This document shows positions 1 to 64,000 of a stretch of DNA of 64,000 nt, in pieces. Positions within the stretch are counted from its first letter, which is position 1. Each line of letters starts with the position of its first letter. Below the pieces are notes generated by a model. The model was given only the letters and a program-made list of their open reading frames with translations. It was not told the DNA's origin and did not search any database. The DNA is from a virus. The position numbers and the translations under genes were made by a program. Location of the stretch: positions 31,385-95,384 of IMG/VR virus record IMGVR_UViG_3300025410_000010; one strand, written 5' to 3'.

Positions 1-1
1 C

Positions 2-184
2 CTAGAACCAATCAAACTACCTACTTATAAAGAATTAACAAAACCCGTACATATACTAAGACACGCTGCCACATTCTTCTCCATAGTGGTTATAACTTCT
101 ACTGCTATTGCTGTAGGTGGCCCAATAGCCTTCTTTACAATAGCACTGTCTCTAGCCTTCTACTCACTTTGGAAGATGACATAG
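2..184 (+). CDS. C-terminal end of a membrane protein (partial)
   Basis: A reading frame is open from the window edge to a TAG at 182-184, giving at least 60 residues without a start. The second half is strongly hydrophobic (from about residue 24, AATFFSIVVITSTAIAVGG, then FFTIALSLAFYSL), enough for two transmembrane segments, and it ends in a short basic tail. No family is recognised. It could be the end of a phage inner-membrane protein; the frame is short, so chance openness is possible. Confidence 0.5.
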   Translation, partial: LEPIKLPTYKELTKPVHILRHAATFFSIVVITSTAIAVGGPIAFFTIALSLAFYSLWKMT

Positions 185-251
185 CCCCGAACAATACGAA
201 GTACACGGCACGCAAATTTTTATAAATACCCCTAATAAAGGGAGATTACCC

Positions 252-506
252 ATGCCTAGAGAACTGGTCCATAAACTACACAAATATGCAGATATTATCG
301 AAGCTAACGAATCAGTACAATGCGCTTCAACTTGCAGACAGGCTGCTTATACTATACAGGCGCAACAACAAGAAATAAATCTACTCAAATTAAAACTTAA
401 TAAGGCAGATCCCACACTCAAAGAAAAAGTCAACCTGTTCATAGGTAAATTGAAATTTAAGGCATTCCTCCTAAAAAAACAATGGAAGAAGAATGTCAAA
501 AGATAA
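252..506 (+). CDS. Small hypothetical phage protein, 84 aa
   Basis: The ATG follows a good ribosome binding site (AAAGGGAG). The protein is helical and basic at its C-terminus, with a short coiled-coil-like stretch at residues 35-55. It overlaps the next gene by 14 bases, so the two are probably translated together. It is the first of a run of tiny overlapping genes. No family recognised. Confidence 0.6.
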   Translation: MPRELVHKLHKYADIIEANESVQCASTCRQAAYTIQAQQQEINLLKLKLNKADPTLKEKVNLFIGKLKFKAFLLKKQWKKNVKR

Positions 507-783
507 AGAACTACTCGACGATCTATACATTATGGCTATTGCTCTGGAAAAATGTAACGAATCTAGAGCAAACAAGATCACACGACGAGCCCTCACAAGA
601 ATTAAAGAACTAAAACAGGAAAATACCCTTATTAGACGTGAAAGTCTTGCTATACACGCCCTAGACTTCGTTATGCCCCCAATATCACATGCTGCTTTTA
701 AAATCATATATAAAGCACTATCTAAACATAAAAATAAGAAACTGTTGATGAAATATGTCAGAACAATCCTCACACAACGTTGA
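493..783 (+). CDS. Small hypothetical basic helical protein, 96 aa
   Basis: It starts inside the end of the preceding gene, with purine-rich AATGGAAGAAG just upstream. The product is basic and mostly helical, with no cysteines that suggest metal binding and no membrane segment. It overlaps the following gene by 29 bases. Function unknown; probably an early phage gene. Confidence 0.55.
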   Translation: MSKDKELLDDLYIMAIALEKCNESRANKITRRALTRIKELKQENTLIRRESLAIHALDFVMPPISHAAFKIIYKALSKHKNKKLLMKYVRTILTQR

Positions 784-964
784 TATTGACGATCTTAAAA
801 ACGGTATATTACCTTGGCACATGATGTTGCAAAACAGTATTGAGGCTGCTAAACTACTGAATAAAGCACGTAATAACATGCCTGGAGGTATACAAAATGA
901 ACACGAAGAAACTGAAACAACTACTCAAAAATCACAATTCCCAGATGAGCCTTGCTGCTCTTGA
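755..964 (+). CDS. Small hypothetical acidic protein, 69 aa
   Basis: This frame overlaps both neighbours (29 bases with the gene before, 68 with the gene after). The first 45 residues look like an ordinary acidic helical protein; the tail (TETTTQKSQ...PCCS) runs over the start of the next gene and may be poorly conserved. There is no strong ribosome binding site, so confidence is modest. Confidence 0.4.
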   Translation: MSEQSSHNVDIDDLKNGILPWHMMLQNSIEAAKLLNKARNNMPGGIQNEHEETETTTQKSQFPDEPCCS

Positions 965-1199
965 CTATATACAGCGTCTAGAAGATAGAGTTACTGTATA
1001 CGAACATAACATTGATCTAAATGCTATTAATAACGAAATTAACACACTTAAAGAACAACTTAAAATAGCACAAGATGTAGTGAAATTGACTCCTATACAG
1101 CAACCATACGTTATACAACGTGTAAAAGACTTGGTGAATGAGAACAAATATGATGCAAATTACAGAATTAAAAAATCAACTGAAAAATCAAAATACTGA
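897..1199 (+). CDS. Small coiled-coil protein, paralog of the next gene
   Basis: A 100-residue product with CTGGAGG about 10 bases before the ATG. The N-terminal half (KLKQLLKNHNSQMSLAALD, then YIQRLEDRVTVYEHN) matches the next protein almost position by position, so the two arose by tandem duplication. The rest is a predicted coiled coil (INTLKEQLKIAQDVV). Function unknown. Confidence 0.55.
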   Translation: MNTKKLKQLLKNHNSQMSLAALDYIQRLEDRVTVYEHNIDLNAINNEINTLKEQLKIAQDVVKLTPIQQPYVIQRVKDLVNENKYDANYRIKKSTEKSKY

Positions 1200-1362
1200 A
1201 CTTAGTCTAGATGCTCTTGCTTATATTAATCACTTAGAAGAAGAACTACTTACTTACGAACATATGGATATACAAAATATAGTAGGATACTCAAAAAACT
1301 TAGAAAAAGATCTAAATGAAATAATGCACATAGATAAAATAGTAGAATTTGGTGATGACTGA
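1138..1362 (+). CDS. Small coiled-coil protein, paralog of the previous gene
   Basis: A 74-residue product. LKNQLKNQNTELSLDALAYI and HLEEELLTYEH align with the preceding protein. The start is uncertain: ATG codons at 1138, 1150 and 1153 are all possible, and the alignment favours 1150 or 1153. It overlaps the gene before by up to 62 bases. Function unknown. Confidence 0.5.
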   Translation: MRTNMMQITELKNQLKNQNTELSLDALAYINHLEEELLTYEHMDIQNIVGYSKNLEKDLNEIMHIDKIVEFGDD

Positions 1363-1495
1363 ACAGTCTAAATCATTGATGCTGATGCTGGTCATACTGG
1401 CCTTTATTACTACTATTGCTAACATCATTATAGGGGACCCAAATGGAAGATCTAATAACAATGACTATAGAACAACTAGAAATAACTTCAAATAA
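1355..1495 (+). CDS. Putative single-span membrane peptide, 46 aa
   Basis: The ATG overlaps the stop region of the gene before, an arrangement typical of translational coupling. Residues 8-27 (LMLMLVILAFITTIANIIIG) form one clear transmembrane segment, followed by a polar tail. The tail overlaps the next gene by 53 bases, so this could be a shorter real gene or a chance frame. Small membrane peptides are common in phage early regions. Confidence 0.4.
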   Translation: MTEQSKSLMLMLVILAFITTIANIIIGDPNGRSNNNDYRTTRNNFK

Positions 1496-1664
1496 TACAC
1501 TAGATGAACGTAGTAATATTATAGATAGACTTAACATACTAAACAGTAAAGAACGCTATAGATTGAGTAATGAATATAGCGAACTTATTGATAGTCTTAA
1601 CATACTAAACGAACGCTATCATAGAACACTTGCTATACTAAAGAAAAGAGTAAATCCACAATGA
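1443..1664 (+). CDS. Small coiled-coil hypothetical protein, 73 aa
   Basis: The ATG follows GGGGACCCAA. The product is helical with an internal near-repeat: IIDRLNILNSKERYRLSNEY is echoed by LIDSLNILNERYHRTL, and the DNA repeats too (CTTAACATACTAAAC occurs twice). This suggests an internal duplication. It overlaps the next start by four bases (ATGA). Function unknown. Confidence 0.55.
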   Translation: MEDLITMTIEQLEITSNNTLDERSNIIDRLNILNSKERYRLSNEYSELIDSLNILNERYHRTLAILKKRVNPQ

Positions 1665-1852
1665 TGAGCATAGAAGAAATAGCACTATACAATCTTATAC
1701 TAGTACCAAAGAAAGACAGACTAGTAGAACTTTATAGGGAAACTAGAGCACTAGAAGCAGAAGTTGAACAACTAGAACAGACACTACTAGATCGTATAGA
1801 AGGCACAAATACATATACTGATACTCTACATACAGGCCCCGCTGTAACATAA
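1661..1852 (+). CDS. Small coiled-coil hypothetical protein, 63 aa
   Basis: The start overlaps the previous stop as ATGATG. The product carries a coiled coil (about residues 18-45, ELYRETRALEAEVEQLEQTL). Its last residues (TGPAV) are encoded by the first copy of an 11-base GC-rich repeat (see 1835). The TAA overlaps the next ATG by one base. Function unknown. Confidence 0.5.
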   Translation: MMSIEEIALYNLILVPKKDRLVELYRETRALEAEVEQLEQTLLDRIEGTNTYTDTLHTGPAVT

Positions 1853-2088
1853 TGAACGATCTTAAAGACTTCTTTAAAAAGGCTAATCGTAAACGTAGTA
1901 GAGGTCCCGTTAAAACATATGCTGTATTTAAAGGCCCCGCTGTAACAACTGGTACTTACTTTATAAAAAGAACAATCCCATTGGTGGTACTAGCAGGAAC
2001 TAAATGGAATACTACTGGCCCCGCTGTGCCGCCTTTGGATATACATGCAAACGACGATAGAGATCCTAATGCATAGTGGCCCCGCTGT
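1835..2088 (+). repeat. Four copies of GGCCCCGCTGT
   Basis: The 11-base string GGCCCCGCTGT occurs at 1835, 1933, 2017 and 2078, all in the same orientation and much richer in GC than the surrounding sequence. Three copies lie in coding sequence, where they encode Gly-Pro-Ala-Val, and the last follows the stop at 2076. Spacing is 98, 84 and 61 bases. Confidence 0.8.
1852..2076 (+). CDS. Small hypothetical protein with GPAV repeats, 74 aa
   Basis: The product starts with a basic segment (NDLKDFFKKANRKRSRG) and carries GPVKTYAV, GPAVTTG and GPAVPP, the last two encoded by the GGCCCCGCTGT repeat. No ribosome binding site stands out, and the start overlaps the previous TAA. The protein may be real or may only be a frame crossing the repeats. 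Function unknown. Confidence 0.35.
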   Translation: MNDLKDFFKKANRKRSRGPVKTYAVFKGPAVTTGTYFIKRTIPLVVLAGTKWNTTGPAVPPLDIHANDDRDPNA

Positions 2089-2385
2089 GCATCTTAGGAA
2101 AGCTGTGGGCGCTGCTATAAGCACACGAGATCCACAGTAGTCGCTGGCTTGAACGCGGCGATTAGACAGGCGAACTACTATAGAGATAGATTGTCGATAT
2201 AGTGGTGAATAGGAAGAACTTGGACAAAATCGGAAAGATACCATTTGAACTAAGCCTGTCGTCACCACGGTCAACCACTATATCTAGTGTATAGATCTAC
2301 TATATCTAGCATTCAAAACACGCCAAGACCATGGTTGACAGGTACTATATATCGTCGTATAGTCTTATTATAGGGAGTCTAAAGC
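2077..2385 (+). other. Non-coding interval with repeat copies and a promoter
   Basis: I see no convincing gene here. The interval holds the last GGCCCCGCTGT copy (2078), two copies of the ACTATATCTAGT element (2276-2289 and 2299-2310), related half-copies near 2170-2205, and the promoter of the next gene (2335-2363). Confidence 0.6.
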
Positions 2386-2419
2386 ATGAAACGTATTGTG
2401 ATTGCCACTATATCTAGTG
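2276..2419 (+). repeat. ACTATATCTAGT repeats, first cluster
   Basis: CACTATATCTAGTG occurs exactly at 2276-2289 and again at 2406-2419, with ACTATATCTAGC at 2299-2310. The arms CACTA and TAGTG are inverted repeats, so each copy could bind a dimeric protein. The copies flank the promoter at 2335-2363, and the third is inside the first codons of the gene at 2386. The same element recurs at 3624-3712. I infer an operator. Confidence 0.6.
2335..2363 (+). promoter_or_regulatory. sigma70-like promoter
   Basis: TTGACA (2335-2340), 17 bases, TATAGT (2358-2363). It lies 22 bases before the ATG of the gene at 2386, with ribosome binding site TAGGGAG between. Confidence 0.75.
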
Positions 2420-2817
2420 TACTAATAGCGGGAAGTGCTCACGCCCAATATTATCCCGGAGCGGGACCGGGATATCCATATGCTGCGCCACAAACAGCAT
2501 TACCGCCACCGGGATATAATCCATATGTGGATTCTATGGAAACCTTATATCCACAGCAAGTAATAGTGAGGAGACGAGTAGTAGTTCCTCAGCCACCTGT
2601 TGTAATAGAGACTCCGCCTGCTGTAATAGTTCAGCAGCCACCTGCTGTTGTATACAGAGATCGCATTATAGTAAGAGATCGCGTAGTCGTCAAGCGTCGT
2701 GTTGTATACAAAAAAGTCCCTGTTCCGGTTCCGGTAGCAGCGCCCACCACAGTTAATGTAAACGTATGCACTCAGTCTGTAAACACTGGTGAAGTATGTA
2801 AACAGCAGAAGAAGTAG
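2386..2817 (+). CDS. Secreted proline-rich protein, 143 aa
   Basis: A clear signal peptide opens the protein (KRIVIATISSVLIAGSAHA, cleavage expected before QYYPG). The mature part is rich in Pro, Val, Tyr and Arg, with alternating motifs (VIVRRRVVVPQPPVVIETPP, VYRDRIIVRDRVVVKRRVVY) and two cysteines near the C-terminus that could form a disulfide. It resembles bacterial periplasmic or surface proteins more than phage proteins; a signal-peptide protein at 9222 has a similar layout. It has its own promoter and sits among operator-like repeats. Role unknown; it may have come from a host. Confidence 0.75.
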   Translation: MKRIVIATISSVLIAGSAHAQYYPGAGPGYPYAAPQTALPPPGYNPYVDSMETLYPQQVIVRRRVVVPQPPVVIETPPAVIVQQPPAVVYRDRIIVRDRVVVKRRVVYKKVPVPVPVAAPTTVNVNVCTQSVNTGEVCKQQKK

Positions 2818-2819
2818 TT

Positions 2820-2854
2820 AATGTATACTATAGTGAATTGGTATAGTATACATT
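2820..2854. repeat. Perfect 13-bp inverted repeat
   Basis: AATGTATACTATA (2820-2832) and TATAGTATACATT (2842-2854) are perfect inverted repeats around a 9-base loop. They begin three bases after the stop of the gene at 2386. There is no T run on either strand, so this is either a weak bidirectional terminator or a protein site. It could also cap the 3' end of the minus-strand transcript predicted from 2998. Confidence 0.7.
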
Positions 2855-2859
2855 CGCCT

Positions 2860-2964
2860 GGGGTGATCTTCTAGGTCGCGATTTTGTTTATGTAAACGAC
2901 CTGGAGGTCAGAGTTCGGCGGAACTTGAACCCATCACGCGATCCCTATTGGGTGTGCGCTTTAT
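2860..2964 (-). ncRNA. Putative minus-strand non-coding transcript A
   Basis: This stretch has no gene. It lies just downstream of a minus-strand promoter (2971-2998) and before the 13-bp inverted repeat. It shares a core with the unit at 3517-3606: on the minus strand AAAGCG, CAATAG, then GACCTC and GGTC forming a small hairpin, then GTTTACATAAACAA. Conservation of the whole promoter-plus-core unit suggests a functional RNA or regulatory leader. No RNA family is recognised. Confidence 0.4.
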
Positions 2965-2970
2965 ATTGTT

Positions 2971-2998
2971 ATATTAACATCACTAGCGGGTGCGTCAA
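2971..2998 (-). promoter_or_regulatory. sigma70-like promoter, minus strand
   Basis: Minus strand TTGACG (2998-2993), 16 bases, TAATAT (2976-2971). It has the same form as the early promoters of the + strand but no gene downstream, only transcript unit A. Confidence 0.55.
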
Positions 2999-3216
2999 CC
3001 TGGCAAAACTGTGATTTGAGAGATTGGCCATGAACGAGTAAATGACTCACCTTTATAAAGTCTAAAAGCCACATAACCTCTTTTGGCACATTCCTGCCTT
3101 GCGGTATGTTCCTGCTTCCACTGTGATTCTCTACCATCTAGTATAATAACAGCGCGATCACCACAAGCTTCGAGGAGACCTTTGGCTGTTTGATTATAGA
3201 ATTGAGCATAGTGCAT
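2995..3216 (-). CDS. Hypothetical protein, 73 aa
   Basis: I chose the ATG at 3216 because GGAGG lies 9 bases upstream and the gene before ends at 3218. The product has one helix with AKGLLEACGDRAVIILDGRE and a basic C-terminal part; no family is recognised. Together with the gene at 3218 it forms a two-gene minus-strand cassette inside an otherwise + strand region. Confidence 0.6.
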   Translation of the reverse strand: MHYAQFYNQTAKGLLEACGDRAVIILDGRESQWKQEHTARQECAKRGYVAFRLYKGESFTRSWPISQITVLPG

Positions 3217-3217
3217 A

Positions 3218-3457
3218 TCACATATCCTCCGGGTTGTATTCGTAAAAGGGGACTTGATTGCGCCAAAACTGTTCGTCGTTATCCCACATGAAGTGATCCG
3301 AAAACCAATTGAGGAGTTCCTCTTTGGTATAGTTATATAGATAGCGACCCTTGTAGCCATAGAAGTCCTTGTGGGAGTCATAGAGCATTGTATACAATTC
3401 TGTCCAGGATGTGGATTCAATACGAGCAAAGGCTTCTGAGTAGGACAGTTTGCGCAT
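3218..3457 (-). CDS. Hypothetical protein rich in aromatic residues, 79 aa
   Basis: The ATG has AATAGGAG upstream and a promoter at 3484-3511. The protein is rich in Tyr, Trp and Phe (YNYTKEELLNWFSDHFMWDN) and ends in an acidic tail. Its stop is next to the start of the gene at 3216, so the two are cotranscribed. The + strand frame over this stretch is a shadow. Function unknown. Confidence 0.65.
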   Translation of the reverse strand: MRKLSYSEAFARIESTSWTELYTMLYDSHKDFYGYKGRYLYNYTKEELLNWFSDHFMWDNDEQFWRNQVPFYEYNPEDM

Positions 3458-3483
3458 TGGGATCTCCTATTGCTTATAGTATG

Positions 3484-3511
3484 ATAATAAGGTCACAATT
3501 TTATATGTCAA
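3484..3511 (-). promoter_or_regulatory. sigma70-like promoter, minus strand
   Basis: Minus strand TTGACA (3511-3506), 16 bases, TATTAT (3489-3484), then AATAGGAG and the ATG at 3457. It drives the two-gene minus-strand cassette. Confidence 0.7.
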
Positions 3512-3516
3512 CCAGG

Positions 3517-3606
3517 GACTATATGTTGTTTATGTAAACGACCTTGAGGTCAGGGTTCCCCGAAGTATACTCCCTAGCGAGTCTGCTATTGCTGGTTCGC
3601 TTTCAT
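3517..3606 (-). ncRNA. Putative minus-strand non-coding transcript B
   Basis: It lies between a minus-strand promoter (3613-3640) and the next promoter (3484-3511), with no gene. It shares with unit A the minus-strand core GACCTC-AAGGTC followed by GTTTACATAAACAA, and upstream AAAGCG and CAATAG. It may be an RNA, or a leader of the 3457-2995 cassette. Confidence 0.4.
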
Positions 3607-3612
3607 AATTCT

Positions 3613-3640
3613 ATAATAGCGTCTATAGATATAGTGTCAA
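3613..3640 (-). promoter_or_regulatory. sigma70-like promoter, minus strand
   Basis: Minus strand TTGACA (3640-3635), 16 bases ending in GC, TATTAT (3618-3613). The first ACTATATCTA-type repeat lies within its spacer, so the same factor could control both strands. Confidence 0.6.
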
Positions 3641-3712
3641 CCTACTATATGTAGTCAGTGGGTAACTATATGTAGTCCACTATATCTAGTGTTCTGAGTG
3701 ACTATATCTAGT
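3624..3712 (+). repeat. ACTATATCTAGT repeats, second cluster
   Basis: Five copies occur in 89 bases: TATAGATATAGTG (3624-3636, inverted), CTACTATATGTAGT (3642-3655), ACTATATGTAGT (3665-3676), CACTATATCTAGTG (3678-3691) and ACTATATCTAGT (3701-3712). They lie directly upstream of and partly overlap the promoters at 3613-3640 (minus) and 3715-3742 (plus). I infer a repressor or activator binding array. Confidence 0.7.
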
Positions 3713-3714
3713 GG

Positions 3715-3742
3715 TTGACTAGTTTGGAATTGAGTGTATATT
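3715..3742 (+). promoter_or_regulatory. sigma70-like promoter giving a leaderless mRNA
   Basis: TTGACT (3715-3720), 16 bases, TATATT (3737-3742). The ATG at 3749 is seven bases after the -10 box, where transcription is expected to begin, and no ribosome binding site precedes it. Confidence 0.55.
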
Positions 3743-3748
3743 GTTATT

Positions 3749-4078
3749 ATGAAAGCAGTAAGAAAAAAGCGAGTGGACCGTAATCATATCGTATATTCAA
3801 TAACGATAGATGGAGACCTATATGTTGGCGTCACGGCGAAAACTGAATCTACTGTTCCAAAAAGCCTCTGGTCGCGTCTTAGTAAGCATTGGTACCGGAG
3901 GAATGATCCCGCCCGGTTACATTGGTCACTTTATAGCGCTCTTCGGTCATTGACAGATCGCCGTGAAGCTGTTATAAAAGCAGAGTATATAGTGCGTGGT
4001 AAGGTTGCTGCTCATAAATTAGAGCGTGAGTTAATTCGTCAATATCGTCCTGTATTGAACACAGACAAGAGGGGTTAA
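3749..4078 (+). CDS. GIY-YIG-like endonuclease, 109 aa
   Basis: The start of the fold is visible: HIVYSITI followed 4 residues on by LYVGVT, in the spacing of the GIY and YIG strands. The protein ends with ERELIRQYRPVLN, the usual conserved glutamate helix and proline-asparagine of this family. Basic residues between (SRLSKHWYRR) fit a nuclease. Free-standing GIY-YIG enzymes in phages are often homing or host-DNA nucleases. I prefer the ATG at 3749 over an in-frame GTG at 3734 because the promoter -10 overlaps the latter. The gene lies just after the five-copy operator array. Confidence 0.7.
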   Translation: MKAVRKKRVDRNHIVYSITIDGDLYVGVTAKTESTVPKSLWSRLSKHWYRRNDPARLHWSLYSALRSLTDRREAVIKAEYIVRGKVAAHKLERELIRQYRPVLNTDKRG

Positions 4079-4079
4079 C

Positions 4080-4385
4080 ATGAGCTTCAAGGACTTTCAA
4101 CTCAACTTCTTAGATTACCTTGATCACATTAGGGCTGATTATGCTAAGACGGGTATGTATACATTAGAAGAAGCTGAACGCAAGGTTGATTTCACTAATG
4201 GAAGTAAGTATGTCAAGGTCATTGTAGACCGTAGTGTTCACTCGTTCATTGTCAAGCAGGATGATGGCAAGTTCAAGCAGGGTGACATTCTAAAGGCTGC
4301 TTCTTATGCGTCACCTGCTAAGAACTTCGCCCGCGGTAATATACTTGCTCGCAATTGGAATAGTGTAAGGTGGTCGGGAGTTTGA
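4080..4385 (+). CDS. Hypothetical phage protein, 101 aa
   Basis: It follows the nuclease gene with one base between, with GAGGGG upstream, so it is probably cotranscribed. The sequence looks like a small alpha-beta protein (YVKVIVDRSVHSFIVKQDDG) with a basic C-terminus (KNFARGNILARNWNSVRWSG). I have an impression of similar small proteins in other phages but cannot name a function. Confidence 0.6.
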   Translation: MSFKDFQLNFLDYLDHIRADYAKTGMYTLEEAERKVDFTNGSKYVKVIVDRSVHSFIVKQDDGKFKQGDILKAASYASPAKNFARGNILARNWNSVRWSGV

Positions 4386-4410
4386 CTTTTGGGTCGTTTG
4401 TGTTATTGTA
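4382..4410 (+). promoter_or_regulatory. Weak sigma70-like promoter
   Basis: TTGACT (4382-4387) overlaps the stop codon of the gene before; after 17 bases comes ATTGTA (4405-4410). The -10 is poor. The next ATG is at 4437 with AGAGAGG. Confidence 0.4.
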
Positions 4411-4436
4411 AGCTATAGCAACACAGAGAGGCTATC

Positions 4437-4730
4437 ATGCGCGACTTTGAACCTAACATGTTTTATCTCAACGTAGCTCAGGACTTAAACATTGTCGACA
4501 GCGACGACTTAGGTTATATAGCTGCTGACATTGAGAATGTTATAGAGCATCTCCAAACCATTGTTAAGTCGCTTCGTGCTAAGGAATTGGCTCACGCCTA
4601 CGACTATTATACAGAGCATCGTTATGACATTGACGGTGTCTGCGATGAGCTTGAGAGCTATTACTTTGAGCTAGACGAGCAGGTAGAGTATGCTATATCT
4701 GAAGAAGAATTCGAGCCTGAGAGCGAATAG
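4437..4730 (+). CDS. Hypothetical acidic protein, 97 aa
   Basis: A strongly acidic helical protein (about residues 25-60 IAADIENVIEHLQTIVKSL, and a C-terminal run of Glu and Asp). The charge would suit a DNA mimic or an inhibitor of a host DNA-binding protein, but that is only a guess from composition. Good ribosome binding site and a weak promoter upstream. Confidence 0.55.
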   Translation: MRDFEPNMFYLNVAQDLNIVDSDDLGYIAADIENVIEHLQTIVKSLRAKELAHAYDYYTEHRYDIDGVCDELESYYFELDEQVEYAISEEEFEPESE

Positions 4731-4741
4731 AGCCAAACTGC

Positions 4742-4770
4742 TTGATCTTTGTCATATGCGCTGTTATAGT
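4742..4770 (+). promoter_or_regulatory. sigma70-like promoter
   Basis: TTGATC (4742-4747), 17 bases, TATAGT (4765-4770), upstream of the helix-turn-helix gene at 4814. Confidence 0.6.
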
Positions 4771-4813
4771 ATAAAGACGCTGTAGACAGCGCATTGACAA
4801 AGGAATAGGCAAT

Positions 4814-5059
4814 ATGGCATTTACTCATTTAACAGTTTCTCAGGTAGAGTTTCTTGAAGACTATCTTCGTGGTACTGGCCGCACATTGACAGAGGCTCAA
4901 GCTCGTGCTACATATGGCATTGGCAACCTCCGTGCTCGCATTAGCGATCTACGTGCTGTTGGTTTACGGATTCGTCGTGAGAAGACTCAAGAGGGACGTG
5001 CGAAGTATGCTGTGAGTGCCCGTGATATCACAGGTAGCCGCGCTAAGATCTTCGCTTAA
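4814..5059 (+). CDS. Winged helix-turn-helix DNA-binding protein, 81 aa
   Basis: A helix-turn-helix can be read directly: LTVSQVEFLEDYLRGTGRTL, then TEAQARATYGIGNLRARISD with a recognition-helix-like second part, then a basic wing (GLRIRREKTQEGRAKY). Small proteins of this form are widespread in T4-like phages of aquatic bacteria. It is a candidate regulator of the early region, possibly of the operator repeats at 2276-3712. It has its own promoter, and a strong hairpin follows. Confidence 0.7.
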   Translation: MAFTHLTVSQVEFLEDYLRGTGRTLTEAQARATYGIGNLRARISDLRAVGLRIRREKTQEGRAKYAVSARDITGSRAKIFA

Positions 5060-5071
5060 TAAATAAACAAT

Positions 5072-5094
5072 AGTGGGCGGTTAATCTGCCCACT
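5072..5094 (+). terminator. Terminator-like hairpin
   Basis: AGTGGGC (5072-5078) and GCCCACT (5088-5094) form a GC-rich stem after the regulator gene. The following CTTCATCT is only partly T-rich, so it may attenuate rather than stop transcription. Confidence 0.5.
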
Positions 5095-5114
5095 CTTCAT
5101 CTAGGGAGGGATAT

Positions 5115-5309
5115 ATGTCTAGTGGAACAGCATTTCAGCAATTTGTTAATGAGTTGAGAGCAGTCGGATTTCCCATTGACAAGGTCACCGGAGGTGATAT
5201 ATACTCAGCATACCATGAGGGACTTAGTGTTCGTGAAGCAGTATATAGACTTCACAGTGTAGCAGAGTTCCGACGTAAGATGAAGCAGCATATAAAAGCG
5301 CCCGAATAG
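5115..5309 (+). CDS. Hypothetical protein, 64 aa, ending in a tRNA gene
   Basis: GGGAGGG lies upstream of the ATG. The sequence (FQQFVNELRAVGFPIDKVTG...REAVYRLHSVAEFRRKMK) looks like a small helical DNA-associated domain, without a named family. Its last codons and TAG stop are formed by the first ten bases of the tRNA-Thr gene, so the mRNA is probably trimmed by tRNA processing. Confidence 0.6.
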   Translation: MSSGTAFQQFVNELRAVGFPIDKVTGGDIYSAYHEGLSVREAVYRLHSVAEFRRKMKQHIKAPE

Positions 5310-5375
5310 CTCAGCTGGTAGAGCAACTGATTTGTAATCAGTAGGTCGGCGGTTCGAATCCGTCTTCGGGCACCA
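5300..5375 (+). tRNA. tRNA-Thr (anticodon UGU)
   Basis: Acceptor GCCCGAA pairs with TTCGGGC; the D arm, the anticodon stem CTGAT/ATCAG with loop TTTGTAA, and the T arm with GTTCGAATC are all present. CCA is encoded. It reads ACA codons. Confidence 0.95.
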
Positions 5376-5376
5376 T

Positions 5377-5453
5377 GATTCCGTAGCTCAGCAGGATAGA
5401 GCAGCTGACTTCTAATCAGCAGGTCGAACGTTCGAATCGTTCCGGAATCGCCA
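5377..5453 (+). tRNA. tRNA-Arg (anticodon UCU)
   Basis: Acceptor GATTCCG pairs with CGGAATC; anticodon stem GCTGA/TCAGC with loop CTTCTAA; T loop GTTCGAATC; CCA encoded. It starts one base after the tRNA-Thr CCA. It reads AGA, which is frequent in the AT-rich genes of this phage. Confidence 0.95.
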
Positions 5454-5495
5454 CCTAGCAGGCTAAATAGTTTACCTTGCAAGGGAGAAGAAACT

Positions 5496-5714
5496 ATGGT
5501 AAAACCAACAAATCCAACATTAGTACAATTATTTGAAACACCCCTAGTACCTGATGCTTCACATGACATTTACAGTGTCACTTTGAATTTCAGTATACCT
5601 AAGGGTTCAGACATTGAACAATTATTAGCAGACATGATGACTGGCAAGTTCGCTAGTACTCAGCCTCCATTTGTTCCAGGAACTTCTATCACAGACGTAA
5701 CTAAAATAGGTTAA
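5496..5714 (+). CDS. Hypothetical phage protein, 72 aa
   Basis: AAGGGAGAAG precedes the ATG. The opening KPTNPTLVQLFETP is similar in layout to the next protein (AQPKNPELL...), and both continue with a beta strand of the form IYSVTLNFSIP / VYDITIRYVF, so they may be distant tandem paralogs. It probably shares the tRNA transcript. Function unknown. Confidence 0.6.
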   Translation: MVKPTNPTLVQLFETPLVPDASHDIYSVTLNFSIPKGSDIEQLLADMMTGKFASTQPPFVPGTSITDVTKIG

Positions 5715-5726
5715 TTGAGGAATAGC

Positions 5727-6089
5727 ATGGCTCAACCAAAGAATCCAGAATTACTCTCAGAGAATCAGTATCTAATGACACAGGTTCCTGCGGGATTAGA
5801 TGCTACAGTATATGACATCACCATTCGTTATGTATTCAGTAATCAGATCAATCCAGAAGATGCTCTTTTAAATTGGGCTCAGGCTGCTAGTTCTGTTGCT
5901 GCGTGGCAGGGAAGAATATTAGATATTACCCCAGTTGATAACAACACTCTTCCGGCTTCTGGAGAGGGATGGAATAATTTTTCTCCATTTGTTAGCCCGT
6001 TGGTTATGTCAGTAGGAAAGCCAGTAACTCCACCGCCATCGAATGTGCCTGGTAGCATCCCACAATCAGTTCCACCTTTAAAGTTCTAA
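5727..6089 (+). CDS. Hypothetical phage protein, 120 aa
   Basis: The ATG at 5727 was chosen for the TGAGGAATAGC upstream. It shares the N-terminal P-x-NP-x-L pattern and a following beta strand with the preceding protein, then has a proline-rich C-terminus (KPVTPPPSNVPGSIPQSVPP). No membrane segment or catalytic motif is seen. Confidence 0.6.
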   Translation: MAQPKNPELLSENQYLMTQVPAGLDATVYDITIRYVFSNQINPEDALLNWAQAASSVAAWQGRILDITPVDNNTLPASGEGWNNFSPFVSPLVMSVGKPVTPPPSNVPGSIPQSVPPLKF

Positions 6090-6102
6090 TCAATAGCGTC
6101 GG

Positions 6103-6130
6103 TTGACATAATTCAATTCGACGCTATTAT
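6103..6130 (+). promoter_or_regulatory. Early promoter
   Basis: TTGACA (6103-6108), 16 bases, TATTAT (6125-6130), with GC just before the -10. It is the first of the stereotyped promoter series. Confidence 0.75.
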
Positions 6131-6152
6131 TGTGACTATAGGAGAGCATATC

Positions 6153-6365
6153 ATGCGTGAATGTAAATCAGAGATAGACTTCACTATAGACGGCAATGCT
6201 ATTTGGGTTGTTAACTTCTGGGAGGATGACGAGTTTGCATTCGCTGTGGGCTATAAGGATATGTCAACAGCCAATGAAGCCAAGCGTCGTTGGCTCGTGG
6301 GAACTGCTATAGATTTTAGTGACTTAGCCGAGGTTGACAGATTCCGGGATGATGTTATTATATAA
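6153..6365 (+). CDS. Hypothetical protein, 70 aa
   Basis: The ATG at 6153 has TAGGAGAGC upstream. The product appears to be a small alpha-beta protein (SEIDFTIDGNAIWVVNFWED, then an AxEAKRRWL helix). Acidic, soluble, no known family. First gene of the promoter-per-gene array. Confidence 0.65.
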   Translation: MRECKSEIDFTIDGNAIWVVNFWEDDEFAFAVGYKDMSTANEAKRRWLVGTAIDFSDLAEVDRFRDDVII

Positions 6366-6386
6366 TCATAAGCAAGGGAGACAACG

Positions 6387-6482
6387 ATGTTTATAGTAGG
6401 CGTGTTAATTGGTAGTGTGATTGGTTTGTTCGTCTCCTATGCTTTGATCAACCTATGGGACTTGGTTGACAGAGAAGACTAA
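6387..6482 (+). CDS. Single-span membrane peptide, 31 aa
   Basis: CAAGGGAG precedes the ATG. Almost the whole peptide is one transmembrane segment (FIVGVLIGSVIGLFVSYALI), followed by NLWDLVDRED. The Val-Asp codons near the end (GTTGAC) form the -35 box of the next promoter. Function unknown. Confidence 0.6.
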   Translation: MFIVGVLIGSVIGLFVSYALINLWDLVDRED

Positions 6483-6493
6483 GGTGCTATAGT
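6466..6493 (+). promoter_or_regulatory. Early promoter
   Basis: TTGACA (6466-6471) inside the preceding gene, 16 bases ending GGTGC, TATAGT (6488-6493). Confidence 0.8.
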
Positions 6494-6523
6494 AATATCA
6501 TAAACGCTAACAAGGAGCCTACA

Positions 6524-6952
6524 ATGGGCACTCGCAGCTTAATCGGTGTTATGGACGAGAACGGGTTTGTTAAGGGCATCTACTGCCACTGGGACGGTTA
6601 TCCAGAGCATAATGGTCGTATCTTGCGGGACCATTATAATACTCCTAGTAAGATCGTTAATCTCATAAAGCTAGGGGACTTATCTGTGCTAGGACCAAAG
6701 ATTGGTCGTAAGCATGCCTTTAGCCAGTTTGAAGTTCCTGAAGCAGAGCGTGCCGCATATGAAGCCCGCACCGAGAACTGGTGTAAAGCGTATGGACGCG
6801 ATCGTGGTGAGACATGCACAAAGGCTCACAAATATAAAGATATCTATGAGTTCCTCGCAGATGATCGCGGGCAGGATTACTCCTATGTATATGTAAACGG
6901 CAAGTGGGAGTGCCGCAACAGCGATAAGGAGCTGGTTGACATACCCGCGTAA
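6524..6952 (+). CDS. Conserved phage protein (MGTRSLI type), 142 aa
   Basis: AGGAGCC precedes the ATG. The opening MGTRSLIGVMDENGFVKGIY and CHWDGYPEHNG are typical of a small-protein family I know from many phage genomes; its role is not established. The rest is soluble and acidic with a C-terminal YVYVNGKWECRN. It ends in LVDIPA, the Val-Asp codons forming the next -35 box. Confidence 0.7.
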   Translation: MGTRSLIGVMDENGFVKGIYCHWDGYPEHNGRILRDHYNTPSKIVNLIKLGDLSVLGPKIGRKHAFSQFEVPEAERAAYEARTENWCKAYGRDRGETCTKAHKYKDIYEFLADDRGQDYSYVYVNGKWECRNSDKELVDIPA

Positions 6953-6963
6953 GGTGCTATTAT
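6936..6963 (+). promoter_or_regulatory. Early promoter
   Basis: TTGACA (6936-6941) in the last codons of the gene before, 16 bases ending GGTGC, TATTAT (6958-6963). Confidence 0.8.
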
Positions 6964-6994
6964 ATAATCGTAAACTCTAACAAGAGAGGCTGCT

Positions 6995-7465
6995 ATGCCT
7001 AATTGGTGTTCAAATACACTTTATCTTAAGCACAAAGACCGAGCCATGCTAGAGAAGGCGGCGGCTGGTTATAATGGTGAGGGCTTGTTCAAAGCCTTCC
7101 TCCCTACTCCCCCAGAGCTATTAGAGGGTGAAGGTTGGTATAATTGGAACCTAGAGAACTGGGGCACCAAGTGGGATGTTGAGCGTGGTTTCGATAGTCC
7201 TGCTGCTATAAGGTTTGATCAATTGAACTTATCATTTGAGACTGCTTGGTCACCTCCACTGGCGTTCTATGAGCATTTGGTAGAGTTAGACTTTGAAGTA
7301 GATGCATTCTACTATGAGCCAGGCATGGACTTCTGTGGTCGTTGGACTGATGGTGAGGACGACTGCTATGAAGGCACTAAGGATATTCCTGAAGACATCG
7401 ATATGGAGTTTTCTATTAGTGAGAATAATGCTATGTGGGAAGAGGAAGAAGAGGAGTCAGAATAA
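6995..7465 (+). CDS. Api92/DUF1281-like ferredoxin-fold protein, 156 aa
   Basis: The protein opens with MPNWCSNTLYLKH, the signature of a family found in phages and plasmids (Api92-like, DUF1281), followed by a helix and the FLPTPPELLEG segment usual in this family. Conserved WG and W-rich parts (YNWNLENWGTKWDV, FETAWSPPLAFYEHL) fit its ferredoxin-like fold. It ends in a run of glutamates. The family's molecular role is not known. TAA overlaps the next ATG. Confidence 0.75.
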   Translation: MPNWCSNTLYLKHKDRAMLEKAAAGYNGEGLFKAFLPTPPELLEGEGWYNWNLENWGTKWDVERGFDSPAAIRFDQLNLSFETAWSPPLAFYEHLVELDFEVDAFYYEPGMDFCGRWTDGEDDCYEGTKDIPEDIDMEFSISENNAMWEEEEEESE

Positions 7466-7614
7466 TGTTTACAGTCAAGATTGGTAAGGTAACTCAAAAG
7501 TTCGACAATTGGGAAGATGCCAAGGCTTTTGCCGAGAAGGAGTCATGGTTGCAGAATTCTCAGGCTGTGATCTTTAATAAGAGGGGGGATGCGGCTTTTA
7601 TCAGAGTGCCTTGA
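7465..7614 (+). CDS. Small hypothetical protein, 49 aa
   Basis: Translationally coupled to the gene before (TAATG). The product (FTVKIGKVTQKFDNWEDAKA, then FAEKESWLQNSQAVIF) looks like a compact alpha-beta domain. The coupling suggests a partner of the Api92-like protein. No family named. Confidence 0.6.
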   Translation: MFTVKIGKVTQKFDNWEDAKAFAEKESWLQNSQAVIFNKRGDAAFIRVP

Positions 7615-7631
7615 TTGTAAACAAGCAGGGG

Positions 7632-7659
7632 TTGACAATTGGACAGCCCCTGCTATACT
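7632..7659 (+). promoter_or_regulatory. Early promoter
   Basis: TTGACA (7632-7637), 16 bases ending TGC, TATACT (7654-7659). Confidence 0.8.
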
Positions 7660-7680
7660 AAGGGCATAAGGAGAGAGCCA

Positions 7681-7857
7681 ATGTATGCGATCCTACTTGC
7701 TGCTGCATTAACTTTGATCAACCTTAACGAATATGGGATGGTCATAGCCTCGGTTTGGTTATTCACTGGCTTGATGTGTTTCAAGATTGATTGGGTTCGC
7801 AATATGATGTTTGGATTCTATATTGTTGCTGGGTTTTGGTATTTCTTAGCTGGTTGA
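7681..7857 (+). CDS. Two-span membrane protein, 58 aa
   Basis: AAGGAGAG precedes the ATG at 7681. Two hydrophobic stretches (YAILLAAALTLINL and VIASVWLFTGLMCF, then FGFYIVAGFWYFLAG) give two or three membrane passes. The TTGACA of the next promoter begins at its last codon. Function unknown. Confidence 0.6.
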   Translation: MYAILLAAALTLINLNEYGMVIASVWLFTGLMCFKIDWVRNMMFGFYIVAGFWYFLAG

Positions 7858-7881
7858 CACTATCGAATAAGGTGTTATAGT
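7854..7881 (+). promoter_or_regulatory. Early promoter
   Basis: TTGACA (7854-7859) overlapping the previous stop, 16 bases, TATAGT (7876-7881). Confidence 0.8.
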
Positions 7882-7912
7882 AAGGTATAGGATGAGAACT
7901 AAGGAGTTGGAT

Positions 7913-8209
7913 ATGTCTACTGTTGCTGCTCGTAATGCTGCTATCAGCTTCATTCAATTCGAAGCTTCTAATGATGAACTTAATATGCTCATCGATGCTA
8001 TGAAGTATCGTAGGGCTCAATTGGCTAAGCGTAATACTTCTATGGTGCGATCTGGCTCTAAGGTATCGTTCACTAACCGTGCTGGTCAGAAGTTATTTGG
8101 CACAGTAGAGAAGGTCATGCAGAAGAACGTGATTGTGAATACGTCGCGTGGGAATTATCGGGTGCCGGCTAATATGTTAGCACCTGTCATAGATCCGGTT
8201 ATGGCTTAA
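7913..8209 (+). CDS. Conserved phage protein with SH3/KOW-like C-terminus, 98 aa
   Basis: The ATG at 7913 has AAGGAG upstream. An N-terminal helix pair (ELN-x3-DAMKYRRAQLAK) is followed by a small beta barrel pattern: GSKVSFTNRAGQKLFGTVEK, VNTSRGNYRVPANML. I know similar proteins from cyanophage-type genomes. The barrel suggests nucleic-acid or ribosome binding, by fold resemblance only. Confidence 0.65.
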   Translation: MSTVAARNAAISFIQFEASNDELNMLIDAMKYRRAQLAKRNTSMVRSGSKVSFTNRAGQKLFGTVEKVMQKNVIVNTSRGNYRVPANMLAPVIDPVMA

Positions 8210-8213
8210 CCGG

Positions 8214-8241
8214 TTGACAGCACTCATAGAGGTGCTATTAT
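8214..8241 (+). promoter_or_regulatory. Early promoter
   Basis: TTGACA (8214-8219), 16 bases ending GGTGC, TATTAT (8236-8241). Confidence 0.85.
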
Positions 8242-8288
8242 AGGACTATGGGCAATGGTGCCCAACACACACAGAAGAGGAGTTAAGT

Positions 8289-8618
8289 ATGTTTACAGTT
8301 GCTGGTCTTTCACGTCAAAATGGTGCTCTCAAGCTTCGCTTTGCCAATGACTTCGTTACGCGAGTCAAGGTGCTTCAGCGCAATGGTCATAAGGACATTG
8401 ACCTAGTTGAGTTGCCTCAGGCTATGTCAAAGGACGCTGCTGTGGCGTATTTGTCCACGCTGGCACTATTTGAGAACACAGAGGCTCAGTCGGTGTTCGC
8501 GGATTATGCTGCTAAGAATGTAAAGCAGACCCCTAAGGTTGCTGCTAAGGCACCTAAGGCTAAGACTAAGGCGAATATCGCTCAACCGACTTTTGTTCCT
8601 AAGGCTGAACTCGCTTAA
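8289..8618 (+). CDS. Hypothetical protein with Ala/Lys-rich tail, 109 aa
   Basis: AGAGGAG precedes the ATG. The first 75 residues are a soluble alpha-beta domain (AGLSRQNGALKLRFANDFVT, MSKDAAVAYLSTL); the tail is KVAAKAPKAKTKAN-like, basic and disordered, as in proteins that bind nucleic acid. A clean terminator follows, so it is the last gene of its transcript. Confidence 0.6.
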   Translation: MFTVAGLSRQNGALKLRFANDFVTRVKVLQRNGHKDIDLVELPQAMSKDAAVAYLSTLALFENTEAQSVFADYAAKNVKQTPKVAAKAPKAKTKANIAQPTFVPKAELA

Positions 8619-8624
8619 AGAATA

Positions 8625-8646
8625 GGGGGAGAAATCCCCCTTTTTT
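8625..8646 (+). terminator. Rho-independent terminator
   Basis: GGGGGA, loop GAAA, TCCCCC (8625-8640), followed by six T (8641-8646). It closes the transcript of the gene at 8289. Confidence 0.9.
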
Positions 8647-8647
8647 C

Positions 8648-8676
8648 TTGACGAGTGCCTCTACTCACTATATACT
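8648..8676 (+). promoter_or_regulatory. sigma70-like promoter of the tRNA-Met/Leu unit
   Basis: TTGACG (8648-8653) directly after the terminator, 17 bases, TATACT (8671-8676). Confidence 0.75.
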
Positions 8677-8694
8677 AGAAAATAGGAGGCAGCT

Positions 8695-8838
8695 ATGGAG
8701 AAGCAAGAAGTTTTAGATATGCTCAATAATGCTTTCGAGATTATTGAAGGTTTAGAAGGCAACGAAGATGCTTTAACTAAAGCCATGGAACATATCGATC
8801 AAGCTATTGCAATCATAGAGAAGTATGCTGCTGAATAG
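8695..8838 (+). CDS. Small acidic helical protein, 47 aa
   Basis: TAGGAGGC precedes the ATG. The whole protein is amphipathic helix (EVLDMLNNAFEIIEGLEG, LTKAMEHIDQAIAIIEKY). The G of its TAG stop is the first base of tRNA-Met, so the mRNA and tRNA are cotranscribed and separated by processing. Function unknown. Confidence 0.65.
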   Translation: MEKQEVLDMLNNAFEIIEGLEGNEDALTKAMEHIDQAIAIIEKYAAE

Positions 8839-8914
8839 TCCTCATAGCTCAATCGGTTAGAGCATCGGTCTCATAAACCGCAGGTTCTCAGTTCAAGTCT
8901 GAGTGGGGGCACCA
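8838..8914 (+). tRNA. tRNA-Met (anticodon CAU)
   Basis: Acceptor GTCCTCA pairs with TGGGGGC (two G-U pairs); loop CTCATAA carries CAT; T loop GTTCAAGTC; CCA encoded. The acceptor begins with a normal pair, so it is not an initiator type. A tRNA-Ile with modified CAU cannot be excluded. The anticodon stem has one mismatch at its base. Confidence 0.88.
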
Positions 8915-8915
8915 T

Positions 8916-8999
8916 GTCCGCGTGGTGGAATTGGTAGACACAAGGGACTTAAAATCCCTCGACTTGTTCGTGCCGGTTCGAGTCCGGCCGCGGATACCA
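8916..8999 (+). tRNA. tRNA-Leu (anticodon UAA)
   Basis: Acceptor GTCCGCG pairs with CGCGGAT; anticodon stem AGGGA/TCCCT with loop CTTAAAA; long variable arm; T loop GTTCGAGTC; CCA encoded. It starts two bases after tRNA-Met and reads TTA, a codon abundant in this AT-rich genome. Confidence 0.95.
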
Positions 9000-9003
9000 T
9001 TGG

Positions 9004-9031
9004 TTGACACAGTCCAATTAGATGCTAATAT
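9004..9031 (+). promoter_or_regulatory. Early promoter
   Basis: TTGACA (9004-9009), 16 bases ending GATGC, TAATAT (9026-9031), five bases after the tRNA-Leu. Confidence 0.75.
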
Positions 9032-9049
9032 GTATTATAGGAGGACACG

Positions 9050-9229
9050 ATGGGAATACCAAAAAACGAAGTATGTGCTATTGTAAACGAAGCACTCTGG
9101 GAAGTATTCAGGGAAGCATATCGTGAGAAGTATCATTGCTTACCATCCTCCCATATGTGGACTGAAGAAGATGTAGTCCAATGGTTTGATCGTCAATACT
9201 TCTACAATGAGGAACAAGACTATGCGTAA
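9050..9229 (+). CDS. Small hypothetical protein, 59 aa
   Basis: AGGAGGACACG precedes the ATG. The acidic helical product (CAIVNEALWEVFREAYREKY, then MWTEEDVVQWFDRQYFYN) overlaps the next gene by eight bases. No family recognised. Confidence 0.6.
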   Translation: MGIPKNEVCAIVNEALWEVFREAYREKYHCLPSSHMWTEEDVVQWFDRQYFYNEEQDYA

Positions 9230-9539
9230 AGTCTTAGCCACAACGGTCGTTGCTGTTGCCCTAGCAGCAACACCTGCTCATGCTCAGTTTTGGGGATCAA
9301 GCCCTATGTGGGGCTATGGCGGTTATGGCATGGAAATGGGAATGGGGCTCATCGGGGGTATGATCGGAGGCGCTATTGCTTCTCGTGCTATGGCAGCACC
9401 TCCCCCTCCACCCCCAGCAGTCATGGCTCCGCCTGTTGCTATACAAGAACAAGTCGAGGTTGCTCGACCATATCGATGCACTAATAGTCGTGGATGGGAC
9501 GAACGCTATGGCTGGGTTCGTAGACAATACTGCCGATAG
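9222..9539 (+). CDS. Secreted Gly/Pro-rich protein, 105 aa
   Basis: The ATG at 9222 is chosen because GAGGAACAAGACT precedes it and a signal peptide begins there: RKVLATTVVAVALAATPAHA, cleavage before QFWGS. The mature part has a glycine-methionine stretch (GYGGYGMEMGMGLIGGMIGG), a run of prolines, and two cysteines near the C-terminus (YRCTNSRGWDERYGWVRRQY C). The layout echoes the protein at 2386. It may be exported to the periplasm during infection; the function is unknown. Confidence 0.7.
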   Translation: MRKVLATTVVAVALAATPAHAQFWGSSPMWGYGGYGMEMGMGLIGGMIGGAIASRAMAAPPPPPPAVMAPPVAIQEQVEVARPYRCTNSRGWDERYGWVRRQYCR

Positions 9540-9540
9540 G

Positions 9541-9568
9541 TTGACAAGCCCTAACATTATGCTATTAT
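9541..9568 (+). promoter_or_regulatory. Early promoter
   Basis: TTGACA (9541-9546), 16 bases ending ATGC, TATTAT (9563-9568). Confidence 0.85.
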
Positions 9569-9592
9569 AAGGTATAAACAAAGGAGCAGAGC

Positions 9593-9826
9593 ATGTCAGA
9601 AGTATCCGTTTTTGAGCGCTTTCAAGACGCTGTTAACCGTCGTTCTAGCCAACTTACCCACACAGGGTTTGACTATCAAGCGGGCTTCTATGAGTCATTC
9701 CTTAAGGGATTGATCGAGACTCATCCTACTGTTGCTGCTCAGGTTAAGTCTGCTACCAAATTGCTCGAGGATTGGGCGGCTGAACAAGAAGTTCGCGATA
9801 GACTTCACATGGGGGTTGACGCATAG
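9593..9826 (+). CDS. Small helical hypothetical protein, 77 aa
   Basis: AAGGAGCAGAGC precedes the ATG. Helical and soluble (VFERFQDAVNRRSSQL, GFYESFLKGLIETH, ATKLLEDWAAEQEV). It ends in GVDA, the Val-Asp codons being the -35 box of the next promoter. Function unknown. Confidence 0.65.
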   Translation: MSEVSVFERFQDAVNRRSSQLTHTGFDYQAGFYESFLKGLIETHPTVAAQVKSATKLLEDWAAEQEVRDRLHMGVDA

Positions 9827-9843
9827 AGTATAGGTGCTATAGT
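9816..9843 (+). promoter_or_regulatory. Early promoter
   Basis: TTGACG (9816-9821) in the last codons of the gene before, 16 bases ending GGTGC, TATAGT (9838-9843). Confidence 0.85.
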
Positions 9844-9863
9844 AGCAGCATAAGGAGAGAGCG

Positions 9864-9983
9864 ATGAGTAAGTATAACCCTTATGCTGCTGCGTTGAGCA
9901 ACCCGCTCTTTCGCAAGCGTATTGTTAAATCCAAAAAAGTATACAACCGTAAGAAGGATAAGACGAATGTCCATTCTCATTAA
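9864..9983 (+). CDS. Small basic protein next to the AAA+ ATPase, 39 aa
   Basis: AAGGAGAGAGCG precedes the ATG. The product, SKYNPYAAALSNPLFRKRIV then KKVYNRKKDK, is strongly basic and of a type I recall from other T4-like phage genomes beside an ATPase gene. It overlaps the ATPase by 17 bases, so the two are probably made together and may act together. Function unknown. Confidence 0.65.
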   Translation: MSKYNPYAAALSNPLFRKRIVKSKKVYNRKKDKTNVHSH

Positions 9984-10986
9984 GTTCTCTGAGGGCACAT
10001 ATAATATCAAAGGTGAGCCTCAGAGTGTCGCTGGTATGGTGTTTCCACTCGTAGAGGAGACTAAAGAAGATGACAAGGGCTATTATGTCACGGTTGATGC
10101 TCGTGCTGTTCGCGGCTTCCCTGATCGCAACATTCGCATCCGCGTATCCCAAGCAACCGGTACGTACTCGATATCAAACGGCAACATTAGCGATCATATA
10201 GAGAAGCATATAGCAACGGAGACTGACAGTGAGATTAAGGAACGACTCCGCAGAAGGTTTAAAATCTTATCCGATATCACACAGGCTGCCAAAGAAGGTA
10301 ATGTACGGGCTGTTATCGTTAGTGGACCACCGGGCGTCGGTAAGTCCTTTGGTGTCGAAGCCCAATTGGCTAAATCAGACCTATTCAACACCATCGGTAA
10401 CAAGAAGCCTAAGTACGAGATTGTTAAAGGTGCGATGAGTGCTTTGGGCTTGTACGCTAAACTATACGAGTACAGTGAAGCAGGTAATGTTATCGTGTTC
10501 GACGACTGCGATAGCGTACTCTTAGATGACTTATCACTAAACATTCTCAAGGCTGCTCTAGACTCCAGCAAGCGTCGTTACATTAGTTGGAATACCGATA
10601 GTCGCTTGCTTGAACGTGAAGGTATTCCAAATCGCTTTGAGTTTAAAGCGAGTGCTATCTTTATCACTAACATCAAATTCGATCATGTCAAATCGAAGAA
10701 ACTGAAGGATCACCTCGATGCTCTTGAATCCAGAAGTCATTATGTTGATCTCACTATTGACAGTGAGCGCGATAAGATACTACGTATCAAACAGATTGTC
10801 GAAGACGGTATGCTACGCGACTATAACTTCGAACAAGAAGAAGTTGACGAGATACTAGAATTCGTCGACTCAAACAAGAAGCAACTCAGAGAGCTCTCAT
10901 TGCGTACTATACTTAAACTAGCGGACTTGAAGAAGTCATTCAAAGACCGTTGGCAAGACTATGCTATTGTTACATGTCTGAAGTAG
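9967..10986 (+). CDS. AAA+ ATPase, 339 aa
   Basis: The P-loop GPPGVGKS (about residue 120) and the Walker B strand NVIVFDDCD (about residue 180) are clear, followed by a sensor-like ASAIFITN (residue 240). The first 80 residues form a separate domain, and the C-terminus is helical as in AAA+ lids. It is not the clamp loader gp44: the spacing and the GPPGVGKSFG context differ, and no gp62 follows. Phage ATPases of this kind are of uncertain role. The ATG at 9967 is favoured over an in-frame start at 9922 because the small gene before fills that space. Transcribed from the promoter at 9816. Confidence 0.85.
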   Translation: MSILIKFSEGTYNIKGEPQSVAGMVFPLVEETKEDDKGYYVTVDARAVRGFPDRNIRIRVSQATGTYSISNGNISDHIEKHIATETDSEIKERLRRRFKILSDITQAAKEGNVRAVIVSGPPGVGKSFGVEAQLAKSDLFNTIGNKKPKYEIVKGAMSALGLYAKLYEYSEAGNVIVFDDCDSVLLDDLSLNILKAALDSSKRRYISWNTDSRLLEREGIPNRFEFKASAIFITNIKFDHVKSKKLKDHLDALESRSHYVDLTIDSERDKILRIKQIVEDGMLRDYNFEQEEVDEILEFVDSNKKQLRELSLRTILKLADLKKSFKDRWQDYAIVTCLK

Positions 10987-10994
10987 GAGGTATT

Positions 10995-11219
10995 ATGTCA
11001 ATCAATAATCAAATGCAAGAAGCACATGAAAGTCTGGAGATGACTTTCTCCAGAGCCGAGAGTGCCGTACATGCTCTCAAACAAGCACTATGGGATCTTT
11101 CTAAATTCCCCCACGAAGATATTAATCATTATGTGGAAGAACACGTGGGCTTAGAGAATATGGCTGCTTGGCGAGATCAAATCTTAGAAGATTGGTTCAA
11201 GGTTGACAATATGGACTAA
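10995..11219 (+). CDS. Small helical protein, 74 aa
   Basis: AGGAGGTATT precedes the ATG, eight bases after the ATPase stop, so it is cotranscribed with the ATPase. All-helical acidic product (MQEAHESLEMTFSRAESAVH, ALKQALWDL). The C-terminal VDNMD contains the -35 box of the next promoter. Confidence 0.65.
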   Translation: MSINNQMQEAHESLEMTFSRAESAVHALKQALWDLSKFPHEDINHYVEEHVGLENMAAWRDQILEDWFKVDNMD

Positions 11220-11230
11220 GGTGCTATTAT
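11203..11230 (+). promoter_or_regulatory. Early promoter
   Basis: TTGACA (11203-11208) in the end of the gene before, 16 bases ending GGTGC, TATTAT (11225-11230). Confidence 0.9.
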
Positions 11231-11256
11231 AGCATCATAAGCAATAGGAGTTGACG

Positions 11257-11472
11257 ATGCTGTACATACTCGTAGGATGTTTACAATACGGTGAATCAGA
11301 TATGCTGGGCGTTTATCGCACACTAGATGAGGCTCGCTTTTGGGCTAGAGAGGTAGCACTAGAACAGGGAGGGTATGACTCCTACGAGATAGTTCAAAAA
11401 ATGCTCAGTGAGGAAGCAGGACTTCCCCAAGTGGTTGACACACTGAACAGTGATGCTATATTAGCAGCATAA
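11257..11472 (+). CDS. Hypothetical protein, paralog of the gene at 12161, 71 aa
   Basis: The ATG at 11257 follows AATAGGAGTTGACG. LYILVGCLQYGESDMLGVYR and TLDEARFWAREVAL align with the protein at 12161 (GLYTTLDRARRARIRYL). Both look like one compact alpha-beta domain that ends with a helix. A duplication within the early array; role unknown. Confidence 0.65.
   Translation: MLYILVGCLQYGESDMLGVYRTLDEARFWAREVALEQGGYDSYEIVQKMLSEEAGLPQVVDTLNSDAILAA
11435..11462 (+). promoter_or_regulatory. Early promoter
   Basis: TTGACA (11435-11440) inside the coding end of the gene before, 16 bases ending GATGC, TATATT (11457-11462). The whole promoter is in coding sequence. Confidence 0.8.
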
Positions 11473-11487
11473 ACAAAGGAACGTCAA

Positions 11488-11673
11488 ATGGCTAAGTTCA
11501 TCGTAGAAATACAAGAGATCGTCCGCTACGCTATCGAAGTAGAAGCCAAGAGTGCCAAGAAGGCAGTCCAGAAAGCAGAGAAGCAGTTCTTCGATGCTAC
11601 CCCTGAAGAACGTTCTAAGAACTGGAACTATGAAGTAGACATTGAGTTCAGTGATGGGGACTTGATAGATTAA
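11488..11673 (+). CDS. Small DpnD/PcfM-like or similar alpha-beta protein, 61 aa
   Basis: AAAGGAACGTC precedes the ATG. The pattern is KFIVEIQEIVRYAIEVEAKS, then AKKAVQKAEKQFF, then a second strand ending in an acidic tail. A beta-alpha-beta domain with A-x-KKAVQKAE is seen in small plasmid and phage proteins of the DpnD/PcfM type; the match is by eye and weak. Followed closely by the next gene. Confidence 0.55.
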   Translation: MAKFIVEIQEIVRYAIEVEAKSAKKAVQKAEKQFFDATPEERSKNWNYEVDIEFSDGDLID

Positions 11674-11683
11674 GGAGAATCAA

Positions 11684-11905
11684 ATGGGCTATACTGTTCT
11701 TCCCCATATCGATCACGGGTTTGGCCCTCGCAAAGGACTAGAGGGCCCGTTTACATACGCCAACGGTAGAATCCTTTACTATGATCCGCGTGAAGGGCAG
11801 TATTGGGATCCCCGAACTGACATATATGTTGACAATGAGGAATTGTCAACACTACAACAGGGCTTGGTTGACATACTCCGCAAAGGTGCTAAAGTAAGAG
11901 CATAA
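11684..11905 (+). CDS. Hypothetical protein, 73 aa
   Basis: AAGGAGAATC precedes the ATG. The product contains repeated Tyr-Asp motifs (NGRILYYDPREGQYWDPRTD), which look like two strands of a small beta structure, then a helix (LSTLQQGLVDILRKG). Its end holds the next -35 box (Val-Asp). Function unknown. Confidence 0.6.
   Translation: MGYTVLPHIDHGFGPRKGLEGPFTYANGRILYYDPREGQYWDPRTDIYVDNEELSTLQQGLVDILRKGAKVRA
11868..11895 (+). promoter_or_regulatory. Early promoter
   Basis: TTGACA (11868-11873), 16 bases ending GGTGC, TAAAGT (11890-11895), all within the end of the gene before. Confidence 0.7.
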
Positions 11906-11919
11906 CAAAGGAGCATACG

Positions 11920-12111
11920 ATGTCAAAGGCAATGGATAGGTTCTTAGATAGTGCTGCACCCCGATTCACCCAGGTTCTCAAGACCAACGATCCCGCCCAG
12001 CGTGATGCTATGATGGATGCCCTGCTTGTAGAGTTCCTGAATGTAAACATCAGCAAGCGTAAACCTGCTGCTCCTAAACGCAAAGTCCGCAGAGGTATTG
12101 GGTCCTATTGA
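11920..12111 (+). CDS. Small basic protein, 63 aa
   Basis: AAGGAGCATACG precedes the ATG. A helical first half (SKAMDRFLDSAAPRFTQVLK) is followed by a basic tail (ISKRKPAAPKRKVRRGIGSY) that suggests nucleic-acid binding. The stop is overlapped by the next promoter. Confidence 0.6.
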   Translation: MSKAMDRFLDSAAPRFTQVLKTNDPAQRDAMMDALLVEFLNVNISKRKPAAPKRKVRRGIGSY

Positions 12112-12135
12112 CAACGCCCGCAGAGGTGCTATAGT
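12108..12135 (+). promoter_or_regulatory. Early promoter
   Basis: TTGACA (12108-12113) overlapping the previous stop codon, 16 bases ending GGTGC, TATAGT (12130-12135). Confidence 0.9.
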
Positions 12136-12160
12136 AAACTCATAAACAAAGGAGGCTACT

Positions 12161-12394
12161 ATGTCAAATGTATACGGAGTGTGGTATCGATGGGGGCACT
12201 TTGACGAGTTGATGGGTTTATATACTACTCTTGATCGTGCCCGTCGTGCTCGTATCCGCTATCTAGAGACTGATGGAGATCCCGACAATCTCTATATCAC
12301 TCGCATGTCATTAGACCAGGCTTGTAAGTTCTCATTTGACATCAAAGGTGAAGTGGTTGACAATGTGGCAAAGTCTGTTAAAGTAACAGCATAA
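12161..12394 (+). CDS. Hypothetical protein, paralog of the gene at 11257, 77 aa
   Basis: AAAGGAGGCTACT precedes the ATG. YGVWYRWGHFDELMGLYTTL followed by DRARRARIRYLETD aligns with the product at 11257. The C-terminal VVDNVAK contains the next -35 box. Role unknown. Confidence 0.65.
   Translation: MSNVYGVWYRWGHFDELMGLYTTLDRARRARIRYLETDGDPDNLYITRMSLDQACKFSFDIKGEVVDNVAKSVKVTA
12357..12384 (+). promoter_or_regulatory. Early promoter
   Basis: TTGACA (12357-12362), 16 bases, TAAAGT (12379-12384), inside the coding end of the gene before. Confidence 0.65.
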
Positions 12395-12409
12395 GCAAAG
12401 GAGAGTCAA

Positions 12410-12631
12410 ATGGCTAACATGTCTTACTGCCGCTTTCAGAACACTATGATGGACTTCCGTGATTGCTTAGACATCGTAGGGGAAGCCGTAGACGATGGCA
12501 AGACTATGGAGCAGTTCCTCGCAGAACTTAGCAAAGAAGAACAATATGCTTTCCAGCGTATGTTGACATACTGTCAGGACTTTATATATAACGTCGAAGC
12601 CCTCGAGGATACGGTTGACGAAGAGGCATAA
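12410..12631 (+). CDS. Hypothetical acidic protein, 73 aa
   Basis: AAAGGAGAGTC precedes the ATG. The product opens with ANMSYCRFQNTMMDFRDCLD, a pattern I recall from small phage proteins, and is otherwise acidic and helical. It ends with TVDEEA, whose Val-Asp codons form the next -35 box. Confidence 0.65.
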   Translation: MANMSYCRFQNTMMDFRDCLDIVGEAVDDGKTMEQFLAELSKEEQYAFQRMLTYCQDFIYNVEALEDTVDEEA

Positions 12632-12642
12632 GGTGCTATTAT
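12615..12642 (+). promoter_or_regulatory. Early promoter
   Basis: TTGACG (12615-12620) in the end of the gene before, 16 bases ending GGTGC, TATTAT (12637-12642). Confidence 0.9.
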
Positions 12643-12667
12643 AAACTCATAAACAGAGGAGCACACT

Positions 12668-12811
12668 ATGGGCAAGGAAACGACCGATCATATGGGACAG
12701 GTCTGCGAGAAGTGCGGCAAGGGTCACTATGAGGAAACATCTATACACGACGATTGGGACGGTGTGCTTCATTGCTCAGAGTGCGGGCACGAAGTGAAAC
12801 GACATAGTTGA
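12668..12811 (+). CDS. Zinc-ribbon peptide, 47 aa
   Basis: AGAGGAGCACACT precedes the ATG. Two CxxC knuckles (VCEKCGKGH and HCSECGHEV), 20 residues apart, form a zinc ribbon; flanking histidines may help. Such a small free-standing ribbon could bind nucleic acid or a host RNA polymerase. Its stop is inside the next -35 box. Confidence 0.7.
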   Translation: MGKETTDHMGQVCEKCGKGHYEETSIHDDWDGVLHCSECGHEVKRHS

Positions 12812-12835
12812 CAGCACCCGCAGAGGTGCTATTAT
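12808..12835 (+). promoter_or_regulatory. Early promoter
   Basis: TTGACA (12808-12813) overlapping the previous stop, 16 bases ending GGTGC, TATTAT (12830-12835). Confidence 0.9.
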
Positions 12836-12860
12836 AAACTCATAAACAGAGGAGCACAAT

Positions 12861-13157
12861 ATGGCAAAGCCAAAGTCCTTCCAAGCCCAAGTTTCGAACA
12901 CACTCGCCGCCCTAGCCGACACTGTTAGTAAACGCAGAGATGGAAGCATTGTCATCCGCAGAGGCTTCTACTATAGACACGGCACAGATGCTGAGACATA
13001 CAAAATTGCTGTATGTAAACGACTCAACGAAGCAGGAATGAACTATCACCTCAAGGACTACGGTGAGAAGTGGACTTCATTCCGAGGTGGTGCTAGCCTA
13101 GCAAGCCAAAGCCACTGGTGGGTTGAGATTTGGCCCGGGGTTGACGTACTCGCTTAA
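12861..13157 (+). CDS. Hypothetical protein, 98 aa
   Basis: AGAGGAGCACAAT precedes the ATG. The N-terminal helix (FQAQVSNTLAALADTVSKR) is followed by a beta-rich half (GSIVIRRGFYYRHGTDAETY, then HWWVEIWPGVDVLA). Conserved Trp and Tyr suggest a binding surface; no family recognised. It ends in VDVLA with the next -35 box. Confidence 0.65.
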   Translation: MAKPKSFQAQVSNTLAALADTVSKRRDGSIVIRRGFYYRHGTDAETYKIAVCKRLNEAGMNYHLKDYGEKWTSFRGGASLASQSHWWVEIWPGVDVLA

Positions 13158-13168
13158 GGTGCTATTAT
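13141..13168 (+). promoter_or_regulatory. Early promoter
   Basis: TTGACG (13141-13146) in the end of the gene before, 16 bases ending GGTGC, TATTAT (13163-13168). Confidence 0.9.
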
Positions 13169-13193
13169 AAACTCATAAACAAAGGAGCATGAT

Positions 13194-13349
13194 ATGTCCC
13201 GCAAGCACTTCAAAGCAATGGCAGAAGTAATCGCTAAGATGGAAGATCGTAAGAGCGCTCTAGATGCTGCTGAAGCATTCGCTATCATTGCTAAACAAGC
13301 AAACCCAAAGTTCAATCGTCAGCGCTTCTACGACGCTTGCGGACTGTGA
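13194..13349 (+). CDS. Small helical protein, 51 aa
   Basis: AAAGGAGCATGAT precedes the ATG. Basic helical product (RKHFKAMAEVIAKMEDRKSA, ALDAAEAFAIIAKQ) ending PKFNRQRFYDACGL. The pattern of a short helical domain ending in a DACGL motif is familiar from phage genomes; its role is not known. Confidence 0.65.
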   Translation: MSRKHFKAMAEVIAKMEDRKSALDAAEAFAIIAKQANPKFNRQRFYDACGL

Positions 13350-13351
13350 GG

Positions 13352-13379
13352 TTGACGAATACGGACTAGGTGCTATTAT
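13352..13379 (+). promoter_or_regulatory. Early promoter
   Basis: TTGACG (13352-13357) two bases after the previous stop, 16 bases ending GGTGC, TATTAT (13374-13379). It is the last promoter of the series. Confidence 0.9.
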
Positions 13380-13406
13380 AAACTCATAGACACTAAGGAG
13401 CATGAT

Positions 13407-13748
13407 ATGAACTATTCCGTTGCTGAACTCCAAGACATCCTCCAAGAAGCTCAAGCCATTGCTCAAGATGCTGCTCACAAATTCTTTATGGAGAAGCTGG
13501 GCGGTGTGGATCAATATGCTTGCGGCTTTGCTTGGGTCGACATCTACGGCATCAAGGGTAATACTAAACTAGGTAAGGCTATGAAGGCTGCGGGCTTCCG
13601 CAAGAGCTATACTGGCTCATATCAAATTTGGAACCCTGCTAAGTTCCCCTGTCAGAATATCGACACACTAGAGGAAGGCGCAAGAGCTGCCGCTGAAGTA
13701 TTCAAACGCTATGGCTTCACTGCCTACGCTGGCTCGAGACTGGACTGA
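13407..13748 (+). CDS. Conserved phage hypothetical protein, 113 aa
   Basis: AAGGAGCATGAT precedes the ATG. After an N-terminal helix come DQYACGFAWVDIYGIKGNTK and AAGFRKSYTGSYQIWNP, then a helix and YGFTAYAGSRLD. I recall proteins of this pattern in many phages, without known function. It is the first gene of a coupled run that ends at 15354. Confidence 0.65.
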   Translation: MNYSVAELQDILQEAQAIAQDAAHKFFMEKLGGVDQYACGFAWVDIYGIKGNTKLGKAMKAAGFRKSYTGSYQIWNPAKFPCQNIDTLEEGARAAAEVFKRYGFTAYAGSRLD

Positions 13749-13759
13749 GGAGAAAGCAA

Positions 13760-13978
13760 ATGAATCTTGCTAATTGGACTCACAAAGAGGTAGAGGCATC
13801 TCTCGAAGCAAATGGCTACGAGAGCGAGATAGTTGAAGCAAAGTTCGCGGGCGTTAATGCAAGCGGACAAGGTATGTTCGATATCACATTCTACAACGAC
13901 GATGCCGAGTATGGTGTTGACACAGGTAGAGTGTTCGTGGGCTTTAACAAAGATGGCATACTGGTAGGAGACTTCTAG
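13760..13978 (+). CDS. Small protein, paralog of the next gene, 72 aa
   Basis: GAGGAGAAAGC precedes the ATG. ANWTHKEVEASLEANGYESE, then AGVNASGQGMFDITF and GRVFVGFNKDGILVGDF, align along the full length with the next protein. A helix plus beta-sheet mini-domain. Its stop overlaps the next GTG start. Confidence 0.7.
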   Translation: MNLANWTHKEVEASLEANGYESEIVEAKFAGVNASGQGMFDITFYNDDAEYGVDTGRVFVGFNKDGILVGDF

Positions 13979-14190
13979 TGGATCTCTCAAAATGGACTCG
14001 ACAAGAAGTACTAGAAGCATTAGCCGAGAATGGCTATGTAGATGAATTCCTACAAGTCGAGTTCCAAGGTGTAAACGAACGCGGTCATGCTATATTTAAA
14101 ATAGCATATGAAGACATAGATAACTCTATCGGATACGGTAGAGTCTATGTGTATATCAATCAAGATGGCAAACTAGTAGGGAGCTACTGA
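13978..14190 (+). CDS. Small protein, tandem paralog, 70 aa
   Basis: It begins with GTG, whose G is the last base of the previous TAG; translation probably passes straight on by reinitiation. SKWTRQEVLEALAENGYVDE, GVNERGHAIFKIAY and GRVYVYINQDGKLVGSY match the gene before. Full-length tandem duplication. Function unknown. Confidence 0.7.
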   Translation: MDLSKWTRQEVLEALAENGYVDEFLQVEFQGVNERGHAIFKIAYEDIDNSIGYGRVYVYINQDGKLVGSY

Positions 14191-14191
14191 T

Positions 14192-14326
14192 ATGACCTGG
14201 TTTAAATTCATACTGGATAATGGCGAGGCAGTTAACTGCATAGCTCGCACATGGACACAGGCTGCTTTAGCATTTGATGCATGGGGTATCGACCCACGAC
14301 ACATTATAGCAATAGAGGAGAGGTAA
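14192..14326 (+). CDS. Small hypothetical protein, 44 aa
   Basis: AGGGAGCTACTGAT precedes the ATG. The sequence TWFKFILDNGEAVNCIARTW, TQAALAFDAWGIDPRHIIAI looks like one beta hairpin plus one helix; no family. Spacing to both neighbours is a few bases, consistent with one operon. Confidence 0.6.
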   Translation: MTWFKFILDNGEAVNCIARTWTQAALAFDAWGIDPRHIIAIEER

Positions 14327-14327
14327 T

Positions 14328-14612
14328 ATGCCTTTCTTTATCTTATCAATAATAGGTGGCGCTGCCTTTACTTATATACTTAGAGAGACTGATACAGTTA
14401 TACCAGCCTTTATAGTGTTTGTGGTATTCACTTGTCTACTCTATATATGGCCCATAGGCGCATTCTACTTTGCTGCTCTCGTTATGGGGCTGCTGGCGCT
14501 GTTACTGGCTATTGCTTACTGGGAATTGGTGGCCGGAATTATACTGTCCTTGATGCTATTCATATTCTTCCTCTTTGGCGCACTACATGCGATAAATGTA
14601 CTTGCCAAATGA
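14328..14612 (+). CDS. Integral membrane protein, 94 aa
   Basis: GAGGAGAGGTAAT precedes the ATG. At least three hydrophobic segments (FFILSIIGGAAFTYIL, PAFIVFVVFTCLLYIWPIG, and a long stretch from about residue 50 to 90). A small multispan protein in a phage early operon may affect host membranes; a holin is possible but there is no lysin beside it. Confidence 0.6.
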   Translation: MPFFILSIIGGAAFTYILRETDTVIPAFIVFVVFTCLLYIWPIGAFYFAALVMGLLALLLAIAYWELVAGIILSLMLFIFFLFGALHAINVLAK

Positions 14613-14716
14613 AATTCTTTCTAGCCATGCTCACAATCATAACTGCTACTACAGTTATCCCAGATCGGGATAATTGGGCTAATCAAGAATGTCACTACGA
14701 GGAAGAATGTGAATGA
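14609..14716 (+). CDS. Small exported peptide, 35 aa
   Basis: The ATG overlaps the previous TGA (ATGA). KFFLAMLTIITATTVI is a signal-peptide-like segment, followed by a short acidic tail with two cysteines (QECHYEEECE) that could form a disulfide outside the cytoplasm. The stop overlaps the next ATG. Small, so moderately sure. Confidence 0.5.
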   Translation: MKFFLAMLTIITATTVIPDRDNWANQECHYEEECE

Positions 14717-15354
14717 GATATCTTATAACAGGTACTAATAGAGGACTAGGTAGAGCACTAACTGATCAATGTAGACTCACAGGACACGAAGTTTGTGCTA
14801 TGACCCGCAGAGAATGGGACGTGAGACAATCATATAGATTTGGCGACGCAGATAGATTCCAACGGCTGATTGTTAATGCTGCTGTAAAAGATGGCGAGAA
14901 TACTCTATACTCAAACCCAGATACTATACTAGATGTAATCAATGTCAATGCTGTGGGCGCACTGAGAACGGTACAGTCAGCAGTCCCACATCTAGAACCC
15001 GAGAGTCGTATTGCTGTTATTAGTTCAGAGATGGGTAGCTCTGTACTAACAGGTGGCGTTACTGTATATGGCCGCTATGGTGAACATCATATCGATCCCA
15101 CATACAGTCTAGGATATAGAATGAGCAAGGCTGCTGTACATAAACTGGTACAATGTTTAGCAGTTGATCTTAAACCCAAACGAATATTTGTCTATGCAAT
15201 CGATCCAGGTTGGGTCAAGACAGATATGGGAGGTCAATTCGCTACACTAGAACCCACAAGGTCAGCAGAAGAAGTTTTGAGAACTTTAGAGAATCTCCCT
15301 GAAGACTTTAGTGGACGGTTCTTCGATTGGAAAGGCAATCCACTCGAGTGGTGA
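14713..15354 (+). CDS. Short-chain dehydrogenase/reductase (SDR), 213 aa
   Basis: The nucleotide-binding motif ITGTNRGLGRAL (TGxxxGxG) is at residues 5-15, the family NAA motif at about 56 (IVNAAVKDG), the catalytic serine region VISSEMGS at about 108, and the catalytic YxxxK in YRMSKAA at about 137. Together with IDPGWVKTDM this is a complete classical SDR, slightly short. These enzymes reduce or oxidise sugars, lipids or cofactors with NAD(P)H; the substrate cannot be told. Translationally coupled (ATGA) to the peptide before. The gene is probably of host origin. It closes the + strand block. Confidence 0.88.
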   Translation: MRYLITGTNRGLGRALTDQCRLTGHEVCAMTRREWDVRQSYRFGDADRFQRLIVNAAVKDGENTLYSNPDTILDVINVNAVGALRTVQSAVPHLEPESRIAVISSEMGSSVLTGGVTVYGRYGEHHIDPTYSLGYRMSKAAVHKLVQCLAVDLKPKRIFVYAIDPGWVKTDMGGQFATLEPTRSAEEVLRTLENLPEDFSGRFFDWKGNPLEW

Positions 15355-15519
15355 CCGGTATGAACAGAGTGGGGTGGCCGGCTTAGTAAGCAAGTCTATT
15401 GTTTACATACAAACAAGCCTAGTGGGTAAAAATCACCACCCGGCCGATAAACTTTCCGTATATTTAAAAAAATGCGCGACCAATTTTTTTCCTGTGTCTA
15501 TAGGTCGGGTCCCCTACAG
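15355..15519. other. Convergent intergenic junction
   Basis: Between the + strand SDR gene and the - strand gene ending at 15520. GTGGCCGG and its complement CCGGCCGAT lie about 60 bases apart, with GTGGGTAAAAATCACCAC between, followed by T-rich ATTTTTTT. It probably serves as a terminator zone for both directions. Confidence 0.45.
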
Positions 15520-15750
15520 TTATAAGTAGTCTACTTCTAGATGTTCCATATAAGCAATAAAGTAATAAGCATCATCTGCGTATTCAAAAGCAATCACGTA
15601 ATTATTATTACTAGCATAAGCAACGTGTGATTCGTCAAAGGGCTGATCTTTAGTTGTCAACCAATCACGTATTTGTTGTGGAATAATAATGTTTTTATTC
15701 ATCTCCACTGTATAGATATAGTGGGAAAAGGGTCTAGTATATGCTTTCAT
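15520..15750 (-). CDS. Small hypothetical protein, 76 aa
   Basis: The ATG at 15750 lies three bases before the end of the SGNH gene upstream, so it is probably coupled to it. The product (KAYTRPFSHYIYTVEMNKNI, then WLTTKDQPFDESHVAYASNN) is a small alpha-beta protein, last gene of the SGNH operon. Function unknown. Confidence 0.6.
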   Translation of the reverse strand: MKAYTRPFSHYIYTVEMNKNIIIPQQIRDWLTTKDQPFDESHVAYASNNNYVIAFEYADDAYYFIAYMEHLEVDYL

Positions 15751-15752
15751 GG

Positions 15753-16547
15753 TCACCCAAAATCTGGTGCAGCAGCAAATTCACGTTCTATAAATTTTGG
15801 GCTCTGTATTGTTTTATGAGTAATAATACCTTCAACAAACTCTGTTTTAAAGTCTAGAGGAATCTTATAAGATATATTATTCACTATTTTGTTAGTTAGT
15901 ATAGCATGATTAGTCCAAGTCAAATGATTGTATTTTCCATCCATACCAATTATATCATGTATACGTTCAAAGTACCATTTTTCATATTCATTACTATGTA
16001 CATTAGTTAAGGGCATATTGGGCCAGTGAAAGTTATTAAATTTATGTCTATAATCTGTATTCAACCATTCGTATTCGTAGTACATAAGTGGTAGCAGTAT
16101 AGTATGTAAGTTTTTTTCTTTAGTTAAGTGATCAAGATTGTATAAGAAGTCTATACAGTAAGTTTCGTATAATTCCTCATGATTTAGATGTATCAAGTAG
16201 TATTTTACAGCCTTCATAAACTCTGCGCTTGTATGTTGTTCTGATATTGATTTTTTATTATTAAGCATAGTATTATTCGGTTTATCTTTAATAAACCATC
16301 TTCTAAACAAATTACTTATACCCACTATCAAAATGTCATTATCTTGTATATTATCGCGTTCTTGTCTAAACATATGATATGTATAATCTGGGCTCGAACC
16401 TGGGCATCCATGATTAACAACTGATTGATTTAGTTGTTCTCCAATTGCTCTAATCCAAGGTTTAATACCTCGTTTCTTTTGTTCTGATTTATAATTTAAA
16501 TTTTTAAAATCGCCGATAAAGCTATCGCCAAACGCCCATATAGTCAT
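15753..16547 (-). CDS. SGNH/GDSL hydrolase-like protein, copy 1, 264 aa
   Basis: The N-terminal TIWAFGDSFIGDF carries the GDS motif whose serine is the nucleophile in SGNH hydrolases. Block II is NHGCPGSSPDYTYHMF, followed by ERDNIQDNDILIVGIS and RRWF. The C-terminal DGKYNHLTWTNHAIL holds the His region. SGNH enzymes remove acyl groups from lipids or glycans; this subfamily is not one I can name. Last of eight tandem paralogs in transcription order. A late-promoter motif AGTAAATA ends five bases before the ATG, which predicts a leaderless mRNA. Confidence 0.75.
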   Translation of the reverse strand: MTIWAFGDSFIGDFKNLNYKSEQKKRGIKPWIRAIGEQLNQSVVNHGCPGSSPDYTYHMFRQERDNIQDNDILIVGISNLFRRWFIKDKPNNTMLNNKKSISEQHTSAEFMKAVKYYLIHLNHEELYETYCIDFLYNLDHLTKEKNLHTILLPLMYYEYEWLNTDYRHKFNNFHWPNMPLTNVHSNEYEKWYFERIHDIIGMDGKYNHLTWTNHAILTNKIVNNISYKIPLDFKTEFVEGIITHKTIQSPKFIEREFAAAPDFG

Positions 16548-16551
16548 GTTA

Positions 16552-17325
16552 TTATTTACTAGATCTATCTACAAAAGTATCCCAAGCAAAACCAAAGAAT
16601 TCATCGGTATAATCTTGTTCATCTTTAAATCCTATATATTTTTCGACAAATCCTTGTGTTAGATCAATATCAGTACCTTGATTGATATGATTTATAATTT
16701 TATCTGCTAATATAATATGATTTGATTTAATCATATGATTAGGTCTTGGGTCTCCACGTTTATCATAAGCAAGACTTTCGTAGTAGTTTTTAAATTCGTC
16801 AGTCATTTCTTTTAAGTATAGATCGTCGTTCAACAGTCCTTTTGCTATATGTACCTTTGGTATTTTATTTTTAAAGTTTTCTAATATTTCTTCAGTATCT
16901 ATACAAACGCATAGCACCATAGTTTTAAGATTCAATTTTTCACTAAGTTCATTAACTGTATAGAGGAAATTAAAGAAGTTAATTCTATGTGGAACATAGT
17001 TAGTATCCAAGAATGCTCTATATCGTTTAATACTTTGAGTTTCGCTATACTCTCTTCCAAGATCGTCAGCAGCAAGATCAGGGTTACATTCAAAGAACCA
17101 TCTTCTTGCTATCACAGTAGTTGTTATAATCAGTATATCGCCATTTTGTATATTATCACGTTCTCTGTGGAATTCGTTGTAAGTATATTCTAAATTAGTT
17201 CCACAAATTCCAAAAGTTTTCAAATCTGTATTATAATGATCAGCAATGATTTCCATATATTGTTTTTGATTTTCAGATTTATCAATAAGCGTAGCAAAGC
17301 TATCGCCAAACACCCAAACGGTCAT
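16552..17325 (-). CDS. SGNH/GDSL hydrolase-like protein, copy 2, 257 aa
   Basis: I take the ATG at 17325 because GGAG precedes it and all paralogs begin MTxWxFGDS. Motifs: VWVFGDSFATL, GICGTNLEYTYNEF, NGDILIITTTVIARRWFF, and DPRPNHMIKSNHIILADKI near the end. All blocks expected of an SGNH fold are present. A late promoter TATAAATA lies at 17369-17376. An in-frame start at 17409 would add 28 residues not found in the paralogs. Confidence 0.75.
   Translation of the reverse strand: MTVWVFGDSFATLIDKSENQKQYMEIIADHYNTDLKTFGICGTNLEYTYNEFHRERDNIQNGDILIITTTVIARRWFFECNPDLAADDLGREYSETQSIKRYRAFLDTNYVPHRINFFNFLYTVNELSEKLNLKTMVLCVCIDTEEILENFKNKIPKVHIAKGLLNDDLYLKEMTDEFKNYYESLAYDKRGDPRPNHMIKSNHIILADKIINHINQGTDIDLTQGFVEKYIGFKDEQDYTDEFFGFAWDTFVDRSSK
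16553..16560 (-). promoter_or_regulatory. T4-type late promoter
   Basis: Minus strand AGTAAATA, five bases before the ATG at 16547. It overlaps the stop codon of the paralog upstream. Confidence 0.55.
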
Positions 17326-17368
17326 TATAAACTCCAAATAATATTGTGTTTTAATTAAATTTGTGTTA

Positions 17369-17376
17369 TATTTATA
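17369..17376 (-). promoter_or_regulatory. T4-type late promoter
   Basis: Minus strand TATAAATA, the exact T4 late consensus, about 40 bases before the ATG at 17325. Confidence 0.7.
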
Positions 17377-17400
17377 AGCACTAATATGAGGAGCAATTTT

Positions 17401-17802
17401 ATGGATCAATTGCGGAATGTATTCAATACCATGTATAGTTGGGATGGTTCATTAGGTCGATTAGAGTATTTCATGTATGGTTTATTATCGTCGTTAGTCA
17501 GTTGTATTTTATTAGCCTTGATCAATCCAGTATTAGATTCAGAAGGCTCTTTCTTTGTAGTATTAAGTATATCTTTACTGTTATTAGCCTTAAGCAACGC
17601 CGCATATACATCAGTAGTGTTAGTAATCAAGCGTCTACGTTCCATGGGGCTTGACACTGTACATATATGGTGGATAAGTGGATTATGGTTAGTAACGAGT
17701 ATACATAGTTATGGGGAGCCCGAGAGTATTGTGACTTATTGTTTAGTTGCGATTGATTTGTTAGTATCTTTGTGGTTACTCTTTACGCCCGCAAAAAAGT
17801 AA
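17401..17802 (+). CDS. DUF805-family membrane protein, 133 aa
   Basis: The ATG at 17401 is preceded by TGAGGAGCAATTTT. MYSWDGSLGRLEYFMYGLLS matches the start of DUF805 proteins (a GRxxRxxY-type motif before the first membrane helix); IKRLRSMGLDTVHIWW matches their conserved RRLxDxG element. Four hydrophobic segments follow. DUF805 proteins are small inner-membrane proteins of bacteria, with unknown function; a phage copy suggests acquisition from a host. It is inserted on the opposite strand between SGNH paralogs. Confidence 0.75.
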   Translation: MDQLRNVFNTMYSWDGSLGRLEYFMYGLLSSLVSCILLALINPVLDSEGSFFVVLSISLLLLALSNAAYTSVVLVIKRLRSMGLDTVHIWWISGLWLVTSIHSYGEPESIVTYCLVAIDLLVSLWLLFTPAKK

Positions 17803-17898
17803 TTAAATGCATATATATTATGCATAGAAATTTTTGTTTAAAAACCGCGCTACCGCTTCGCGGCTGTGCGGGGGCTTGGGTTCCGAGGAGAGAGACTG

Positions 17899-18078
17899 AT
17901 GTGGTTATACCATGAGGATGATGATTGGGTTGAGTGTGAGTTATTGCATGAATTTTTAGAGCACTATCAAATTAAGTATCATGACAGTGATTTTCATCAT
18001 ATAGAAAAAGTAGTATCTAGGGATGATATAAAGGAAGTAGTGGATTGTGGGAAGTATCAATTAACAACCAATGGATAG
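17899..18078 (+). CDS. Small protein, first of an overlapping paralog pair, 59 aa
   Basis: The ATG at 17899 has GAGGAGAGAGACTG upstream. WLYHEDDDWVECELLHEFLE, then HYQIKYHDSDFHHIEKVVSR, matches the next small frame in the order WxECExL...IxYxDxxxxxxxxVV. Probably a small beta-barrel-like domain. Function unknown. A GC-rich hairpin (CCGCG/CGCGG, near 17843-17863) precedes it. Confidence 0.55.
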   Translation: MWLYHEDDDWVECELLHEFLEHYQIKYHDSDFHHIEKVVSRDDIKEVVDCGKYQLTTNG

Positions 18079-18200
18079 AGTGTGAAGTTCTTTCTGATTT
18101 AGGGGAGGATTTTCGTATTGTTTATTTTGATCCTATTCTTAATCTTGATCGTGAGCGCATAGTCAAGAAAACACAAGTCAGACATCGTCAACCAAATTGA
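18045..18200 (+). CDS. Small protein, second of the paralog pair (TTG start), 51 aa
   Basis: This frame overlaps the end of the gene at 17899. I propose the TTG at 18045, which has AAGGAAG about ten bases upstream. WEVSINNQWIECEVLSDLGE and FRIVYFDPILNLDRERIV align with the preceding protein. The paralogy is the main evidence that this short frame is real. Its last 13 bases overlap the convergent SGNH copy 3. Confidence 0.5.
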   Translation: MWEVSINNQWIECEVLSDLGEDFRIVYFDPILNLDRERIVKKTQVRHRQPN

Positions 18201-18952
18201 TGGAAGTTCCAAAGTTCTTCATTTAAGTGTGCATTATATAATTCATTTATACTGTATTCTTTGTTAGTTAAATTGTGTTCATTCAGCACATATTTGACAA
18301 AAGTATCAAACACAATGGGTTCTTGATTTTTTATATTATTCACGATCTTATCTGCCAGTATGATATGATTTGATTTAATCATATGATTGGGTCTAAGATC
18401 ATTTCTAGCATATTTTAATAATCCGTAACTCTGTATAAATTTTAAATCAAATTCCTTATAGCTTACATCAAAAAGATGTCCGTTGCTGAAGTTTATATAT
18501 GGATAATCTGCTTTACCTTGTTTAATTATATTATCTATAACTTCAAAGCAAGGAATTACAATAATATGACAGTTTAATTTTTTTCTTAAGTATTCTAAAT
18601 TTTCCACAAAGTTAATAAGATATGTAGGTATTATCTCGTTATTATTTGCGAGATATAGTGCGTAATATTTGTAAGCATCATTAGTATTTTGATAGATATC
18701 GACAGCATTAGCAGGTTTATCTTTAAAGAACCAACGACGATTAGTATCAGTTAGTGCCACGATTACAACATCGTTATTTTTAATATATTCTCTATTAACA
18801 TTAAATTGATAATATGTATATTCTATAGCTGATCCACCTTGGCCAAAGCAATTCAAATTTTGATTTAATTTTTGTGCAATCAAGAGGGGCCAAACGTTTC
18901 CCCTATTAGGTTGTATATCTACAAAGCTATCACCAAACACCCAAACAGTCAT
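18188..18952 (-). CDS. SGNH/GDSL hydrolase-like protein, copy 3, 254 aa
   Basis: VWVFGDSFVDI at the N-terminus (nucleophile Ser), GQGGSAIEYTYYQF, NNDVVIVALTDTNRRWFFKD, YLINFVENLEYLRKKLN, and DLRPNHMIKSNHIILADKI at about residue 205. Complete set of conserved blocks. The conserved RRWFFKDKP stretch is not part of classical SGNH enzymes and marks this subfamily. A TTTAAATA motif ends four bases before the ATG. Confidence 0.75.
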   Translation of the reverse strand: MTVWVFGDSFVDIQPNRGNVWPLLIAQKLNQNLNCFGQGGSAIEYTYYQFNVNREYIKNNDVVIVALTDTNRRWFFKDKPANAVDIYQNTNDAYKYYALYLANNNEIIPTYLINFVENLEYLRKKLNCHIIVIPCFEVIDNIIKQGKADYPYINFSNGHLFDVSYKEFDLKFIQSYGLLKYARNDLRPNHMIKSNHIILADKIVNNIKNQEPIVFDTFVKYVLNEHNLTNKEYSINELYNAHLNEELWNFHQFG

Positions 18953-18956
18953 GTGT

Positions 18957-18964
18957 TATTTAAA
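18957..18964 (-). promoter_or_regulatory. T4-type late promoter, divergent
   Basis: Minus strand TTTAAATA, four bases before the ATG at 18952. It touches the + strand motif at 18964-18971. Confidence 0.5.
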
Positions 18965-18971
18965 ATAAATA
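18964..18971 (+). promoter_or_regulatory. T4-type late promoter, divergent
   Basis: AATAAATA, four bases before the ATG at 18976. The two motifs share one base, so only 23 bases separate two divergent start codons. Confidence 0.55.
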
Positions 18972-18975
18972 CATT

Positions 18976-19323
18976 ATGGATAAAGTTATTAATGAATTTG
19001 TAAAGTTTGTTGCCAAGAAGTTACGTATGGATAAGATACCAGAAGTACGTATAGACAACGACCCTAATTTTGCCACAAGTAATAAAACTTTTGGGATATA
19101 TTATCCAGATAAAAACTCAACAACTGTTGAAGTGTATGGTCGTAACATAGTTGATATTTTGAGGACCATTGCTCATGAGTTAACCCATCACCGTCAGAAT
19201 GAAGTAGGGTCAACAAAGAGTCATGTTGACCTAGAAATTGAAGCCACGTATGCTGCGGGTATATTAGTCAAGTTATATTGTGCTAATCATCCAGAGTTAT
19301 ACGGCTCTAGTGAAATAGAATAA
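18976..19323 (+). CDS. Zincin-like metallopeptidase-domain protein, 115 aa
   Basis: DILRTIAHELTHHRQNE at about residues 55-71 contains HExxH-like HELTH, the zinc-binding and catalytic motif of zincins, and a downstream glutamate in DLEIEATYAAGILVK could be the third ligand. The N-terminal part (VINEFVKFVAKKLRMDKIPE) and a TFGIYYPDKNSTTVEVYG strand are like small phage-encoded SprT/zincin proteins. Possible roles are processing of virion or host proteins. No ribosome binding site; a late promoter is four bases from the ATG. Confidence 0.7.
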   Translation: MDKVINEFVKFVAKKLRMDKIPEVRIDNDPNFATSNKTFGIYYPDKNSTTVEVYGRNIVDILRTIAHELTHHRQNEVGSTKSHVDLEIEATYAAGILVKLYCANHPELYGSSEIE

Positions 19324-19326
19324 ATA
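19319..19326 (+). promoter_or_regulatory. T4-type late promoter
   Basis: AATAAATA over the TAA stop of the metallopeptidase gene, four bases before the ATG at 19331. Confidence 0.55.
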
Positions 19327-19330
19327 CTAT

Positions 19331-19699
19331 ATGCGAGCACGAGAATTTATAAATGAAACAACCCGTAAGTTGGATTTTACTGATCCATCGTTAACCCGTG
19401 CTACATATTTTCCGGGTATGGATCAATATTATAGATTCTACCGTATGAGTTTAGACATGGCACAAGTAGGTTCTGATGGTAAAGTAGAAGAACCATCATT
19501 AAGTCAGCCATTACAAGACAGTCCTTGTATGACTGCTTATACTAAAGAAGAAGCCAAAATGATTGATGTTGTTACCAAGTTAAGAGGCATCAACCATAAA
19601 GAATCTAGTGCAGGTGATAGTAAAGAGTTACAAGGCACTAATACCAAGAGTCCAGTAGCAAAGTTTAAGCCTACTAAAAGACCATCACAGCGAGATTAA
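19331..19699 (+). CDS. Putative internal head protein with targeting sequence, 122 aa
   Basis: The N-terminus MRAREFINETTRK resembles the capsid-targeting peptides of T4 internal proteins (for example MKTYQEFIAEA), which the prohead protease gp21 cuts after L/I-x-E; here I-N-E at residues 7-9. The rest is hydrophilic and basic, without a recognised domain. I infer packaging in the head. Not recognised by family; late expression fits. Confidence 0.5.
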   Translation: MRAREFINETTRKLDFTDPSLTRATYFPGMDQYYRFYRMSLDMAQVGSDGKVEEPSLSQPLQDSPCMTAYTKEEAKMIDVVTKLRGINHKESSAGDSKELQGTNTKSPVAKFKPTKRPSQRD

Positions 19700-20456
19700 A
19701 AGTTTCGTTTTTTATCCAGTTTTGATCTTTAATTTTATCAACAGTAATGACATTTTTTATAAAGCCATTTGTTAAATCGATTGATATATTATTATTGATA
19801 TTATCAATTATTTTCTTTGCCAGTATGATATGATTTGATTTTATAAAGTGATTAACTCTAATATCTTTAATACCTGCTGAAAAGTCGTAATTATAAAAGA
19901 AATCTTTAGAGTATTCATCAAAACTAGGAGTAACCAATTTATCAATACTAAACTGTATATTGGGCCACAGAGATTTTTTATTTTTAATCCAATTATCTGT
20001 ATCGTAAAAATTAATAAGAACGATAGTGTGGAGATATTTTTTTTGTGTTAAGTAATCTAAGTGATATAGAAAATTAGTAACATATTCTAAGTAAGCATCT
20101 TCGTTATAAAGATATTTTGTAAAGTATTCTAATGCTTCGTTTTCTTTTAGATTATTAGTGGGGCTAGTTTGTGTACAAGTGTAACCTTTAGTATCTGTAT
20201 CCGGAGTAGCAGTATGTTCGGGATATGATTTAAAAAACCATCTTCTGCTATGTGTAGTAAGTGTTATTATAACGATATCTTTATAATTGATATTTTGTTC
20301 GTATTCGTAAAATTTTGTATAAGTGTATTCAGCACTAGATCCAACCAGTCCAAAGCATTTAATATCTTGATCGAGTTCTCTTGCTATTCTATTCATCCAT
20401 TGGTCTTGAAGACCGGGATATTGATGAGCATAACTATCGCCAAACACCCATATCAT
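19674..20456 (-). CDS. SGNH/GDSL hydrolase-like protein, copy 4, 260 aa
   Basis: MIWVFGDSYAHQY, GLVGSSAEYTYTKF, YKDIVIITLTTHSRRWFF, a region rich in Thr (residues 85-105) not shared by the others, FLYHLDYLTQKKYLHTIVLI, and DIRVNHFIKSNHIILAKKI. All catalytic blocks are kept. The start overlaps the stop region of copy 5 by four bases, so the two are translationally coupled. The 3' end overlaps the convergent gene at 19331. Confidence 0.75.
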   Translation of the reverse strand: MIWVFGDSYAHQYPGLQDQWMNRIARELDQDIKCFGLVGSSAEYTYTKFYEYEQNINYKDIVIITLTTHSRRWFFKSYPEHTATPDTDTKGYTCTQTSPTNNLKENEALEYFTKYLYNEDAYLEYVTNFLYHLDYLTQKKYLHTIVLINFYDTDNWIKNKKSLWPNIQFSIDKLVTPSFDEYSKDFFYNYDFSAGIKDIRVNHFIKSNHIILAKKIIDNINNNISIDLTNGFIKNVITVDKIKDQNWIKNETFNLAVMVF

Positions 20457-21193
20457 TGAAACAGTTCGTTTTTAGAAAAGGTTGGATCATTAACTGCATC
20501 TTCAGACATTAAGTGTTTTTCAAATTCAGTTGTAAGATCGATAGTAGTTTTATTTTTAACATTTTCAACAATTTTTTTAGCAAGTATCAAATGATTAGTT
20601 TTCAATAAGTGATTTAATCTACGATCGTTATCACCGTAAGTTTTTCCTTGATTATCTTTATCAAAAAATTCGTAAGTATATTCGTACATACTAACATCGA
20701 GAAGTATACCGTTAGCAAAGTTGAATAACGGGAATCTATTTCTTTTATCTAAAAGGAAGTCATATACGTCTAAAAAGTTTGCTATTATAATAGTATGAAG
20801 ATTTAATTTTTCAGTTAGTGCATGTACATTAAAAAGAAAATCGATTAGATAAACTTTATGTACATCGGGATTAAAGTCTAAGTGTTCTCTGTATAGTTCT
20901 ATTGCCTTAGTTTCTTTCTTATCACCTCTAGGGCTAGTATTACTATTATGTCCAGGAAAATCTTTAAAGAACCAACGACGATCTAGTCCAGTAAGTACAA
21001 GCACTACAACGTCATTTCCTTCAATCTTTTTTCTAGCAATATTAAACCTATGATAAGTGAATTCCAAACTAGATCCATTAAGTCCCATCGACCAAGGTGT
21101 AGTTCCTAGATCTGTTGCTGCTTTCTGCATCCATTGTTCTGGAGTATTATCTTTCATCTGTGCAAAGCTATCACCGAATACCCATAGTGTCAT
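20453..21193 (-). CDS. SGNH/GDSL hydrolase-like protein, copy 5, 246 aa
   Basis: I chose the ATG at 21193 (GAGGAGAATAAA upstream); a longer frame to 21274 would add residues absent from the paralogs. TLWVFGDSFAQM, GLNGSSLEFTYHRF, GNDVVVLVLTGLDRRWFFKD, FLFNVHALTEKLNLHTIIIA, DRRLNHLLKTNHLILAKKI. Complete conserved blocks. Confidence 0.75.
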   Translation of the reverse strand: MTLWVFGDSFAQMKDNTPEQWMQKAATDLGTTPWSMGLNGSSLEFTYHRFNIARKKIEGNDVVVLVLTGLDRRWFFKDFPGHNSNTSPRGDKKETKAIELYREHLDFNPDVHKVYLIDFLFNVHALTEKLNLHTIIIANFLDVYDFLLDKRNRFPLFNFANGILLDVSMYEYTYEFFDKDNQGKTYGDNDRRLNHLLKTNHLILAKKIVENVKNKTTIDLTTEFEKHLMSEDAVNDPTFSKNELFQ

Positions 21194-21194
21194 T

Positions 21195-21950
21195 TTATTC
21201 TCCTCGAGCTTTTGCCATAAAGCCATCAAATAGTTCATTTTTAATAAAGTCAGGATCTTGTATAACTTTATCATCTAATATATTAATAATAAATCCTTGT
21301 GTAAGATCTATAGGTTTTTTATATAGTATATTATCAATTACTTTATCTTTCATAATGATATGATTTGATTTAATTGCATGATTAACTCTCACATCATTTT
21401 TAGCAAACCATCCTGGGCCATATTTGTTTAGGAATTCTGTTTTCCATTCTTCCTTTGACAAATCCCCAAATTTACCAATTGGAAAGTGTAAATTTTTTAA
21501 TTCTTTTTGATATTTTCTCACTATATTGTCAGCATCGATAAAATTTGGAAGTACTATAATATGTACATTTTTTTTTAAAGCAAAGTAATCTAAGTGATAT
21601 AAAAAGTTTGTAAAATATACTTCAGTTATTTCTTCTAAGAACCACAAGTATCTATAATAGTTTTTAATTGCTTTTGTCTTTTTCTCTGTTCCCGGTTCGC
21701 CTGGATCTAAGATAGGATCTTCAAAAAACCATCTTTTCTCAAGGGTATTAAGAGACATTATGATAATATCATTTTCTTTTATATCTGATTCTTTTTGATT
21801 AAACCTATAGTAAGTATATTCTAAACTTGATCTAGTTTTAACGCAACTAATTACTTTTTGATTTAAAGTAGTAGCAACATTCTGTATCCAACTATCGGGC
21901 AAGTATTTAAAATATCTAGCGGGACAATCACCAAAGATCCACATAGTCAC
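21195..21950 (-). CDS. SGNH-like protein with Cys in place of the nucleophile Ser, copy 6, 251 aa
   Basis: The N-terminal motif reads TMWIFGDCPARYF, so the expected catalytic serine is a cysteine (TGT-type change). Block II is also changed: KTRSSLEYTYYRF lacks the second glycine. The rest (NDIIIMSLNTLEKRWFFED, FLYHLDYFALKKNVHIIVLP, DVRVNHAIKSNHIIM) is conserved. It may be inactive as an esterase, or use Cys. Starts four bases inside the end of copy 7. Confidence 0.75.
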   Translation of the reverse strand: MTMWIFGDCPARYFKYLPDSWIQNVATTLNQKVISCVKTRSSLEYTYYRFNQKESDIKENDIIIMSLNTLEKRWFFEDPILDPGEPGTEKKTKAIKNYYRYLWFLEEITEVYFTNFLYHLDYFALKKNVHIIVLPNFIDADNIVRKYQKELKNLHFPIGKFGDLSKEEWKTEFLNKYGPGWFAKNDVRVNHAIKSNHIIMKDKVIDNILYKKPIDLTQGFIINILDDKVIQDPDFIKNELFDGFMAKARGE

Positions 21951-22690
21951 TTTATTGCTCCTTCGAACAATTCGTCTTTGAATACTATGGGGTCTGTTAG
22001 TAATCTATTATCAAGTACACCCTGTATCATTTGATTGTTTAGATCAATGGGAGTTTTATTTTTAATATTATCAATAATCTTATCTGATAGAATTTTATGA
22101 TTTGATTTAATTAAATGATTAAATCTAATATCACTTTTCATAAACCAATCAACACCACTCATGGCTACTATATCTGATTTAAATTCATAATCGCTAATAA
22201 TTCCTATTCTTCCTCTTGCTATATGTAATGCTGGAATTTCATTATTTCTATATAGATCGGCAAGCAGTGAATCAAAATCAAAAAAGTTTGGTAAGATGAT
22301 AGTATGAAGATTTTTCTTTTCTGTAAAATGATTTAAGTTGTATAAAAAATTGATTAGAAATGTTTTATGCATTTCGTCAAAATGACTTAGATATTTCATA
22401 TAATTTTGAAATGCATTAATTTGATCTTCAGTGAGATCTAAAACTCTAAATGGATAATCTTTAAAGAACCACCTTCTTATTAAAGTAGTGACTGTAATTA
22501 TAACAATATCGTTATCTTGTATATTGTCTCTTTCCTCGTTAAATTTGTAAAACATATATTCAAGAGTTGACAGTGGTTTAGAATAAGATTTTACATCTTG
22601 TTTTAATAATTTAGATGTTCGTTCAACCCAACTATCGGGTAAATGTTCAAAATGTTTTGAAAAGCTATCGCCAAAGGTCCAAATAGTCAT
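21947..22690 (-). CDS. SGNH/GDSL hydrolase-like protein, copy 7, 247 aa
   Basis: TIWTFGDSFSKHF keeps the nucleophile Ser, but block II is YSKPLSTLEYMFYKF, without the paired glycines of copies 1-5. NDIVIITVTTLIRRWFFKD, FLYNLNHFTEKKNLHTIILP and DIRFNHLIKSNHKILSDKI are kept. Coupled to copies 6 and 8 by four-base overlaps. Confidence 0.75.
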   Translation of the reverse strand: MTIWTFGDSFSKHFEHLPDSWVERTSKLLKQDVKSYSKPLSTLEYMFYKFNEERDNIQDNDIVIITVTTLIRRWFFKDYPFRVLDLTEDQINAFQNYMKYLSHFDEMHKTFLINFLYNLNHFTEKKNLHTIILPNFFDFDSLLADLYRNNEIPALHIARGRIGIISDYEFKSDIVAMSGVDWFMKSDIRFNHLIKSNHKILSDKIIDNIKNKTPIDLNNQMIQGVLDNRLLTDPIVFKDELFEGAIK

Positions 22691-23349
22691 TTTGATTGTA
22701 TTCCAACTGCTCTTGTAACAAATCCATTAAACAGTTCATCTTTTTGAAATTCTTCATTATTAAGTAGATCTATATCTATAATTTCTTTTTTAAATCCATC
22801 AGTAAGATCAATAGGAGTGTTATTATTAATAAAGTTCATAATTTTTTTGAATAATATTTTATGATTTGATTTAATCATATGATTAACTCTAATGTCGTGA
22901 AATATTAACCATTCGTAACCTTGTTGTTCGAGATGTTCTGATTTCCATTCATTTCTTGCAACATCACTATATTTTCCATGAGCGAAGTGTATATAGGGAT
23001 ATTGATCTTTAATTGGATCTAAAAAATTATTAACAGTATCGAAAAGGGTAAAGACTATTGTCTTTAAGTTTTTTTCTTTCGAAAGATTATTTAGATCTAT
23101 TATAAAGCGAAGTAATTCTGATTCGTCTAATGTATTTTCAATAACTGACAAGCATATAATAACTACATCATTATCTTTAATATTATTTTTTTGATGATAG
23201 TATGCAGCGTATAATATATTCAGATCTCCAATTACTTTTCCGTAGATAAAAAGATCTTGACCTAATTTTTTTGACAGTTTTTCAATCCAACTGTCTTTAA
23301 GCATTCTAAAATGTCTTGTAGCACTATCGCCAAAGATTTGTATAGTCAT
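22687..23349 (-). CDS. Shortened SGNH-like protein, copy 8, 220 aa
   Basis: First in transcription order. TIQIFGDSATRHF keeps GDS, but the middle is reduced: the glycines of block II and the whole RRWFFKD motif are missing (NDVVIICLSVIENTLDESEL instead). The C-terminal DIRVNHMIKSNHKIL is intact. The gene is about 30 codons shorter than its paralogs. A perfect late promoter TATAAATA ends exactly five bases before the ATG. Confidence 0.75.
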   Translation of the reverse strand: MTIQIFGDSATRHFRMLKDSWIEKLSKKLGQDLFIYGKVIGDLNILYAAYYHQKNNIKDNDVVIICLSVIENTLDESELLRFIIDLNNLSKEKNLKTIVFTLFDTVNNFLDPIKDQYPYIHFAHGKYSDVARNEWKSEHLEQQGYEWLIFHDIRVNHMIKSNHKILFKKIMNFINNNTPIDLTDGFKKEIIDIDLLNNEEFQKDELFNGFVTRAVGIQSK

Positions 23350-23354
23350 GGGAA

Positions 23355-23362
23355 TATTTATA
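23355..23362 (-). promoter_or_regulatory. T4-type late promoter of the SGNH operon
   Basis: Minus strand TATAAATA. Its TAA is the stop codon of the helicase gene, and transcription is expected to begin on the A of the ATG at 23349. Confidence 0.75.
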
Positions 23363-24773
23363 GATCGTCTTCGTTATTATTCAAATTTCCTAATAGTTCT
23401 CTTAATTTGCTACTACCTGTTGTTGCTCTAATTTTAGCCATATCCTTAATTGGATCATTTGCCGGAGTATTTGGTGTTACCGTAGTTCTACTTTTAATAC
23501 TATCAGCAATCTTGCTACGACCACCTGACTGATTCATATCGTCATCGTCATCGTCGCAATCACTAATTCTCAGTGTATCTGGATCAAAAGCTAGATCAAC
23601 TTTCTGTCCAACACCACTAGAGGATCTTGTCTTCATAAATTGAATTTGATAACGTCCACGTTCTCTCATTGCTCTACTTGTAAAGATACCAATAACATTA
23701 TCTGCTGTCTGTATCTTACTAAGTCCGCCACTAATATGACTGTGATCAAATTCAACTTCTTCAACTGCTGCTCTGTTTAACTGACTTGCTGTTACGAGTA
23801 CTGCCTTAATCTCCATGCCAAAGTTTCTAAGTTCTTCTGATACATATTTGTCTTTAATAAACAAGTTTTCAGCACTAACTTTAACGCCCATTGGCATTAA
23901 TAGATCTAAGTAATCGATTAAGATAGCATCGGGCATGAAGCCTTTTCTAATTGAATATTCTTTTACATATGCTCTTAAGTCATTAACATTCTTACCACTG
24001 GGCATATACTTAACTTGTATTGCTCCGCCCTTTTTACCTGCGACTTTAACTTTAATTTCAACGTCATCAATCTGTTTAAAAATTTCTCTAGTAGTAACAC
24101 CGGTAATCATACTATCAATACGCATAGATGTAAGTTCTTCACTAAGTTCTAATGAGACATAAAGAACATTAAGTCCAACTGAAGAAAAGTTAACAGCAAG
24201 ATTCTGTAGGAACAAACTCTTACCAGCACCAGAACCACCTGCAAAGATATTCAGTTCTCCTCGATTAAAGCCGCCATAGAGTTTTTGATCTATAGCCTTC
24301 CATCCAGTAGATACCTGTCCATTATTATCTTTAAGTTTCAGAAGTCTACTTCTCGGATCAAAGAAATAATCAGTGCCCATATCTTTAGCAAGACTAATTT
24401 GTACCGCAGCCTTAATCTTTGCTTCTACAGGACCATAATCGCCTTTTCCAAGCAAGTCTGCGCATTCGAGGATTGCACGTTCTAAGGCTTTATGTCTAGC
24501 AAACTTCTCAAACTCATCAAGCAGCCATTCATAATTTTCCTTAGGAACATCTGTAGCATCTTGTAAGTCAAGTCCAGTATCTGCCTTAATAATTTTTAGT
24601 TCAGGCATTACCTTATATTTGTCTACATATACTTTAAGTTTTTCTGCAACTGGTTGTAGTTTACGATCAAATGACTGTGGATCAAAGATGTTTTGTACTC
24701 TCACAAACGATTCTGCGTCTGCTAAGAACATCTCCAAATAAAGTTTCTGTATGTCGTAAGAGTACTCTGCCAT
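23358..24773 (-). CDS. 41: Replicative DNA helicase, T4 gp41 type, 471 aa
   Basis: RecA-type hexameric helicase of the DnaB/gp41 family. Walker A GGSGAGKSLFLQN (about residue 180) and Walker B AILIDYLDLLMP (about 280) are clear, then TASQLNRAA and HISGGLSKIQTADNVIGIF, as in gp41. The N-terminal 150 residues are helical, as in DnaB. It drives the fork with the primase (gene at 26417). The last 60 residues, with a run of Asp (CDDDDDDMNQ), are an acidic, disordered tail. The promoter at 24779 lies so close that the mRNA is probably leaderless. Confidence 0.9.
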   Translation of the reverse strand: MAEYSYDIQKLYLEMFLADAESFVRVQNIFDPQSFDRKLQPVAEKLKVYVDKYKVMPELKIIKADTGLDLQDATDVPKENYEWLLDEFEKFARHKALERAILECADLLGKGDYGPVEAKIKAAVQISLAKDMGTDYFFDPRSRLLKLKDNNGQVSTGWKAIDQKLYGGFNRGELNIFAGGSGAGKSLFLQNLAVNFSSVGLNVLYVSLELSEELTSMRIDSMITGVTTREIFKQIDDVEIKVKVAGKKGGAIQVKYMPSGKNVNDLRAYVKEYSIRKGFMPDAILIDYLDLLMPMGVKVSAENLFIKDKYVSEELRNFGMEIKAVLVTASQLNRAAVEEVEFDHSHISGGLSKIQTADNVIGIFTSRAMRERGRYQIQFMKTRSSSGVGQKVDLAFDPDTLRISDCDDDDDDMNQSGGRSKIADSIKSRTTVTPNTPANDPIKDMAKIRATTGSSKLRELLGNLNNNEDDL

Positions 24774-24778
24774 ATTGT

Positions 24779-24807
24779 ATTATAGTACCTTGATTGGTTT
24801 AAGTAAA
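24779..24807 (-). promoter_or_regulatory. sigma70-like promoter of the helicase gene
   Basis: Minus strand TTTACT (24807-24802), 17 bases, TATAAT (24784-24779). Five bases separate the -10 from the ATG at 24773; no ribosome binding site fits between. Confidence 0.6.
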
Positions 24808-24810
24808 AGA

Positions 24811-26310
24811 TTATCTTTTCAAAGTGTTTGCATGAGTAAGAACTGGTACGTTATAGTGTTTTCTAAATGCCTCAGCATCAAGACTATCATTAACCATCGG
24901 TTTACCTTTAATGTTTAAACTAGTATTGAGTAGCATTGGACAACCTGTTTCTTCATACCATGCTTCGAGAAGTTTACGAAATCCAGTTCCGTTATCGGGA
25001 ACGGTTTGAACACGACTAGTATGATCAACATGTATAATAGCAGGAAACTCATTTGAGCGTAAGCAAGGTACAGCATATTGCATAAACCTAGATGTGTGTC
25101 CGTTTAATTGGAAGTAATCCTTAGCATGTTCTTCTAGGATAGCAGGAGCAAACGGTCTAAACTTCTGTCGTCTCTTAATTTCATTTACTTTGTCTTTAAT
25201 TGTATTTGATCTTGGATCAGCAAGTAAACTTCTATTACCTAATGCTCTAGGGCCAAACTCTGCTTGTCCATTTGCTACACCAACTGGTAGACCTTTTAAG
25301 AGAACTTCTAATGTTTCTTTAATGGGATAGTGACCTGGAATATCGTAACCCCAATAGCAATGTTCCCAATCAATTTTTTGTTTACGATATGCTAGTACTG
25401 TACCTACACTTGATCCAGCATCACCTGGGTTGGGATAAATCCAAACATTAGTGAATACTTCTAGTGCTAGATCGTTAGCAACACAATTAAGAGCACAACC
25501 TCCTGCGAGTGCTATTTTATTAGCACCTGTTAATACCATTGTCTTAAGTAGCAAGTCTCCAAATTTTCTTTCGTAGATTGCTTGTGTTGCTGCGGCAATA
25601 TTAAATATATCTTGTTCGCTTGTTAATTCAGGTGCCCACCATTTACAACCACGATGTAAATTATGTTTTAATCTAAAGTCATCATTCCAATCGCCTGGTT
25701 CAAAGAAGTCTTCTAGTATACGACCGTATAGTTTATTTGGATCACCAAAAGCAGCCATACCCATAAGGATATATTCTTCTTCGTTAGGTTTAAGACCTAT
25801 ACGTTGAGTCATAGCAGAGTACCAAAGTCCTATACTATGAGGATATACTTGTTTCCAAATTTGTTTAAGACCTTTATCTTTATTTGCTGTCCAGATAGAA
25901 GTAGTAATCCATTCACCTATAGAATCAATGCATAGAACAGCGCAAGAATCAAAAGGACTAGTATAAAATGCTCCAGCGGCATGTGCTTCGTGATGGTTGG
26001 AATATTTGATAGGAGCATGTATACCGTAACTAGCCAAATAATTTTTAATATTTCGATCATTCCAGCACTCTTTTACATTCTGACCGGCATATACTTGTCT
26101 AGCAAATTTCCAATTAGGATTTTCGTACCAACATACTAGATCTGGTTCACCTGCTAGTTGTATAGCATATTTAATCATTTTATAGTCTAAATGACCATCG
26201 TTCTTAATTCCACTGAATCGTTCGCTATGACTAGCAAAGAGCAATCGATCATCATCAAATACTGCAAGTGCAGCATCATGACTGTTAGCAGATATTCCCC
26301 AAGTGATCAT
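24811..26310 (-). CDS. Carbamoyltransferase (NodU/TobZ family), 499 aa
   Basis: Both family domains are present. The N-terminal Kae1-like domain carries HDAALAVFDDDRLLFASHSE (residues 10-30), HHEAHAAGAFYTSPF and the ATP-binding ALAGGCALNCVAN. The C-terminal domain has GQAEFGPRALGNRSLLADPR, RPFAPAILEE and CPMLLNTSLNIKGKPMV. The enzyme makes carbamoyl-AMP from carbamoyl phosphate and ATP and transfers the carbamoyl group to a hydroxyl. In phages, one described use is on 5-hydroxymethylcytosine in DNA; sugars are another. The start overlaps the small gene upstream (ATGA). Confidence 0.9.
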   Translation of the reverse strand: MITWGISANSHDAALAVFDDDRLLFASHSERFSGIKNDGHLDYKMIKYAIQLAGEPDLVCWYENPNWKFARQVYAGQNVKECWNDRNIKNYLASYGIHAPIKYSNHHEAHAAGAFYTSPFDSCAVLCIDSIGEWITTSIWTANKDKGLKQIWKQVYPHSIGLWYSAMTQRIGLKPNEEEYILMGMAAFGDPNKLYGRILEDFFEPGDWNDDFRLKHNLHRGCKWWAPELTSEQDIFNIAAATQAIYERKFGDLLLKTMVLTGANKIALAGGCALNCVANDLALEVFTNVWIYPNPGDAGSSVGTVLAYRKQKIDWEHCYWGYDIPGHYPIKETLEVLLKGLPVGVANGQAEFGPRALGNRSLLADPRSNTIKDKVNEIKRRQKFRPFAPAILEEHAKDYFQLNGHTSRFMQYAVPCLRSNEFPAIIHVDHTSRVQTVPDNGTGFRKLLEAWYEETGCPMLLNTSLNIKGKPMVNDSLDAEAFRKHYNVPVLTHANTLKR

Positions 26311-26420
26311 TTGTAATTAAATGGATCTTTCTTACGTAGTTCTTTAAGACGTTTTCTAAATTTATATTCGTCTCGGATAGCATGCCAGGGCCATGTAATA
26401 ATTTCCCATAATTTTTTCAT
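26307..26420 (-). CDS. Small basic protein between primase and carbamoyltransferase, 37 aa
   Basis: ATGA overlaps join it to the primase before and the carbamoyltransferase after. KKLWEIITWPWHAIRDEYKF then RKRLKELRKKDPFNYK: an amphipathic, Trp-rich N-terminus that could touch membrane or a partner, then a basic helix. I recall small proteins of this sequence type beside phage carbamoyltransferase genes. Role unknown. Confidence 0.7.
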   Translation of the reverse strand: MKKLWEIITWPWHAIRDEYKFRKRLKELRKKDPFNYK

Positions 26421-27382
26421 ATCTTCATCCTTAATTTAATTTTAAGTGGATTACTTTCTATATTCATTATGATACTTATCAATGTAGTTAATCTTCCATA
26501 TCTTTTCACAGCATCAGCAGCATCTTTAATATCTTCTTCCCAATTAGGAAAAGATACGCTCCATCCGTATTCTAAAGCATGTTTAATTAGAGTTTCACCT
26601 GCGGCATCTTGATCTGGAACAACGATAACCTGTTTACCTAAGTTATTAATTTGTAATGCTTGTTCTGGACTACATTCATTAGTCATTACACTAACACCGT
26701 CTAACAATAAAGCATCAATATTACCTTCAAACACTAGTACAAACTTTTTATCCCAAGTTTGTTTATCTAAATTGAATACTATAAAGGGGGGATGACTTTT
26801 AATATATTTAGGACCACCGTCTGTAATCTTACGAGCAACAAATCCCATAAGTTGTCTATTTACAGTAATAGGTATAATCAATTTATCATGCCATCCATTT
26901 CCTTCACTCCAATATAAATCATGATCATAAATGTTTAATCCACGACCATCTAAGTATTGAACAACGGGATGCACTCTCTCGTCATTCATTACTAGTTCTT
27001 CTGTAATCTTATATGAGTTGTTAGGTAGTGGACGTGGAATAAATTCTGGAATAGCAACTATATGTTCTGCCTTTTGTCCACTTTCGGTCTTTAAACATTC
27101 AAACGCAATCTTATTAATTTGATCGGTACTTGCGCCCATCCATCCTAGCAATTCTTTCATTCGTTTGCTAAGTCCACGTCCTGGTCTCCAACTTGCCTTA
27201 TATCCACAGTTAAAGCAATGATATGTAGCACCGCCGTCGTCGGTTCTCTTTATTCCTCCACGTTTCTTTGTATCGCGATTCTCACCTTGATGGACACAAC
27301 AAGGAGCATTGAAACTCACCCAACCGTTAGGCGTCTGTTTCTTGTTTGGAGCAAGAGCAAGTAAGTCGTCATAAAGACTCAT
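26417..27382 (-). CDS. 61: DNA primase, T4 gp61 type, 321 aa
   Basis: The N-terminal zinc-binding domain has CCVHQGE then YHCFNCGYKASW (residues 28-65). The TOPRIM domain follows with the VLVFEGNIDALLLDG and VIVVPDQDAAGETLIKHAL motifs (about residues 215-265), whose Glu and Asp bind catalytic metal. Makes RNA primers with the gp41 helicase encoded 1.6 kb downstream. Length is close to T4 gp61 (342). Stop overlaps the next ATG. Confidence 0.88.
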   Translation of the reverse strand: MSLYDDLLALAPNKKQTPNGWVSFNAPCCVHQGENRDTKKRGGIKRTDDGGATYHCFNCGYKASWRPGRGLSKRMKELLGWMGASTDQINKIAFECLKTESGQKAEHIVAIPEFIPRPLPNNSYKITEELVMNDERVHPVVQYLDGRGLNIYDHDLYWSEGNGWHDKLIIPITVNRQLMGFVARKITDGGPKYIKSHPPFIVFNLDKQTWDKKFVLVFEGNIDALLLDGVSVMTNECSPEQALQINNLGKQVIVVPDQDAAGETLIKHALEYGWSVSFPNWEEDIKDAADAVKRYGRLTTLISIIMNIESNPLKIKLRMKI

Positions 27383-27391
27383 ACAAGCATA

Positions 27392-28204
27392 TTAACTTCG
27401 ATAAAGGATTTTGTCAATTGTTCCAGTATTGCTTAGATCAGGTATCATACGGAATCTAACCCAACTATAGATACCATTGAAGTTATCATAAATGATAGTT
27501 TGATCTGGAGTTACTGTAATAGTTTTTAGCACTGAGAATTTTATAATATCGGTATGTCCATTCTCGAGTGTTACTTGAATCTCAACCTGTCCTGAATATC
27601 CTGTACAATACAATGCCGCAGTATGAAGAGCTGTATTACTATTGAGATCAGGATGACCGTTAAGCGAGGAAGTATAGAGTGAATTGTCTTGGACCACATA
27701 GTTAACTTGCTCCGCAGTAATAAATTCTGAATGTAGAACTTCCTGCGAAGGTAGAACATTTGGAAATGCATTTTCTATTATCTCAACAGGAACGCTTGCG
27801 CCAAACTGTGAGTCTCCGTAAAGTATAGTTCTTTTACCTGTAGCATCTTGTAGGTATGTACTATACATATAATGTCCACTATTAAGTGGTTCTAAATCTC
27901 CTTCCGATAGAGAAAGAGTAACAAATGAATTAGGGGCAGTATTACAATCGATAGCCATGCTGGTAATAAATTTAAGTTCTGCTGTATCGCGATCTAATAT
28001 CTGAAACCAAAGAGTTTGTCCTTGATTTGACAAGTCTAGGAGTTTCTGATCCCCATTCATTAGTTTCATAGTAAATGAGTTATCAATACCCTTATAGAGT
28101 TTCAAAGTTCTTGCGTACACCTTCCTATACCCCATCCATTTTGGATCCAGATCAGTATAAAGTTCCTGGACGTTTTTGTATAAATACGCTGGTTGCTTAT
28201 GCAT
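27392..28204 (-). CDS. Probable virion protein (beta-rich), 270 aa
   Basis: The ATG at 28204 was chosen for the AAGGA upstream and because residues before it are unlikely. LYKGIDNSFTMKLMNGDQKL, TLWFQILDRDTAELKF and LEPLNSGHYMYSTYLQD resemble the N-terminal sandwich of phage baseplate or fibre-holder proteins (BppU-like), then a second beta domain follows. A late promoter CATAAATA at 28225-28232 fits a structural gene. Not T4-named. Confidence 0.6.
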   Translation of the reverse strand: MHKQPAYLYKNVQELYTDLDPKWMGYRKVYARTLKLYKGIDNSFTMKLMNGDQKLLDLSNQGQTLWFQILDRDTAELKFITSMAIDCNTAPNSFVTLSLSEGDLEPLNSGHYMYSTYLQDATGKRTILYGDSQFGASVPVEIIENAFPNVLPSQEVLHSEFITAEQVNYVVQDNSLYTSSLNGHPDLNSNTALHTAALYCTGYSGQVEIQVTLENGHTDIIKFSVLKTITVTPDQTIIYDNFNGIYSWVRFRMIPDLSNTGTIDKILYRS

Positions 28205-28218
28205 GTTAAAAGGATCCT

Positions 28219-28226
28219 TGTAAATA
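28219..28226 (+). promoter_or_regulatory. Late-promoter-like motif, + strand
   Basis: TGTAAATA, three bases before the ATG at 28230, overlapping the minus-strand motif next to it. The palindrome TAAATATTTA makes a two-way promoter possible. Confidence 0.4.
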
Positions 28227-28232
28227 TTTATG
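28225..28232 (-). promoter_or_regulatory. T4-type late promoter
   Basis: Minus strand CATAAATA, about 20 bases before the ATG at 28204. Confidence 0.6.
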
Positions 28233-28604
28233 CTATTAAAAGAACAGATAGAAGACGATTTTCCGTTCATCACAGTAATCACATATGGTAACCACGAGTA
28301 TGTTGGGATAATAATTAACCAAGATAACAACATAACGAGCATATATGATTATAATATATTAAAAGGTGATGATCACAAGAAAGCGTTTTTACAATTAGGT
28401 GATGTATGGTGGTGGGAATCAAACAGAATGATTCCCATTAATATATTCTTACGAAAAGAGATGGAAGTCTTTCGATATGCTATAAAAAACCTAACAACTA
28501 AAGATGTTCAGATATTAATAGGTCCAGTAGTAAATTTACACAATATTATGTTAAAAAGAGTAAAACGTCGTTCTGTACAATTAGTTAGGACACCAAAGCG
28601 TTAG
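28230..28604 (+). CDS. Conserved T4-like phage protein, 124 aa
   Basis: EDDFPFITVITYGNHEYVGI, IINQDNNITSIYDYNI, GDVWWWESNRMIPINIFLRK and KDVQILIGPVVNLH form a compact alpha-beta protein that I recall as conserved, without function, in T4-like cyanophages. No ribosome binding site is close to the ATG. It is the only + strand gene of this stretch and overlaps the end of the DnaE-like gene by 20 bases. Confidence 0.7.
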   Translation: MLLKEQIEDDFPFITVITYGNHEYVGIIINQDNNITSIYDYNILKGDDHKKAFLQLGDVWWWESNRMIPINIFLRKEMEVFRYAIKNLTTKDVQILIGPVVNLHNIMLKRVKRRSVQLVRTPKR

Positions 28605-29157
28605 ATTGTTCTATTAATAAATTCATTTGTACTACAATGGCATGAGCATATGCTATAGCATGTGATTTTTTAAAGAAATATCCTTCTTCAGATTTAGTCC
28701 AAACTTCGTTATTAATTGTATTCCAATCACTATCTACAAGATATCGTTTAGCAGGGCGTATAATTGCTAATACAGCAGCAAGTTGTTCAATTGATTTAGG
28801 TTTTAATTTATTAACAATATCAAAGTGACCATTAATATGAAATAGTTGATCTACAATTTCTTTGTATTCGAGAAAGTCCCAATTTGGTTCTTGTGTTAGT
28901 AGTTTTATAAGATGTTCTTCATCCTTTACACCGTCATACATACTAACATTAAGAAAGTCTATTTTAAAATATCCTCTTTCTTCTGCTTGTTCGTAGTCAA
29001 TAGTTGAAATATTTGTAAATGGATTGTGAGGAATTTCTGTAAAGTAAACACCTGTATTATGTTTAACTTCTTCTCCTTTTTGATGCCTCATTGCTAAACG
29101 ATGAGGTAAAACATCTAGTGCTTTGTTTCTATCAAAGAAGTCAATATCAATATCCAT
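28585..29157 (-). CDS. DnaE-like palm/fingers fragment (mini Pol III alpha core), 190 aa
   Basis: The order of motifs follows the catalytic core of bacterial DNA polymerase III alpha. MDIDIDFFDRNKALDVLPH resembles DnaE PDFDVDF plus its helix (two catalytic Asp). VKHNTGVYFTEIP resembles the RHAGGVVIAP loop. GYFKIDFLNVSMYDGV resembles GLVKFDFLGLRTL (third catalytic Asp). FFKKSHAIAYAHAIV resembles FNKSHSAAYA of the fingers. The PHP, thumb and tau-binding parts are missing. Sequence conservation in T4-like aquatic phages is my recollection. Whether it polymerises is unknown. Confidence 0.7.
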   Translation of the reverse strand: MDIDIDFFDRNKALDVLPHRLAMRHQKGEEVKHNTGVYFTEIPHNPFTNISTIDYEQAEERGYFKIDFLNVSMYDGVKDEEHLIKLLTQEPNWDFLEYKEIVDQLFHINGHFDIVNKLKPKSIEQLAAVLAIIRPAKRYLVDSDWNTINNEVWTKSEEGYFFKKSHAIAYAHAIVVQMNLLIEQSNALVS

Positions 29158-29369
29158 TAGTGTTTTGTATCGCTATTGAATAATAGTAATGGTAAAGAGA
29201 AGTCGATGTATTCAACAAAATTATCCATTTGTTTTTGATTATCAAATCCTGTAAATTTTAAGTAGACAGTGTTATCTTTTTCATCGGAAAAGATTTGATA
29301 TTTAAGGTCAACGGCTTGATAATTTCCATTGTCTTCATTGTCGGGGATATCTTCAAATTCTTCACTCAT
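29157..29369 (-). CDS. Small acidic protein, 70 aa
   Basis: Coupled to both neighbours by overlap (starts inside the end of the gene at 29366, stops at the DnaE-like start). Acidic N-terminus (SEEFEDIPDNEDNGNYQAVD), then a beta strand (YQIFSDEKDNTVYLKFTGFD) and a helix. No family recognised; probably a partner of the proteins around it. Confidence 0.6.
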   Translation of the reverse strand: MSEEFEDIPDNEDNGNYQAVDLKYQIFSDEKDNTVYLKFTGFDNQKQMDNFVEYIDFSLPLLLFNSDTKH

Positions 29370-30106
29370 ATCTTTGCCTCCCTTATTAATTTTTTAGCAA
29401 ATTCTGTATCTGCTTTATGTTTTTTAAAATGATCGGACCAGAATTCAATGTCTACCATGGGAGCAATGATTTGTAATTGTTCGTCGTTCATATTCTGTAA
29501 TGATCTAATACCATTATCACTATTAAGCATAATCCACGGCGATATTTTACCATCTCTTACATCGTACACAATCTTATTTACATTAGCATAACTAAAATAG
29601 TGATTCCAACCTGCGCTATGTTTTTCTCCCCATTGTACCATAGTTTGAATAGATCTTTCTGCCGCAGTCTCAACATGTTCTGTTCTAATAAGATCAATAA
29701 CATATTTGTCATATATTTCTTCTCTGCACCATTTGTCTAGTGCAATGCCACTTTTAATAATCCAATCAATATATTTGTCTGGGTATAATGGATTAACATT
29801 ACTCATAAAGGATCCAAACTTTACAAATGCATTGTAATAGGGACTCTTTATAAATTCTTCATATTTCTTTTCTTTCTTAGCATTTTGTGTGATTTTATAA
29901 AATTTATTATAAACATAAAATCCATTCTGTACTCTACGTTCATCACGTTGCATATAACGACGCTTTGGTTCACACATATGAACCATTAAGGTCTTTTCTT
30001 TAACAAAACTCTTGCCGCAATGCTCACAAACGTAGTTAGAGATTTTTAATCTCCTTTTCGGAATATCCCATCTGTCTCGCAAGGTCTTTAATGCCAGCGG
30101 TTCCAT
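29366..30106 (-). CDS. Zinc-finger protein conserved in T4-like phages, 246 aa
   Basis: A C2H2-like or C2HC finger lies at about residues 26-46 (YVCEHCGKSFVKEKTLMVHM C), followed by a basic stretch. The rest is helical: SPYYNAFVKFGSFMSNVNPL, YPDKYIDWIIKSGIALDKWC. I recall this protein, including its RDRWDIPKRRL start, from cyanophage genomes, so the 71-base overlap with the gene before is probably real. Role not known; the location among replication genes suggests DNA work. Confidence 0.65.
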   Translation of the reverse strand: MEPLALKTLRDRWDIPKRRLKISNYVCEHCGKSFVKEKTLMVHMCEPKRRYMQRDERRVQNGFYVYNKFYKITQNAKKEKKYEEFIKSPYYNAFVKFGSFMSNVNPLYPDKYIDWIIKSGIALDKWCREEIYDKYVIDLIRTEHVETAAERSIQTMVQWGEKHSAGWNHYFSYANVNKIVYDVRDGKISPWIMLNSDNGIRSLQNMNDEQLQIIAPMVDIEFWSDHFKKHKADTEFAKKLIREAKI

Positions 30107-30512
30107 TTATTTCTGCCAATACTTCTAGTTCGTCGTCTTTTAGATGAGGATATGCTTCTGCTAATATTTTAACACGTTTATTGGAAGATTTCTTTCCTAG
30201 AGGTATCCATTCATGAAAGAATGTTTTCTCTTTATCCCAACTACACATACAAAGTAAAATCCAAAGTAGTTTAGGATGTTTCTGTAATTCAAACCAATGT
30301 TTATTATAAAGTTCATTTACCATAGTAACAAAGTATTCTTGTTGCTCTCTATTATTAGTTTTAACTGAACTTATGTACCTGTTTAAGTTCCAAAGATCAC
30401 CTTTAATTTCTTTTCGACCTTCGTCCGTAGCAGCATCCCACAGGTCTTTAATACCCATGTCTACACTAGGAATCATTTCCTTAAAGAGGTCTATATGTTT
30501 ATTCTGTCCCAT
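30036..30512 (-). CDS. Conserved T4-like phage protein, 158 aa
   Basis: Helical basic protein: KGDLWNLNRYISSVKTNNRE, YFVTMVNELYNKHWFELQKH, PKLLWILLCMCSWDKEKTFF, HEWIPLGKKSSNKRVKILAE. The C-terminus (IKDLARQMGYSEKEIKNL) looks like a helix-turn-helix or UBA-like end. I considered the clamp loader small subunit gp62 but the match is too weak. Probably part of the replication or repair set. Confidence 0.6.
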   Translation of the reverse strand: MGQNKHIDLFKEMIPSVDMGIKDLWDAATDEGRKEIKGDLWNLNRYISSVKTNNREQQEYFVTMVNELYNKHWFELQKHPKLLWILLCMCSWDKEKTFFHEWIPLGKKSSNKRVKILAEAYPHLKDDELEVLAEINGTAGIKDLARQMGYSEKEIKNL

Positions 30513-30741
30513 CTCTTACAGTATAGTATATTAATAGAAGATTATCAAGAGCCTTCTTCACCGCAGGGTTTTTATAAGATAGGTCTATTATTTTAACAAA
30601 TTCAGCATAATGGAATAAATCATTAGGTTCTGAAGATATTAACAATTCTCTTGTGATACCACCTATCTCTCTACGATAAACAGATTTACCTCCATCTGGA
30701 CTTTCATATATGTATGTGTCATCTTCATATTGTTTTACCAT
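30499..30741 (-). CDS. Conserved small phage protein, 80 aa
   Basis: KQYEDDTYIYESPDGGKSVY then RREIGGITRELLIS, a beta-rich N-terminus and a helical end (KKALDNLLLIYYTVRDG). I recall the EDDTYIYESPDGGK type of start in T4-like aquatic phages. Overlaps the next gene by 14 bases and abuts the GT25 gene. Function unknown. Confidence 0.6.
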   Translation of the reverse strand: MVKQYEDDTYIYESPDGGKSVYRREIGGITRELLISSEPNDLFHYAEFVKIIDLSYKNPAVKKALDNLLLIYYTVRDGTE

Positions 30742-31407
30742 TTAATCTCTCGTAGAATAATCTTTAATCTTTTTAGCTGAATCAAAAAAACTATGTAATC
30801 TAACACAAGTATAAGAAGTTTGTGTTAAGAATACTGCTCTTTCGCAGATAGATCTGTCAGCAGTAAAACATCCTTTTTCTCTAACAAAGTTAATTAGTTT
30901 AGTTGCTCCGTAAGGAGTCAAAATATATCCATATGCTCCTCTAAAATATCCACCGGTTATTCTTTTTTGTTTTAATTCGGCTCTTTGATAATATTCAACC
31001 TTTAAGTCTTTAACTTTTGAAACAGATTCATCATAATTAAAACTATAAGGATCGTTTGGATCTAGATGACAAACATCTTGTATTTGATTAATAATAGTTT
31101 TAAAGTCGTTAATAATAACCCCATCGTGTTCTAAAATTATTATTGGTTTATCTTGTTTTGAAGCTATTTTCCATAAACTATAATGACTACAAAAGCATCC
31201 TATAGTTCCTAAAGATGCTTTCATTTTTTTATCTTTAGCTAGGATTAAATTTTCCGAACTTATAAAATCTAATGCTTTACTTTTATCAATAGCATCAAAA
31301 TATATTGGATTAAAATTAAATTTTAGAGATGATTGAAATACATCTTTAGCTAACTGTTCTGAAAGTTGATTTCCTTTTAATCTAATAATATATGTATTAA
31401 ACGTCAT
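30742..31407 (-). CDS. Glycosyltransferase family 25-like protein, 221 aa
   Basis: The family pattern is clear: a start with YIIRLKGNQLSEQLAKDVF, then FYFDAIDKS-type NPIYFDAIDKSKALDF, GTIGCFCSHYSLWKIA, and the metal-binding DxD-like KPIIILEHDGVI. FRGAYGYILTPYGATKLINF also fits. GT25 enzymes add sugars to lipopolysaccharide or to proteins. In this phage it may decorate virion parts, host surface or modified DNA. It overlaps the cupin gene by four bases. Confidence 0.75.
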   Translation of the reverse strand: MTFNTYIIRLKGNQLSEQLAKDVFQSSLKFNFNPIYFDAIDKSKALDFISSENLILAKDKKMKASLGTIGCFCSHYSLWKIASKQDKPIIILEHDGVIINDFKTIINQIQDVCHLDPNDPYSFNYDESVSKVKDLKVEYYQRAELKQKRITGGYFRGAYGYILTPYGATKLINFVREKGCFTADRSICERAVFLTQTSYTCVRLHSFFDSAKKIKDYSTRD

Positions 31408-31772
31408 TTTTTGCCTTTGGCAAAACCATGAGTTTCTCTAACAATGTCATCAGGGTGTTCATCAATAAGCAACATAGGCCAATATAATTCAAATGCTATA
31501 GTATCTTCTACTGCTTCAAATTGATGGAATTCGCCGGGCTTTGCTACGTGCCAATCGCCTGCTTCTAATATAGTTTCATCAATAAGATCGTAATCATTTT
31601 TCCAAGTACGGATTAGAAGTTTACCACTTTCAACAAAGAAGCCATTCCATTTATGTTTGTGTTTATGTTTACTACAAACACCACCTTTTTTAGTATCGAT
31701 ACGATGAAACTCTAATATTCCGTTGGCATGGATGAGTTCTGTTACTCCCCAAACTTTTCCCGATTTCATCAA
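31404..31772 (-). CDS. Cupin-fold protein, 122 aa
   Basis: A single cupin barrel: KHKHKHKWNGFFVESGKLLI holds the HxH...E motif 1, and GDWHVAKPGEFHQFEAVED holds motif 2 with its His. The type is like sugar-phosphate isomerase or epimerase-associated cupins; catalytic class cannot be told. TAGGAG lies upstream. Coupled to the GT25 gene, so both may act on one sugar. Confidence 0.75.
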   Translation of the reverse strand: MMKSGKVWGVTELIHANGILEFHRIDTKKGGVCSKHKHKHKWNGFFVESGKLLIRTWKNDYDLIDETILEAGDWHVAKPGEFHQFEAVEDTIAFELYWPMLLIDEHPDDIVRETHGFAKGKK

Positions 31773-31778
31773 AATCTC

Positions 31779-32285
31779 CTAGAGCAATTTAGAATATTGT
31801 ATTATTTCGCTCTGTCTACTTATCTCTTTAACAAAGTAAGCACAAAGAGGATCATCTCCAGTTGATAAAGGAACTGTTAATATTTGTCCATTACGCATCT
31901 TTGGAAAATACCATTTAATATCCATATAGATATTTGTAATTTCAACATCTAGAAAACTAAATTTAAATCCACTGAGAGGATTAAAAATAAAACAATCAAA
32001 TCCTCTATCTGTTAAACTGGTAAGAGGAATAACTTCTAAGTCATTTCCGCTTTCTCTACAACCAACTACTATGCTCCAATCTAATGGCATTTCTAATTCA
32101 TATTGTCCTATTTTTAGTACAACTGCTGGAGCATTAAAACTTTCTAAAAATATAAGTGGTTGAAAAAAGAAATCAGGTTCGTTAGGATTAGAATTATCTA
32201 AAACAGAGAACCTCATACTATCGTCTACTTCTTCTGGTAAATTGTTTAAATCAAATGCTTGATTATCTAATGTTAATATTTTCAT
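31779..32285 (-). CDS. Conserved T4-like phage protein, 168 aa
   Basis: Mainly beta: FFFQPLIFLESFNAPAVVLK, IGQYELEMPLDWSIVVGCRE, LEVIPLTSLTDRGFDCFIFN, PLSGFKFSFLDVEITNIYMD. I recall it as conserved next to uvsW in cyanophages, without function. It starts at the last base of the uvsW stop. Confidence 0.65.
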   Translation of the reverse strand: MKILTLDNQAFDLNNLPEEVDDSMRFSVLDNSNPNEPDFFFQPLIFLESFNAPAVVLKIGQYELEMPLDWSIVVGCRESGNDLEVIPLTSLTDRGFDCFIFNPLSGFKFSFLDVEITNIYMDIKWYFPKMRNGQILTVPLSTGDDPLCAYFVKEISRQSEIIQYSKLL

Positions 32286-33733
32286 TATATGTCTACCTTA
32301 GTTAATGTAAAGGGATATTTGGCCTCCTTATAATATCTTTTACGTTCCGTGAGGTGACGTTTGGCATACTTACAAGTTGATGTTATGTCCCATATTTGTA
32401 CAAAGTCCTTATCTTCGGCTTTACGAATTCCTCTACCAATACTTTGAATTACTCTTACAAACGATTTTCCAGGCTCAAGTAAAACAAGATTAAAGATCCT
32501 AGGAATATTAATGCCCACGGCTGCCACTCCATATGTGGCCACAATGATTTTGTCCGTTGCCGTTTTAACCTCATCATATTCCTCTTTGCGATCCTTATTC
32601 TTAACTTCGCCGCTGACAAAGACTGCTTCCGGTATTTCATCGATTAAGATCTTTCCTGATTCAATTCTATTAACAAGTACTAAGGTATTTCCAGTTTTAG
32701 CAATATCTTTAATTGTATTACCTAGCCAATGCATTCTATCTTCATCTGTAACTAGATATTTGTATTCGTCTGCATATGCTCTAAATTCTTTTACATCTGT
32801 TGTTTGTAATACATTAACATGACAATTGCTTAATACACCTTGTGCTTGTAATTCGTGTGCTTGTATTCTATTAATAACATCACCTAGACTACATCTAATA
32901 GCCTCAAATTCAAATCTTTCTTTTGGAACAGTACCAGTTAATCCCCAACGTATTGGAGCATTAGCAAGATTAACTGTGAGTAATTTCTTTAGAACTTCTG
33001 CTTTTGCTTGATGCACTTCGTCTACAATAACTGTACTAACGCCTTCTAAGAATTCAGCAAGTGTAAGTGTTTCGTCATAATGGCTCTTCTTGTCTAATAT
33101 GTTTAGACTCTGCCAAGTACAAATTGTATGGGTCTTGTTTAATTCTTTACGATCACCATAATAAACACCAACATCTAATTGACAGTTGCGGAAATCTTCT
33201 TCTGTTTGTTCTACAAGTCCTTTGTTTGGAACGATAGTTAATGTACGTCCATACTTCTCGCATATTTTACAAAGTGTAGCAGTAATGATTGTCTTACCAG
33301 CACCGGTAGCAAGTTCTTGTAATGCTGTAGATTGTTTGAGGAAATTGTTAACAGCATCTACTTGATAGTCACGTAGTACAATTGGTTCACCTTCTTTAAC
33401 GTGACCTTTAGGCCAAGTTAGTTCTCCCCAATAGTTTTGATCAATATCTTCGAATTGGATAGAAGAATGGGTTCGGTGGTCTTCTACTTCAATATCATAG
33501 TCCATCGCCTCTAAGAGTGGGATGATCTCGTCTAGTTGATTGATGTATCCGGTGCCACCGACCCCAAAGAACGCCACGGTACCGTCCCAGCGCCCTAACC
33601 TATATGATGGTTGATATCTTGCCCAAGGAACTTCGAACTTAAATTTATTAGCAAGTTTGCGACGTGCTTCTAAACTAAGTCCTTCAAACTTAATGTTTAC
33701 TTCATCTTTAATAATAAGTTTACAGGATGGCAA
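32285..33733 (-). CDS. uvsW: UvsW-type RNA-DNA/DNA helicase, 482 aa
   Basis: Superfamily 2 helicase. The N-terminal domain (residues 1-110) has the SYRLGRWDG typical of UvsW. Walker A is LATGAGKTIITATL (about 142), the DExH box is VIVDEVHQAK (about 235), motif III is WGLTGTVPKE, and motif VI is QSIGRGIRKAED. In T4 it unwinds R-loops and branched DNA, ends origin-dependent replication and regresses forks. Length is close to T4 UvsW (503). Confidence 0.9.
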   Translation of the reverse strand: MPSCKLIIKDEVNIKFEGLSLEARRKLANKFKFEVPWARYQPSYRLGRWDGTVAFFGVGGTGYINQLDEIIPLLEAMDYDIEVEDHRTHSSIQFEDIDQNYWGELTWPKGHVKEGEPIVLRDYQVDAVNNFLKQSTALQELATGAGKTIITATLCKICEKYGRTLTIVPNKGLVEQTEEDFRNCQLDVGVYYGDRKELNKTHTICTWQSLNILDKKSHYDETLTLAEFLEGVSTVIVDEVHQAKAEVLKKLLTVNLANAPIRWGLTGTVPKERFEFEAIRCSLGDVINRIQAHELQAQGVLSNCHVNVLQTTDVKEFRAYADEYKYLVTDEDRMHWLGNTIKDIAKTGNTLVLVNRIESGKILIDEIPEAVFVSGEVKNKDRKEEYDEVKTATDKIIVATYGVAAVGINIPRIFNLVLLEPGKSFVRVIQSIGRGIRKAEDKDFVQIWDITSTCKYAKRHLTERKRYYKEAKYPFTLTKVDI

Positions 33734-34907
33734 TTCTTTTGTCCGAAGTATCTTGTTCAGTATAATACAATACTAACGGATGTGAGTCAACCATTTTCTG
33801 ATTAGTATAATGAACATAGAATGTACTTGTGCTTATAATTATTTTAGGAACAAAATTTATTTTATATATTATTTTGGGTACTTTATGTTTTATGAAAACA
33901 ACCTTTGTATTAATATCAACAAGATTATTAAGTTCTTGTTCTTTAATCATATTATTAAATTCTGTAGTTTTATCACTACGAAATAGAACAGATATTTCTT
34001 TATTGCTTATACCTATACTATTAAAACACTTAATCCATTCGTTAAAATCAGAATAGAGTTTTTCATTATCGTCTATAGAAACTAGTATAGGATAAAGTTG
34101 TGAATCCTTTAAAATGTTAGTAACATCAGTTTTAGTATAACCTCTTTTATTTGACATAGAAAATTTATTTTTATTTTCTCCCAAAAGTTTCTTAGAAATA
34201 TTGTTACATTCAGCGTTTGCTAAAAGCATTGATATATTAACTGTAAAATCTAAGTTCATTGTTTTTGCTAAAAAGACATTAGCAATAAGATCTTCTTTCT
34301 TATTATTTTCGTAATATTCTTCAAGTTTACGTCCACAGTTTCTAAGTATAAGATTACCATTTATAAAATCAATAGTGGGGACATATTCTTCGGGGTTCTT
34401 CAATATCTTTTTAATATCATCGATCCATTCTTGTATCTTAGTATCAATAAGAAAATTATGAGATTGAAAATAATTACTAATGGCTATAAGATTAACTTCG
34501 TTTAATTTATATTTGTGACAACGTGAATTAATATCGTATATCTTACGTCCAGGAATTCTATCTAGAAGTTTATTAATTGCTGCATCAAACGGAAATTTAA
34601 TTCCAATAGTTTCTTTATCAAATAGAAATATTCTACGACTTATATCAACAACACGAAATGTATTCTTATAGATAGGAAACTCTAATAAAGAATTTAAGGT
34701 TGATATACTTTCATAAAGATGACGATTCTCACTAATAATCTTAACTGCTAACGTACCTTGACGTTCAGTTAATGAGAGAGGCTTCTTAAGTTGTGAAGCC
34801 ATACTGAATAATATACTTCTATCGCGAGGCGGTAAACCTTTACGATCGAAACCATTCATCGGGTCGTAGATGTAGAGTATAAGGTCTTCAATTGTTGATG
34901 GAAGCAT
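33720..34907 (-). CDS. Conserved large phage protein, 395 aa
   Basis: Overlaps the start of uvsW by 14 bases. The N-terminus (FDRKGLPPRDRSILFSMASQ, LSLTERQGTLAVKIISENR) and the central part are helical; the C-terminus is a set of beta strands (DINTKVVFIKHKVPKIIYKI, VPKIIISTSTFYVHYTNQ). No Walker or nuclease motif found. Its coupling to uvsW suggests a helicase partner. A role in recombination is inference only. Confidence 0.65.
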   Translation of the reverse strand: MLPSTIEDLILYIYDPMNGFDRKGLPPRDRSILFSMASQLKKPLSLTERQGTLAVKIISENRHLYESISTLNSLLEFPIYKNTFRVVDISRRIFLFDKETIGIKFPFDAAINKLLDRIPGRKIYDINSRCHKYKLNEVNLIAISNYFQSHNFLIDTKIQEWIDDIKKILKNPEEYVPTIDFINGNLILRNCGRKLEEYYENNKKEDLIANVFLAKTMNLDFTVNISMLLANAECNNISKKLLGENKNKFSMSNKRGYTKTDVTNILKDSQLYPILVSIDDNEKLYSDFNEWIKCFNSIGISNKEISVLFRSDKTTEFNNMIKEQELNNLVDINTKVVFIKHKVPKIIYKINFVPKIIISTSTFYVHYTNQKMVDSHPLVLYYTEQDTSDKRIAIL

Positions 34908-34914
34908 TTTATAA

Positions 34915-35760
34915 CTATACAGTCAAACGTGACGCAAGTCTATCTAAAGGTTCGCCTAATGCTATTTCTTCTACAGTCCACTCAGTATACGCAAGGTCGT
35001 TTGCCCATTGTTCTCTATCAGGCATTATTGGATTTTCAATCTTAGACCAATCTAAATTTCCAACAGGAGCAGCATAACTATCTGGTCCAACAAATACAGG
35101 AATGCCACCTAATACTGCTACAGTAGCAGGATTACTGTTCCAATTTACGACTGCCCAAGCATCTTGTAGTGCATTATCAAAATCAAATGAATCATAAGTA
35201 CCTGGAATTTTATTTGGATAATGAACACTAACAAATGGTTCATATCCTGTATAATTTAATGGTACTCGGGGATGTGGTCTTACTAGTATCTCACGGTCTG
35301 TAACGTTTCTTATATCAGTAACTACTTTTGATAGCCATTGATTTGGATCAGGCATATTTTTCCATTGTTGACTCTTAGGGTGTTGTCCACAAATTATAAT
35401 CTTATTACCTTGCTTCCAAGGTTTTAAATTTAAGTTCTTTCTTCTCCTATCGTCGTTACCTGTTGGTCCAAAATAACCAGAGCCATTAATACCGTTAATT
35501 GATACTTTCCATAAATTACCTCTATCAAGAGCACCAACTTCTAATATAATTACAGGTCTATTCTTCTTACGATAATGTTCCCATATTCTATGATTCTGTG
35601 CCATACGTCCATCCCAAAGAACAGACCATATAACAGCAACATCACAATCTGCATTTTGATGTAACACTTGCCAACCTTTTCTTTTTATAGATTGTTCAAA
35701 TGCTTCGAATATAGGTTGACTGTTTAAGGCACCGAATTTGTTAAATATTCCGAACTTCAT
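34915..35760 (-). CDS. Surface-glycan-type transferase, 281 aa, first of three related
   Basis: The ATG at 35760 is chosen because a longer frame would overlap the divergent desaturase. The C-terminal half contains EILVRPHPRVPLN, then ALQDAWAVVNWNSNPATVAV, LGGIPVFVGPDSYAAPV and NLDWSKIENPIMPDREQW, which recur in the genes at 37395 and 38315. The domain resembles capsule-type glycosyltransferases (a Rossmann fold with an HP motif). The sugar and acceptor are unknown. Confidence 0.65.
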   Translation of the reverse strand: MKFGIFNKFGALNSQPIFEAFEQSIKRKGWQVLHQNADCDVAVIWSVLWDGRMAQNHRIWEHYRKKNRPVIILEVGALDRGNLWKVSINGINGSGYFGPTGNDDRRRKNLNLKPWKQGNKIIICGQHPKSQQWKNMPDPNQWLSKVVTDIRNVTDREILVRPHPRVPLNYTGYEPFVSVHYPNKIPGTYDSFDFDNALQDAWAVVNWNSNPATVAVLGGIPVFVGPDSYAAPVGNLDWSKIENPIMPDREQWANDLAYTEWTVEEIALGEPLDRLASRLTV

Positions 35761-35776
35761 GGATATATATAGTATC

Positions 35777-36604
35777 ATGATAATAAAATGGATAAACAAT
35801 CTGGGGTTAGATCGACAAATAAGATTAATACAATGGGGATGTCATATTTTATCTATTCCTACAGTAATATACGCCCTATGGAATCAAGAATGGCAATGGC
35901 TTTTAGTTTCAGTACTAGGGTGGATAATTTTTGGTGGTATTAGTATTGTTGTAGTATTACACAGATTAATTTGTCATAGATCATATAAGACTTGGCCTTG
36001 GTTAGAAACAATTTTTACATATATGACAATTCCTTCTACAGTTGGCCCAACAATAGCATGGGTAGCATTGCATAGATACCATCATAGATGCTCTGATACT
36101 GAACGCGATCCACATTCTCCTCTTATTAATGGAAAATTTAATTTTCCACAAGCATTAAATGTTTGGTTAGGGTGGGATTGGAAAGTGAGTACTATTCCTA
36201 TTTCTTTTGGTAGAGATTTATTAAAAAATCCTAGACATAGATTCATTTATGATCATTATTGGAAAATGATGTTTGCTTGGTGGATATTTTTAATTATTAT
36301 AAGTCCTAAGCTTTGGTTATTTCTTTATGTTGTTCCGACTAGTTGGAGTCTTAACTCATTAGGGTGGTTAAATGTAGTTGGGCATTGGCATGGTTATCGT
36401 AGTTATGATATTAAAGATAATAGTACTAATAGTTGGTTAGCAAACATAATTGCGTTCGGCGATGGATGGCATAATACACATCATGCAAGACCAGACAAAT
36501 GGCATTTAAAAGAAAATTGGTGGGAATGGGATCCCGCTGGTGATTTTATTAAACTTATTAAGATAAGTGATAAAGACGAAAAGCGATATGGTAATTACGG
36601 ATGA
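35777..36604 (+). CDS. Fatty acid desaturase (delta-9 acyl-lipid type), 275 aa
   Basis: The ATG at 35777 is chosen; three His boxes are visible: HRLICH (residues 64-69), HRYHH (residues 101-105) and HNTHH (about 240), which bind the two irons of membrane desaturases. Membrane segments lie at about 20-60 and 170-200. The family adds a double bond to acyl chains at low temperature in bacteria. A phage copy could adjust host membranes. It is divergent from the gene at 34915, with 16 bases between the start codons. Confidence 0.88.
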   Translation: MIIKWINNLGLDRQIRLIQWGCHILSIPTVIYALWNQEWQWLLVSVLGWIIFGGISIVVVLHRLICHRSYKTWPWLETIFTYMTIPSTVGPTIAWVALHRYHHRCSDTERDPHSPLINGKFNFPQALNVWLGWDWKVSTIPISFGRDLLKNPRHRFIYDHYWKMMFAWWIFLIIISPKLWLFLYVVPTSWSLNSLGWLNVVGHWHGYRSYDIKDNSTNSWLANIIAFGDGWHNTHHARPDKWHLKENWWEWDPAGDFIKLIKISDKDEKRYGNYG

Positions 36605-37410
36605 AATATGCTGTAGTAACAACTTTTCATAAAGCCGGTTACGATCTTTATGGAAAGAGAATGATACAAACATTTATTCGTAATTGGCCTAAAGAAATAA
36701 CTTTATATGTTTATCATCAAGATGTTATTCCAACTGAAACTGCTTCTAATATTGTTTACAGAGATTTAAATTCAGTTAATGAATTAACATCTTTTAAAAG
36801 AAAATGGAAAAATGATCCTAAGGCTAGAGGATGGACTAACGACAGTACTAAGCAGCATAACGATAAAAGAAAGAAAGAAGGATTTAAGTGGGATGCGATT
36901 AGGTTTGCTCATAAGGTATATAGTATTTTTCATTGTGTTCGAAATTGTGATGTTGATACGATCTTTTGGATGGATGCAGATAATGTTTGTCACAGTCCTA
37001 TTACTATTGATTTTATTTCTAGAATGGCACCTAGTAGCATTGATATTGGCTATTTAGGACGTAAGAACAAATACAGTGAATGTGGTCTTTATAGTCTAAA
37101 TCTTCGTAGTGAAAAAGTTCAACAATTCTTAAAGGAGTTTCAACATGTATATGACGATGCTGAAAATGGTATCTTTACTATGCGTGAGTGGCATGATAGT
37201 TTTGTATTTGATGAAGTACGGTCTCGTATCTCTAATCTCAAAGAGTATAATTGGAGCGATGGGATTATTTCTGGGGAAGGGCATCCTTTAATTAATTGTG
37301 AATGGGGTGCTTACTTGGATCACCTCAAAGGTGACGAACGAAAGAGATTAGGTAAGAGTAAAACGCCAGATTTAAAAATGATTAGAACTGAATCTTATTG
37401 GCGTAGATAA
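36601..37410 (+). CDS. GT-A fold glycosyltransferase, 269 aa
   Basis: KYAVVTTFHKAGYDLYGKRM, FIRNWPKEITLYVYHQDVIP, DVDTIFWMDADNVCHSPITI carry the N-terminal Rossmann-like half and the DxD metal motif (DAD, about residue 123). CGLYSLNLRSEK and HDSFVFDEVRS complete the fold. It overlaps the desaturase stop by four bases. Like enzymes act on lipopolysaccharide or capsule; the substrate is unknown. A + strand gene between two - strand groups. Confidence 0.75.
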   Translation: MKYAVVTTFHKAGYDLYGKRMIQTFIRNWPKEITLYVYHQDVIPTETASNIVYRDLNSVNELTSFKRKWKNDPKARGWTNDSTKQHNDKRKKEGFKWDAIRFAHKVYSIFHCVRNCDVDTIFWMDADNVCHSPITIDFISRMAPSSIDIGYLGRKNKYSECGLYSLNLRSEKVQQFLKEFQHVYDDAENGIFTMREWHDSFVFDEVRSRISNLKEYNWSDGIISGEGHPLINCEWGAYLDHLKGDERKRLGKSKTPDLKMIRTESYWRR

Positions 37411-38315
37411 TTACGCATATGTCTCCAAGTATCTCCACGTATTAAATCTACATCATTCCAGTGACATTGTGCTAATCTTTGTACCCAATCTTTCCTCTCT
37501 GGCATTAATGGGTTTTCGATATCAATTAAATTTAAATTAGATACGCTAGTTGATTGGCTATAAGAAGGATCTAATACAAAACTTGGAACACCTTCAATAA
37601 TACTTGCTACACTCGGACTGCTATTATAAACAACAGATGCCCAAGCATTATTTAGATCATCAATAATATTTTTTTTATTACTTAAAGTTACATTAGGTCC
37701 AATAAGTTGTCTCGAATATTCTAAAGCCTTTTTATCTCCGGGATGTGTACGAGCAACAATAGGACGATCTGTATATTTTCTTATTTTTTTAACGGTATCT
37801 ATAAAGAAATCAACAACAGTCATACCCTTCATACTCCACCCCCCGTTACGTTGTAAACATATTAAAATATGATTACCATTGTTTCTCCAAGGTTTTAATC
37901 TTATTCCTAAATCTGTTTGAATTTTATTCCATCTTTTAGGATCAGGACTATTATTACAATACTCTCCTGTATTGGGAAATATACCATCATAACTATATCT
38001 CAAATATCCTTTAGTATTCCCAGGATCTCTATATAAAAAAAGATTACTATCAATTATTATAGTTCTATTCTTATTAAATTTTTGAAAATCTAATACATCT
38101 TTACGAAATTGCAGATGAGGGGCATTCTTACCATCTTCGTGAACAAACCCCTGTATAACAGCAACATCTGCTTTTATTAACTTAGTATCGTTACTTAAAA
38201 TACCAGTATCTCCAGCAATTTGTACTCCAGAGATAAAATTTGTTAATGCTCTAGGTTTTTCTAAATTATTATTACTAGCAGGTATTCCTCGTAAATATGA
38301 GACAACAGTAATCAT
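37395..38315 (-). CDS. Surface-glycan-type transferase, 306 aa, second of three related
   Basis: Same C-terminal pattern as the gene at 34915: DRPIVARTHPGDKK, DDLNNAWASVVYNSSPSVAS, IIEGVPSFVLDPSYSQSTSV, NLNLIDIENPLMPERKDW. The N-terminal half differs. It overlaps the GT-A gene at its 3' end (convergent) and the next gene by one base. Confidence 0.65.
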   Translation of the reverse strand: MITVVSYLRGIPASNNNLEKPRALTNFISGVQIAGDTGILSNDTKLIKADVAVIQGFVHEDGKNAPHLQFRKDVLDFQKFNKNRTIIIDSNLFLYRDPGNTKGYLRYSYDGIFPNTGEYCNNSPDPKRWNKIQTDLGIRLKPWRNNGNHILICLQRNGGWSMKGMTVVDFFIDTVKKIRKYTDRPIVARTHPGDKKALEYSRQLIGPNVTLSNKKNIIDDLNNAWASVVYNSSPSVASIIEGVPSFVLDPSYSQSTSVSNLNLIDIENPLMPERKDWVQRLAQCHWNDVDLIRGDTWRHMRNYLRQ

Positions 38316-39811
38316 TATGAATACTTGTTCAATATTTTCCAGGCAGTCCCGTCACCTAGTTCATCAACATGAAATTGTCCGTAAGCAAGATAACAACACC
38401 ATTTATGTACTAAATCTGGATCAGGATAATATGGTGTTTCTACTTTTGATAAGTCTGTTGAACACATGGAACTAGCAGCATTGGGTGCAAGAGTGAATGC
38501 TGGAATTCCATAAGCAACTGCTTCAACTGCTGCAATAGAATTATAAGTTACGAGAGCAAACACATCATCTTTATCCATTTGATCGTATATTGTAAAATAC
38601 TGTGCTCTTTCAATTCTTGTTTCTGGTTTATTTCTAACAATTATAGGTCTATCAGTGTATTGTCTTAAAGTCTCAATAGTAGTATCAATCCACTCTTGGG
38701 CGTTAATTTCATAAAACTTACAAGGTTTATCAGAAGGTGTTACTAGTAGTATACTTCTACCATCTTTCTTCCAATTAGGCCATTTTAGTTTAGGAAATTC
38801 TTTTTGTAAACGTTCCCAACGATTAGATGGTCTATCTTGAACTTCTCCAATATGTTGTACATTATTTTTAACAATGCGATGCCATCTTTTAAATGCTTTA
38901 GGATTACTTTCTGTAGCATAATTAGCAAAATAACCAGTATCCATAAAGTAGAATAATCTATTTGTTTCCCAACACTTATGTATTAATTTTCTTTTTTGTA
39001 TTCCTCTAAAGGCTATCGGAACTGAGAGATTTTCATTGAAGTTAAAATCGTTTCGTATAACTTCTCCTCCTGAACCATCAGAAAAAAGTTCTAGAACACC
39101 ATTACCTTCTCCCATTGTATAAAAATTAGGTTTCATCATATTAGTTAATTCCTTAACCCAAACATTCTTATATTCGCAATTACGATAATTTTTAAACCAA
39201 GGACCACCTAATGTATGATGAATACCGATAGGCTTTCCATCTTTAGGTTCTTGATATACTCCAACTAACCAATTCCATTCATGACTAAATTCACCAATCT
39301 CATGATCTTCTAGCCAAGCAAATCGATGTAAATATGCACCTGTTATCTCAGGATCATTAACTAATTCAGGTGTTAATTTAGCGTTACTTGGATGTCCACA
39401 ATTGATTAACATAACCGAACTCCAATTTTTTCTTGGATAAACAGTTTGTTCTTTACCATCCATTTTAACTTTTTCTTTAACATCATAATTATGTTTAACA
39501 CACATAATAGCATATTGATCATCTGCTAAATCAAAAAGTTTTTGTACATCTTCTAAAAATATAATGTCGCAATCGGTGAACATTGCCCAGCCTTGATAAT
39601 TCATAATTGCTGGAATTAAGTATCTTGTAAATGTAAATTCTGTACTTGATAAAGGATCTACTGGACGAGAATATAACCCAACAGTTCTCAAATCTTCTTG
39701 AACTAAAGGAACAACATCGGCATTGGGTGATCTAGAAATAATACTATATTCACTAACTTGATAGGCAATATCTTCTCTAGGATCCCATCCTATAAAAACT
39801 TTATTCTTCAT
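38315..39811 (-). CDS. Two-domain glycosyltransferase fusion, 498 aa
   Basis: Residues 1-230 form a GT-A domain: KVFIGWDPREDIAYQVSEYS, ISRSPNADVVPLVQ, WAMFTDCDIIFLEDV with its DxD motif (DCD). Residues 330-498 repeat the C-terminal domain of the two preceding genes: DRPIIVRNKPETRIE, VTYNSIAAVEAVAYGIPAFT, LSKVETPYYPDPDLVHKW. A fusion of two activities on one chain. A perfect late promoter lies at 39836-39843. Confidence 0.75.
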   Translation of the reverse strand: MKNKVFIGWDPREDIAYQVSEYSIISRSPNADVVPLVQEDLRTVGLYSRPVDPLSSTEFTFTRYLIPAIMNYQGWAMFTDCDIIFLEDVQKLFDLADDQYAIMCVKHNYDVKEKVKMDGKEQTVYPRKNWSSVMLINCGHPSNAKLTPELVNDPEITGAYLHRFAWLEDHEIGEFSHEWNWLVGVYQEPKDGKPIGIHHTLGGPWFKNYRNCEYKNVWVKELTNMMKPNFYTMGEGNGVLELFSDGSGGEVIRNDFNFNENLSVPIAFRGIQKRKLIHKCWETNRLFYFMDTGYFANYATESNPKAFKRWHRIVKNNVQHIGEVQDRPSNRWERLQKEFPKLKWPNWKKDGRSILLVTPSDKPCKFYEINAQEWIDTTIETLRQYTDRPIIVRNKPETRIERAQYFTIYDQMDKDDVFALVTYNSIAAVEAVAYGIPAFTLAPNAASSMCSTDLSKVETPYYPDPDLVHKWCCYLAYGQFHVDELGDGTAWKILNKYS

Positions 39812-39835
39812 TATTATTCTCGCATTATATGCGTC

Positions 39836-39843
39836 TATTTATA
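39836..39843 (-). promoter_or_regulatory. T4-type late promoter
   Basis: Minus strand TATAAATA; its TAA is the stop codon of uvsY. CGCATATAATGCG follows, a small hairpin in the leader of the gene at 39811. Confidence 0.75.
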
Positions 39844-40294
39844 ATGAAGCATCTTCCATGCCTGCTACCCTGAGTTTTATCACATTAGTTAATTGCCACT
39901 GCTTAATATCTAGTGATTTTAAGACTCCTAGCCATTTATTACGTAACAAAGCAAATTCATTGATAATCTTTTCATAATCACAAACGTCTTCTTCACCGTC
40001 AACATATTTTTCTACGTCACGACTGCTGAGTGCTCTCTGATAATTTTCTAAATATTTTCTAAAAAATTGACTTCTAATTTTTCTTAATTCGATATTAAGG
40101 TATTCCAAGATTGCTTCTAATTCCTGTAACTGTGCGTATCGTAGTTCTACAATACCGGGCATGTTAGCAGAAGCCTTCTCAATATTTCCTGATATCTTTA
40201 CTTCTTTACGAGCATCTAATAACTCTGCTTCGAAGTATGCCATTGCATCAGGAAGATTTCCTATATCTTTGCTAACCTTGGAATACCAACTCAT
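39839..40294 (-). CDS. uvsY: UvsY recombination mediator, 151 aa
   Basis: Helical, mixed charge, with LRYAQLQELEAILEYLNIEL, RKIRSQFFRKYLENYQRALS, SRDVEKYVDGEEDVCDYEKI and FALLRNKWLGVLKSLDIKQW. This matches the length (137 in T4) and the order of UvsY, the hexameric protein that loads UvsX on gp32-coated DNA. It is three bases after the gene at 40298 and close to uvsX, as expected. Confidence 0.85.
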   Translation of the reverse strand: MSWYSKVSKDIGNLPDAMAYFEAELLDARKEVKISGNIEKASANMPGIVELRYAQLQELEAILEYLNIELRKIRSQFFRKYLENYQRALSSRDVEKYVDGEEDVCDYEKIINEFALLRNKWLGVLKSLDIKQWQLTNVIKLRVAGMEDASL

Positions 40295-40297
40295 ATA

Positions 40298-40534
40298 TCA
40301 CTCATTGTCATAATCGTTATAGTTGTCTTCTTCTTCATAAGGATTAATATCTAATAAGTCTTTTATAGCATCATCTAAGTCATCATCGTGACCTATAACA
40401 TGTTGTAAATCACGATCACTTGCTCCGTGGTCGCTCACTAATTGAACATATTTTTCTGCTATTACTGGTCTTTGTTTCTTATCGGTATAATCCTTGAATA
40501 AGTCCCACATCTCTACAATTAATGATTCATTCAT
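40298..40534 (-). CDS. Small acidic protein between uvsX and uvsY, 78 aa
   Basis: NESLIVEMWDLFKDYTDKKQ, RPVIAEKYVQLVSDHGASDR and DDDLDDAIKDLLDINPYEEE. Strongly acidic, as are the recombination proteins it lies between. I recall the same small protein beside uvsX in cyanophages. It overlaps the uvsX end by eight bases. Perhaps it regulates UvsX or gp32; not shown. Confidence 0.7.
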   Translation of the reverse strand: MNESLIVEMWDLFKDYTDKKQRPVIAEKYVQLVSDHGASDRDLQHVIGHDDDLDDAIKDLLDINPYEEEDNYNDYDNE

Positions 40535-41615
40535 TTACAGTTTCCTCAGTTTGTTCTAAGACAACCATTTCTTCATCGACTGATTCTTCGACAGTCTTCT
40601 TCGGCTGTAAATGTATATAGTCTTCCATTACAAAATTTAACAGATCACTTTTCCACTGCTTACGGTATTCTAAATGTTCTTTACCTTTTGAATCTATATA
40701 CTTTAGTCGGTTGCCTTGTTGTGTAATTATACCTTTCTTCTCGAATAGGTCTAGAATTCCTGAGTGAGGATCCATACCAGTGTCATAAGGGATCTTAATC
40801 TGTACACCTTCAAAAGGTTTAGCATAACGTGTCTTCATGATCTTACATGAGGCACGAATACCATTTACCTCACTAACCTTATTACCGTCTTCATCTTCTT
40901 TTAACTTTAATTTACGCATCGCAACAACAATCGAACTTGCGTAGATAAAGCCTTGACCACCACTGATCTTATCGTCTGGATCAAACATATCTTGTGAAGC
41001 ATATGTATGATTAGTCGCTACAAGTCCAACATTATAATTGCCAAACATATTAACACAATTACGAACAAGAGCAGTAAGAGCCTTTGGCTTTCTACCCATA
41101 TCACCTTTTAAGTCACCTGCTTCAAACTGATTAATATCTGTAGGTGTAAGCAACATACCAAGTGAGTCAACTACAAAAAGAACCTTTGGACGTTCTTCTT
41201 CTGCCATTACTTTATATTCCTTCATAAACTCATGAATAGTTTTAGCAACATCGTCGATCATTGCCATATTAAGTTTAAGAAGTTTTTCTTCACTAGTATC
41301 AACACCTAAAGCATGTAACCATGATTCATCTAATGCGTTCTCACTATCAATTAGAACAACATAAATTCCTTGTTCCTGTGCATTCTTAACTATGTTACCA
41401 GAGCAAATATAACTCTTACCGGCACCTGACTCACCAGCAAATACTGTAACCTTACCGAGAGGAATACCTTTGTAAAAATCACCGCTAATCAAATAGTTAA
41501 GAGCAAAGTTACCTGTTGAAACCCAATCTGTTGGATCATTAAAGCCTACACCTAAACCGTCAATACTCTTTGTTAGAGTTTTTCTAAATTTTGTTATGTC
41601 AAAAGTCTTAGCCAT
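40527..41615 (-). CDS. uvsX: UvsX RecA-like recombinase, 362 aa
   Basis: RecA-fold strand-exchange protein. Walker A GESGAGKSYICSGN (about residue 60), Walker B LFVVDSLGMLLTP (about 145), then DINQFEAGDLKGDMG and VATNHTYASQDMF, and the SGGQGFIYASSIVV of motif 4a. Length is close to T4 UvsX (391). AGGAGAATTC precedes the ATG. It follows gp32 after a terminator. Confidence 0.93.
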   Translation of the reverse strand: MAKTFDITKFRKTLTKSIDGLGVGFNDPTDWVSTGNFALNYLISGDFYKGIPLGKVTVFAGESGAGKSYICSGNIVKNAQEQGIYVVLIDSENALDESWLHALGVDTSEEKLLKLNMAMIDDVAKTIHEFMKEYKVMAEEERPKVLFVVDSLGMLLTPTDINQFEAGDLKGDMGRKPKALTALVRNCVNMFGNYNVGLVATNHTYASQDMFDPDDKISGGQGFIYASSIVVAMRKLKLKEDEDGNKVSEVNGIRASCKIMKTRYAKPFEGVQIKIPYDTGMDPHSGILDLFEKKGIITQQGNRLKYIDSKGKEHLEYRKQWKSDLLNFVMEDYIHLQPKKTVEESVDEEMVVLEQTEETVNE

Positions 41616-41631
41616 GAGAATTCTCCTAAAG

Positions 41632-41656
41632 AAAAATGGGGGAGATTAACTCCCCC
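41632..41656 (-). terminator. Rho-independent terminator after gp32
   Basis: Minus strand GGGGGAG, loop TTAAT, CTCCCCC, then ATTTTT. It ends or attenuates the gp32 transcript just before the uvsX start, so gp32 can be made in excess. Confidence 0.8.
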
Positions 41657-41662
41657 TTGTTA

Positions 41663-42643
41663 TCAGTTCTTGTTTTGACGTGCGCGAATCATAGAAAGGA
41701 TATCTTGTGCCTTGCTATCTCCGCTTGTGCTTTTTGTTTCAGGAGCCTTAGGAGCAGCCTTTGCTACTGCCTTTGGCTCATCATCAAAAGGGGCGTCCTC
41801 ATCCTCCACTGGAGCAGCCTTAGCGGCTGATCTTGTGTTTGGATCGCCTGTTGCTGCACTCATACCACTTGGACGATAATATTGACTCCACTTCTCAGCA
41901 TCAAATGCCTCACCATCAACAGATGCTTCAAACATCTCTTTAATGACTTTAAGTTCAACATCAGTTGGCTTCTTTGGCAAATAATCATTTAACTTAAACA
42001 AACCATGTGCCTTAACAGCATTCTGTTCATCTTCAGTTAAAGCACGTTCACGACGTGACCATTTGGAAGCACCGTAGTCAGCATATCCACCCTTTGATCC
42101 TTTGCTGATACGGAAGTCAACACCGTGGACATAATCTGTCGGAAGATCTTCCATCTCTGGATCAAGTAATGCTGCACGAACAATTTGGAATATCTGAGGA
42201 CCAATGATAAATCTACGAATTGGATTCTCAGGTGTAGTTTCTTCTTTAAGAGGATCATCAGTAACTAGACCTTGGAAGAGATACGAACGCTTCTTCCAAT
42301 ACTTACGACCCATATCTTCAAGGCTCTTGTCCTTGAACCAACCACGCACTTCACTTAGAATTGGGCAAGTCTCACCCCACATTTCAACGCATGGAACTTG
42401 TACCTGTACAGGCTTAGAGTCTCCACCTTTTACACCTTGGAATGGAAGTTTAATCATCGCACGTTCAACCCAGAAAAATGTATTATCGGGATTGCCATCT
42501 GGGAGGAATCTAACTACTGCTTCCTCGCCTTCCTTAAGGTTCCAGAACGGATAAATTCCGTTATCTCCGCCACCTTGTGAATTGCCTGATGATTTAGTTT
42601 CTTGCTCGCGAAGTTTTGCGCGAATTTCTGCTAATGATGCCAT
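41663..42643 (-). CDS. 32: gp32-like single-stranded DNA binding protein, 326 aa
   Basis: Start ASLAEIRAKLREQE-like basic N-terminus (B domain, cooperativity), FWNLKEGEEAVVRFLPDG-type OB fold core, CVEMWGETCPILSEV region that holds zinc ligands in gp32, and an acidic C-terminal tail (residues 270-326) used for protein contacts. It protects replication and recombination intermediates. AAGGAGATAGGC precedes the ATG. Two promoters and an inverted repeat lie upstream. Confidence 0.9.
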   Translation of the reverse strand: MASLAEIRAKLREQETKSSGNSQGGGDNGIYPFWNLKEGEEAVVRFLPDGNPDNTFFWVERAMIKLPFQGVKGGDSKPVQVQVPCVEMWGETCPILSEVRGWFKDKSLEDMGRKYWKKRSYLFQGLVTDDPLKEETTPENPIRRFIIGPQIFQIVRAALLDPEMEDLPTDYVHGVDFRISKGSKGGYADYGASKWSRRERALTEDEQNAVKAHGLFKLNDYLPKKPTDVELKVIKEMFEASVDGEAFDAEKWSQYYRPSGMSAATGDPNTRSAAKAAPVEDEDAPFDDEPKAVAKAAPKAPETKSTSGDSKAQDILSMIRARQNKN

Positions 42644-42683
42644 TGCCTATCTCCTTTATAAAATGCCTTGGCTGTGCCTAAAA

Positions 42684-42707
42684 TAAAACTGCACTATATT
42701 ACTATAA
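42684..42707 (-). repeat. Inverted repeat in the gp32 leader
   Basis: Near 42688-42712 the minus strand reads CTGCATTATAG, TAA, TATAGTGCAG: two arms of about ten bases. It covers the -10 box of the gp32 promoter, so it could be an operator or a translational control hairpin. Confidence 0.5.
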
Positions 42708-42730
42708 TGCAGTTCTATTTATCATGTCAA
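42702..42730 (-). promoter_or_regulatory. sigma70-like promoter of gp32
   Basis: Minus strand TTGACA (42730-42725), 17 bases, TTATAG (42707-42702). A late promoter is inside its spacer. Confidence 0.7.
42716..42723 (-). promoter_or_regulatory. T4-type late promoter of gp32
   Basis: Minus strand GATAAATA, lying within the spacer of the early promoter. This lets gp32 be made both early and late. Confidence 0.65.
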
Positions 42731-42747
42731 TATATATTTTGATATTT

Positions 42748-44991
42748 TTAACTTACGCCTGCTAACTTACGCATACGCATTATATTTTCGTCAAAGCTCT
42801 GTTTTAAATGTTCAATTACCGATTGGGCAACTGGAACTGCTCTTTCACCAAATTTCTTTTCGACGCTTGAAAGGACACCAGTTTCACCACGTGGAAAGTT
42901 TCCAGTATGGCTATCATATAGGCTCTTAACAAAGTCTTCGACTTCATTTATTGGTTGTTCCTTTTCTTCTTTTGGAACTTCCATTTCACTTTCTTCTGGT
43001 GCCTTTTTAACGGGCATCTTTATGCCCTTGACCTCTAATTCACTCATAATGTCAGGAGCATGTTCCTGGATCCACGCAACAATCATTTGTCTTGCATCAC
43101 CAGCAGCATCTTCCTGACTCATTTCCATAAACTGTTTAAACAAGTTGCCGTCATCTATGATACCGCGCAAACTTTCAATTGCATTTACTCCGTTTGTCCC
43201 TACTGGGAATTCGTCACTCATTAATTGATTTAGTTCACCTAGTGCCCTTGCTTTGACGTCTTGATCTGTACTTAATATATCACTTTTTTCATGTATTGTT
43301 GCGTCTAAAAGACTTTCGTATTCACTGACAGGGTCAACCTTTTCCCCCTGCATTGGTCTTTGTTGTACTGTACCGCCTAACATACCTTCGAGTTCTTCGA
43401 ATGAGGTGCTCTCTGCTGAGAACATCGGTACGTACTTTGCCTTCTTCAACATAGCACTAATCATGCTGTTGACTTCTTGACGTTCTTGCTTTGACATTTC
43501 ACTGTAAGCATCTGCTATACGAGAAAGTATTAAAGAAAGTTTATCGTCTTTAACATGCTTTGAAAGATGGTCAATAAATAGACCAATCTTTGTTACTGGG
43601 TTACCTGCATGTGTTTCAGCAGTTCCCATACGAGCCTGAAGTAAGCCTAAACGTGCCTGTGCCTTCTCGAGACCATATTGCATCTTTTTATCTTTTGGAT
43701 TATCTGCAACACCTCTCTCGTAATCTTTAATTTCAGCATGAACTTTGTCCATAGCCTTCTGTATTGATACTTTATCAAATGGTTCAATTCTTACTTCACC
43801 CATTCCTTTGAGTGCCATATGCAAGTCACCAACGTCATCACCAGCACGACCCATAAATGGAATCTTACCAATTGGCTCAGCAGCAGCATCTGCATCTGTT
43901 GGTTCATCTGCTTTCTTAATATTAGCAGGAGCAGCCTTTGCCTTAGGTGCTTCTTCTACTGAACTGGATGTTGAAAGCATCTTACCAATTTCAGCAATAC
44001 CACCTTCTGTAACAGTTTCTTCACCAATTAAATCGCTAATGTATGGGAATAAATCAACAAGTTCTTCATTGAACTGTTGAATTGTAAATCTATTCTTTAA
44101 TGCTTCAAGTGTAGCATCATCCAATGCTGCCTTTTTATATTCTGTAAAGTTTTCTTTAATTGCTTCATAACCGCTTTGTTTCTGAAGACGCTCAATAACT
44201 TTCTTAAGATTTACTGTCTTATCTTTAGCAGCAGATGCAATATTTGTAAGTTCGCTGTTTTCAAGGAAAGCATTTCTATGCATTAAATTGTTAAACTTAC
44301 GAAGATTATAAACTTGTTCACTGAGCCCTACAATATACTGTCCAAAGTTATCATATGGATTTCCGCCATTAGCAACGTGTCTCATCATTGCTCTAGCACC
44401 GCTTAGATGATTAAATGGGTAACGGAATCTTTCTCCAACAGCATTTTCTACATAAATGCTATCAATATTTCTTGTGCGGCTATTAGCACTACCTTCGTCT
44501 ACTTTTTGTGAATGTCTAATAATTATTCTAGCATTTTCAAGTTTTTGATAACTTGATTTTGTTGAACCGTAAAGGGATGATTCAGTCATTTTGTCTTCCT
44601 CAGATTTTCTTGGGCTTGCTTCTGCCGACATTTTTTCATAATCTCGTTTATCTAAATTCTTCTTAGTTATGTCAGTTGGTTCAAAAGCCATTAATCTCTT
44701 TTTAGCAAATAATCTCATATTCTTGAGAAAATCAAACCATTTCTGCTTAACTACATTATCTTGACTTTGTAAAATATCATTACTATAGAAAAGTTTTAAT
44801 ACACCATCCTCAGCAATCGATATACTTACTGACGCAATTTTCTCACCATTAACAACAAAATCAAAATCAAAGAATACAGCCTCTTTAGGATCAACCGTAG
44901 ATTCTCCATCAGCGTTACCTAGTTTAATGCTAGGGAACCTGCTCTTCAAAGTCAAAAAAAGGTCACTACCTGTTATATCAGCGGCTGGCAT
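42748..44991 (-). CDS. Large probable virion-associated protein, 747 aa
   Basis: A multidomain hydrophilic protein. The start (DLFLTLKSRFPSIKLGNADG) and a domain at residues 145-230 (ARIIIRHSQKVDEGSANSRT, VGERFRYPFNHLSGARAMMR) are of a type I associate with structural proteins of T4-like aquatic phages. The middle has Ala/Pro-rich linkers (VEEAPKAKAAPANIKKAD) and helices; the C-terminus is helical. It sits between gp32 and gp17 and has a late promoter. I infer a role in the head or in DNA packaging. Confidence 0.6.
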   Translation of the reverse strand: MPAADITGSDLFLTLKSRFPSIKLGNADGESTVDPKEAVFFDFDFVVNGEKIASVSISIAEDGVLKLFYSNDILQSQDNVVKQKWFDFLKNMRLFAKKRLMAFEPTDITKKNLDKRDYEKMSAEASPRKSEEDKMTESSLYGSTKSSYQKLENARIIIRHSQKVDEGSANSRTRNIDSIYVENAVGERFRYPFNHLSGARAMMRHVANGGNPYDNFGQYIVGLSEQVYNLRKFNNLMHRNAFLENSELTNIASAAKDKTVNLKKVIERLQKQSGYEAIKENFTEYKKAALDDATLEALKNRFTIQQFNEELVDLFPYISDLIGEETVTEGGIAEIGKMLSTSSSVEEAPKAKAAPANIKKADEPTDADAAAEPIGKIPFMGRAGDDVGDLHMALKGMGEVRIEPFDKVSIQKAMDKVHAEIKDYERGVADNPKDKKMQYGLEKAQARLGLLQARMGTAETHAGNPVTKIGLFIDHLSKHVKDDKLSLILSRIADAYSEMSKQERQEVNSMISAMLKKAKYVPMFSAESTSFEELEGMLGGTVQQRPMQGEKVDPVSEYESLLDATIHEKSDILSTDQDVKARALGELNQLMSDEFPVGTNGVNAIESLRGIIDDGNLFKQFMEMSQEDAAGDARQMIVAWIQEHAPDIMSELEVKGIKMPVKKAPEESEMEVPKEEKEQPINEVEDFVKSLYDSHTGNFPRGETGVLSSVEKKFGERAVPVAQSVIEHLKQSFDENIMRMRKLAGVS

Positions 44992-44998
44992 AGTATGT

Positions 44999-45006
44999 TA
45001 TTTATC
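44999..45006 (-). promoter_or_regulatory. T4-type late promoter
   Basis: Minus strand GATAAATA, overlapping the gp17 stop codon and seven bases before the ATG at 44991. Confidence 0.65.
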
Positions 45007-46573
45007 AAAAGTAACTGCTGATGTATATCGGCATGGGCAACTGGTCTTCATCAAGTCTGTCACTAATACTTTGATATATTGCAGGATCAAAGTCTGCTAG
45101 AACTGCTGCCATTCTACAAACAAGTAAACAAGCAGAAACTAAATCGTCATGTTCCCCAACTTTAGCTCTAAAACCTATTCCACTTGCTACATATGTCTTA
45201 AGTTCTGAAATTAATGGTTTACTATAAATGATCATCTTACGTGTTTCTATAAGATGTTTGAGTTTTACACCCGCAGCCATTTTGGTCTTGTGGGTAGTAT
45301 TAAATCCTTTACGAAATCTTCTAACATGTCCTTTACGTATAGGTTCACTTAAGAATAATCCAGGAATATGTTCTTCTCCTAGATCTTTAATAGAAGTTAA
45401 ACATGCTTCACCTATAGCATTATTTTCACAACTATAATAAACAGTAGGTTCACCTTGTGATCGAATATATGTTGTGATATCTCTTAATAGGCGAATTTGT
45501 TGGCTAACAGGAGTTGTATTGTGATGCCATTCTCCTATTTGTTTAAATGTTGGCAATTCAAATATTTCTATAGCAGCATAGTCTCCGCCTGTTCCTGTAG
45601 CAGGATCTAATGCAACAAGATAAGTTAATTCTGGTTTAATTTTATCATACCATCTAACTTGACCTGTTTTTTCTTTAGGCTCAATTCCTTGCATTTCTGC
45701 TAAACAAACTGAACTAATAAGTGTTTCATCAAATACTAAGAATTCACATTCGTATTCGCGCCTAAAACGTTCTTCACCAATTCGTCCTAATTCTTCCTGC
45801 ATCCATACTTCGTCGCGATCAGGATGTTCAGACCAGTGTGCTTTATATGGATAAAATCCGTTTATACCTAATTCTCTTTCATTGCCAAACTCGTCAAACT
45901 TATTATTTGCTTCGGTCCATATTAGAGCAAATTGATCTTCATCTGAATTAGGTGTTGATGTAATAATTGCTCGACCACCAGTTGATAATGTAGGAGATAT
46001 TGAAGTCCAAAACTCATTAGCAATAGTAGGAGCAACGAACGCAAACTCATCGCAGTATAGGAGAGATATAGACATACCACGCCCTGTGTTTGATGTAGTA
46101 GTTGCTGAAACAATTCTACTACCATTATCAAATTCTATACTACCTTTATTATATGATATAACACCACAACGTATATGATCAGGACAGAGTTCATAAGCAT
46201 AGCGAACACGCTGCATGATTTCTTGTGATCCGGTATATTTGTGAGCAGCAATTAGTATTGTTGCGTCTGGAGTAAACATTGCGTACCATAATAAGTATCC
46301 AGCCGCAGTAGTTGTCTTACCACTCTGGCGTGGAAGCAAATTAATATTAAATCTGTGATTGTGATAACTGTCAACTAATCTTGTTTGATAGTCAAAAGGT
46401 TCGAATACTAACTTACCTTTAACAGGATGTTGTATATAAAAGAAATTTTCCATGAAATAGTGTGGACCCGTTACCGGATCCATACATGCTGCTATTTCTT
46501 CAATTTGTTTCTCAGTGTAGCGTTCTTTTTTATTTGCTTTTTTCGTAAGAACGCCGTCAAGAGATTTACTCAT
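45005..46573 (-). CDS. 17: Terminase large subunit, T4 gp17 type, 522 aa
   Basis: Walker A NLLPRQSGKTTTAAGYLLWY (about residue 82), Walker B SLLYCDEFAFV (about 170) with the catalytic Glu, motif III-like AIITSTPNSDED, and the RNase H-type nuclease domain starting VALDPATGTGGDYAAIEI and ending GEHDDLVSACLLV. Cuts the concatemer and pumps DNA into the prohead. Length is shorter than T4 gp17 (610), as in related aquatic phages. CATAAATA lies four bases before the ATG. Confidence 0.93.
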   Translation of the reverse strand: MSKSLDGVLTKKANKKERYTEKQIEEIAACMDPVTGPHYFMENFFYIQHPVKGKLVFEPFDYQTRLVDSYHNHRFNINLLPRQSGKTTTAAGYLLWYAMFTPDATILIAAHKYTGSQEIMQRVRYAYELCPDHIRCGVISYNKGSIEFDNGSRIVSATTTSNTGRGMSISLLYCDEFAFVAPTIANEFWTSISPTLSTGGRAIITSTPNSDEDQFALIWTEANNKFDEFGNERELGINGFYPYKAHWSEHPDRDEVWMQEELGRIGEERFRREYECEFLVFDETLISSVCLAEMQGIEPKEKTGQVRWYDKIKPELTYLVALDPATGTGGDYAAIEIFELPTFKQIGEWHHNTTPVSQQIRLLRDITTYIRSQGEPTVYYSCENNAIGEACLTSIKDLGEEHIPGLFLSEPIRKGHVRRFRKGFNTTHKTKMAAGVKLKHLIETRKMIIYSKPLISELKTYVASGIGFRAKVGEHDDLVSACLLVCRMAAVLADFDPAIYQSISDRLDEDQLPMPIYISSYF

Positions 46574-46577
46574 GAAT

Positions 46578-46585
46578 TATTTATG
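46578..46585 (-). promoter_or_regulatory. T4-type late promoter of gp17
   Basis: Minus strand CATAAATA, four bases before the ATG, so the gp17 mRNA is nearly leaderless. Confidence 0.65.
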
Positions 46586-46589
46586 GATA

Positions 46590-47456
46590 TTATTCACCGA
46601 GTTTAAACTTTTCCCATTCAGACATAATAGTATTTTCCATAGCCATTGGGCTGTCGCCTTGCTTATAGCTTTTTGGATACATTGTCTTTGGCTTGTTTAA
46701 ACCACCAGCAAGATCCTTAGTCATATATTCAATATCACTATATTTTGGATCTGGCTCATTCTGATAGCTTTCGTCTTTTTCACTACCATATTCTTTATTT
46801 TTGCTTGATAGTGCTTGATCGATTGCTTTTAGACGATCGTGTATTTCTTTGAAACTGCTATTAGCAGTTAGACTTTTATTATCGTCTTTAGCAACTGGAG
46901 GTTGTATAACACCTGGGTTATCAGAAGTTGGCATAATTGCACATTCATCTTCAACATCGCCTGGCTCGTCTCTCATACGATCAAATTCGTCTGGATCACT
47001 TTCCTCATCGTCGTCTCCCCAATCTATATGATCAGGACCAGCAAATTGATTTAGATTTGGGCCTTCTTCCATATCTGGTGGAGCAACTTGTGAACTTGTT
47101 GAAGGTCCACCTGTTGGTGCTTCTGATGGATCAGGCATCATTACTGATTGTCCAATTGCTTCAGGAGCAGTATGTGGTGCCATATCACCTGGAGGTGCTG
47201 GAGGAACTGCTGGACCATCTCCCTTACCTACAATGTCAATAGCCTTCATCATTGGCATTGGAGGAGGGGATGATACCGGTGGCATCATGTCAGGGGTAAC
47301 TGGACGTGGGCTTGAGAGGTTGGTTACCTTCGCCAATACCTCACCTACGTCGCAGGGTGAATCACCACTAACATTGATGCTTACATTAACGCCTTCGTTA
47401 ATGTTACTCTTTTTATCAGACTCGAAGATCTGTAATAGTTTTTTCATATCACTCAT
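46590..47456 (-). CDS. Proline-rich acidic protein, possible internal head protein, 288 aa
   Basis: N-terminus MSDMKKLLQIFESDKK is like a gp21-processed capsid-targeting peptide (I-F-E at residues 11-13). The rest is disordered: PPPMPMMKAIDIVGKGD, AVPPAPPGDMAPH, then acidic stretches (WGDDDEESDPDEFDRMRDEP) and a small ordered part near the end. No catalytic motif. It overlaps the gene at 47453 by four bases. Either a scaffold or an internal protein. Confidence 0.5.
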   Translation of the reverse strand: MSDMKKLLQIFESDKKSNINEGVNVSINVSGDSPCDVGEVLAKVTNLSSPRPVTPDMMPPVSSPPPMPMMKAIDIVGKGDGPAVPPAPPGDMAPHTAPEAIGQSVMMPDPSEAPTGGPSTSSQVAPPDMEEGPNLNQFAGPDHIDWGDDDEESDPDEFDRMRDEPGDVEDECAIMPTSDNPGVIQPPVAKDDNKSLTANSSFKEIHDRLKAIDQALSSKNKEYGSEKDESYQNEPDPKYSDIEYMTKDLAGGLNKPKTMYPKSYKQGDSPMAMENTIMSEWEKFKLGE

Positions 47457-48019
47457 TTTTTCTTACCTCTCAAGTCTGGCAATTTGTGATTCCCTAATGG
47501 AGCATCAACACTATCTGATTTATATGGTTTATTCATTTCAGTGTCTAGCTTAGTATTTTTATAACTTGTTAAGTCCTTAAATAGACTTAAAATTCTTTTC
47601 TCACCAACCATATCCTGTGCTACATCGCCATATGGATTTTCAAGTTCGGATTCTAATTTTACAATATATCCTTCTGGTGCAGGTTCTTGATACATTTCAG
47701 TTGGCTCACCGGCAATACGAACAACAAAGCACTCTGGATTTATAAGAGCTGCTTCATGAATCTCTTGCATAATTTCTGGAGGAGTTACTGGATAATTTGC
47801 TGTTATCTCAAAAATATGAACTTCTCTATTTTCTAATTGTGGAAAGTCTATTGGTAATTTTTGAATAGGTGTAGTTGTCTTTTCACCTATTGTTACATCC
47901 CACTTAGCTAATATATTTTTTAGAGTAGACTCAAACTTTTCAGGAAGATCGCCTGCGACCTTAACCTTAAAATTCCAAGTTTTCTTACTCTCTGTTAGAT
48001 AATCTTTTAGATTCTTCAT
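47453..48019 (-). CDS. Putative head-associated protein with targeting sequence, 188 aa
   Basis: N-terminus MKNLKDYLTESKKTWNF again shows L-T-E, the pattern cut by gp21, within the first ten residues. The body is an alpha-beta domain (FKVKVAGDLPEKFESTLKNI, HIFEITANYPVTPPEIMQEI) and a basic C-terminus. AGGAAATAAC precedes the ATG, and a late promoter lies at 48037-48044. The head location is inference from the N-terminus and position. Confidence 0.5.
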   Translation of the reverse strand: MKNLKDYLTESKKTWNFKVKVAGDLPEKFESTLKNILAKWDVTIGEKTTTPIQKLPIDFPQLENREVHIFEITANYPVTPPEIMQEIHEAALINPECFVVRIAGEPTEMYQEPAPEGYIVKLESELENPYGDVAQDMVGEKRILSLFKDLTSYKNTKLDTEMNKPYKSDSVDAPLGNHKLPDLRGKKK

Positions 48020-48035
48020 GGTTATTTCCTATGAA

Positions 48036-48533
48036 TTATTTATCCATTTTTTTAAGTTTCTCAAGTAGACTATTGCGATCAGTAACTACATATCCCGTTA
48101 CATCAATGGGTCCATTATCGTCACTTCCGTGAGCATCCTGGTCTAACTTTTGTTTTTTAAGTTGTAATTCTACAATTCTTAACTTTTTTTCCATCTTTGC
48201 TGTTTTAGCATCAATAGCGTTTTTAAGCATGGCAGTAGCAACTTCAAATAATTTACCGCTATAACGAGTTTCAACATTCATGCCGAGATCCATAAGATCG
48301 TCATATGCTTTAGTTGCTTTTTCAGCAAGATCATCAAATTCTTTATCTGCTATCTGTCCTAAACCTTCTACAGGAGGTAATGCTTGTGATATTTTATCAA
48401 ACTCACGCATAGTGTGTTCAATTTCTTCTTGCTTGGCTATTGCTTTAGCCTGTACCTTAATTTCTTGTTCTACTTCCTTAACACTCTCTTGGTATTCGGG
48501 AAGGTTTAAAAGCTCTTCAAGTTTCTTAGTCAT
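48036..48533 (-). CDS. 16: Terminase small subunit, gp16-like, 165 aa
   Basis: Helical protein of the length of T4 gp16 (164). FDDLAEKATKAYDDLMDLGM, GKLFEVATAMLKNAIDAKTA and KMEKKLRIVELQLKKQKLDQ give the central coiled-coil region; the C-terminus is GYVVTDRNSLLEKLKKMDK. Position just upstream of the gp17 group and downstream of gp4 supports it. Gp16 regulates cutting by gp17. The call rests on layout and length. Confidence 0.7.
   Translation of the reverse strand: MTKKLEELLNLPEYQESVKEVEQEIKVQAKAIAKQEEIEHTMREFDKISQALPPVEGLGQIADKEFDDLAEKATKAYDDLMDLGMNVETRYSGKLFEVATAMLKNAIDAKTAKMEKKLRIVELQLKKQKLDQDAHGSDDNGPIDVTGYVVTDRNSLLEKLKKMDK
48037..48044 (-). promoter_or_regulatory. T4-type late promoter
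   Basis: Minus strand GATAAATA in the last codons of the gp16-like gene, about 17 bases before the ATG at 48019. Confidence 0.65.
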
Positions 48534-48544
48534 GTTCTTACTTA

Positions 48545-48982
48545 TTATTTTTTCTTTCCGTTGTGGAAAATATCGTTTTCATTTATAACTCGAAAGATTA
48601 TTCCTCGTTGTTTACACCAAGCCTTTGCTGCTTCCCATTTAGCCATATTCTTTATATATTGAAATTGATTTACTTTATTTTTTCCAACTTTTTCAAGTAA
48701 TTGTTGATTACTTGGTTTAATTTCTACTACCTCTGCATGTTGTTTACCACTTTTATCGTGATAAACAATAAAAAAATCTGGAACATAAATTGTTTGTTTT
48801 CCGGTTGTTGGATCTCTATAAGGGATTTGTACTGCTTCGCTTGCCCATTGTGTTATTGCAGGATTGTTATCACAAAATTGCATAAAAACATGTTCCCATC
48901 CTGATCTGTACTTTGGAGTTTTAGTTCCTACATATTTTTCTGGATTTTTAGGTTCAAATTTTCCTTGAGCAAATCTTCCCAT
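48545..48982 (-). CDS. 4: Head completion protein, T4 gp4 (gp50) type, 145 aa
   Basis: PKNPEKYVGTKTPKYRSGWE, FMQFCDNNPAITQWASEAVQ, IPYRDPTTGKQTIYVPDFFI, AEVVEIKPSNQQLL: the order E...PD...ExK of a nuclease-like fold, as in gp4, which closes the portal after packaging. Length matches T4 gp4 (150). It starts one base from the end of the gene at 48982. Confidence 0.88.
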   Translation of the reverse strand: MGRFAQGKFEPKNPEKYVGTKTPKYRSGWEHVFMQFCDNNPAITQWASEAVQIPYRDPTTGKQTIYVPDFFIVYHDKSGKQHAEVVEIKPSNQQLLEKVGKNKVNQFQYIKNMAKWEAAKAWCKQRGIIFRVINENDIFHNGKKK

Positions 48983-49365
48983 TAAGGTAAAACATTCCTT
49001 AATTCAAAATTAATATTATCAACATTATGAAATCTTGTACCTAACGTACTTATTCTTAATCTGTTATTATTTAAAATTTGTTTAACAACATTACTTAATT
49101 GAACACCGTTAAGAGTTTTTAATGTATCAATAAATTTTAAAACATTAACATTTTGTATTTTAGCTTGTGAAATTAAAACTGTAGCAATAGATTCTGCCGC
49201 TGTTTGATCAAATCCTCTACTAGTAAAAAATGCAACAGATGTATTTAATACGTCACTAGACACATTATAACTAGTTTGATAATATGTATTAAAATATACT
49301 CTACCAGCATCAGAACTATCTTTAGATTTTACTGGAGGTAAATTTGAAATAGGTTGAATAGACAT
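48982..49365 (-). CDS. Hypothetical virion-type protein, 127 aa
   Basis: YFNTYYQTSYNVSSDVLNTS, VAFFTSRGFDQTAAESIATV, LISQAKIQNVNVLKFIDTLK, a helical core, then RISTLGTRFHNVDNINFELR. In a block of head and tail genes, so probably structural. No homolog named. AAGGAAAAAT precedes the ATG. Confidence 0.6.
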   Translation of the reverse strand: MSIQPISNLPPVKSKDSSDAGRVYFNTYYQTSYNVSSDVLNTSVAFFTSRGFDQTAAESIATVLISQAKIQNVNVLKFIDTLKTLNGVQLSNVVKQILNNNRLRISTLGTRFHNVDNINFELRNVLP

Positions 49366-49374
49366 TATTTTTCC

Positions 49375-50775
49375 TTATGCAAATGGATTTACAGGAATAT
49401 CTGCTGTAGATGGTTGTGGATTATTATTAATTATTTCTGATGTTGAAATATTATTACTAGTAACAGCATCACCTTGATTGAAATAACTTATATCTACAGG
49501 ACCTGAAGTTTCAGAAACAGATACACCGTTATTATAACTATTAAAAATTTTAGATTCTGTTGATGCTAATGTTGTTGTAGGTAATGAAGAAGAATAAACG
49601 TCTGAAATTACAGGAGTAGCATTAATTCCTACTGATGAAAATTGACTGTTAATCCCTTGTTGAATAACACTAGGTGAATTATAAATGGAATTATCAACAG
49701 GTGCTGTTAATATAGTATTACCTAAATCACTAACTGTAGCTAATCCTGTATTAGTAGTCCCAGTAGTAACAGCAGATACAGTTTGAGCAGTTGGAAAAAG
49801 ATAACTTTGAAGTCCACTAGTTGTAACTGCACTATTTGCATATGCTAAAGGATTAAGATAAGATGCAGATCCGTATGATAATAATCCAGAGGATGTTGCA
49901 GCTAGACCTAATTGTTGTAATCCAGAAACTCCGGCAGTTACTGGAGTTAATGGATTAAATGCAGGAGGTTCAAAAAAGTTTGCAGGAGTTGTTTCAAGAC
50001 CACCAAATGTTGTTGACTGTAAAAGAAGTTGATTAGGAAGATTGAGAGGACTCATTGAATTATCATAATGTAAAACAGCAAATCCTGTAGGATTATCATT
50101 TGTAATAACACCACTAGAATATATAACAGCATCATATACAAGTGTCATATTATTTTCTACAACACCATTACCTTCTGATTGATCCATTGTATCATGTTCC
50201 CATGATGTAATTTTAGGATTACAAAGTAGGTAACTAGTAAATTTACGTTTTGATAATGTAATTAATTGAACACTCTTAAAAAATGGATCTTGAATATCAT
50301 TATCTAAACCATAACGATAAGACCATTGATCTTTACCGTCGTATGTATGAGGTTTATATGCAGGTGGATTAGTATCTGTATAAGGAGATGCTATATTCAT
50401 TCTATCTGCAATATAATATCCGTAGTAAAGTGCCCATAAACTATTTGTAACGCCGATATTATCGTCGTGCATTGTTATTTTAACTGGATCATATGATATA
50501 CTTGTATAAGTTTTAGTTTTTCGATTATATTGATTTAATTCTTCAACATTTAAAGTATATCTAGGTAAATCCATCTTTTTAACTAGATAATTTAATTCTA
50601 ATTGACTCTGTTGCTGAAATTGTGTTCCTTGTGGAATAGCATTTTGATTTATATTAAAAACAGCATAATGAAGAAATTTTGGCTTCGGTGCTAATCTATA
50701 TGTATCATCAACATATAGTCTTGCAGCATGTTGCCAATCACGTAAATTTAATCCAATTGTAAAATCAGTCGACAT
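49375..50775 (-). CDS. Baseplate tail-tube-fold protein (gp48/gp54-like), 466 aa
   Basis: Residues 1-230 look like the tail tube fold: LNYLVKKMDLPRYTLNVEEL, NQYNRKTKTYTSISYDPVKI, TMHDDNIGVTNSLWALYYGY, then FFKSVQLITLSKRKF. In T4 both gp48 and gp54 have this fold and initiate the tube on the baseplate. The C-terminal 230 residues are Ser/Thr/Gly-rich and loosely repeated (LGLAATSSGLLSYG). An ACTAAATA late motif ends exactly five bases before the ATG, and there is no ribosome binding site. Confidence 0.65.
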   Translation of the reverse strand: MSTDFTIGLNLRDWQHAARLYVDDTYRLAPKPKFLHYAVFNINQNAIPQGTQFQQQSQLELNYLVKKMDLPRYTLNVEELNQYNRKTKTYTSISYDPVKITMHDDNIGVTNSLWALYYGYYIADRMNIASPYTDTNPPAYKPHTYDGKDQWSYRYGLDNDIQDPFFKSVQLITLSKRKFTSYLLCNPKITSWEHDTMDQSEGNGVVENNMTLVYDAVIYSSGVITNDNPTGFAVLHYDNSMSPLNLPNQLLLQSTTFGGLETTPANFFEPPAFNPLTPVTAGVSGLQQLGLAATSSGLLSYGSASYLNPLAYANSAVTTSGLQSYLFPTAQTVSAVTTGTTNTGLATVSDLGNTILTAPVDNSIYNSPSVIQQGINSQFSSVGINATPVISDVYSSSLPTTTLASTESKIFNSYNNGVSVSETSGPVDISYFNQGDAVTSNNISTSEIINNNPQPSTADIPVNPFA

Positions 50776-50780
50776 GTAAG

Positions 50781-50788
50781 TATTTAGT
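50781..50788 (-). promoter_or_regulatory. T4-type late promoter
   Basis: Minus strand ACTAAATA, just after a terminator and exactly five bases before the ATG at 50775. The predicted mRNA is leaderless. Confidence 0.6.
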
Positions 50789-50792
50789 CAAT

Positions 50793-50819
50793 AAAAAAGA
50801 CCAGTTTTTATACTGGTCT
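50793..50819 (-). terminator. Rho-independent terminator after gp19
   Basis: Minus strand AGACCAGT, loop ATAAAA, ACTGGTCT, then TTTTTATT. It ends the tail tube transcript before the next late promoter. Confidence 0.85.
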
Positions 50820-50850
50820 CTTTTACTGTCTAGGATGATATTACTAACTA

Positions 50851-51480
50851 TTAACCGCCACCTGTTGATAGTACACCAAATGTTCTTAGTAGAGGTACGC
50901 CAATACCTGCTCTATCATAAGGTGTCTGTATGCAGTTATCAAATTTAATTGAAAGTGTGATTGTAACTGGATCGCTAGTAGTATATGCTAATGAATTGTA
51001 GTTAGCATTTTGAATGTAACAACCATACATTTCAGTTGTTTCAAGAACGTTTGGAATATTAACGCCATTACCACCGTCAAGTATTTCAATTCTCAGTGCA
51101 AACTTATAATCAACACCTGATGCAGCTGATGCTTGTTCGTAGAAATCAAATTGTTTCTGTAACTGTTCGCCAACTAATTGCTGGACTGCTCCGCCAGCAT
51201 CCTCACGGACTGTGAGTGTAATTGGATCCCATGCTGGTTTACCTGCTAGATAAACACGGCTATTGTAAGTATCTAATGTGATATCATCAAATGTTACGTT
51301 TGGACGAGTTACATCAACAACTTGTTTTGTTAGTTCTGTTGATACTTGTGTTGGACCTCCAAAGTTAGCTAAAGTAACTCTAAAACGATACTGTAGCTTT
51401 GGCATCAAAAGCGTTTGGTTAGGCGCTGTCACGTTTGATGCTAGAGGCACTGAAAATTTTGATAATGTTGAAATTGCCAT
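50851..51480 (-). CDS. 19: Tail tube protein gp19, 209 aa
   Basis: PKLQYRFRVTLANFGGPTQV, LTKQVVDVTRPNVTFDDITL, DTYNSRVYLAGKPAWDPITL, TVREDAGGAVQQLVGEQLQK and YGCYIQNANYNSLAYTTSDP are the hallmarks of T4 gp19-type tube subunits. The length is slightly above T4 (163). Terminators on both sides and its own late promoter (51504-51511) fit a highly made structural protein. Confidence 0.93.
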   Translation of the reverse strand: MAISTLSKFSVPLASNVTAPNQTLLMPKLQYRFRVTLANFGGPTQVSTELTKQVVDVTRPNVTFDDITLDTYNSRVYLAGKPAWDPITLTVREDAGGAVQQLVGEQLQKQFDFYEQASAASGVDYKFALRIEILDGGNGVNIPNVLETTEMYGCYIQNANYNSLAYTTSDPVTITLSIKFDNCIQTPYDRAGIGVPLLRTFGVLSTGGG

Positions 51481-51503
51481 CCTAGACTCCTAATTTCTCT
51501 TTG

Positions 51504-51511
51504 TATTTATT
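51504..51511 (-). promoter_or_regulatory. T4-type late promoter of gp19
   Basis: Minus strand AATAAATA, 23 bases before the ATG, with TTAGGAG between. Confidence 0.75.
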
Positions 51512-51529
51512 CCCTTAATCATTTGTTAA

Positions 51530-51562
51530 ATTGCTGGGTTAGGCAGTTAATAACCCAGCAAT
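51530..51562 (-). terminator. Hairpin overlapping the sheath stop codon
   Basis: Minus strand ATTGCTGGGTTA and TAACCCAGCAAT form a 12-bp stem, and the sheath TAA lies in the loop region. The T run is short (TTTAAC). Probable terminator of the sheath transcript. Confidence 0.65.
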
Positions 51563-54500
51563 TGATCCTGTATTCTTTAATCTAAGTGGTATATAGATGA
51601 ACTCGATTGCCTTAACTGGTTCAATAGCAATGTCTAACCAAAGTTCATTACGATCGATTCTAGTTGGCGTATTATTTGTTTCATCACATACAACTAAGAA
51701 GTCATAGATTGCTCTCTGACCTACAAGCTCTAGCATTAAACTATCTGCAGATGCCTTAATTTCATCTCTTGTTATCTTATCGTTTGGTTCAAAGATGTAT
51801 GGTTTGCACAATATATCAAGTCGACCTCTTAGATAAACAACAAGTCTAGCTACATTAACTCTATCAAGTGAACTTGCTGCTGCATAACGTGTCTTCTGAC
51901 CAAAGATTGTTATACCTGCACTTGTTAAGAATGTTATTGGGTTTACACTAACATTATACAATGCATCTCTTTGACCTTCGTTTAATGCAATACTCTGGAA
52001 TTCACCAGTTTGAGAATTAATATATCCGATTGCAGTTGCATTTGTAACGCCTCCTCTACGTATACCTGCTGGTGCAAACCATGGATAACTAACAGCGTCA
52101 CTAAGTGCTATAGTCTTAAGAACCATATGACTTGGCGGAACAACAATGTTATTACCGAGATTATCAGTAGTGTATCCTGATGGATAATAAACAGCCAAAT
52201 ATTCGTAGTATGTTATTAATCCGTCGTCGCCGTTATCTAATGCAAGATTAACATTTGATCCCCAATTAGATAAGCTTGTTGCGTCTGATGTAAGTCTAAA
52301 TGGACTATCACCGATAATGAAACTATGCTCTCTACGATCTAAGTTTAGAACTCTCATATTAGCAATAGTCTCACAATAACCTGGGCAAGCAATTAACGTA
52401 AATGTATTTCTTTCCCAATCACGTATTGGTTGATTAGTGTCAATCATTGATTTAAGTGCTTTAACTACAACTTTGCGTTGTGCCTTACGACCAAAGAGTC
52501 CTGCACCATTTTCAGCATTGCCACTTGCATTGACCCAACGATGTGGGTAATAAGTATCCATGCTCTCACCGTAAAAACGAATGTTATCTGTATTAGGATT
52601 AATGTGATTAAGAGAAAATTTCTTAACATTAAATCCACTTCTACGTGTATTGAATAACATTATTCCACGTGGATAAAGTAAAGGATCTGGAGCATCAAAA
52701 TCAACAAAGTTACTTGTTAAGAGATCAGTAATTGCCCCTGGTAAATTACTATTTGCTCCTGATGTATTATATCTTGCATCAGCAAATACAATACCAAGTT
52801 CAGTTGTTTGATCTGTATTATCAACAGGTGTCCAAACTAAATTAAATCCATCCCATCTATACATTGATGGATAATGCTCAAGATCGCTAGTATCAATCCA
52901 AATATCACCATTTCTTAATGTAGATCCATCACTTTGTGTAGTTGGCTTTGTTGACATAATAATTGGACCATTAGGATCTGTTTGGAAATCAGGATCAATA
53001 TTATAGTAAGGTGATGTATGATCCAAATAACCTACCCATTTTAGACCATTGTGAATCATTATATCAACTTGATCTAGTATTGAATTATACCATAAACGAC
53101 CGTTTGCAGGTAAATTCTGTGGAGCCATATCACTAGCAGTATAAATTAGTGGCTTCCAATTTGTAGCAATAAACCAGTTTGTAGGATAGTATTCTGTTGG
53201 AATAATACCCGGAATTGGTGTTCCAACAATAGGATCGTTTGGATCTTGGTATAGATTTGCTGTTCCTAGTGCTGTACTGTTATTCCAAGGTGTGAAGCCT
53301 ATATGAAGTAAAGGAGTATTAAGACCTTCTCTTAATCTCATGTCTCCACCAATTTTATGAGTAATAACTACTCTGTTATAAGAATCAACAGTTGCTACAA
53401 TATATTTAAAAGCACCCTGTGATTGTCCGTTAACTATTACAGAGCCTGCAGAATTAATTGCATTGGCAAAAAACTGAGAATCTTGTGGAGCACCGTGTGC
53501 TGTAAATTCAATTGTTTTAAATGCTTGTAATCCCGGAACACCTGCTTGTGTTTCAGCAAGTAAGAACTTATATTGAGTACCATTAATAAATGTAGATGCT
53601 GTAATAGGAACTGATACAATCTGTGTTGGGGAAGGAACTGTTCTTCTCCAAATTTTAAAATCTGCAACACGTGGCATTGTTCCAATATCATAACTTTCAT
53701 CAAAGTCATATTGTACAAAAACTGTTCCTGTTGCAAGATTCTTTCCGCCGCCTACTCCGTCTAATTCGAATGTTGCATCTTCAACACTTGAATATAAAGG
53801 TGCTGCTACTGGATCCCATGCTTCTGTATTACTATTCCATACTTTAACTCTCCAACGAGCGCCTAAATTAACATCTGTTGTTTTAATCCATACAGAACCT
53901 GTTGGACGAGGAGCAGGATCACTTGATTTAAAGCGAGGAACAGTTGTATGTGGACTAATTTGCATATAAGGACCATAATATGTTCCTATAGCAATACCTA
54001 CACTACTATCGCTTTGTGAAAGTGATACTAAGTTTCCAGTACCTGCTGCAATAACAATAGCATTTGATTGAGTACTGTCTAATTGAGGACTGTCAACAGC
54101 ACCGTTGCCGTAAATTTCTAACTGATAATCAACTACTGCTGCACTTACACCTCTAATACCTGCATTGGTGATTCGATCAGCTAAATCAGTGAGTAAAGTT
54201 GAATTCGCCTGAACTTCAACACCATTAATAATCATGCTGCTACCACTTACAACAGATGGATTTACTTTTGATCCTTTAATTGTTGGCCAACTTGCAGCCC
54301 AATCGTTAGAACCAACTTCAACCCAAGTTCCTGCACGATTTTTAAAGAATAGTCTATTAATATTAGTTACTGAAACAAGTGCATATTCTCCTGCAGAACC
54401 AATTGATCCTAATGGTGGACTATAAGTAAGTTCTGCATTAGAATAATCAAGCATTGTTGGATCTGTAATGATCATTGGAATTTGATTTGTAAACTTTTGT

Positions 54501-54976
54501 CCACCAGGAACAGTTGAACGGTCACCGTCCCATTGGAAGATACCAAGTCTAGTATTTGCTGTATCTAACCAGTATGTTCCGGAATTTGGATAAGCACCTG
54601 GCTCTTCGTACTGTGCAACAAGTTGAGTAAGATCAATATCTGCACGAATAACATATGCTGAATTAGCAATTCCTAAGAAACTATATGCTGCTTGTAAACC
54701 ATATTCATTAAGTTCGCCACCGTGTATTGGATTTGAATCTGGATCTTGATAAAAAAGAGGAGTACCAAATGTAGAAACTAAATCTCTCTGACTAGTTATT
54801 AGCCAAAGTTTTCCGGCATTCGCATCGAGCGTTCCAGGTGCAATGCCTGTTTTGCTGCCATTTGGTTTATTTGAGGCAGATGCTACTACAATGAGTGGAG
54901 TTGTAGATGGGCCATTTGGAACGTAAAAACTTTCGTCAATTACTTGCACCTCTACGCCGGGTGAATTTAATGTCAT
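51539..54976 (-). CDS. 18: Tail sheath protein gp18, enlarged, 1145 aa
   Basis: The N-terminus LNSPGVEVQVIDESFYVPN and the C-terminal third (YTIALS-like LDRREHSFIIGDSPFRLT, FAPAGIRRGGVTNATAIGYI, RLVVYLRGRLDILCKPYIFE, YIPLRLKNTGSIAGL) are standard gp18. The protein is almost twice T4 gp18 (659). The extra mass, about residues 130-720, is a series of beta domains with repeated short patterns (WIKTTDVNLGARWRVKVW, DIWIDTSDLEHYPSMYRWDG) that probably face outward. ACTAAATA late promoter at 55013. Confidence 0.9.
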   Translation of the reverse strand: MTLNSPGVEVQVIDESFYVPNGPSTTPLIVVASASNKPNGSKTGIAPGTLDANAGKLWLITSQRDLVSTFGTPLFYQDPDSNPIHGGELNEYGLQAAYSFLGIANSAYVIRADIDLTQLVAQYEEPGAYPNSGTYWLDTANTRLGIFQWDGDRSTVPGGQKFTNQIPMIITDPTMLDYSNAELTYSPPLGSIGSAGEYALVSVTNINRLFFKNRAGTWVEVGSNDWAASWPTIKGSKVNPSVVSGSSMIINGVEVQANSTLLTDLADRITNAGIRGVSAAVVDYQLEIYGNGAVDSPQLDSTQSNAIVIAAGTGNLVSLSQSDSSVGIAIGTYYGPYMQISPHTTVPRFKSSDPAPRPTGSVWIKTTDVNLGARWRVKVWNSNTEAWDPVAAPLYSSVEDATFELDGVGGGKNLATGTVFVQYDFDESYDIGTMPRVADFKIWRRTVPSPTQIVSVPITASTFINGTQYKFLLAETQAGVPGLQAFKTIEFTAHGAPQDSQFFANAINSAGSVIVNGQSQGAFKYIVATVDSYNRVVITHKIGGDMRLREGLNTPLLHIGFTPWNNSTALGTANLYQDPNDPIVGTPIPGIIPTEYYPTNWFIATNWKPLIYTASDMAPQNLPANGRLWYNSILDQVDIMIHNGLKWVGYLDHTSPYYNIDPDFQTDPNGPIIMSTKPTTQSDGSTLRNGDIWIDTSDLEHYPSMYRWDGFNLVWTPVDNTDQTTELGIVFADARYNTSGANSNLPGAITDLLTSNFVDFDAPDPLLYPRGIMLFNTRRSGFNVKKFSLNHINPNTDNIRFYGESMDTYYPHRWVNASGNAENGAGLFGRKAQRKVVVKALKSMIDTNQPIRDWERNTFTLIACPGYCETIANMRVLNLDRREHSFIIGDSPFRLTSDATSLSNWGSNVNLALDNGDDGLITYYEYLAVYYPSGYTTDNLGNNIVVPPSHMVLKTIALSDAVSYPWFAPAGIRRGGVTNATAIGYINSQTGEFQSIALNEGQRDALYNVSVNPITFLTSAGITIFGQKTRYAAASSLDRVNVARLVVYLRGRLDILCKPYIFEPNDKITRDEIKASADSLMLELVGQRAIYDFLVVCDETNNTPTRIDRNELWLDIAIEPVKAIEFIYIPLRLKNTGSIAGLLTA

Positions 54977-55012
54977 TTTTAATCTCCTGTGTTATTACAG
55001 ACTTCTTAGTAA

Positions 55013-55020
55013 TATTTAGT
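55013..55020 (-). promoter_or_regulatory. T4-type late promoter of gp18
   Basis: Minus strand ACTAAATA, 36 bases before the ATG, with ACAGGAG between. Confidence 0.65.
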
Positions 55021-55118
55021 CGTAGGGTCATAAAAAACGTAGTTACAATACCGATAAAGGTATCATAAAGGTATCAATTAATAAGACTAAAGGTGTCTAA
55101 AGGTGCCATAAATATGGT

Positions 55119-55436
55119 ATGAGAGAATTGTGCGAACGATGCGGCAAAAATCCTAAAGCAATTAATTATAAAAAGGATGAAAAGACTTTTTACAGGCGCT
55201 TATGTGATCCATGTATAATAGAAAAACGTAAAAATATAAAACCTCAATGGCAGCAAGATGGATATAAGAAAAAATTTAAATGTGAAAGTTGTGGTTTTGT
55301 TGCCAAATATCAAGAACAATTAAATGTAATAACATTTCAAGAAAAATATAGAACAGTTTGTCTCAATTGTGAAATATCATTTAATAAAACTAGTAAAATT
55401 ACTATTCTTAAAGGAGACTTAAGATCTGATTTCTAA
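55119..55436 (+). CDS. Zinc-finger protein, 105 aa
   Basis: Four CxxC knuckles: LCERCGK, LCDPCIIE, KCESCGF and VCLNCEIS, giving two zinc sites. The form is like HNH-type or recombination-endonuclease VII-like zinc domains, but no HNH is visible. It is basic, so it probably binds DNA. + strand between two - strand genes, overlapping the end of the dNMP kinase by 29 bases. It lacks a clear ribosome binding site. Confidence 0.65.
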   Translation: MRELCERCGKNPKAINYKKDEKTFYRRLCDPCIIEKRKNIKPQWQQDGYKKKFKCESCGFVAKYQEQLNVITFQEKYRTVCLNCEISFNKTSKITILKGDLRSDF

Positions 55437-55992
55437 GATCGTCAATAGTTCCTTCATTTTCTATAACTTGATCAAATCTCGATTTAATCCATTTAAACTC
55501 ACTAGGATGCACATCTGGTGGTTCTATATTTTCGTTAATAAAAGAATTAACCCAATCTGGATCAATTCCTCTTTTAACACGCCAAATTTGTCCACCTACT
55601 GATCTTATCATATCTATTTCATTTGGAAATCTTGTATCAGGAATAACCCATTTTTGCTGCGGAAATCTTATTAATTTCTTTTTAACAAAACTAACCCAAA
55701 TACCATCAAAAAATCCATCTCTCATACACTCAGTGCCAACAAGTTGTAAAACTAGTCTTGGAGTAATTTCTTTACCAATTTCATTAGTCCAAAAAGTATC
55801 TGGAATTTCTCTCCATTCGCGACTTTCTTCAGTATCGCCTTCGAGAAGATTTCTTGGCCAATCAAACATTGCTGCTACACCGTCTTTTAGAGAATCAGCA
55901 AAACTGAGCTTTTTAAAGCCATATTCATCTACAAGAAGATCTGCAACAGTACCTTTGCCGCTGCTAATAAGTCCACAAATTCCAATGATCAT
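55408..55992 (-). CDS. Deoxynucleoside monophosphate kinase (T4 gp1 type), 194 aa
   Basis: P-loop GICGLISSGKGTVADLL at the N-terminus, LSFADSLKDGVAAMFDWPRN with the nucleotide-binding DSLK, CMRDGFFDGIWV, VIPDTRFPNEIDMIRSVGGQ and a long C-terminal helix. T4 gene 1 kinases phosphorylate dTMP, dGMP and hydroxymethyl-dCMP, so the enzyme supplies DNA synthesis and, in T4, modified bases. A promoter at 55998-56026 lies upstream. Confidence 0.85.
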   Translation of the reverse strand: MIIGICGLISSGKGTVADLLVDEYGFKKLSFADSLKDGVAAMFDWPRNLLEGDTEESREWREIPDTFWTNEIGKEITPRLVLQLVGTECMRDGFFDGIWVSFVKKKLIRFPQQKWVIPDTRFPNEIDMIRSVGGQIWRVKRGIDPDWVNSFINENIEPPDVHPSEFKWIKSRFDQVIENEGTIDDLRNQILSLL

Positions 55993-55997
55993 ACTAA

Positions 55998-56026
55998 AAT
56001 TTACATTAAAAAATGATTCTTGTCAA
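55998..56026 (-). promoter_or_regulatory. sigma70-like promoter of the dNMP kinase
   Basis: Minus strand TTGACA (56026-56021), 17 bases, TAAATT (56003-55998). The ATG at 55992 is only five bases after the -10 box. Confidence 0.6.
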
Positions 56027-56034
56027 TCTAAATA

Positions 56035-58185
56035 TTAGTATTCGATTATAATAGCGCCCGTAACTCCAACGCCTGGACTGGTACTATTAATAGAACCGCT
56101 ACCGCCTGCACCATATCCATTGCCAGCAACACCTGCACTTGTAGCAGCACCTACGCTAGTTCCGCCAACACCCCACCCAACAGTACTTCCGCCTGCACCG
56201 GAGATTGCTCCAGTGATTGTAGTAGATGTTGATATTGCTTGCCCCCCTGCTCCACCAGAGAAGTTAATATCTCCTCCAGATGCAGTACCACCAGCACCAC
56301 CTGCTGCTACACTACCTGCGCTACTATAAACAGTTGTTGTACCTAGTGTGCCAGCACCTGCTGTGACTGTAGAGATAGTCTGTGTACCACTTGCTATAGA
56401 TGTTGCTGATGCAACTCCACCAACTGTAACTGTAATTGTATTACCTGGAGTTAATCCTGTTAACCATTTAATAGCAACTGCACCTGCTCCACCTCCGCTT
56501 CCAGCATTAGAGGCCGCGCCGCCGCCACCTGCGCCGCCGCCAATAACTGTAAATTTGGCCTTTGTAATACCTGTTGGTATAGTCCAAGTTCCGTTTGCAG
56601 TAATTACAGAAACCTGTTTAAATCCTCCTTGATTTCTAACAAATGATGTTGTTGCCGCCTGAGTACTATTATCAGTTGAAGAAATAGTTGTAGATGTTGT
56701 TAATGTTGTAAATGCTCCACCGGCAGCAGTATTAGCACCAATTGTAACATTGTCCATTGAACTTAATGTTGCTGGATTTATTGTAACTGTACCTGTACCT
56801 GTTGGTGAAATGGTTGTATTTACGTTAGATCCATTAATAGTTACAGCACCTAAAAATCTTGATATACCACTTGCTACATAGAGAGAATTTCTATTAGTGA
56901 TTGTAGTGTTAGTTCCAGCACTAGGAGCACCACCGATATAAATGGTAGCAGCATCAGTAACAGTTATTGTATTGGTAGATGCTAGTGTTTGTGTATTAAA
57001 TCCATTAATTGCCGAAATTGCTACAGTACCTGTACTTGAAGTATCCGTAAATGTTGATCCTGAAACAGATTGGTGAGCAACACCGCTTGTAGTCCATGCT
57101 GGTGCTGAAAGACTACCAGATCTAACAAATTGAGGTGTTGTTATTTTTGTAAAAGATCCAGTGGCCTGAGTTGTACCACCGATAGTCATATTATCTATTG
57201 TACCAACAGAGTTGGAATTAATTGACACTATTCCTGTTCCTGAAGAACTGATAGTAACATTACCTGTTCCCGATGGACTAATGTTAACATTACCTGTTCC
57301 CGATGGACTAATAGTTGTACTTACATTAGATCCAGTTATAGATACAGGACCTAATAACTTAGTAGTTCCTGCTGCTACATAAAGAGCATCATTATTTGTA
57401 ATAGTTGTATTAGTTCCAGCAATAGGACCACCTGCAATATAAAGAGTAGCAGCATCTGTTACTGTTATTGTGTTTGTAGATGCTAATGTATGTTGAGAAA
57501 ATGCATTAATTGCTGTTATAGGTACAGTACTAGTACTAGATGTATCAGTAAATATTGACGATGATGATTTTATTCCGATACCGCTTGTAGTCCATGCTGT
57601 TGCTGATGCATTTCCACTTCTAGTAATTTGTGTAAATGTAACCGCTGGTGGTAATGAATATTGTACTGCACTAATAATACCATTATTAATTGTGATAGTT
57701 GAGTTATCTACTTGAACACCACCAAGTTGTGTTGTTGATGCTATAGCAAGACCAATAGTACCATTTGAATTGGTAATACCGCTTGTAGCGACTGCTGGAA
57801 CAATAACACCACCAAGTTGTGTTGTTGATGCTACAGCAAGACTAATAGTACCATTTGAATTAGTAATACCACTTGTAGCAACTGCTGGAACAATAACACC
57901 ACCGAGTTGTGTTGTGCTTGCTGTAGCAAGACCAATAGTACCATTTGAATTAGTAATACCACTTGTAGCAACTGCTGGAATAATAACACCACCCTGTTGT
58001 ACTGTAGTTGCTGGCGGCAAAAGATAGTCAATAATATATAATAAATCATTCCAATGAGTTACACCATCACCTATCTTAATTCTATGAGTATCGATTTCTA
58101 TTCCTGGTTCGCCTAGGGCAAGAATTGGATTATTAGTACTCCAACTTGTTGATGTATCTCTTCTAAGTCTTATAGTTGTTGACAT
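56035..58185 (-). CDS. Tail fibre/adhesin with sequence repeats and Gly-rich end, 716 aa
   Basis: The N-terminus STTIRLRRDTSTSWSTNNPI then LALGEPGIEIDTHRIKIGDG is the hyaluronate-type or fibre-base repeat common in phage fibres. Three near-identical units follow with GGVIVPAVATSGITNSNGTI (residues 62-170). The centre has two copies of a Ser/Thr-rich block. The C-terminal 200 residues start KFTVIGGGAGGGGAASNAGS and are Gly/Ala/Ser-rich, a form of receptor-binding tip seen in phage fibres. Late promoter at 58207. Confidence 0.75.
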   Translation of the reverse strand: MSTTIRLRRDTSTSWSTNNPILALGEPGIEIDTHRIKIGDGVTHWNDLLYIIDYLLPPATTVQQGGVIIPAVATSGITNSNGTIGLATASTTQLGGVIVPAVATSGITNSNGTISLAVASTTQLGGVIVPAVATSGITNSNGTIGLAIASTTQLGGVQVDNSTITINNGIISAVQYSLPPAVTFTQITRSGNASATAWTTSGIGIKSSSSIFTDTSSTSTVPITAINAFSQHTLASTNTITVTDAATLYIAGGPIAGTNTTITNNDALYVAAGTTKLLGPVSITGSNVSTTISPSGTGNVNISPSGTGNVTISSSGTGIVSINSNSVGTIDNMTIGGTTQATGSFTKITTPQFVRSGSLSAPAWTTSGVAHQSVSGSTFTDTSSTGTVAISAINGFNTQTLASTNTITVTDAATIYIGGAPSAGTNTTITNRNSLYVASGISRFLGAVTINGSNVNTTISPTGTGTVTINPATLSSMDNVTIGANTAAGGAFTTLTTSTTISSTDNSTQAATTSFVRNQGGFKQVSVITANGTWTIPTGITKAKFTVIGGGAGGGGAASNAGSGGGAGAVAIKWLTGLTPGNTITVTVGGVASATSIASGTQTISTVTAGAGTLGTTTVYSSAGSVAAGGAGGTASGGDINFSGGAGGQAISTSTTITGAISGAGGSTVGWGVGGTSVGAATSAGVAGNGYGAGGSGSINSTSPGVGVTGAIIIEY
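57720..58010 (-). repeat. Three tandem DNA repeats in the fibre gene
   Basis: A unit of about 111 bases, each encoding TQLGGVIVPAVATSGITNSN or close, is present three times with very few differences, e.g. around 57777, 57888 and 57969 (ACCACTTGTAGCAACTGCTGG-like core, GCTGGAACAATAACACCACC). Such near-identical repeats can expand or shrink by recombination. Confidence 0.75.
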
Positions 58186-58206
58186 TTTTGTAGTCCTGAT
58201 TATGTA

Positions 58207-58214
58207 TATTTAGT
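58207..58214 (-). promoter_or_regulatory. T4-type late promoter of the fibre gene
   Basis: Minus strand ACTAAATA, 21 bases before the ATG at 58185. Confidence 0.6.
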
Positions 58215-58254
58215 TTATTTAATTTATTAGAATGAGGTTTTGTTAGGTGGAGAA

Positions 58255-58863
58255 TTACCAGTTAGATTCTAGGTCAATTTTATTAATCATGTCGCCGTCT
58301 GTTAAACTGTTAATTTTATTAGATAATGTAAATTCAACATCAAAAAGACGTTGAATAAACTCTCTTACAGCGTTATTAATTTTGATGAGATCTTCTAAAG
58401 ATAGAGGAACAAAATCTCCCTCAGCGGTTTTCCAATTAATATTCAACTCTGAGTTATTTTGTAAAGAAATTATAGCACTAATATATTTACTTTGACTATT
58501 TGAGTCTGTATAGTATCCGTGATTATCAACTACAACTTTACCGTTATATTCTTTTGACCTTCTAATACTAGCAAGTTCTAAAATCTTCTGTTTTTTAATC
58601 TGATCCAATTTAATAGATTTTGTTTCGTCAGACATATCAGTAATGATCCAAGATTGCACCCATTTATTATTATCATAAACTGGTATAGATTCTATCACAT
58701 TTTTATCATACGGAACGCTATTAGGAACAGTCGGCCAAACTTGAACATATGGATCAATAGGAATAAACGGAGAAGAAAATGATGTATTTGGAAATTCTTC
58801 TATAATTTGTTCTTCTGTAATTGGATATTCAACTACCTTATTGTTTATAATTTTAGCATACAT
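58255..58863 (-). CDS. Tail fibre assembly-like protein with DUF4376-type domain, 202 aa
   Basis: The N-terminal YAKIINNKVVEYPITEEQII and the C-terminal INWKTAEGDFVPLSLEDLIK, NNAVREFIQRLFDVEFTLSN, KINSL are the pattern of DUF4376 proteins, found by fibre genes as chaperone-like assembly proteins. It has a ribosome binding site (AAGGAAAAAT) and lies between fibre genes. Confidence 0.7.
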   Translation of the reverse strand: MYAKIINNKVVEYPITEEQIIEEFPNTSFSSPFIPIDPYVQVWPTVPNSVPYDKNVIESIPVYDNNKWVQSWIITDMSDETKSIKLDQIKKQKILELASIRRSKEYNGKVVVDNHGYYTDSNSQSKYISAIISLQNNSELNINWKTAEGDFVPLSLEDLIKINNAVREFIQRLFDVEFTLSNKINSLTDGDMINKIDLESNW

Positions 58864-58876
58864 AATATTTTTCCTT

Positions 58877-60736
58877 TTACCACACTAATCTAACAACACC
58901 TGGACCACCATAATTTGATGCAAGATTATTGCCGCAGCCTCCGCCGCCAGATGTTCCTCCTGCATAACTACCACCAGATGTAGCATATGCGTCTGGAGAA
59001 CCTACATTGTTAGGACTATAAGTTCCAGTTGACCCAGATCCACTAGCACCGGCACCGCTAACTCCTGTGCCGCCGCCTCCGCATCCTGCTTGAGCTGATC
59101 CTGCTCCACCTCCTGCAGCACCCCCAGAGCCTGCTGATCCAGGTTGTATAATGTTACTAGGTTGTCCTGTATATACTAACTGGTTTCCGCCTGCTCCACC
59201 AGCACCAGTATACCCGCCTGCTCCACCGCCTCCAACATTGCTACCACTATTCCATGGTCTACCGTTTCCGCCGTAGCCGCCGTTACCGCCAGAATTTGTT
59301 GTAGTTCCTATAGAATTAGCTGCGGCACCTCCAACACCTCCTAGACCAGTTCCAACAGGATTAAGACTATTTCCGCCGGCTCCGCCTTTTCCTCCTTCAG
59401 CTTTCCAAACAGTTGTTCCATTAATAACGATTGTGCTATTGCCACCATTACCGCCTGCTGCCTTAACGCTACCTGCATTACTACCACCTCTACCGGCTGT
59501 TATAACTAAAGTTTGCCCTGCCGAAACAGAAAGTGACGGTGTAATAGACATTGCACCACCTCCGCCGCCGCCGCCACTATAAAATGGACTAGCACCTTCC
59601 GGAGCGCCACCACCACCACCACCTCCTGTTCCGACAACAGACATAGATGTTAGTCCAGTAGGTACAACTATAGTTTGACTTACATCAGCAGTAGTAGTTC
59701 CTTTGAGAACAATTCCTCTAACGGTATTTAAAGTCCAATTACTACTAATCGATCCTATTGTTACTGTAGCTGTTGAGCTCACTGTTGTTCCTAAAGTTCC
59801 AGTTACTGATGTTTGTTGTAATGTTAATGTACTTCCATTAGTAATTTTTCCCGATGTAACCCACGATCCTCCGTTAATTTGAAACTGAGAATTATTGCCA
59901 CCACTTATAGTAATATTAATAGGATCAGAGGATTCTGTGTATATGGTAATTGTAGAACTTTGTGTAATCAATCCTCCTAAATAAACATTAGATGCAGAAA
60001 ATTGAACACTACTCCCTAATACATTTTTTCCTGCCCTTAGTGATATAGTTCCTAAAATTGGGAAAAGAATTTGTCCATTTGTAAGATTTCCAGGTGAGAT
60101 TGTACCTGAATATTTTTGTAAGGTTATAGATGTAGCATATTCTCCATTATTTGTAGAATCAGTTATATTAAGATTGTTTGAAAATACTCCAGGTCCTGTT
60201 GTGTTAAGATTACCAGTTTCGCTACCAGATGCAAATGTTATAATATAATTTTGATTGCTATTTGTTACTAAAGTAGGTTGTTGAGGAGAATTAGAGTAAC
60301 CAGAAAGAGTATAAGTTGATATGTCGTTAATTAATGGTATAGTTGTATAGTTAGAAGGATTAAAGTTAAAAGGCCTAAACGTATACATAAAAACACATCC
60401 TGCTGGAGTAGAAGTATCACTATATGTAATTGATGTTTGTGATGTTACTGTTGGTAATACTTTTACTGATACATAATGATTTGAAGAAGAAGAAATATTA
60501 ACTAAAACATCAACCCAAGGAGAAACTGCGTTAGACCATCCAGAGTTTAGGGGAACACTTTGAGCATTACACATTTCAATTAAAACTACAGTATCACCTG
60601 ATCGAGTTCCAGTTGGAAAATTTATTGTAAAAGGAACTGATGCTATTATTCCACCGCTTGATGTTGATCCAATATAAGTCCAATATTCTGCAGGAGATCC
60701 AGTAGAATTTAACAATCTTTTAGAAACAATATCCAT
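58877..60736 (-). CDS. Tail fibre/adhesin with Gly-rich tip, 619 aa
   Basis: Residues 1-340 are beta-rich, with domains like fibre or pseudopilus sandwiches (SSGGIIASVPFTINFPTGTR, GDTVVLIEMCNA, YTLSGYSNSPQQPTLVTNSN). Residues 370-619 are glycine-rich (GTGGGGGGGAPEGASPFYSG, GGAGGYTGAGGAGGN) and end in GGPGVVRLVW. The end is like that of the gene at 56035 and of Gly-rich receptor-binding tips of T-even phages. No late motif is close; it is probably cotranscribed with the gene at 60747. Confidence 0.7.
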   Translation of the reverse strand: MDIVSKRLLNSTGSPAEYWTYIGSTSSGGIIASVPFTINFPTGTRSGDTVVLIEMCNAQSVPLNSGWSNAVSPWVDVLVNISSSSNHYVSVKVLPTVTSQTSITYSDTSTPAGCVFMYTFRPFNFNPSNYTTIPLINDISTYTLSGYSNSPQQPTLVTNSNQNYIITFASGSETGNLNTTGPGVFSNNLNITDSTNNGEYATSITLQKYSGTISPGNLTNGQILFPILGTISLRAGKNVLGSSVQFSASNVYLGGLITQSSTITIYTESSDPINITISGGNNSQFQINGGSWVTSGKITNGSTLTLQQTSVTGTLGTTVSSTATVTIGSISSNWTLNTVRGIVLKGTTTADVSQTIVVPTGLTSMSVVGTGGGGGGGAPEGASPFYSGGGGGGGAMSITPSLSVSAGQTLVITAGRGGSNAGSVKAAGGNGGNSTIVINGTTVWKAEGGKGGAGGNSLNPVGTGLGGVGGAAANSIGTTTNSGGNGGYGGNGRPWNSGSNVGGGGAGGYTGAGGAGGNQLVYTGQPSNIIQPGSAGSGGAAGGGAGSAQAGCGGGGTGVSGAGASGSGSTGTYSPNNVGSPDAYATSGGSYAGGTSGGGGCGNNLASNYGGPGVVRLVW

Positions 60737-60746
60737 CTATCTACCT

Positions 60747-61265
60747 TTAACTTGCATAGTTTATTAATGATGATGCTCTCCAAATTGTTCCAGAATTTGA
60801 AGTAACAAACATAAAAAGATGTATTTTTCCTGTTGTTAATTGTGGTGATGAACTTCCTGGCCAAACAACCGAAGTAGGCCATGTAATATTTCCCGAATTA
60901 TGAGTCAGTTCTAGAGTAAACGAATATGCAACACTCGACGGTGCATTAGAAAAAGTAAAAGTACTATCAGAGGCAATAGTTTTAGTAAAATAACTACCAG
61001 TTGAACAATCGATGTTTAAAGCAGAAACTGCTACAATTGGAACAGTGGTAGTTACTGGACCAGTTGGTCCAGTTATACCAGGTCCAGTCCATCCTGTAGG
61101 TCCAGTCCATCCTGTAGGTCCAGTAACTGTACTTGCTGCTCCAGTTGGTCCAGTTACACTAGGTCCAGTCCATCCTGTAGGTCCAGTAGGTCCGCTAGCC
61201 GGTCCAGTTGGTCCGGTTGGCCCCACAACTGTTCCACTTTTTAATATTGTTTTAATATCGACCAT
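60747..61265 (-). CDS. Collagen-like short fibre protein, 172 aa
   Basis: Residues 16-90 are Gly-x-y triplets ([35 protein letters not shown]) that would form a collagen-like triple helix; Pro and Thr fill most positions. The C-terminal 80 residues ([40 protein letters not shown]) form a beta head. A trimeric fibre part is likely. AATAAATA late promoter at 61298. Confidence 0.75.
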
Positions 61266-61297
61266 TATTCTGTTCCTAGACTGAGTTTTTCAAGTAA

Positions 61298-61305
61298 TAT
61301 TTATT
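61298..61305 (-). promoter_or_regulatory. T4-type late promoter
   Basis: Minus strand AATAAATA, about 32 bases before the ATG at 61265 and directly after the propeller gene stop. Confidence 0.65.
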
Positions 61306-62286
61306 TTAGTGTATTGCTATTGCATATGGACTAGCACCAGTAGCCAATGTTGCCCATGCCTGGGTAACTGCACCAGCAGGAGTAATCTTGGATACAGTAT
61401 CAAGACCTACATTAGTCGTGTAAACATTACCAGAACTATCTATTGCTATTCCTTGTGGATAAGCACCAGTAGCCAATGTTGCCCATGCCTGGGTAACTGC
61501 ACCAGCAGGAGTAATCTTGGATACAGTATCAAGACCTACATTAGCAGTATAAACATTACCAGAACTATCTACTGCTATTCCATATGGAGCAGCATCAGTA
61601 GCCAACGTGGCCCATGCTTGGGTAACTGCACCAGCAGGTGTAATCTTGGATACAGTATAGTTACCATTATTAGTCGTATAAACATTACCAGAACTATCTA
61701 TTGCTATTCCAACTGGATTAGCACCACTAGCCAATGTAGCCCATGCTTGAGTAACCGTACCAGATGATGTAATCTTAGACACGGTATTGTTATTATAATT
61801 AGTCGTATAAACATTACCGGAACTATCTATTGCTATTCCTTGTAGATTAGCATCACTAGCCAATGTAGCCCATGCCTGGGTAACCGTACCACCAGGTGTA
61901 ATTTTGGATATAGTATTGTTACCACCATTAGCCGTATAAACATTACCAGAACTATCTATTGCTATTCCAACTGGACTAGCACCACTAGCCAATGTGGCCC
62001 ATGCTTGGGTAACCGTACCAGCAGCAGTAATCTTGGATACAGTATCAATACCATGACCATAATTAGCTGTGTAGATGTTACCAGAACTATCTATTGCTAT
62101 TGCATCCGGACTAGCACCACTAGCCAATGTGGCCCATGCTTGGGTAACCGTACCAGCAGCAGTAATCTTGGATAAGGTATCGTTACCACCATTAGCCGTA
62201 TAGACACTAGGAATAAGTTTAAAAAGATTAGCAGCAAACCCAAATGCCTTTGCTGACATTGTTCCTGTTGTTATAATACTTGGCAT
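61306..62286 (-). CDS. Seven-repeat beta-propeller (NHL/Vgb-like) tail protein, 326 aa
   Basis: Seven repeats of about 42 residues, each with TQAWATLA, a GIAIDSSGNVYT strand and a TVSKIT strand. The number and the motif DSSGNVYTAN match NHL or streptogramin-lyase-like propellers with seven blades. The N-terminus (SIITTGTMSAKAFGFAANLF) looks like a fibre-attachment segment. No catalytic residues are recognised; binding to a surface sugar is the likely role. Confidence 0.75.
   Translation of the reverse strand: MPSIITTGTMSAKAFGFAANLFKLIPSVYTANGGNDTLSKITAAGTVTQAWATLASGASPDAIAIDSSGNIYTANYGHGIDTVSKITAAGTVTQAWATLASGASPVGIAIDSSGNVYTANGGNNTISKITPGGTVTQAWATLASDANLQGIAIDSSGNVYTTNYNNNTVSKITSSGTVTQAWATLASGANPVGIAIDSSGNVYTTNNGNYTVSKITPAGAVTQAWATLATDAAPYGIAVDSSGNVYTANVGLDTVSKITPAGAVTQAWATLATGAYPQGIAIDSSGNVYTTNVGLDTVSKITPAGAVTQAWATLATGASPYAIAIH
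61330..62210 (-). repeat. Tandem repeats of about 126 bases
   Basis: The DNA of the propeller gene repeats seven times with high identity (GCCAATGTTGCCCATGCCTG and ATTACCAGAACTATCTATTG recur). High identity at DNA level suggests recent expansion or gene conversion. Confidence 0.75.
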
Positions 62287-62295
62287 TTACAACTC

Positions 62296-64000
<1,705 letters not shown>

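Follow-up and report, generated by a model that had tools for sequence, protein, structure and literature searches.

Promoter early stem-loops (PeSLs) are said to have been described in T4-like phages by Arbiol in 2010 and Comeau in 2014. As two papers present them (PMC4503421, PMC4177764), PeSLs set many early-type promoters among the small genes of a plastic genome region, where the promoters act as gene-shuffling joints. Both features recur in the locus of a large uncultured phage analysed here, for which comparison with relatives places homology junctions inside promoters and finds gene adjacency more often broken at them. The array differs from PeSLs in having no stem-loop at most joints (9% versus 5% at random places), in overlapping the end of the upstream gene, in its genome-specific leader dialects, in a spacer of 16 or 17 bp that is nearly fixed per genome, and in belonging to a different, uncultured clade. 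Because the stem-loop is missing in the phage under study, we do not class its array as PeSL.

Two other systems offer partial parallels. The early promoters of T4, which form a class built of UP element, -35, TGn and -10 (PMC2988021), share with the array their many copies, the TGn, near-consensus hexamers, a consensus that extends beyond the hexamers and presumed use of the host RNA polymerase (RNAP). In contrast to these promoters, the array has no detected UP element, its -10 is never a perfect TATAAT in the phage's clade, and its -35 is TTGACA, against mostly TTTACA in the T4 sites found in a control stretch. The start-associated sequences (SAS) and ESAS of cluster K mycobacteriophages (PMC3203893) are likewise short repeats in one orientation that precede many small non-structural genes and include the ribosome-binding site; the ESAS consensus varies by subcluster in a dialect-like manner, and the upstream stop codon sometimes lies within the repeat. 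SAS elements, however, sit at the ribosome-binding site and have been proposed to serve translation (PMC3203893), whereas conservation of the array is strongest at the -35, TGn and -10. The 13-bp GGGATAGGAGCCC found at the start codon in SAS/ESAS is absent from the aligned leaders of the array.

The promoter array and its sequence elements

The window, a stretch of 64,000 nucleotides (31385-95384 in a virus record of 95,384 bases, itself a fragment of a large uncultured phage), carries 19 sigma70-type promoters between 6103 and 13352. All 19 lie on the plus strand and have exactly 16 bp between the hexamers, with the first T of the -35 at 6103, 6334, 6466, 6936, 7632, 7854, 8214, 9004, 9541, 9816, 11203, 11435, 11868, 12108, 12357, 12615, 12808, 13141 and 13352 (Table 1). 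Every one has a TTGACA-like -35 and a TATAAT-like -10, at a separation within the 15-19 bp of sigma70 extended -10 promoters. A matrix built from the 19 sites was scored leave-one-out, and the control was the 95-kb record shuffled 20 times and read on both strands. The sites scored 12.3-45.1 bits and the top shuffled score was 16.0, so that 18/19 outscore every site in the shuffled records and stand above any chance site; the weak one is at 6103. The array is real, and the initial annotation, which had counted about 19 promoters of the form TTGAC(A/G), 16 bases, TAT(T/A)(A/G)T, is confirmed. Its description of one promoter per small gene holds approximately, but the genes at 7465, 9222, 9967, 10995 and 11684 have no promoter of their own. 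A 17-bp spacer and a terminator just ahead distinguish one further plus-strand promoter, at 8648.

Table 1. Promoters with their leaders, and associated features, in the window (coordinates counted from its first base)
Feature	Position	Strand	Remarks
Promoter and leader of gene 6153-6365	6101..6152	+	weakest match, no TGn, inverted repeat around -35
Promoter and leader of gene 6387-6482	6332..6386	+	upstream gene terminates within
Promoter and leader of gene 6524-6952	6464..6523	+	upstream gene terminates within
Promoter and leader of gene 6995-7465	6934..6994	+	upstream gene terminates within
Promoter and leader of gene 7681-7857	7630..7680	+	inverted repeat around -35
Promoter and leader of gene 7913-8209	7852..7912	+	upstream stop TGA provided by -35
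Promoter and leader of gene 8289-8618	8212..8288	+	
Terminator 8624-8641, T run, then 17-bp-spacer promoter 8648-8676 and leader of gene 8695-8838	8624..8694	+	
Promoter and leader of gene 9050-9229	9002..9049	+	directly past tRNA-Leu
Promoter and leader of gene 9593-9826	9539..9592	+	
Promoter and leader of gene 9864-9983, then AAA ATPase gene 9967-10986	9814..9863	+	upstream gene terminates within
Promoter and leader of gene 11257-11472	11201..11256	+	upstream gene terminates within
Promoter and leader of gene 11488-11673	11433..11487	+	upstream ORF continues to leader TAA
Promoter and leader of gene 11920-12111	11866..11919	+	L085 homology junction inside
Promoter and leader of gene 12161-12394	12106..12160	+	upstream stop codon provided by -35; L085 homology junction
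Promoter and leader of gene 12410-12631	12355..12409	+	upstream ORF spans all, to leader TAA; L085 homology junction
Promoter and leader of gene 12668-12811	12613..12667	+	near-identical right half (group 12.1-13.4 kb)
Promoter and leader of gene 12861-13157	12806..12860	+	near-identical right half; upstream stop codon provided by -35
Promoter and leader of gene 13194-13349	13139..13193	+	near-identical right half; upstream gene terminates within
Promoter and leader of gene 13407-13748	13350..13406	+	near-identical right half
Single same-form promoter	2971..3000	-	-35 at 2998
Pair of same-form promoters	3484..3642	-	-35 at 3511 and 3640

Alignment of the 19 copies revealed strong conservation of GG-TTGACR, RRTGC-TATWRT-A and CATAA. 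Information content drops to about 0.3 bit or less at each of spacer positions 6-15, which contradicts the continuous similarity over 45 bases that had been described for these copies. GGTGC, previously placed ahead of most -10 hexamers, is exact in 11/19, but the TGn within it is present in 18/19; GG precedes the -35 in 17/19. Similarly, the leader given as CATAAACA(A/G)AGGAG is exact in four copies alone, all at 12.1-13.4 kb, but a looser (C/T)ATA(A/G) start occurs in 16. The extended -10 of sigma70 is TGn at -15 to -13 (PMC2988021), and setting the -10 hexamer at -12 to -7 puts the conserved TG at -15/-14, which is this position. The CA at alignment positions 33/34 then stands at -1/+1 in 13/19, and what remains of the leader, ATAAAC..AGGAG, makes up a short 5' UTR that includes its Shine-Dalgarno sequence.

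The presence of TGn was associated with the strength of the -10. Among 30 genomes, TGn accompanied 91% of TATTAT, 80% of TATAGT and 40% of perfect TATAAT hexamers; the genome-stratified odds ratio for TGn versus -10 strength was 2.4, the contrast in one relative (L054) was 12/14 versus 4/26 (p=2e-5), and the trend within the group of 17-bp genomes alone was weak (p=0.09). The phage under study (G000) and its relatives L002 and L003 have a perfect -10 in 0 sites and TGn in 64/70. Judged from sequence, GGTGC is an extended -10 and not the site of a new factor. Replacement of a weak -10 by TG is the selection expected from sigma70 itself and so requires no separate factor; the earlier proposal that such a factor reads GGTGC is not supported, since the motif coincides with the sigma70 extended -10 and acts like a stand-in where the -10 hexamer is weak.

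These promoters are probably used by a sigma70-type RNA polymerase of the host. The nine clade records examined, and PA5oct, yielded domains of neither RNA polymerase beta nor sigma70 region 2, a negative that is weak evidence for fragments. The 18 bases upstream of the GG carry near-zero information in the phage under study, giving no sign of an UP element there, and immediately upstream the relatives have only a weak preference for A/T. At 6103 and 7632 the -35 clearly lies in the loop of a hairpin, but such hairpins are not a general feature of this phage, in which the mean stem equals the permuted value; relatives show a weak excess.

Two halves of the promoter and leader dialects

In 13/19 copies the upstream ORF enters the promoter, with stops at the TGA of TTGACA (+1), at a TAA at +14, +29 or +35, or at a TAG at +8. 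About half of the upstream genes stop at the -35 TGA in L002 and L003, and the promoters of L054 are mostly intergenic. The part that is alike between copies is the downstream half of about 38 bp, from extended -10 to start codon. Where two leaders in the window are about 0.8-0.96 alike, the identity of their spacers is 0.09-0.55, compared with 0.30 over all pairs; the sole exception to dissimilar spacers among these like-leader pairs is 12108/12808, with a spacer identity of 0.82. To judge by these patterns, the promoter is composed of two halves, of which the left, -35 plus spacer, goes with the upstream gene's 3' end, and the right, from extended -10 through leader to Shine-Dalgarno, goes with the downstream gene. 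Comparisons between genomes, with modest differences and non-independent pairs, gave spacer identities of 0.386 where only the upstream gene was shared, 0.327 where only the downstream gene was shared and 0.312 where neither was orthologous, the respective leader similarities being 0.45, 0.531 and 0.397. This tracking of genes by spacer and leader has the direction that would be expected for exchange inside the promoter.

Leaders are also lineage-specific, with AAACTCATAAACARAGGAGC in the phage under study, AAGAACATAGGGCAAACA in L054 and ATAAACATAAGCTAACACAACGGAGAAC among L002/L003 types. For 17/22 sites of the phage under study the most similar leader was another copy in the same genome, and for 0 was it the orthologue. 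Leader pairs more than 0.8 alike before unrelated genes amounted to 1.5% within genomes and 0.1% between genomes. Neighbouring copies were more alike in G000 (P=0.0005), L002 (P<0.0005) and L003 (P=0.04), but not in L054 or L046. For L002 and L003, with ATPases of 91% identity, likeness was 0.81 between orthologous leaders and 0.53 between others. Mean leader likeness within the phage under study was 0.47; as most leaders are just moderately alike, recent copying would be limited to a subset.

Conservation and rearrangement in related phages

Relatives' loci were located through the neighbouring AAA ATPase. A one-strand array is present in most of about 100 related huge-phage loci, at 6-26 sites per locus, where chance would give 0.2-0.6 for the strongest loci; some more distant related loci have few or no array sites. 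The nearest named group, the PA5oct-like Pseudomonas phages (57% for TerL and 49% for the ATPase), has no such array beside the ATPase gene, with 4 and 3 sites in 40 kb. A megablast of the region against cultured phages returned a tRNA match only, and family searches were uninformative for most of the small genes, giving either PHROGs of unknown function or no match.

The spacer is 17 bp in most relatives and 16 bp only in G000/L001, L002, L003 and L054. On a tree of 78 distinct ATPases the 16-bp state occupies two well-separated places, which were joined in 0% of bootstrap trees, and the branches starred on this tree force two spacer changes; on the evidence of this single-gene tree, the 16-bp state arose at least twice. 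Uniformity of the 16-bp spacer was considered as proof of copying and rejected: all spacers in the L054 array are 16 bp, but sites beyond the array in the L054 record also favour 16 bp (14/20), so spacer length alone cannot separate copying from selection. A preference of lineage or host may explain part of the uniformity. Moreover, 7/8 promoters in the T4 control stretch (25 kb) have a 17-bp spacer, which indicates that a fixed spacer is not by itself unusual.

A search of 2.9 million viral contigs for the dialect of the phage under study led to three stretches: L086, a further contig of this phage itself, and L084 and L085, both from a close relative. L085 holds two copies of the promoter matching 12108. 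Flanking genes match on both sides of the copy at L085 11925; at L085 14356 identity is 0.9-1.0 to about +40 and then near chance, and the leader end, GGGGAGCATGATATG, resembles that of the promoter at 13141, AGGAGCATGATATG. Identity is lost past +40 at L085 12174 (12357-like), and at L085 11685 (11868-like) it is near chance upstream and 0.95 by +40. Homology thus stops or starts within the promoter at three L085 junctions. Homology blocks between L002 and L003 often begin at -3 to -1 or +17/+18 and finish at +28 or +50 to +66, although some alignment ends are expected at promoters anyway, the promoter being conserved irrespective of its neighbouring genes. What matters is that entire genes differ between promoters.

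Two statements of the initial annotation bear on these comparisons. Spread of a promoter cassette by recombination is retained as regards recombination, with junctions inside promoters in relatives, but not as regards a 45-base unit, since copies with like leaders have mostly unrelated spacers. Relatives with unrelated spacers, which had been named as evidence against that reading, were literally found, but the array itself is conserved in relatives. Among 28 genomes, adjacent gene pairs were broken in 33% of cases with a promoter between them versus 18% without (pair-stratified odds ratio 2.0; genome bootstrap of the difference 0.07-0.26; within-genome label permutation P<0.001), a difference possibly confounded by operon selection that holds promoter-less pairs together.

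Proposed recombination joints and competing explanations

We put at roughly 75% the probability that the array consists of early-type promoters for host RNAP that double as recombination joints, similar to T4 PeSLs without the stem-loop. The strong -35/extended -10 promoters would serve the sigma70-type RNA polymerase of the host, each giving an mRNA whose leader is very short (in its common form, ATAAAC..AGGAG, about 15-20 nt) and firing one small gene or a gene pair of the large phage. We infer the timing and strength of these promoters, and by analogy the array genes may be early genes with a role in host takeover. As terminators between array genes are almost absent, transcripts should run on and overlap. 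The left part of a joint, -35 and spacer, would be the end of the preceding gene and often give its stop codon, and the right part, -10, leader and Shine-Dalgarno, would be the front of the following gene. All joints share one short core (GTGCTATTATA..CATAAAC..AGGAG), so that recombination between them, the presumed molecular cause, would swap whole genes and leave a working promoter after each swap. The same exchange would copy the right half between neighbouring genes and so generate a lineage's own dialect. More tentatively, and with some doubt on our part, the array could be a self-homogenising gene-exchange platform of a huge-phage clade, in which recombination co-rewrites the copies, a near-array-wide change from 17 to 16 bp occurred at least twice independently, and two-part joints combine halves from different genes.

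Selection may alternatively have produced these patterns with no copying at all, if promoters are held near one optimum for the host polymerase and ribosome and likeness, spacer and dialects arise in parallel in each host. This explanation fits the functional role of every one of the best-conserved positions (-35, TGn, -10, -1/+1 and Shine-Dalgarno) and the random spacer, as well as the reach of the L054 16-bp preference outside its array and the likewise near-fixed 17 bp (7/8) of the T4 stretch. We nevertheless consider it unlikely, because leaders 80-96% identical, including at positions without evident function, precede unrelated genes in one genome, pairs above 0.8 are found at 1.5% within genomes against 0.1% between, adjacent copies are more alike, and the L085 homology junctions lie inside the promoter.

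Co-regulation of the array by a phage or host factor other than sigma70, acting on GGTGC or on the GG before the -35, is very improbable: the TG is at the extended -10 position and its presence varies with -10 strength, and L002 and L003 have no GG in arrays that are otherwise alike. In favour of such a factor are conservation of the GG without known sigma70 reason in the phage under study, the 17-bp group and L054, and some half-site-like TTGG repeats in 17-bp relatives. A true PeSL system, with promoter and terminator stem-loop as one mobile element as in T4-like phages, would account for gene shuffling at promoters, for terminator-like stems upstream of 15-19% of relatives' promoters (2-4% at random places) and for the single clear terminator here, at 8624-8641. 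In the phage under study, however, stems are found at 9% versus 5% at random places and the upstream gene overlaps the promoter in 13/19, which leaves no space for a stem-loop between gene and promoter, and we hold this explanation to be highly unlikely.

As promoters that probably double as recombination joints, these sites would be a concrete and widely conserved case of a regulatory element acting as a gene-exchange joint. The large phages concerned form an uncultivated clade, and the phage collection searched contained no close cultured relative. Division of the promoter between upstream and downstream gene lets promoter-mediated module shuffling in phages be tested from sequence alone, and the coordinated spacer change provides a natural test of concerted evolution versus selection in regulatory DNA. 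Further sites of the same form occur within the record's first 9.2 kb and, in the window, on the minus strand at 2998, 3511 and 3640.

Contig ends of a related phage

The same promoter sequences lie at both contig ends of L044 (record G002, 363,943 bases), one of the related huge-phage loci, at ~0.7-1.4 kb and 362.5-363.3 kb. This recurrence suggests that the contig represents a nearly complete genome, which would be terminally redundant or circular.

Surroundings of the promoter array

The array region (2001-14000) has a higher G+C content, of 43-47%, than most of the remaining window (29-41%). Within the palindrome beside promoter 11868 (an array member named by the first T of its -35), the -35 core is present twice, head to head.

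Paralogues and other genes

At least four paralogous genes lie on the - strand at 15753-20456 and encode products of ~254-285 aa, several of which have an MTVWVFGDSF-like start; judged by eye, these products may be SGNH-hydrolase-like.

Features in and around the promoter array and elsewhere in the window (window positions)
Feature	Position	Strand	Remark
tRNA-Thr/Arg genes	5300-5453		adjoining array
Small-gene pair 5496/5727	within 5496-6089		adjacent paralogues, no promoter separating them
tRNA-Met/Leu genes	8838-8999		within array
Palindrome GTTGACAATGAGGAATTGTCAAC	11828-11850		immediately upstream of promoter 11868
Small-gene pair 13760/13978	within 13760-14190		adjacent paralogues, no promoter separating them
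Nol-like carbamoyltransferase gene	24811-26310	-	PHROG 1601
Terminase	45005-46573		closest named relatives, PA5oct-like Pseudomonas jumbo phages (57%)
Tail sheath protein	51539-54976		very long, 1145 aa

Follow-up and report, generated by a model that had tools for sequence, protein, structure and literature searches.

The SGNH/GDSL superfamily, which includes TesA, rhamnogalacturonan acetylesterase and OatA, is also found in phages: Acinetobacter phage tailspikes carry SGNH esterases acting on surface glycans (PMC11126041), as domains of large proteins. Proteins of the SGNH/esterase type are encoded together with a carbamoyltransferase in two bacterial biosynthetic clusters, with one copy in each: crocagin, with the carbamoyltransferase CgnI and CgnD, a slow leader-peptide hydrolase (PMC10070186), and Pantoea PNP-1, with Pnp1B and Pnp1D (PMC4010436). 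A phage enzyme of the NodU type has been proven to carbamoylate 5-hydroxymethylcytosine (5hmC), and the joint occurrence of carbamoyltransferase and thymidylate synthase genes was restricted to modified contigs (PMC8670742). Carbamoyltransferases of the superfamily to which the one described below belongs are found in two T4-like aquatic phages, the cyanophages P-SSM2 and S-CAM1, within a sugar kinase, nucleotidyltransferase, isomerase and epimerase module near the tail fibres.

We have analyzed a window of 64,000 nt from a 95,384-base IMG/VR record, which corresponds to a T4-like virus of aquatic bacteria. The window contains eight homologous ORFs in the minus strand, at 15753–23349. All of them can be aligned over the full protein length, with 29–42% identity, in agreement with the first-pass annotation, which had described eight paralogs in less than 8 kb. 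The complete record has exactly eight members of this family, as well as three very distant SGNH-like genes, all outside the window. The first gene after gp41 is copy 8 (22687–23349, 220 aa), which overlaps copy 7 (21947–22690, 247 aa) by 4 nt. They are followed by copy 6 (21195–21950, 251 aa, with a GTG start), copy 5 (20453–21193, 246 aa), copy 4 (19674–20456, 260 aa), copy 3 (18188–18952, 254 aa), copy 2 (16552–17325, 257 aa) and finally copy 1 (15753–16547, 264 aa), the last of the array. The longest ORFs of copies 2 and 5 begin too far upstream (17409 and 21274); we have used the conserved starts at 17325 and 21193. Three genes in the plus strand lie within the array: a DUF805-like gene (17386–17802) and two small genes (18976–19323 and 19331–19699). 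Their positions are kept in a second virus, L010, with 61%, 72% and 39% identity, respectively. The array region is also present in three other IMG/VR contigs with 99.98–100% DNA identity, which excludes an assembly artefact.

A predicted fold other than SGNH had been proposed at the outset as the finding that would speak against this assignment. Two AF2 models of the copy 3 protein (pLDDT 87.7 and 91.8) have an SGNH fold: In a Foldseek comparison with PDB, nearly all matches with a probability of at least 0.9 are SGNH/GDSL enzymes, including rhamnogalacturonan acetylesterase, acetyl xylan esterase, TesA and the acyltransferases OatA and SsfX3. Matches to SGNH structures have probabilities of 0.9–1.0, a best E value of 1.5e-4 and TM-scores of up to 0.48 by query and 0.62 by target. 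An hhalign comparison with E. coli TesA aligns the block I GDS and block II. None of the eight proteins has a significant match in Pfam or PHROG. No window copy matches a curated SGNH profile, and among 56 diverse family members only two match Lipase_GDSL, with an E value of 0.018 at best. A marine family member, L018, matches PF19547 (DUF6071) above the curated cut-off (E 3.8e-8), no window copy does. A match to the PDB profile of Mediator subunit 31 (E 6e-4) vanished with a deeper profile and was dropped as due to chance. There is no hydrophobic segment, nor anything obviously resembling a signal peptide or membrane segment, and FGDS is found among the first ten residues. There is good support for the array coding for soluble proteins with an SGNH (GDSL-like) fold, which form an uncharacterised phage family.

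The active site is only in part that of the superfamily, from which these proteins also differ by an extra C-terminal segment and a low identity (about 10–16%). Residue conservation was counted over the same 56 members: S9 is found in 54, D61 in 55, R72 in 54, E167 in 56, D185 in 54, R187 in 55, H190 in 55 and H196 in 56. S9 is the nucleophile of the N-terminal GDS (block I), and H190 is the block V histidine, which precedes the last long helix in the same register as in SGNH enzymes. It is the first histidine of the D-x3-N-H-x4-N-H motif and aligns with that of the HPSALGH block V in L095, a more classical SGNH-like protein. On the other hand, the block III Asn (GxND) is missing, nearly all members have T-x3-R-x-W after strand 3. 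The catalytic Asp expected at position −3 from the histidine is replaced by Arg in 55 of 56 members, and the conserved Asp is at −5. The SGNH layout suggested in the first-pass annotation is supported for the fold, the serine and the histidine; the block III signature, the Asp position and, in part of the members, the block II signature are not canonical. Its motif descriptions also require some changes. Most copies have the FGDS motif, including copy 8, but copy 6 reads FGDC, with Cys instead of the nucleophile Ser. The N-H motif is invariant in the eight copies; nevertheless, it does not end the proteins, as it lies about 60 residues upstream of the C-terminus. RWF is found in copies 1–7, as described; copy 8 lacks this block and about 35 aa. 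The block II oxyanion Gly is present in 48 of 56 members; it is replaced by Arg, Leu and Ile in copies 6, 7 and 8, and has also been lost in L010 copies c1, c2 and c4. Copies 6–8 and several L010 copies have thus lost canonical catalytic features, and from their sequences some look catalytically degenerate.

A profile search of viral genomes, which had been suggested previously, found relatives at about 120 IMG/VR loci. Taken with the three near-identical contigs, the pattern of the array is far beyond chance. A tblastn search of INPHARED with three family members as queries and scans of a bacterial genome collection gave no members. T4-like phages usually have one or two SGNH copies; expansions are found in only two viruses, the present one with eight copies and L010 with at least seven. 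The first-pass annotation knew of no phage with such an expansion; with the second virus, it is not unique. In no other lytic phage did we encounter one enzyme gene in so many diverged copies. The array copies are diverging fast: The gp41 proteins of both viruses are 94% identical, the best full-length SGNH pair only 47%, while in most pairs of one- or two-copy phages with a similar gp41 identity the SGNH proteins are 72–91% identical. Orthology can still be recognized between copy 5 and L010 c3, with a tree support of 100/99.

The expansion might also be largely non-adaptive, with tandem duplication and relaxed constraint leaving most copies decaying or as non-enzymatic binding proteins. The losses of the block II Gly in both viruses and of the nucleophile in copy 6 agree with this explanation, as does L010 c3, which is truncated and reads FGDI. 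We consider it improbable: The eight copies in the window are intact, each retains E167, D185, H190, N195 and H196, and the gene order is largely shared with L010 in spite of the strong divergence. The retention of Ser and His also disfavours a purely structural role.

The location of the array is characteristic. It adjoins the gene for a gp41-type DnaB-like replicative helicase (23358–24773, minus strand), which in T4-like relatives is always found next to the SGNH position. The helicase gene is preceded by a NodU/Nol-like carbamoyltransferase gene (24811–26310, minus strand), a conserved partner. The standard T4-like order, found in about 45 contigs, is primase, NodU-like carbamoyltransferase, gp41 and SGNH. 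About ten contigs with other backgrounds have retained a longer carbamoyltransferase gene no more than a few genes from SGNH, and carbamoyltransferase is found in 28 of 38 records. Outside the gp41 locus, it appears in 7 of 150 SGNH neighbours and in 0 of 149 control genes, a moderately significant linkage (combined p 0.014, with related contigs that are not independent). Radical SAM genes are also more frequent, 12 against 3. Sugar-nucleotide genes are about as common among control genes from these contigs as they are near SGNH, so a glycan context has a high background here. The P-SSM2 and S-CAM1 modules are different: They are near tail fibres and not gp41, and no SGNH family member was found at those loci.

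Promoter-like sequences suggest late expression. The late-promoter-like motif TATAAATA is found in the minus strand at 23355–23362, just upstream of copy 8 and overlapping the gp41 stop codon, and at 17369–17376, 44 nt upstream of copy 2. Its raw count is rarer than expected by chance, only its placement is significant. ATAAATA appears 10 times in the minus strand; for 8 of these, among them the one ahead of the first gene of the array, a gene start follows within 50 nt, against 0.46 expected. No late-promoter motif was found family-wide upstream of SGNH genes (8/73, with a background of 16%), so late expression is argued for the present phage only. The late promoter proposed previously agrees with the placement of ATAAATA, but the operon is not purely late, since the array directly follows the gp41, carbamoyltransferase and primase genes.

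These motifs resemble those of tail and head genes, and would suit proteins attached to the particle, which would bind glycans of the host surface from the exterior, or act on them, and have diversified for host range. The SGNH domains in phage tailspikes, the tail fibre proteins among the BFVD matches and the rapid diversification, appropriate for host recognition, point in the same direction. Nevertheless, we find this explanation doubtful. The array proteins are short and stand-alone (220–264 aa), with no added fibre-like module or tail fusion, they are encoded beside replication genes and not tail genes, and the partner gene is a carbamoyltransferase of cytoplasmic type.

The partner suggests two other possibilities. 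The SGNH protein and the NodU-type carbamoyltransferase might be a biosynthetic pair that tailors a small molecule or a peptide, as in crocagin or PNP-1, and which with radical SAM enzymes would make a phage-encoded metabolite. CgnD is among the Foldseek matches, and the present genome has four radical SAM genes, a class enriched near SGNH. However, the TM-scores to CgnD are low (about 0.26–0.33), no precursor peptide or NRPS-like gene has been identified in the window, and eight parallel copies would not be expected for a single pathway; we regard this as slightly less probable than a tail or decoration role. Still less probable is DNA hypermodification, where the carbamoyltransferase would carbamoylate 5hmC, and the SGNH proteins would attach groups to the modified base, or remove or vary them. 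The phage precedent and the position of the module among replication genes (gp41, primase) favour it, but a gene for a thymidylate synthase-type hydroxymethylase is found neither in the 95 kb record nor in 36 of the 38 related ones. These records may be fragments; the related ones without the gene include some of 133–266 kb. No GDSL, SGNH or esterase family is named in the main text of the MetaGPA paper.

Our preferred reading, with a probability of roughly 0.4, is that the array codes for cytoplasmic esterases or transferases of O-acyl (or carbamoyl) groups on sugars or glycans, diversified for different substrates. A single SGNH gene would have been repeatedly duplicated in the common ancestor of both expanded viruses; its copies would then have diverged in substrate specificity, and some (6–8) would have lost canonical catalytic features. 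At a late stage of infection and within the host cytoplasm, the proteins would work on sugars or glycan precursors that the phage makes or alters, together with the carbamoyltransferase and the glycosyltransferases encoded at 30742–39811. The end effect may be a changed host or virion glycan, which could, for example, exclude competing phages.

A broader suggestion, which we advance only as a speculative one, is that this phage-specific SGNH-fold family, with its rewired active site (R-x-W for the block III Asn, Asp at −5), forms with the NodU-like carbamoyltransferase a new sugar-decoration module. One lineage would have turned the SGNH family into a tandem array that diversifies rapidly and is comparable, at the level of enzymes, to hypervariable host-range genes. 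Should the individual copies act on different substrates, the array would offer a naturally occurring set of closely related enzymes for editing glycans or acyl groups, and would illustrate clearly how enzymes diversify in phage–host or phage–phage conflict. The conserved SGNH–carbamoyltransferase pair is also a testable lead on the role of the NodU-like carbamoyltransferases which are widespread in aquatic T4-like phages.

All eight genes of the array (15753-23349, minus strand) are present, as the first-pass annotation had claimed, and their description as paralogs is also correct: they are true homologues with 29-42% identity. Some of them overlap by 4 nt, and overlaps of this size are typical of translational coupling. 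Recurrence of the region in three other IMG/VR contigs excludes an assembly error: positions 8718-28949 are identical in 3300006120_000029, 19032-31190 are identical in 3300006127_001125 and 21871-26543 are found at 99.98% identity in 3300025382_000474. The virus record has 95,384 bases, of which the window forms the right-hand 64 kb; a search of the whole record for a ninth copy found none. The phage is T4-like, with a DnaB-like helicase, primase, UvsX, a gp32-type protein, terminase, and tail sheath and tube. GC content drops at the 15.5 kb boundary: it is about 0.44 in the stretch of plus-strand genes at 2-14 kb and 0.30 across the array. The sheath protein (51539-54976) has 1145 aa, more than the 915 positions of the matched PHROG profile, and collagen-like GPTGPTG repeats occur in a small gene (60747-61265) close to the tail region.

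The SGNH fold and family membership of these proteins are well supported by modelling. AlphaFold2 gave a pLDDT of 87.7 and pTM of 0.88 with a 21-row alignment, 91.8 and 0.90 with 56 rows. Foldseek matches in the PDB with probability of at least 0.9 are almost all SGNH/GDSL proteins. Their TM-scores are moderate, at best 0.48 when scaled by query length and 0.62 when scaled by target length, which makes the family a distant SGNH member. BFVD matches are mostly unnamed proteins of uncultured phages, and several matches are named SGNH_hydrolase. Sequence comparisons give weak support, though in matching register: an hhalign alignment with TesA spans signature blocks I and II, the same blocks fall on rhamnogalacturonan acetylesterase in a PDB profile search (not significant alone), and an iterated profile places the family motif D-x-R-x-N-H-x4-N-H on block V (HPSALGH) of a phage protein.

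G7, E167 and H196 never vary among 56 diverse members, and S9, D61, R72, W74, D185, R187, H190 and N195 are nearly constant; the doubled N-H is thus a family signature. Judging from the alignments, its first His would occupy the catalytic place of block V, and the second the position of G-H or similar in classical proteins. Asp is found at -5 and Arg at -3 relative to the His, and the block III Asn is absent. Among these 56 members, six of the eight losses of the block II Gly are in array copies, as is a Ser-to-Cys change. Three distant SGNH-like proteins of GCS type are encoded left of the window (contig part L092: 1999-2742, 5422-6195 and 6188-6976, minus strand), with a classical D-x-x-H close to the C-terminus and an RRERW segment. 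The genome has about 11 SGNH-like genes, array included.

About 120 loci with family members were found in IMG/VR, and none in the cellular genomes scanned at the sensitivity used. A cellular carrier is possible, because one contig classed as viral (IMGVR_UViG_3300009103_001286), perhaps bacterial, holds bacterial-type genes such as hemE (uroporphyrinogen decarboxylase). These genes, which include ferrochelatase-like and NadA genes, adjoin a family member and 2OG-Fe(II) oxygenases. T4-like phages carry the gene, singly or paired, in a fixed slot within the order primase - carbamoyltransferase - gp41 - SGNH. The single SGNH gene of IMGVR_UViG_3300047480_000598 is preceded at a short distance by several tandem genes whose N-termini are alike (MSTEQIRSLLN...; 5279-8860); they may form another tandem family in this slot.

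Arrays are only found in the window virus and in 3300032227_000170 (L010), where the array is cut by the contig end. Gene order largely agrees between the two arrays, which enclose the same three opposite-strand genes and cluster together in the tree (90/87). Window copy 5 pairs with L010 copy c3 (100/99) and window copy 7 with c1/c2 (99/89). Such clear cross-virus pairs suggest that the two viruses separated after most of the duplications. Divergence is high: gp41 (23358-24773, minus strand) is 94% identical and the carbamoyltransferase (24811-26310, minus strand) 82%, whereas full-length SGNH copies reach at most 47% in any pair, and c3, truncated and lacking Ser and His, is 54% identical to its window partner. 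In most phages with single or paired copies and similar gp41 identity (93-98%), SGNH identity is 72-93%. A group of three other contigs (L052, L059, L072) also has a divergent or replaced SGNH in the gp41-adjacent slot. The slot is therefore hypervariable, most so in arrays.

The proposal that the array is read mainly from a late promoter gains support in the window phage from the placement of ATAAATA. On the minus strand, 8 of the 10 sites are positioned no more than 50 nt upstream of the start of a gene, where 0.46 would be expected (binomial P ~8e-10), against 1 of 6 on the opposite strand. They precede structural genes, copy 8 (22687-23349) and copy 2; none is found upstream of the gp41, primase, UvsX or gp32-type genes. 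This distribution supports late transcription of the array in this phage. The motif was not found as a general trait of the family. Between 15.5 and 62.7 kb, minus-strand ATAAATA/CTAAATA motifs of late-promoter type stand directly before structural genes and not before those for replication; the distance to the start codon is often just 5-8 nt, a spacing which would give near-leaderless transcripts.

The NodU-like carbamoyltransferase is present in 28 of 38 records. Outside the gp41 locus it is about 3 kb or less from SGNH in eight records, with matches in 7/150 SGNH neighbours and 0/149 controls. In Pelagibacter phage Mosig a distant SGNH-like gene lies three genes ahead of a carbamoyltransferase, in a locus with radical SAM and aminotransferase genes. 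In bacteria, the pair has precedents in the crocagin and PNP-1 clusters. Other phages too show an enrichment of radical SAM genes around SGNH, and in the present genome four consecutive ones, one with a clear SPASM domain, are found left of the window (contig part L091: 10172-15696, plus strand). Besides GT25 and GT8 glycosyltransferase genes and further GT-like genes, an accessory island amid the replication genes (30742-39811) contains a cupin gene and, on the plus strand, one for a fatty acid desaturase. Pelagimyophage glycosyltransferases have been interpreted as a means to alter the host O-chain (PMC7029224).

Other roles are possible for the array proteins: structural in the first place, then on metabolites and, third, in DNA modification. 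Drift of degenerate copies may act as a complementary process. Most likely, the array proteins are cytoplasmic enzymes for acyl or carbamoyl editing of sugars or glycans, which would have been diversified by duplication.
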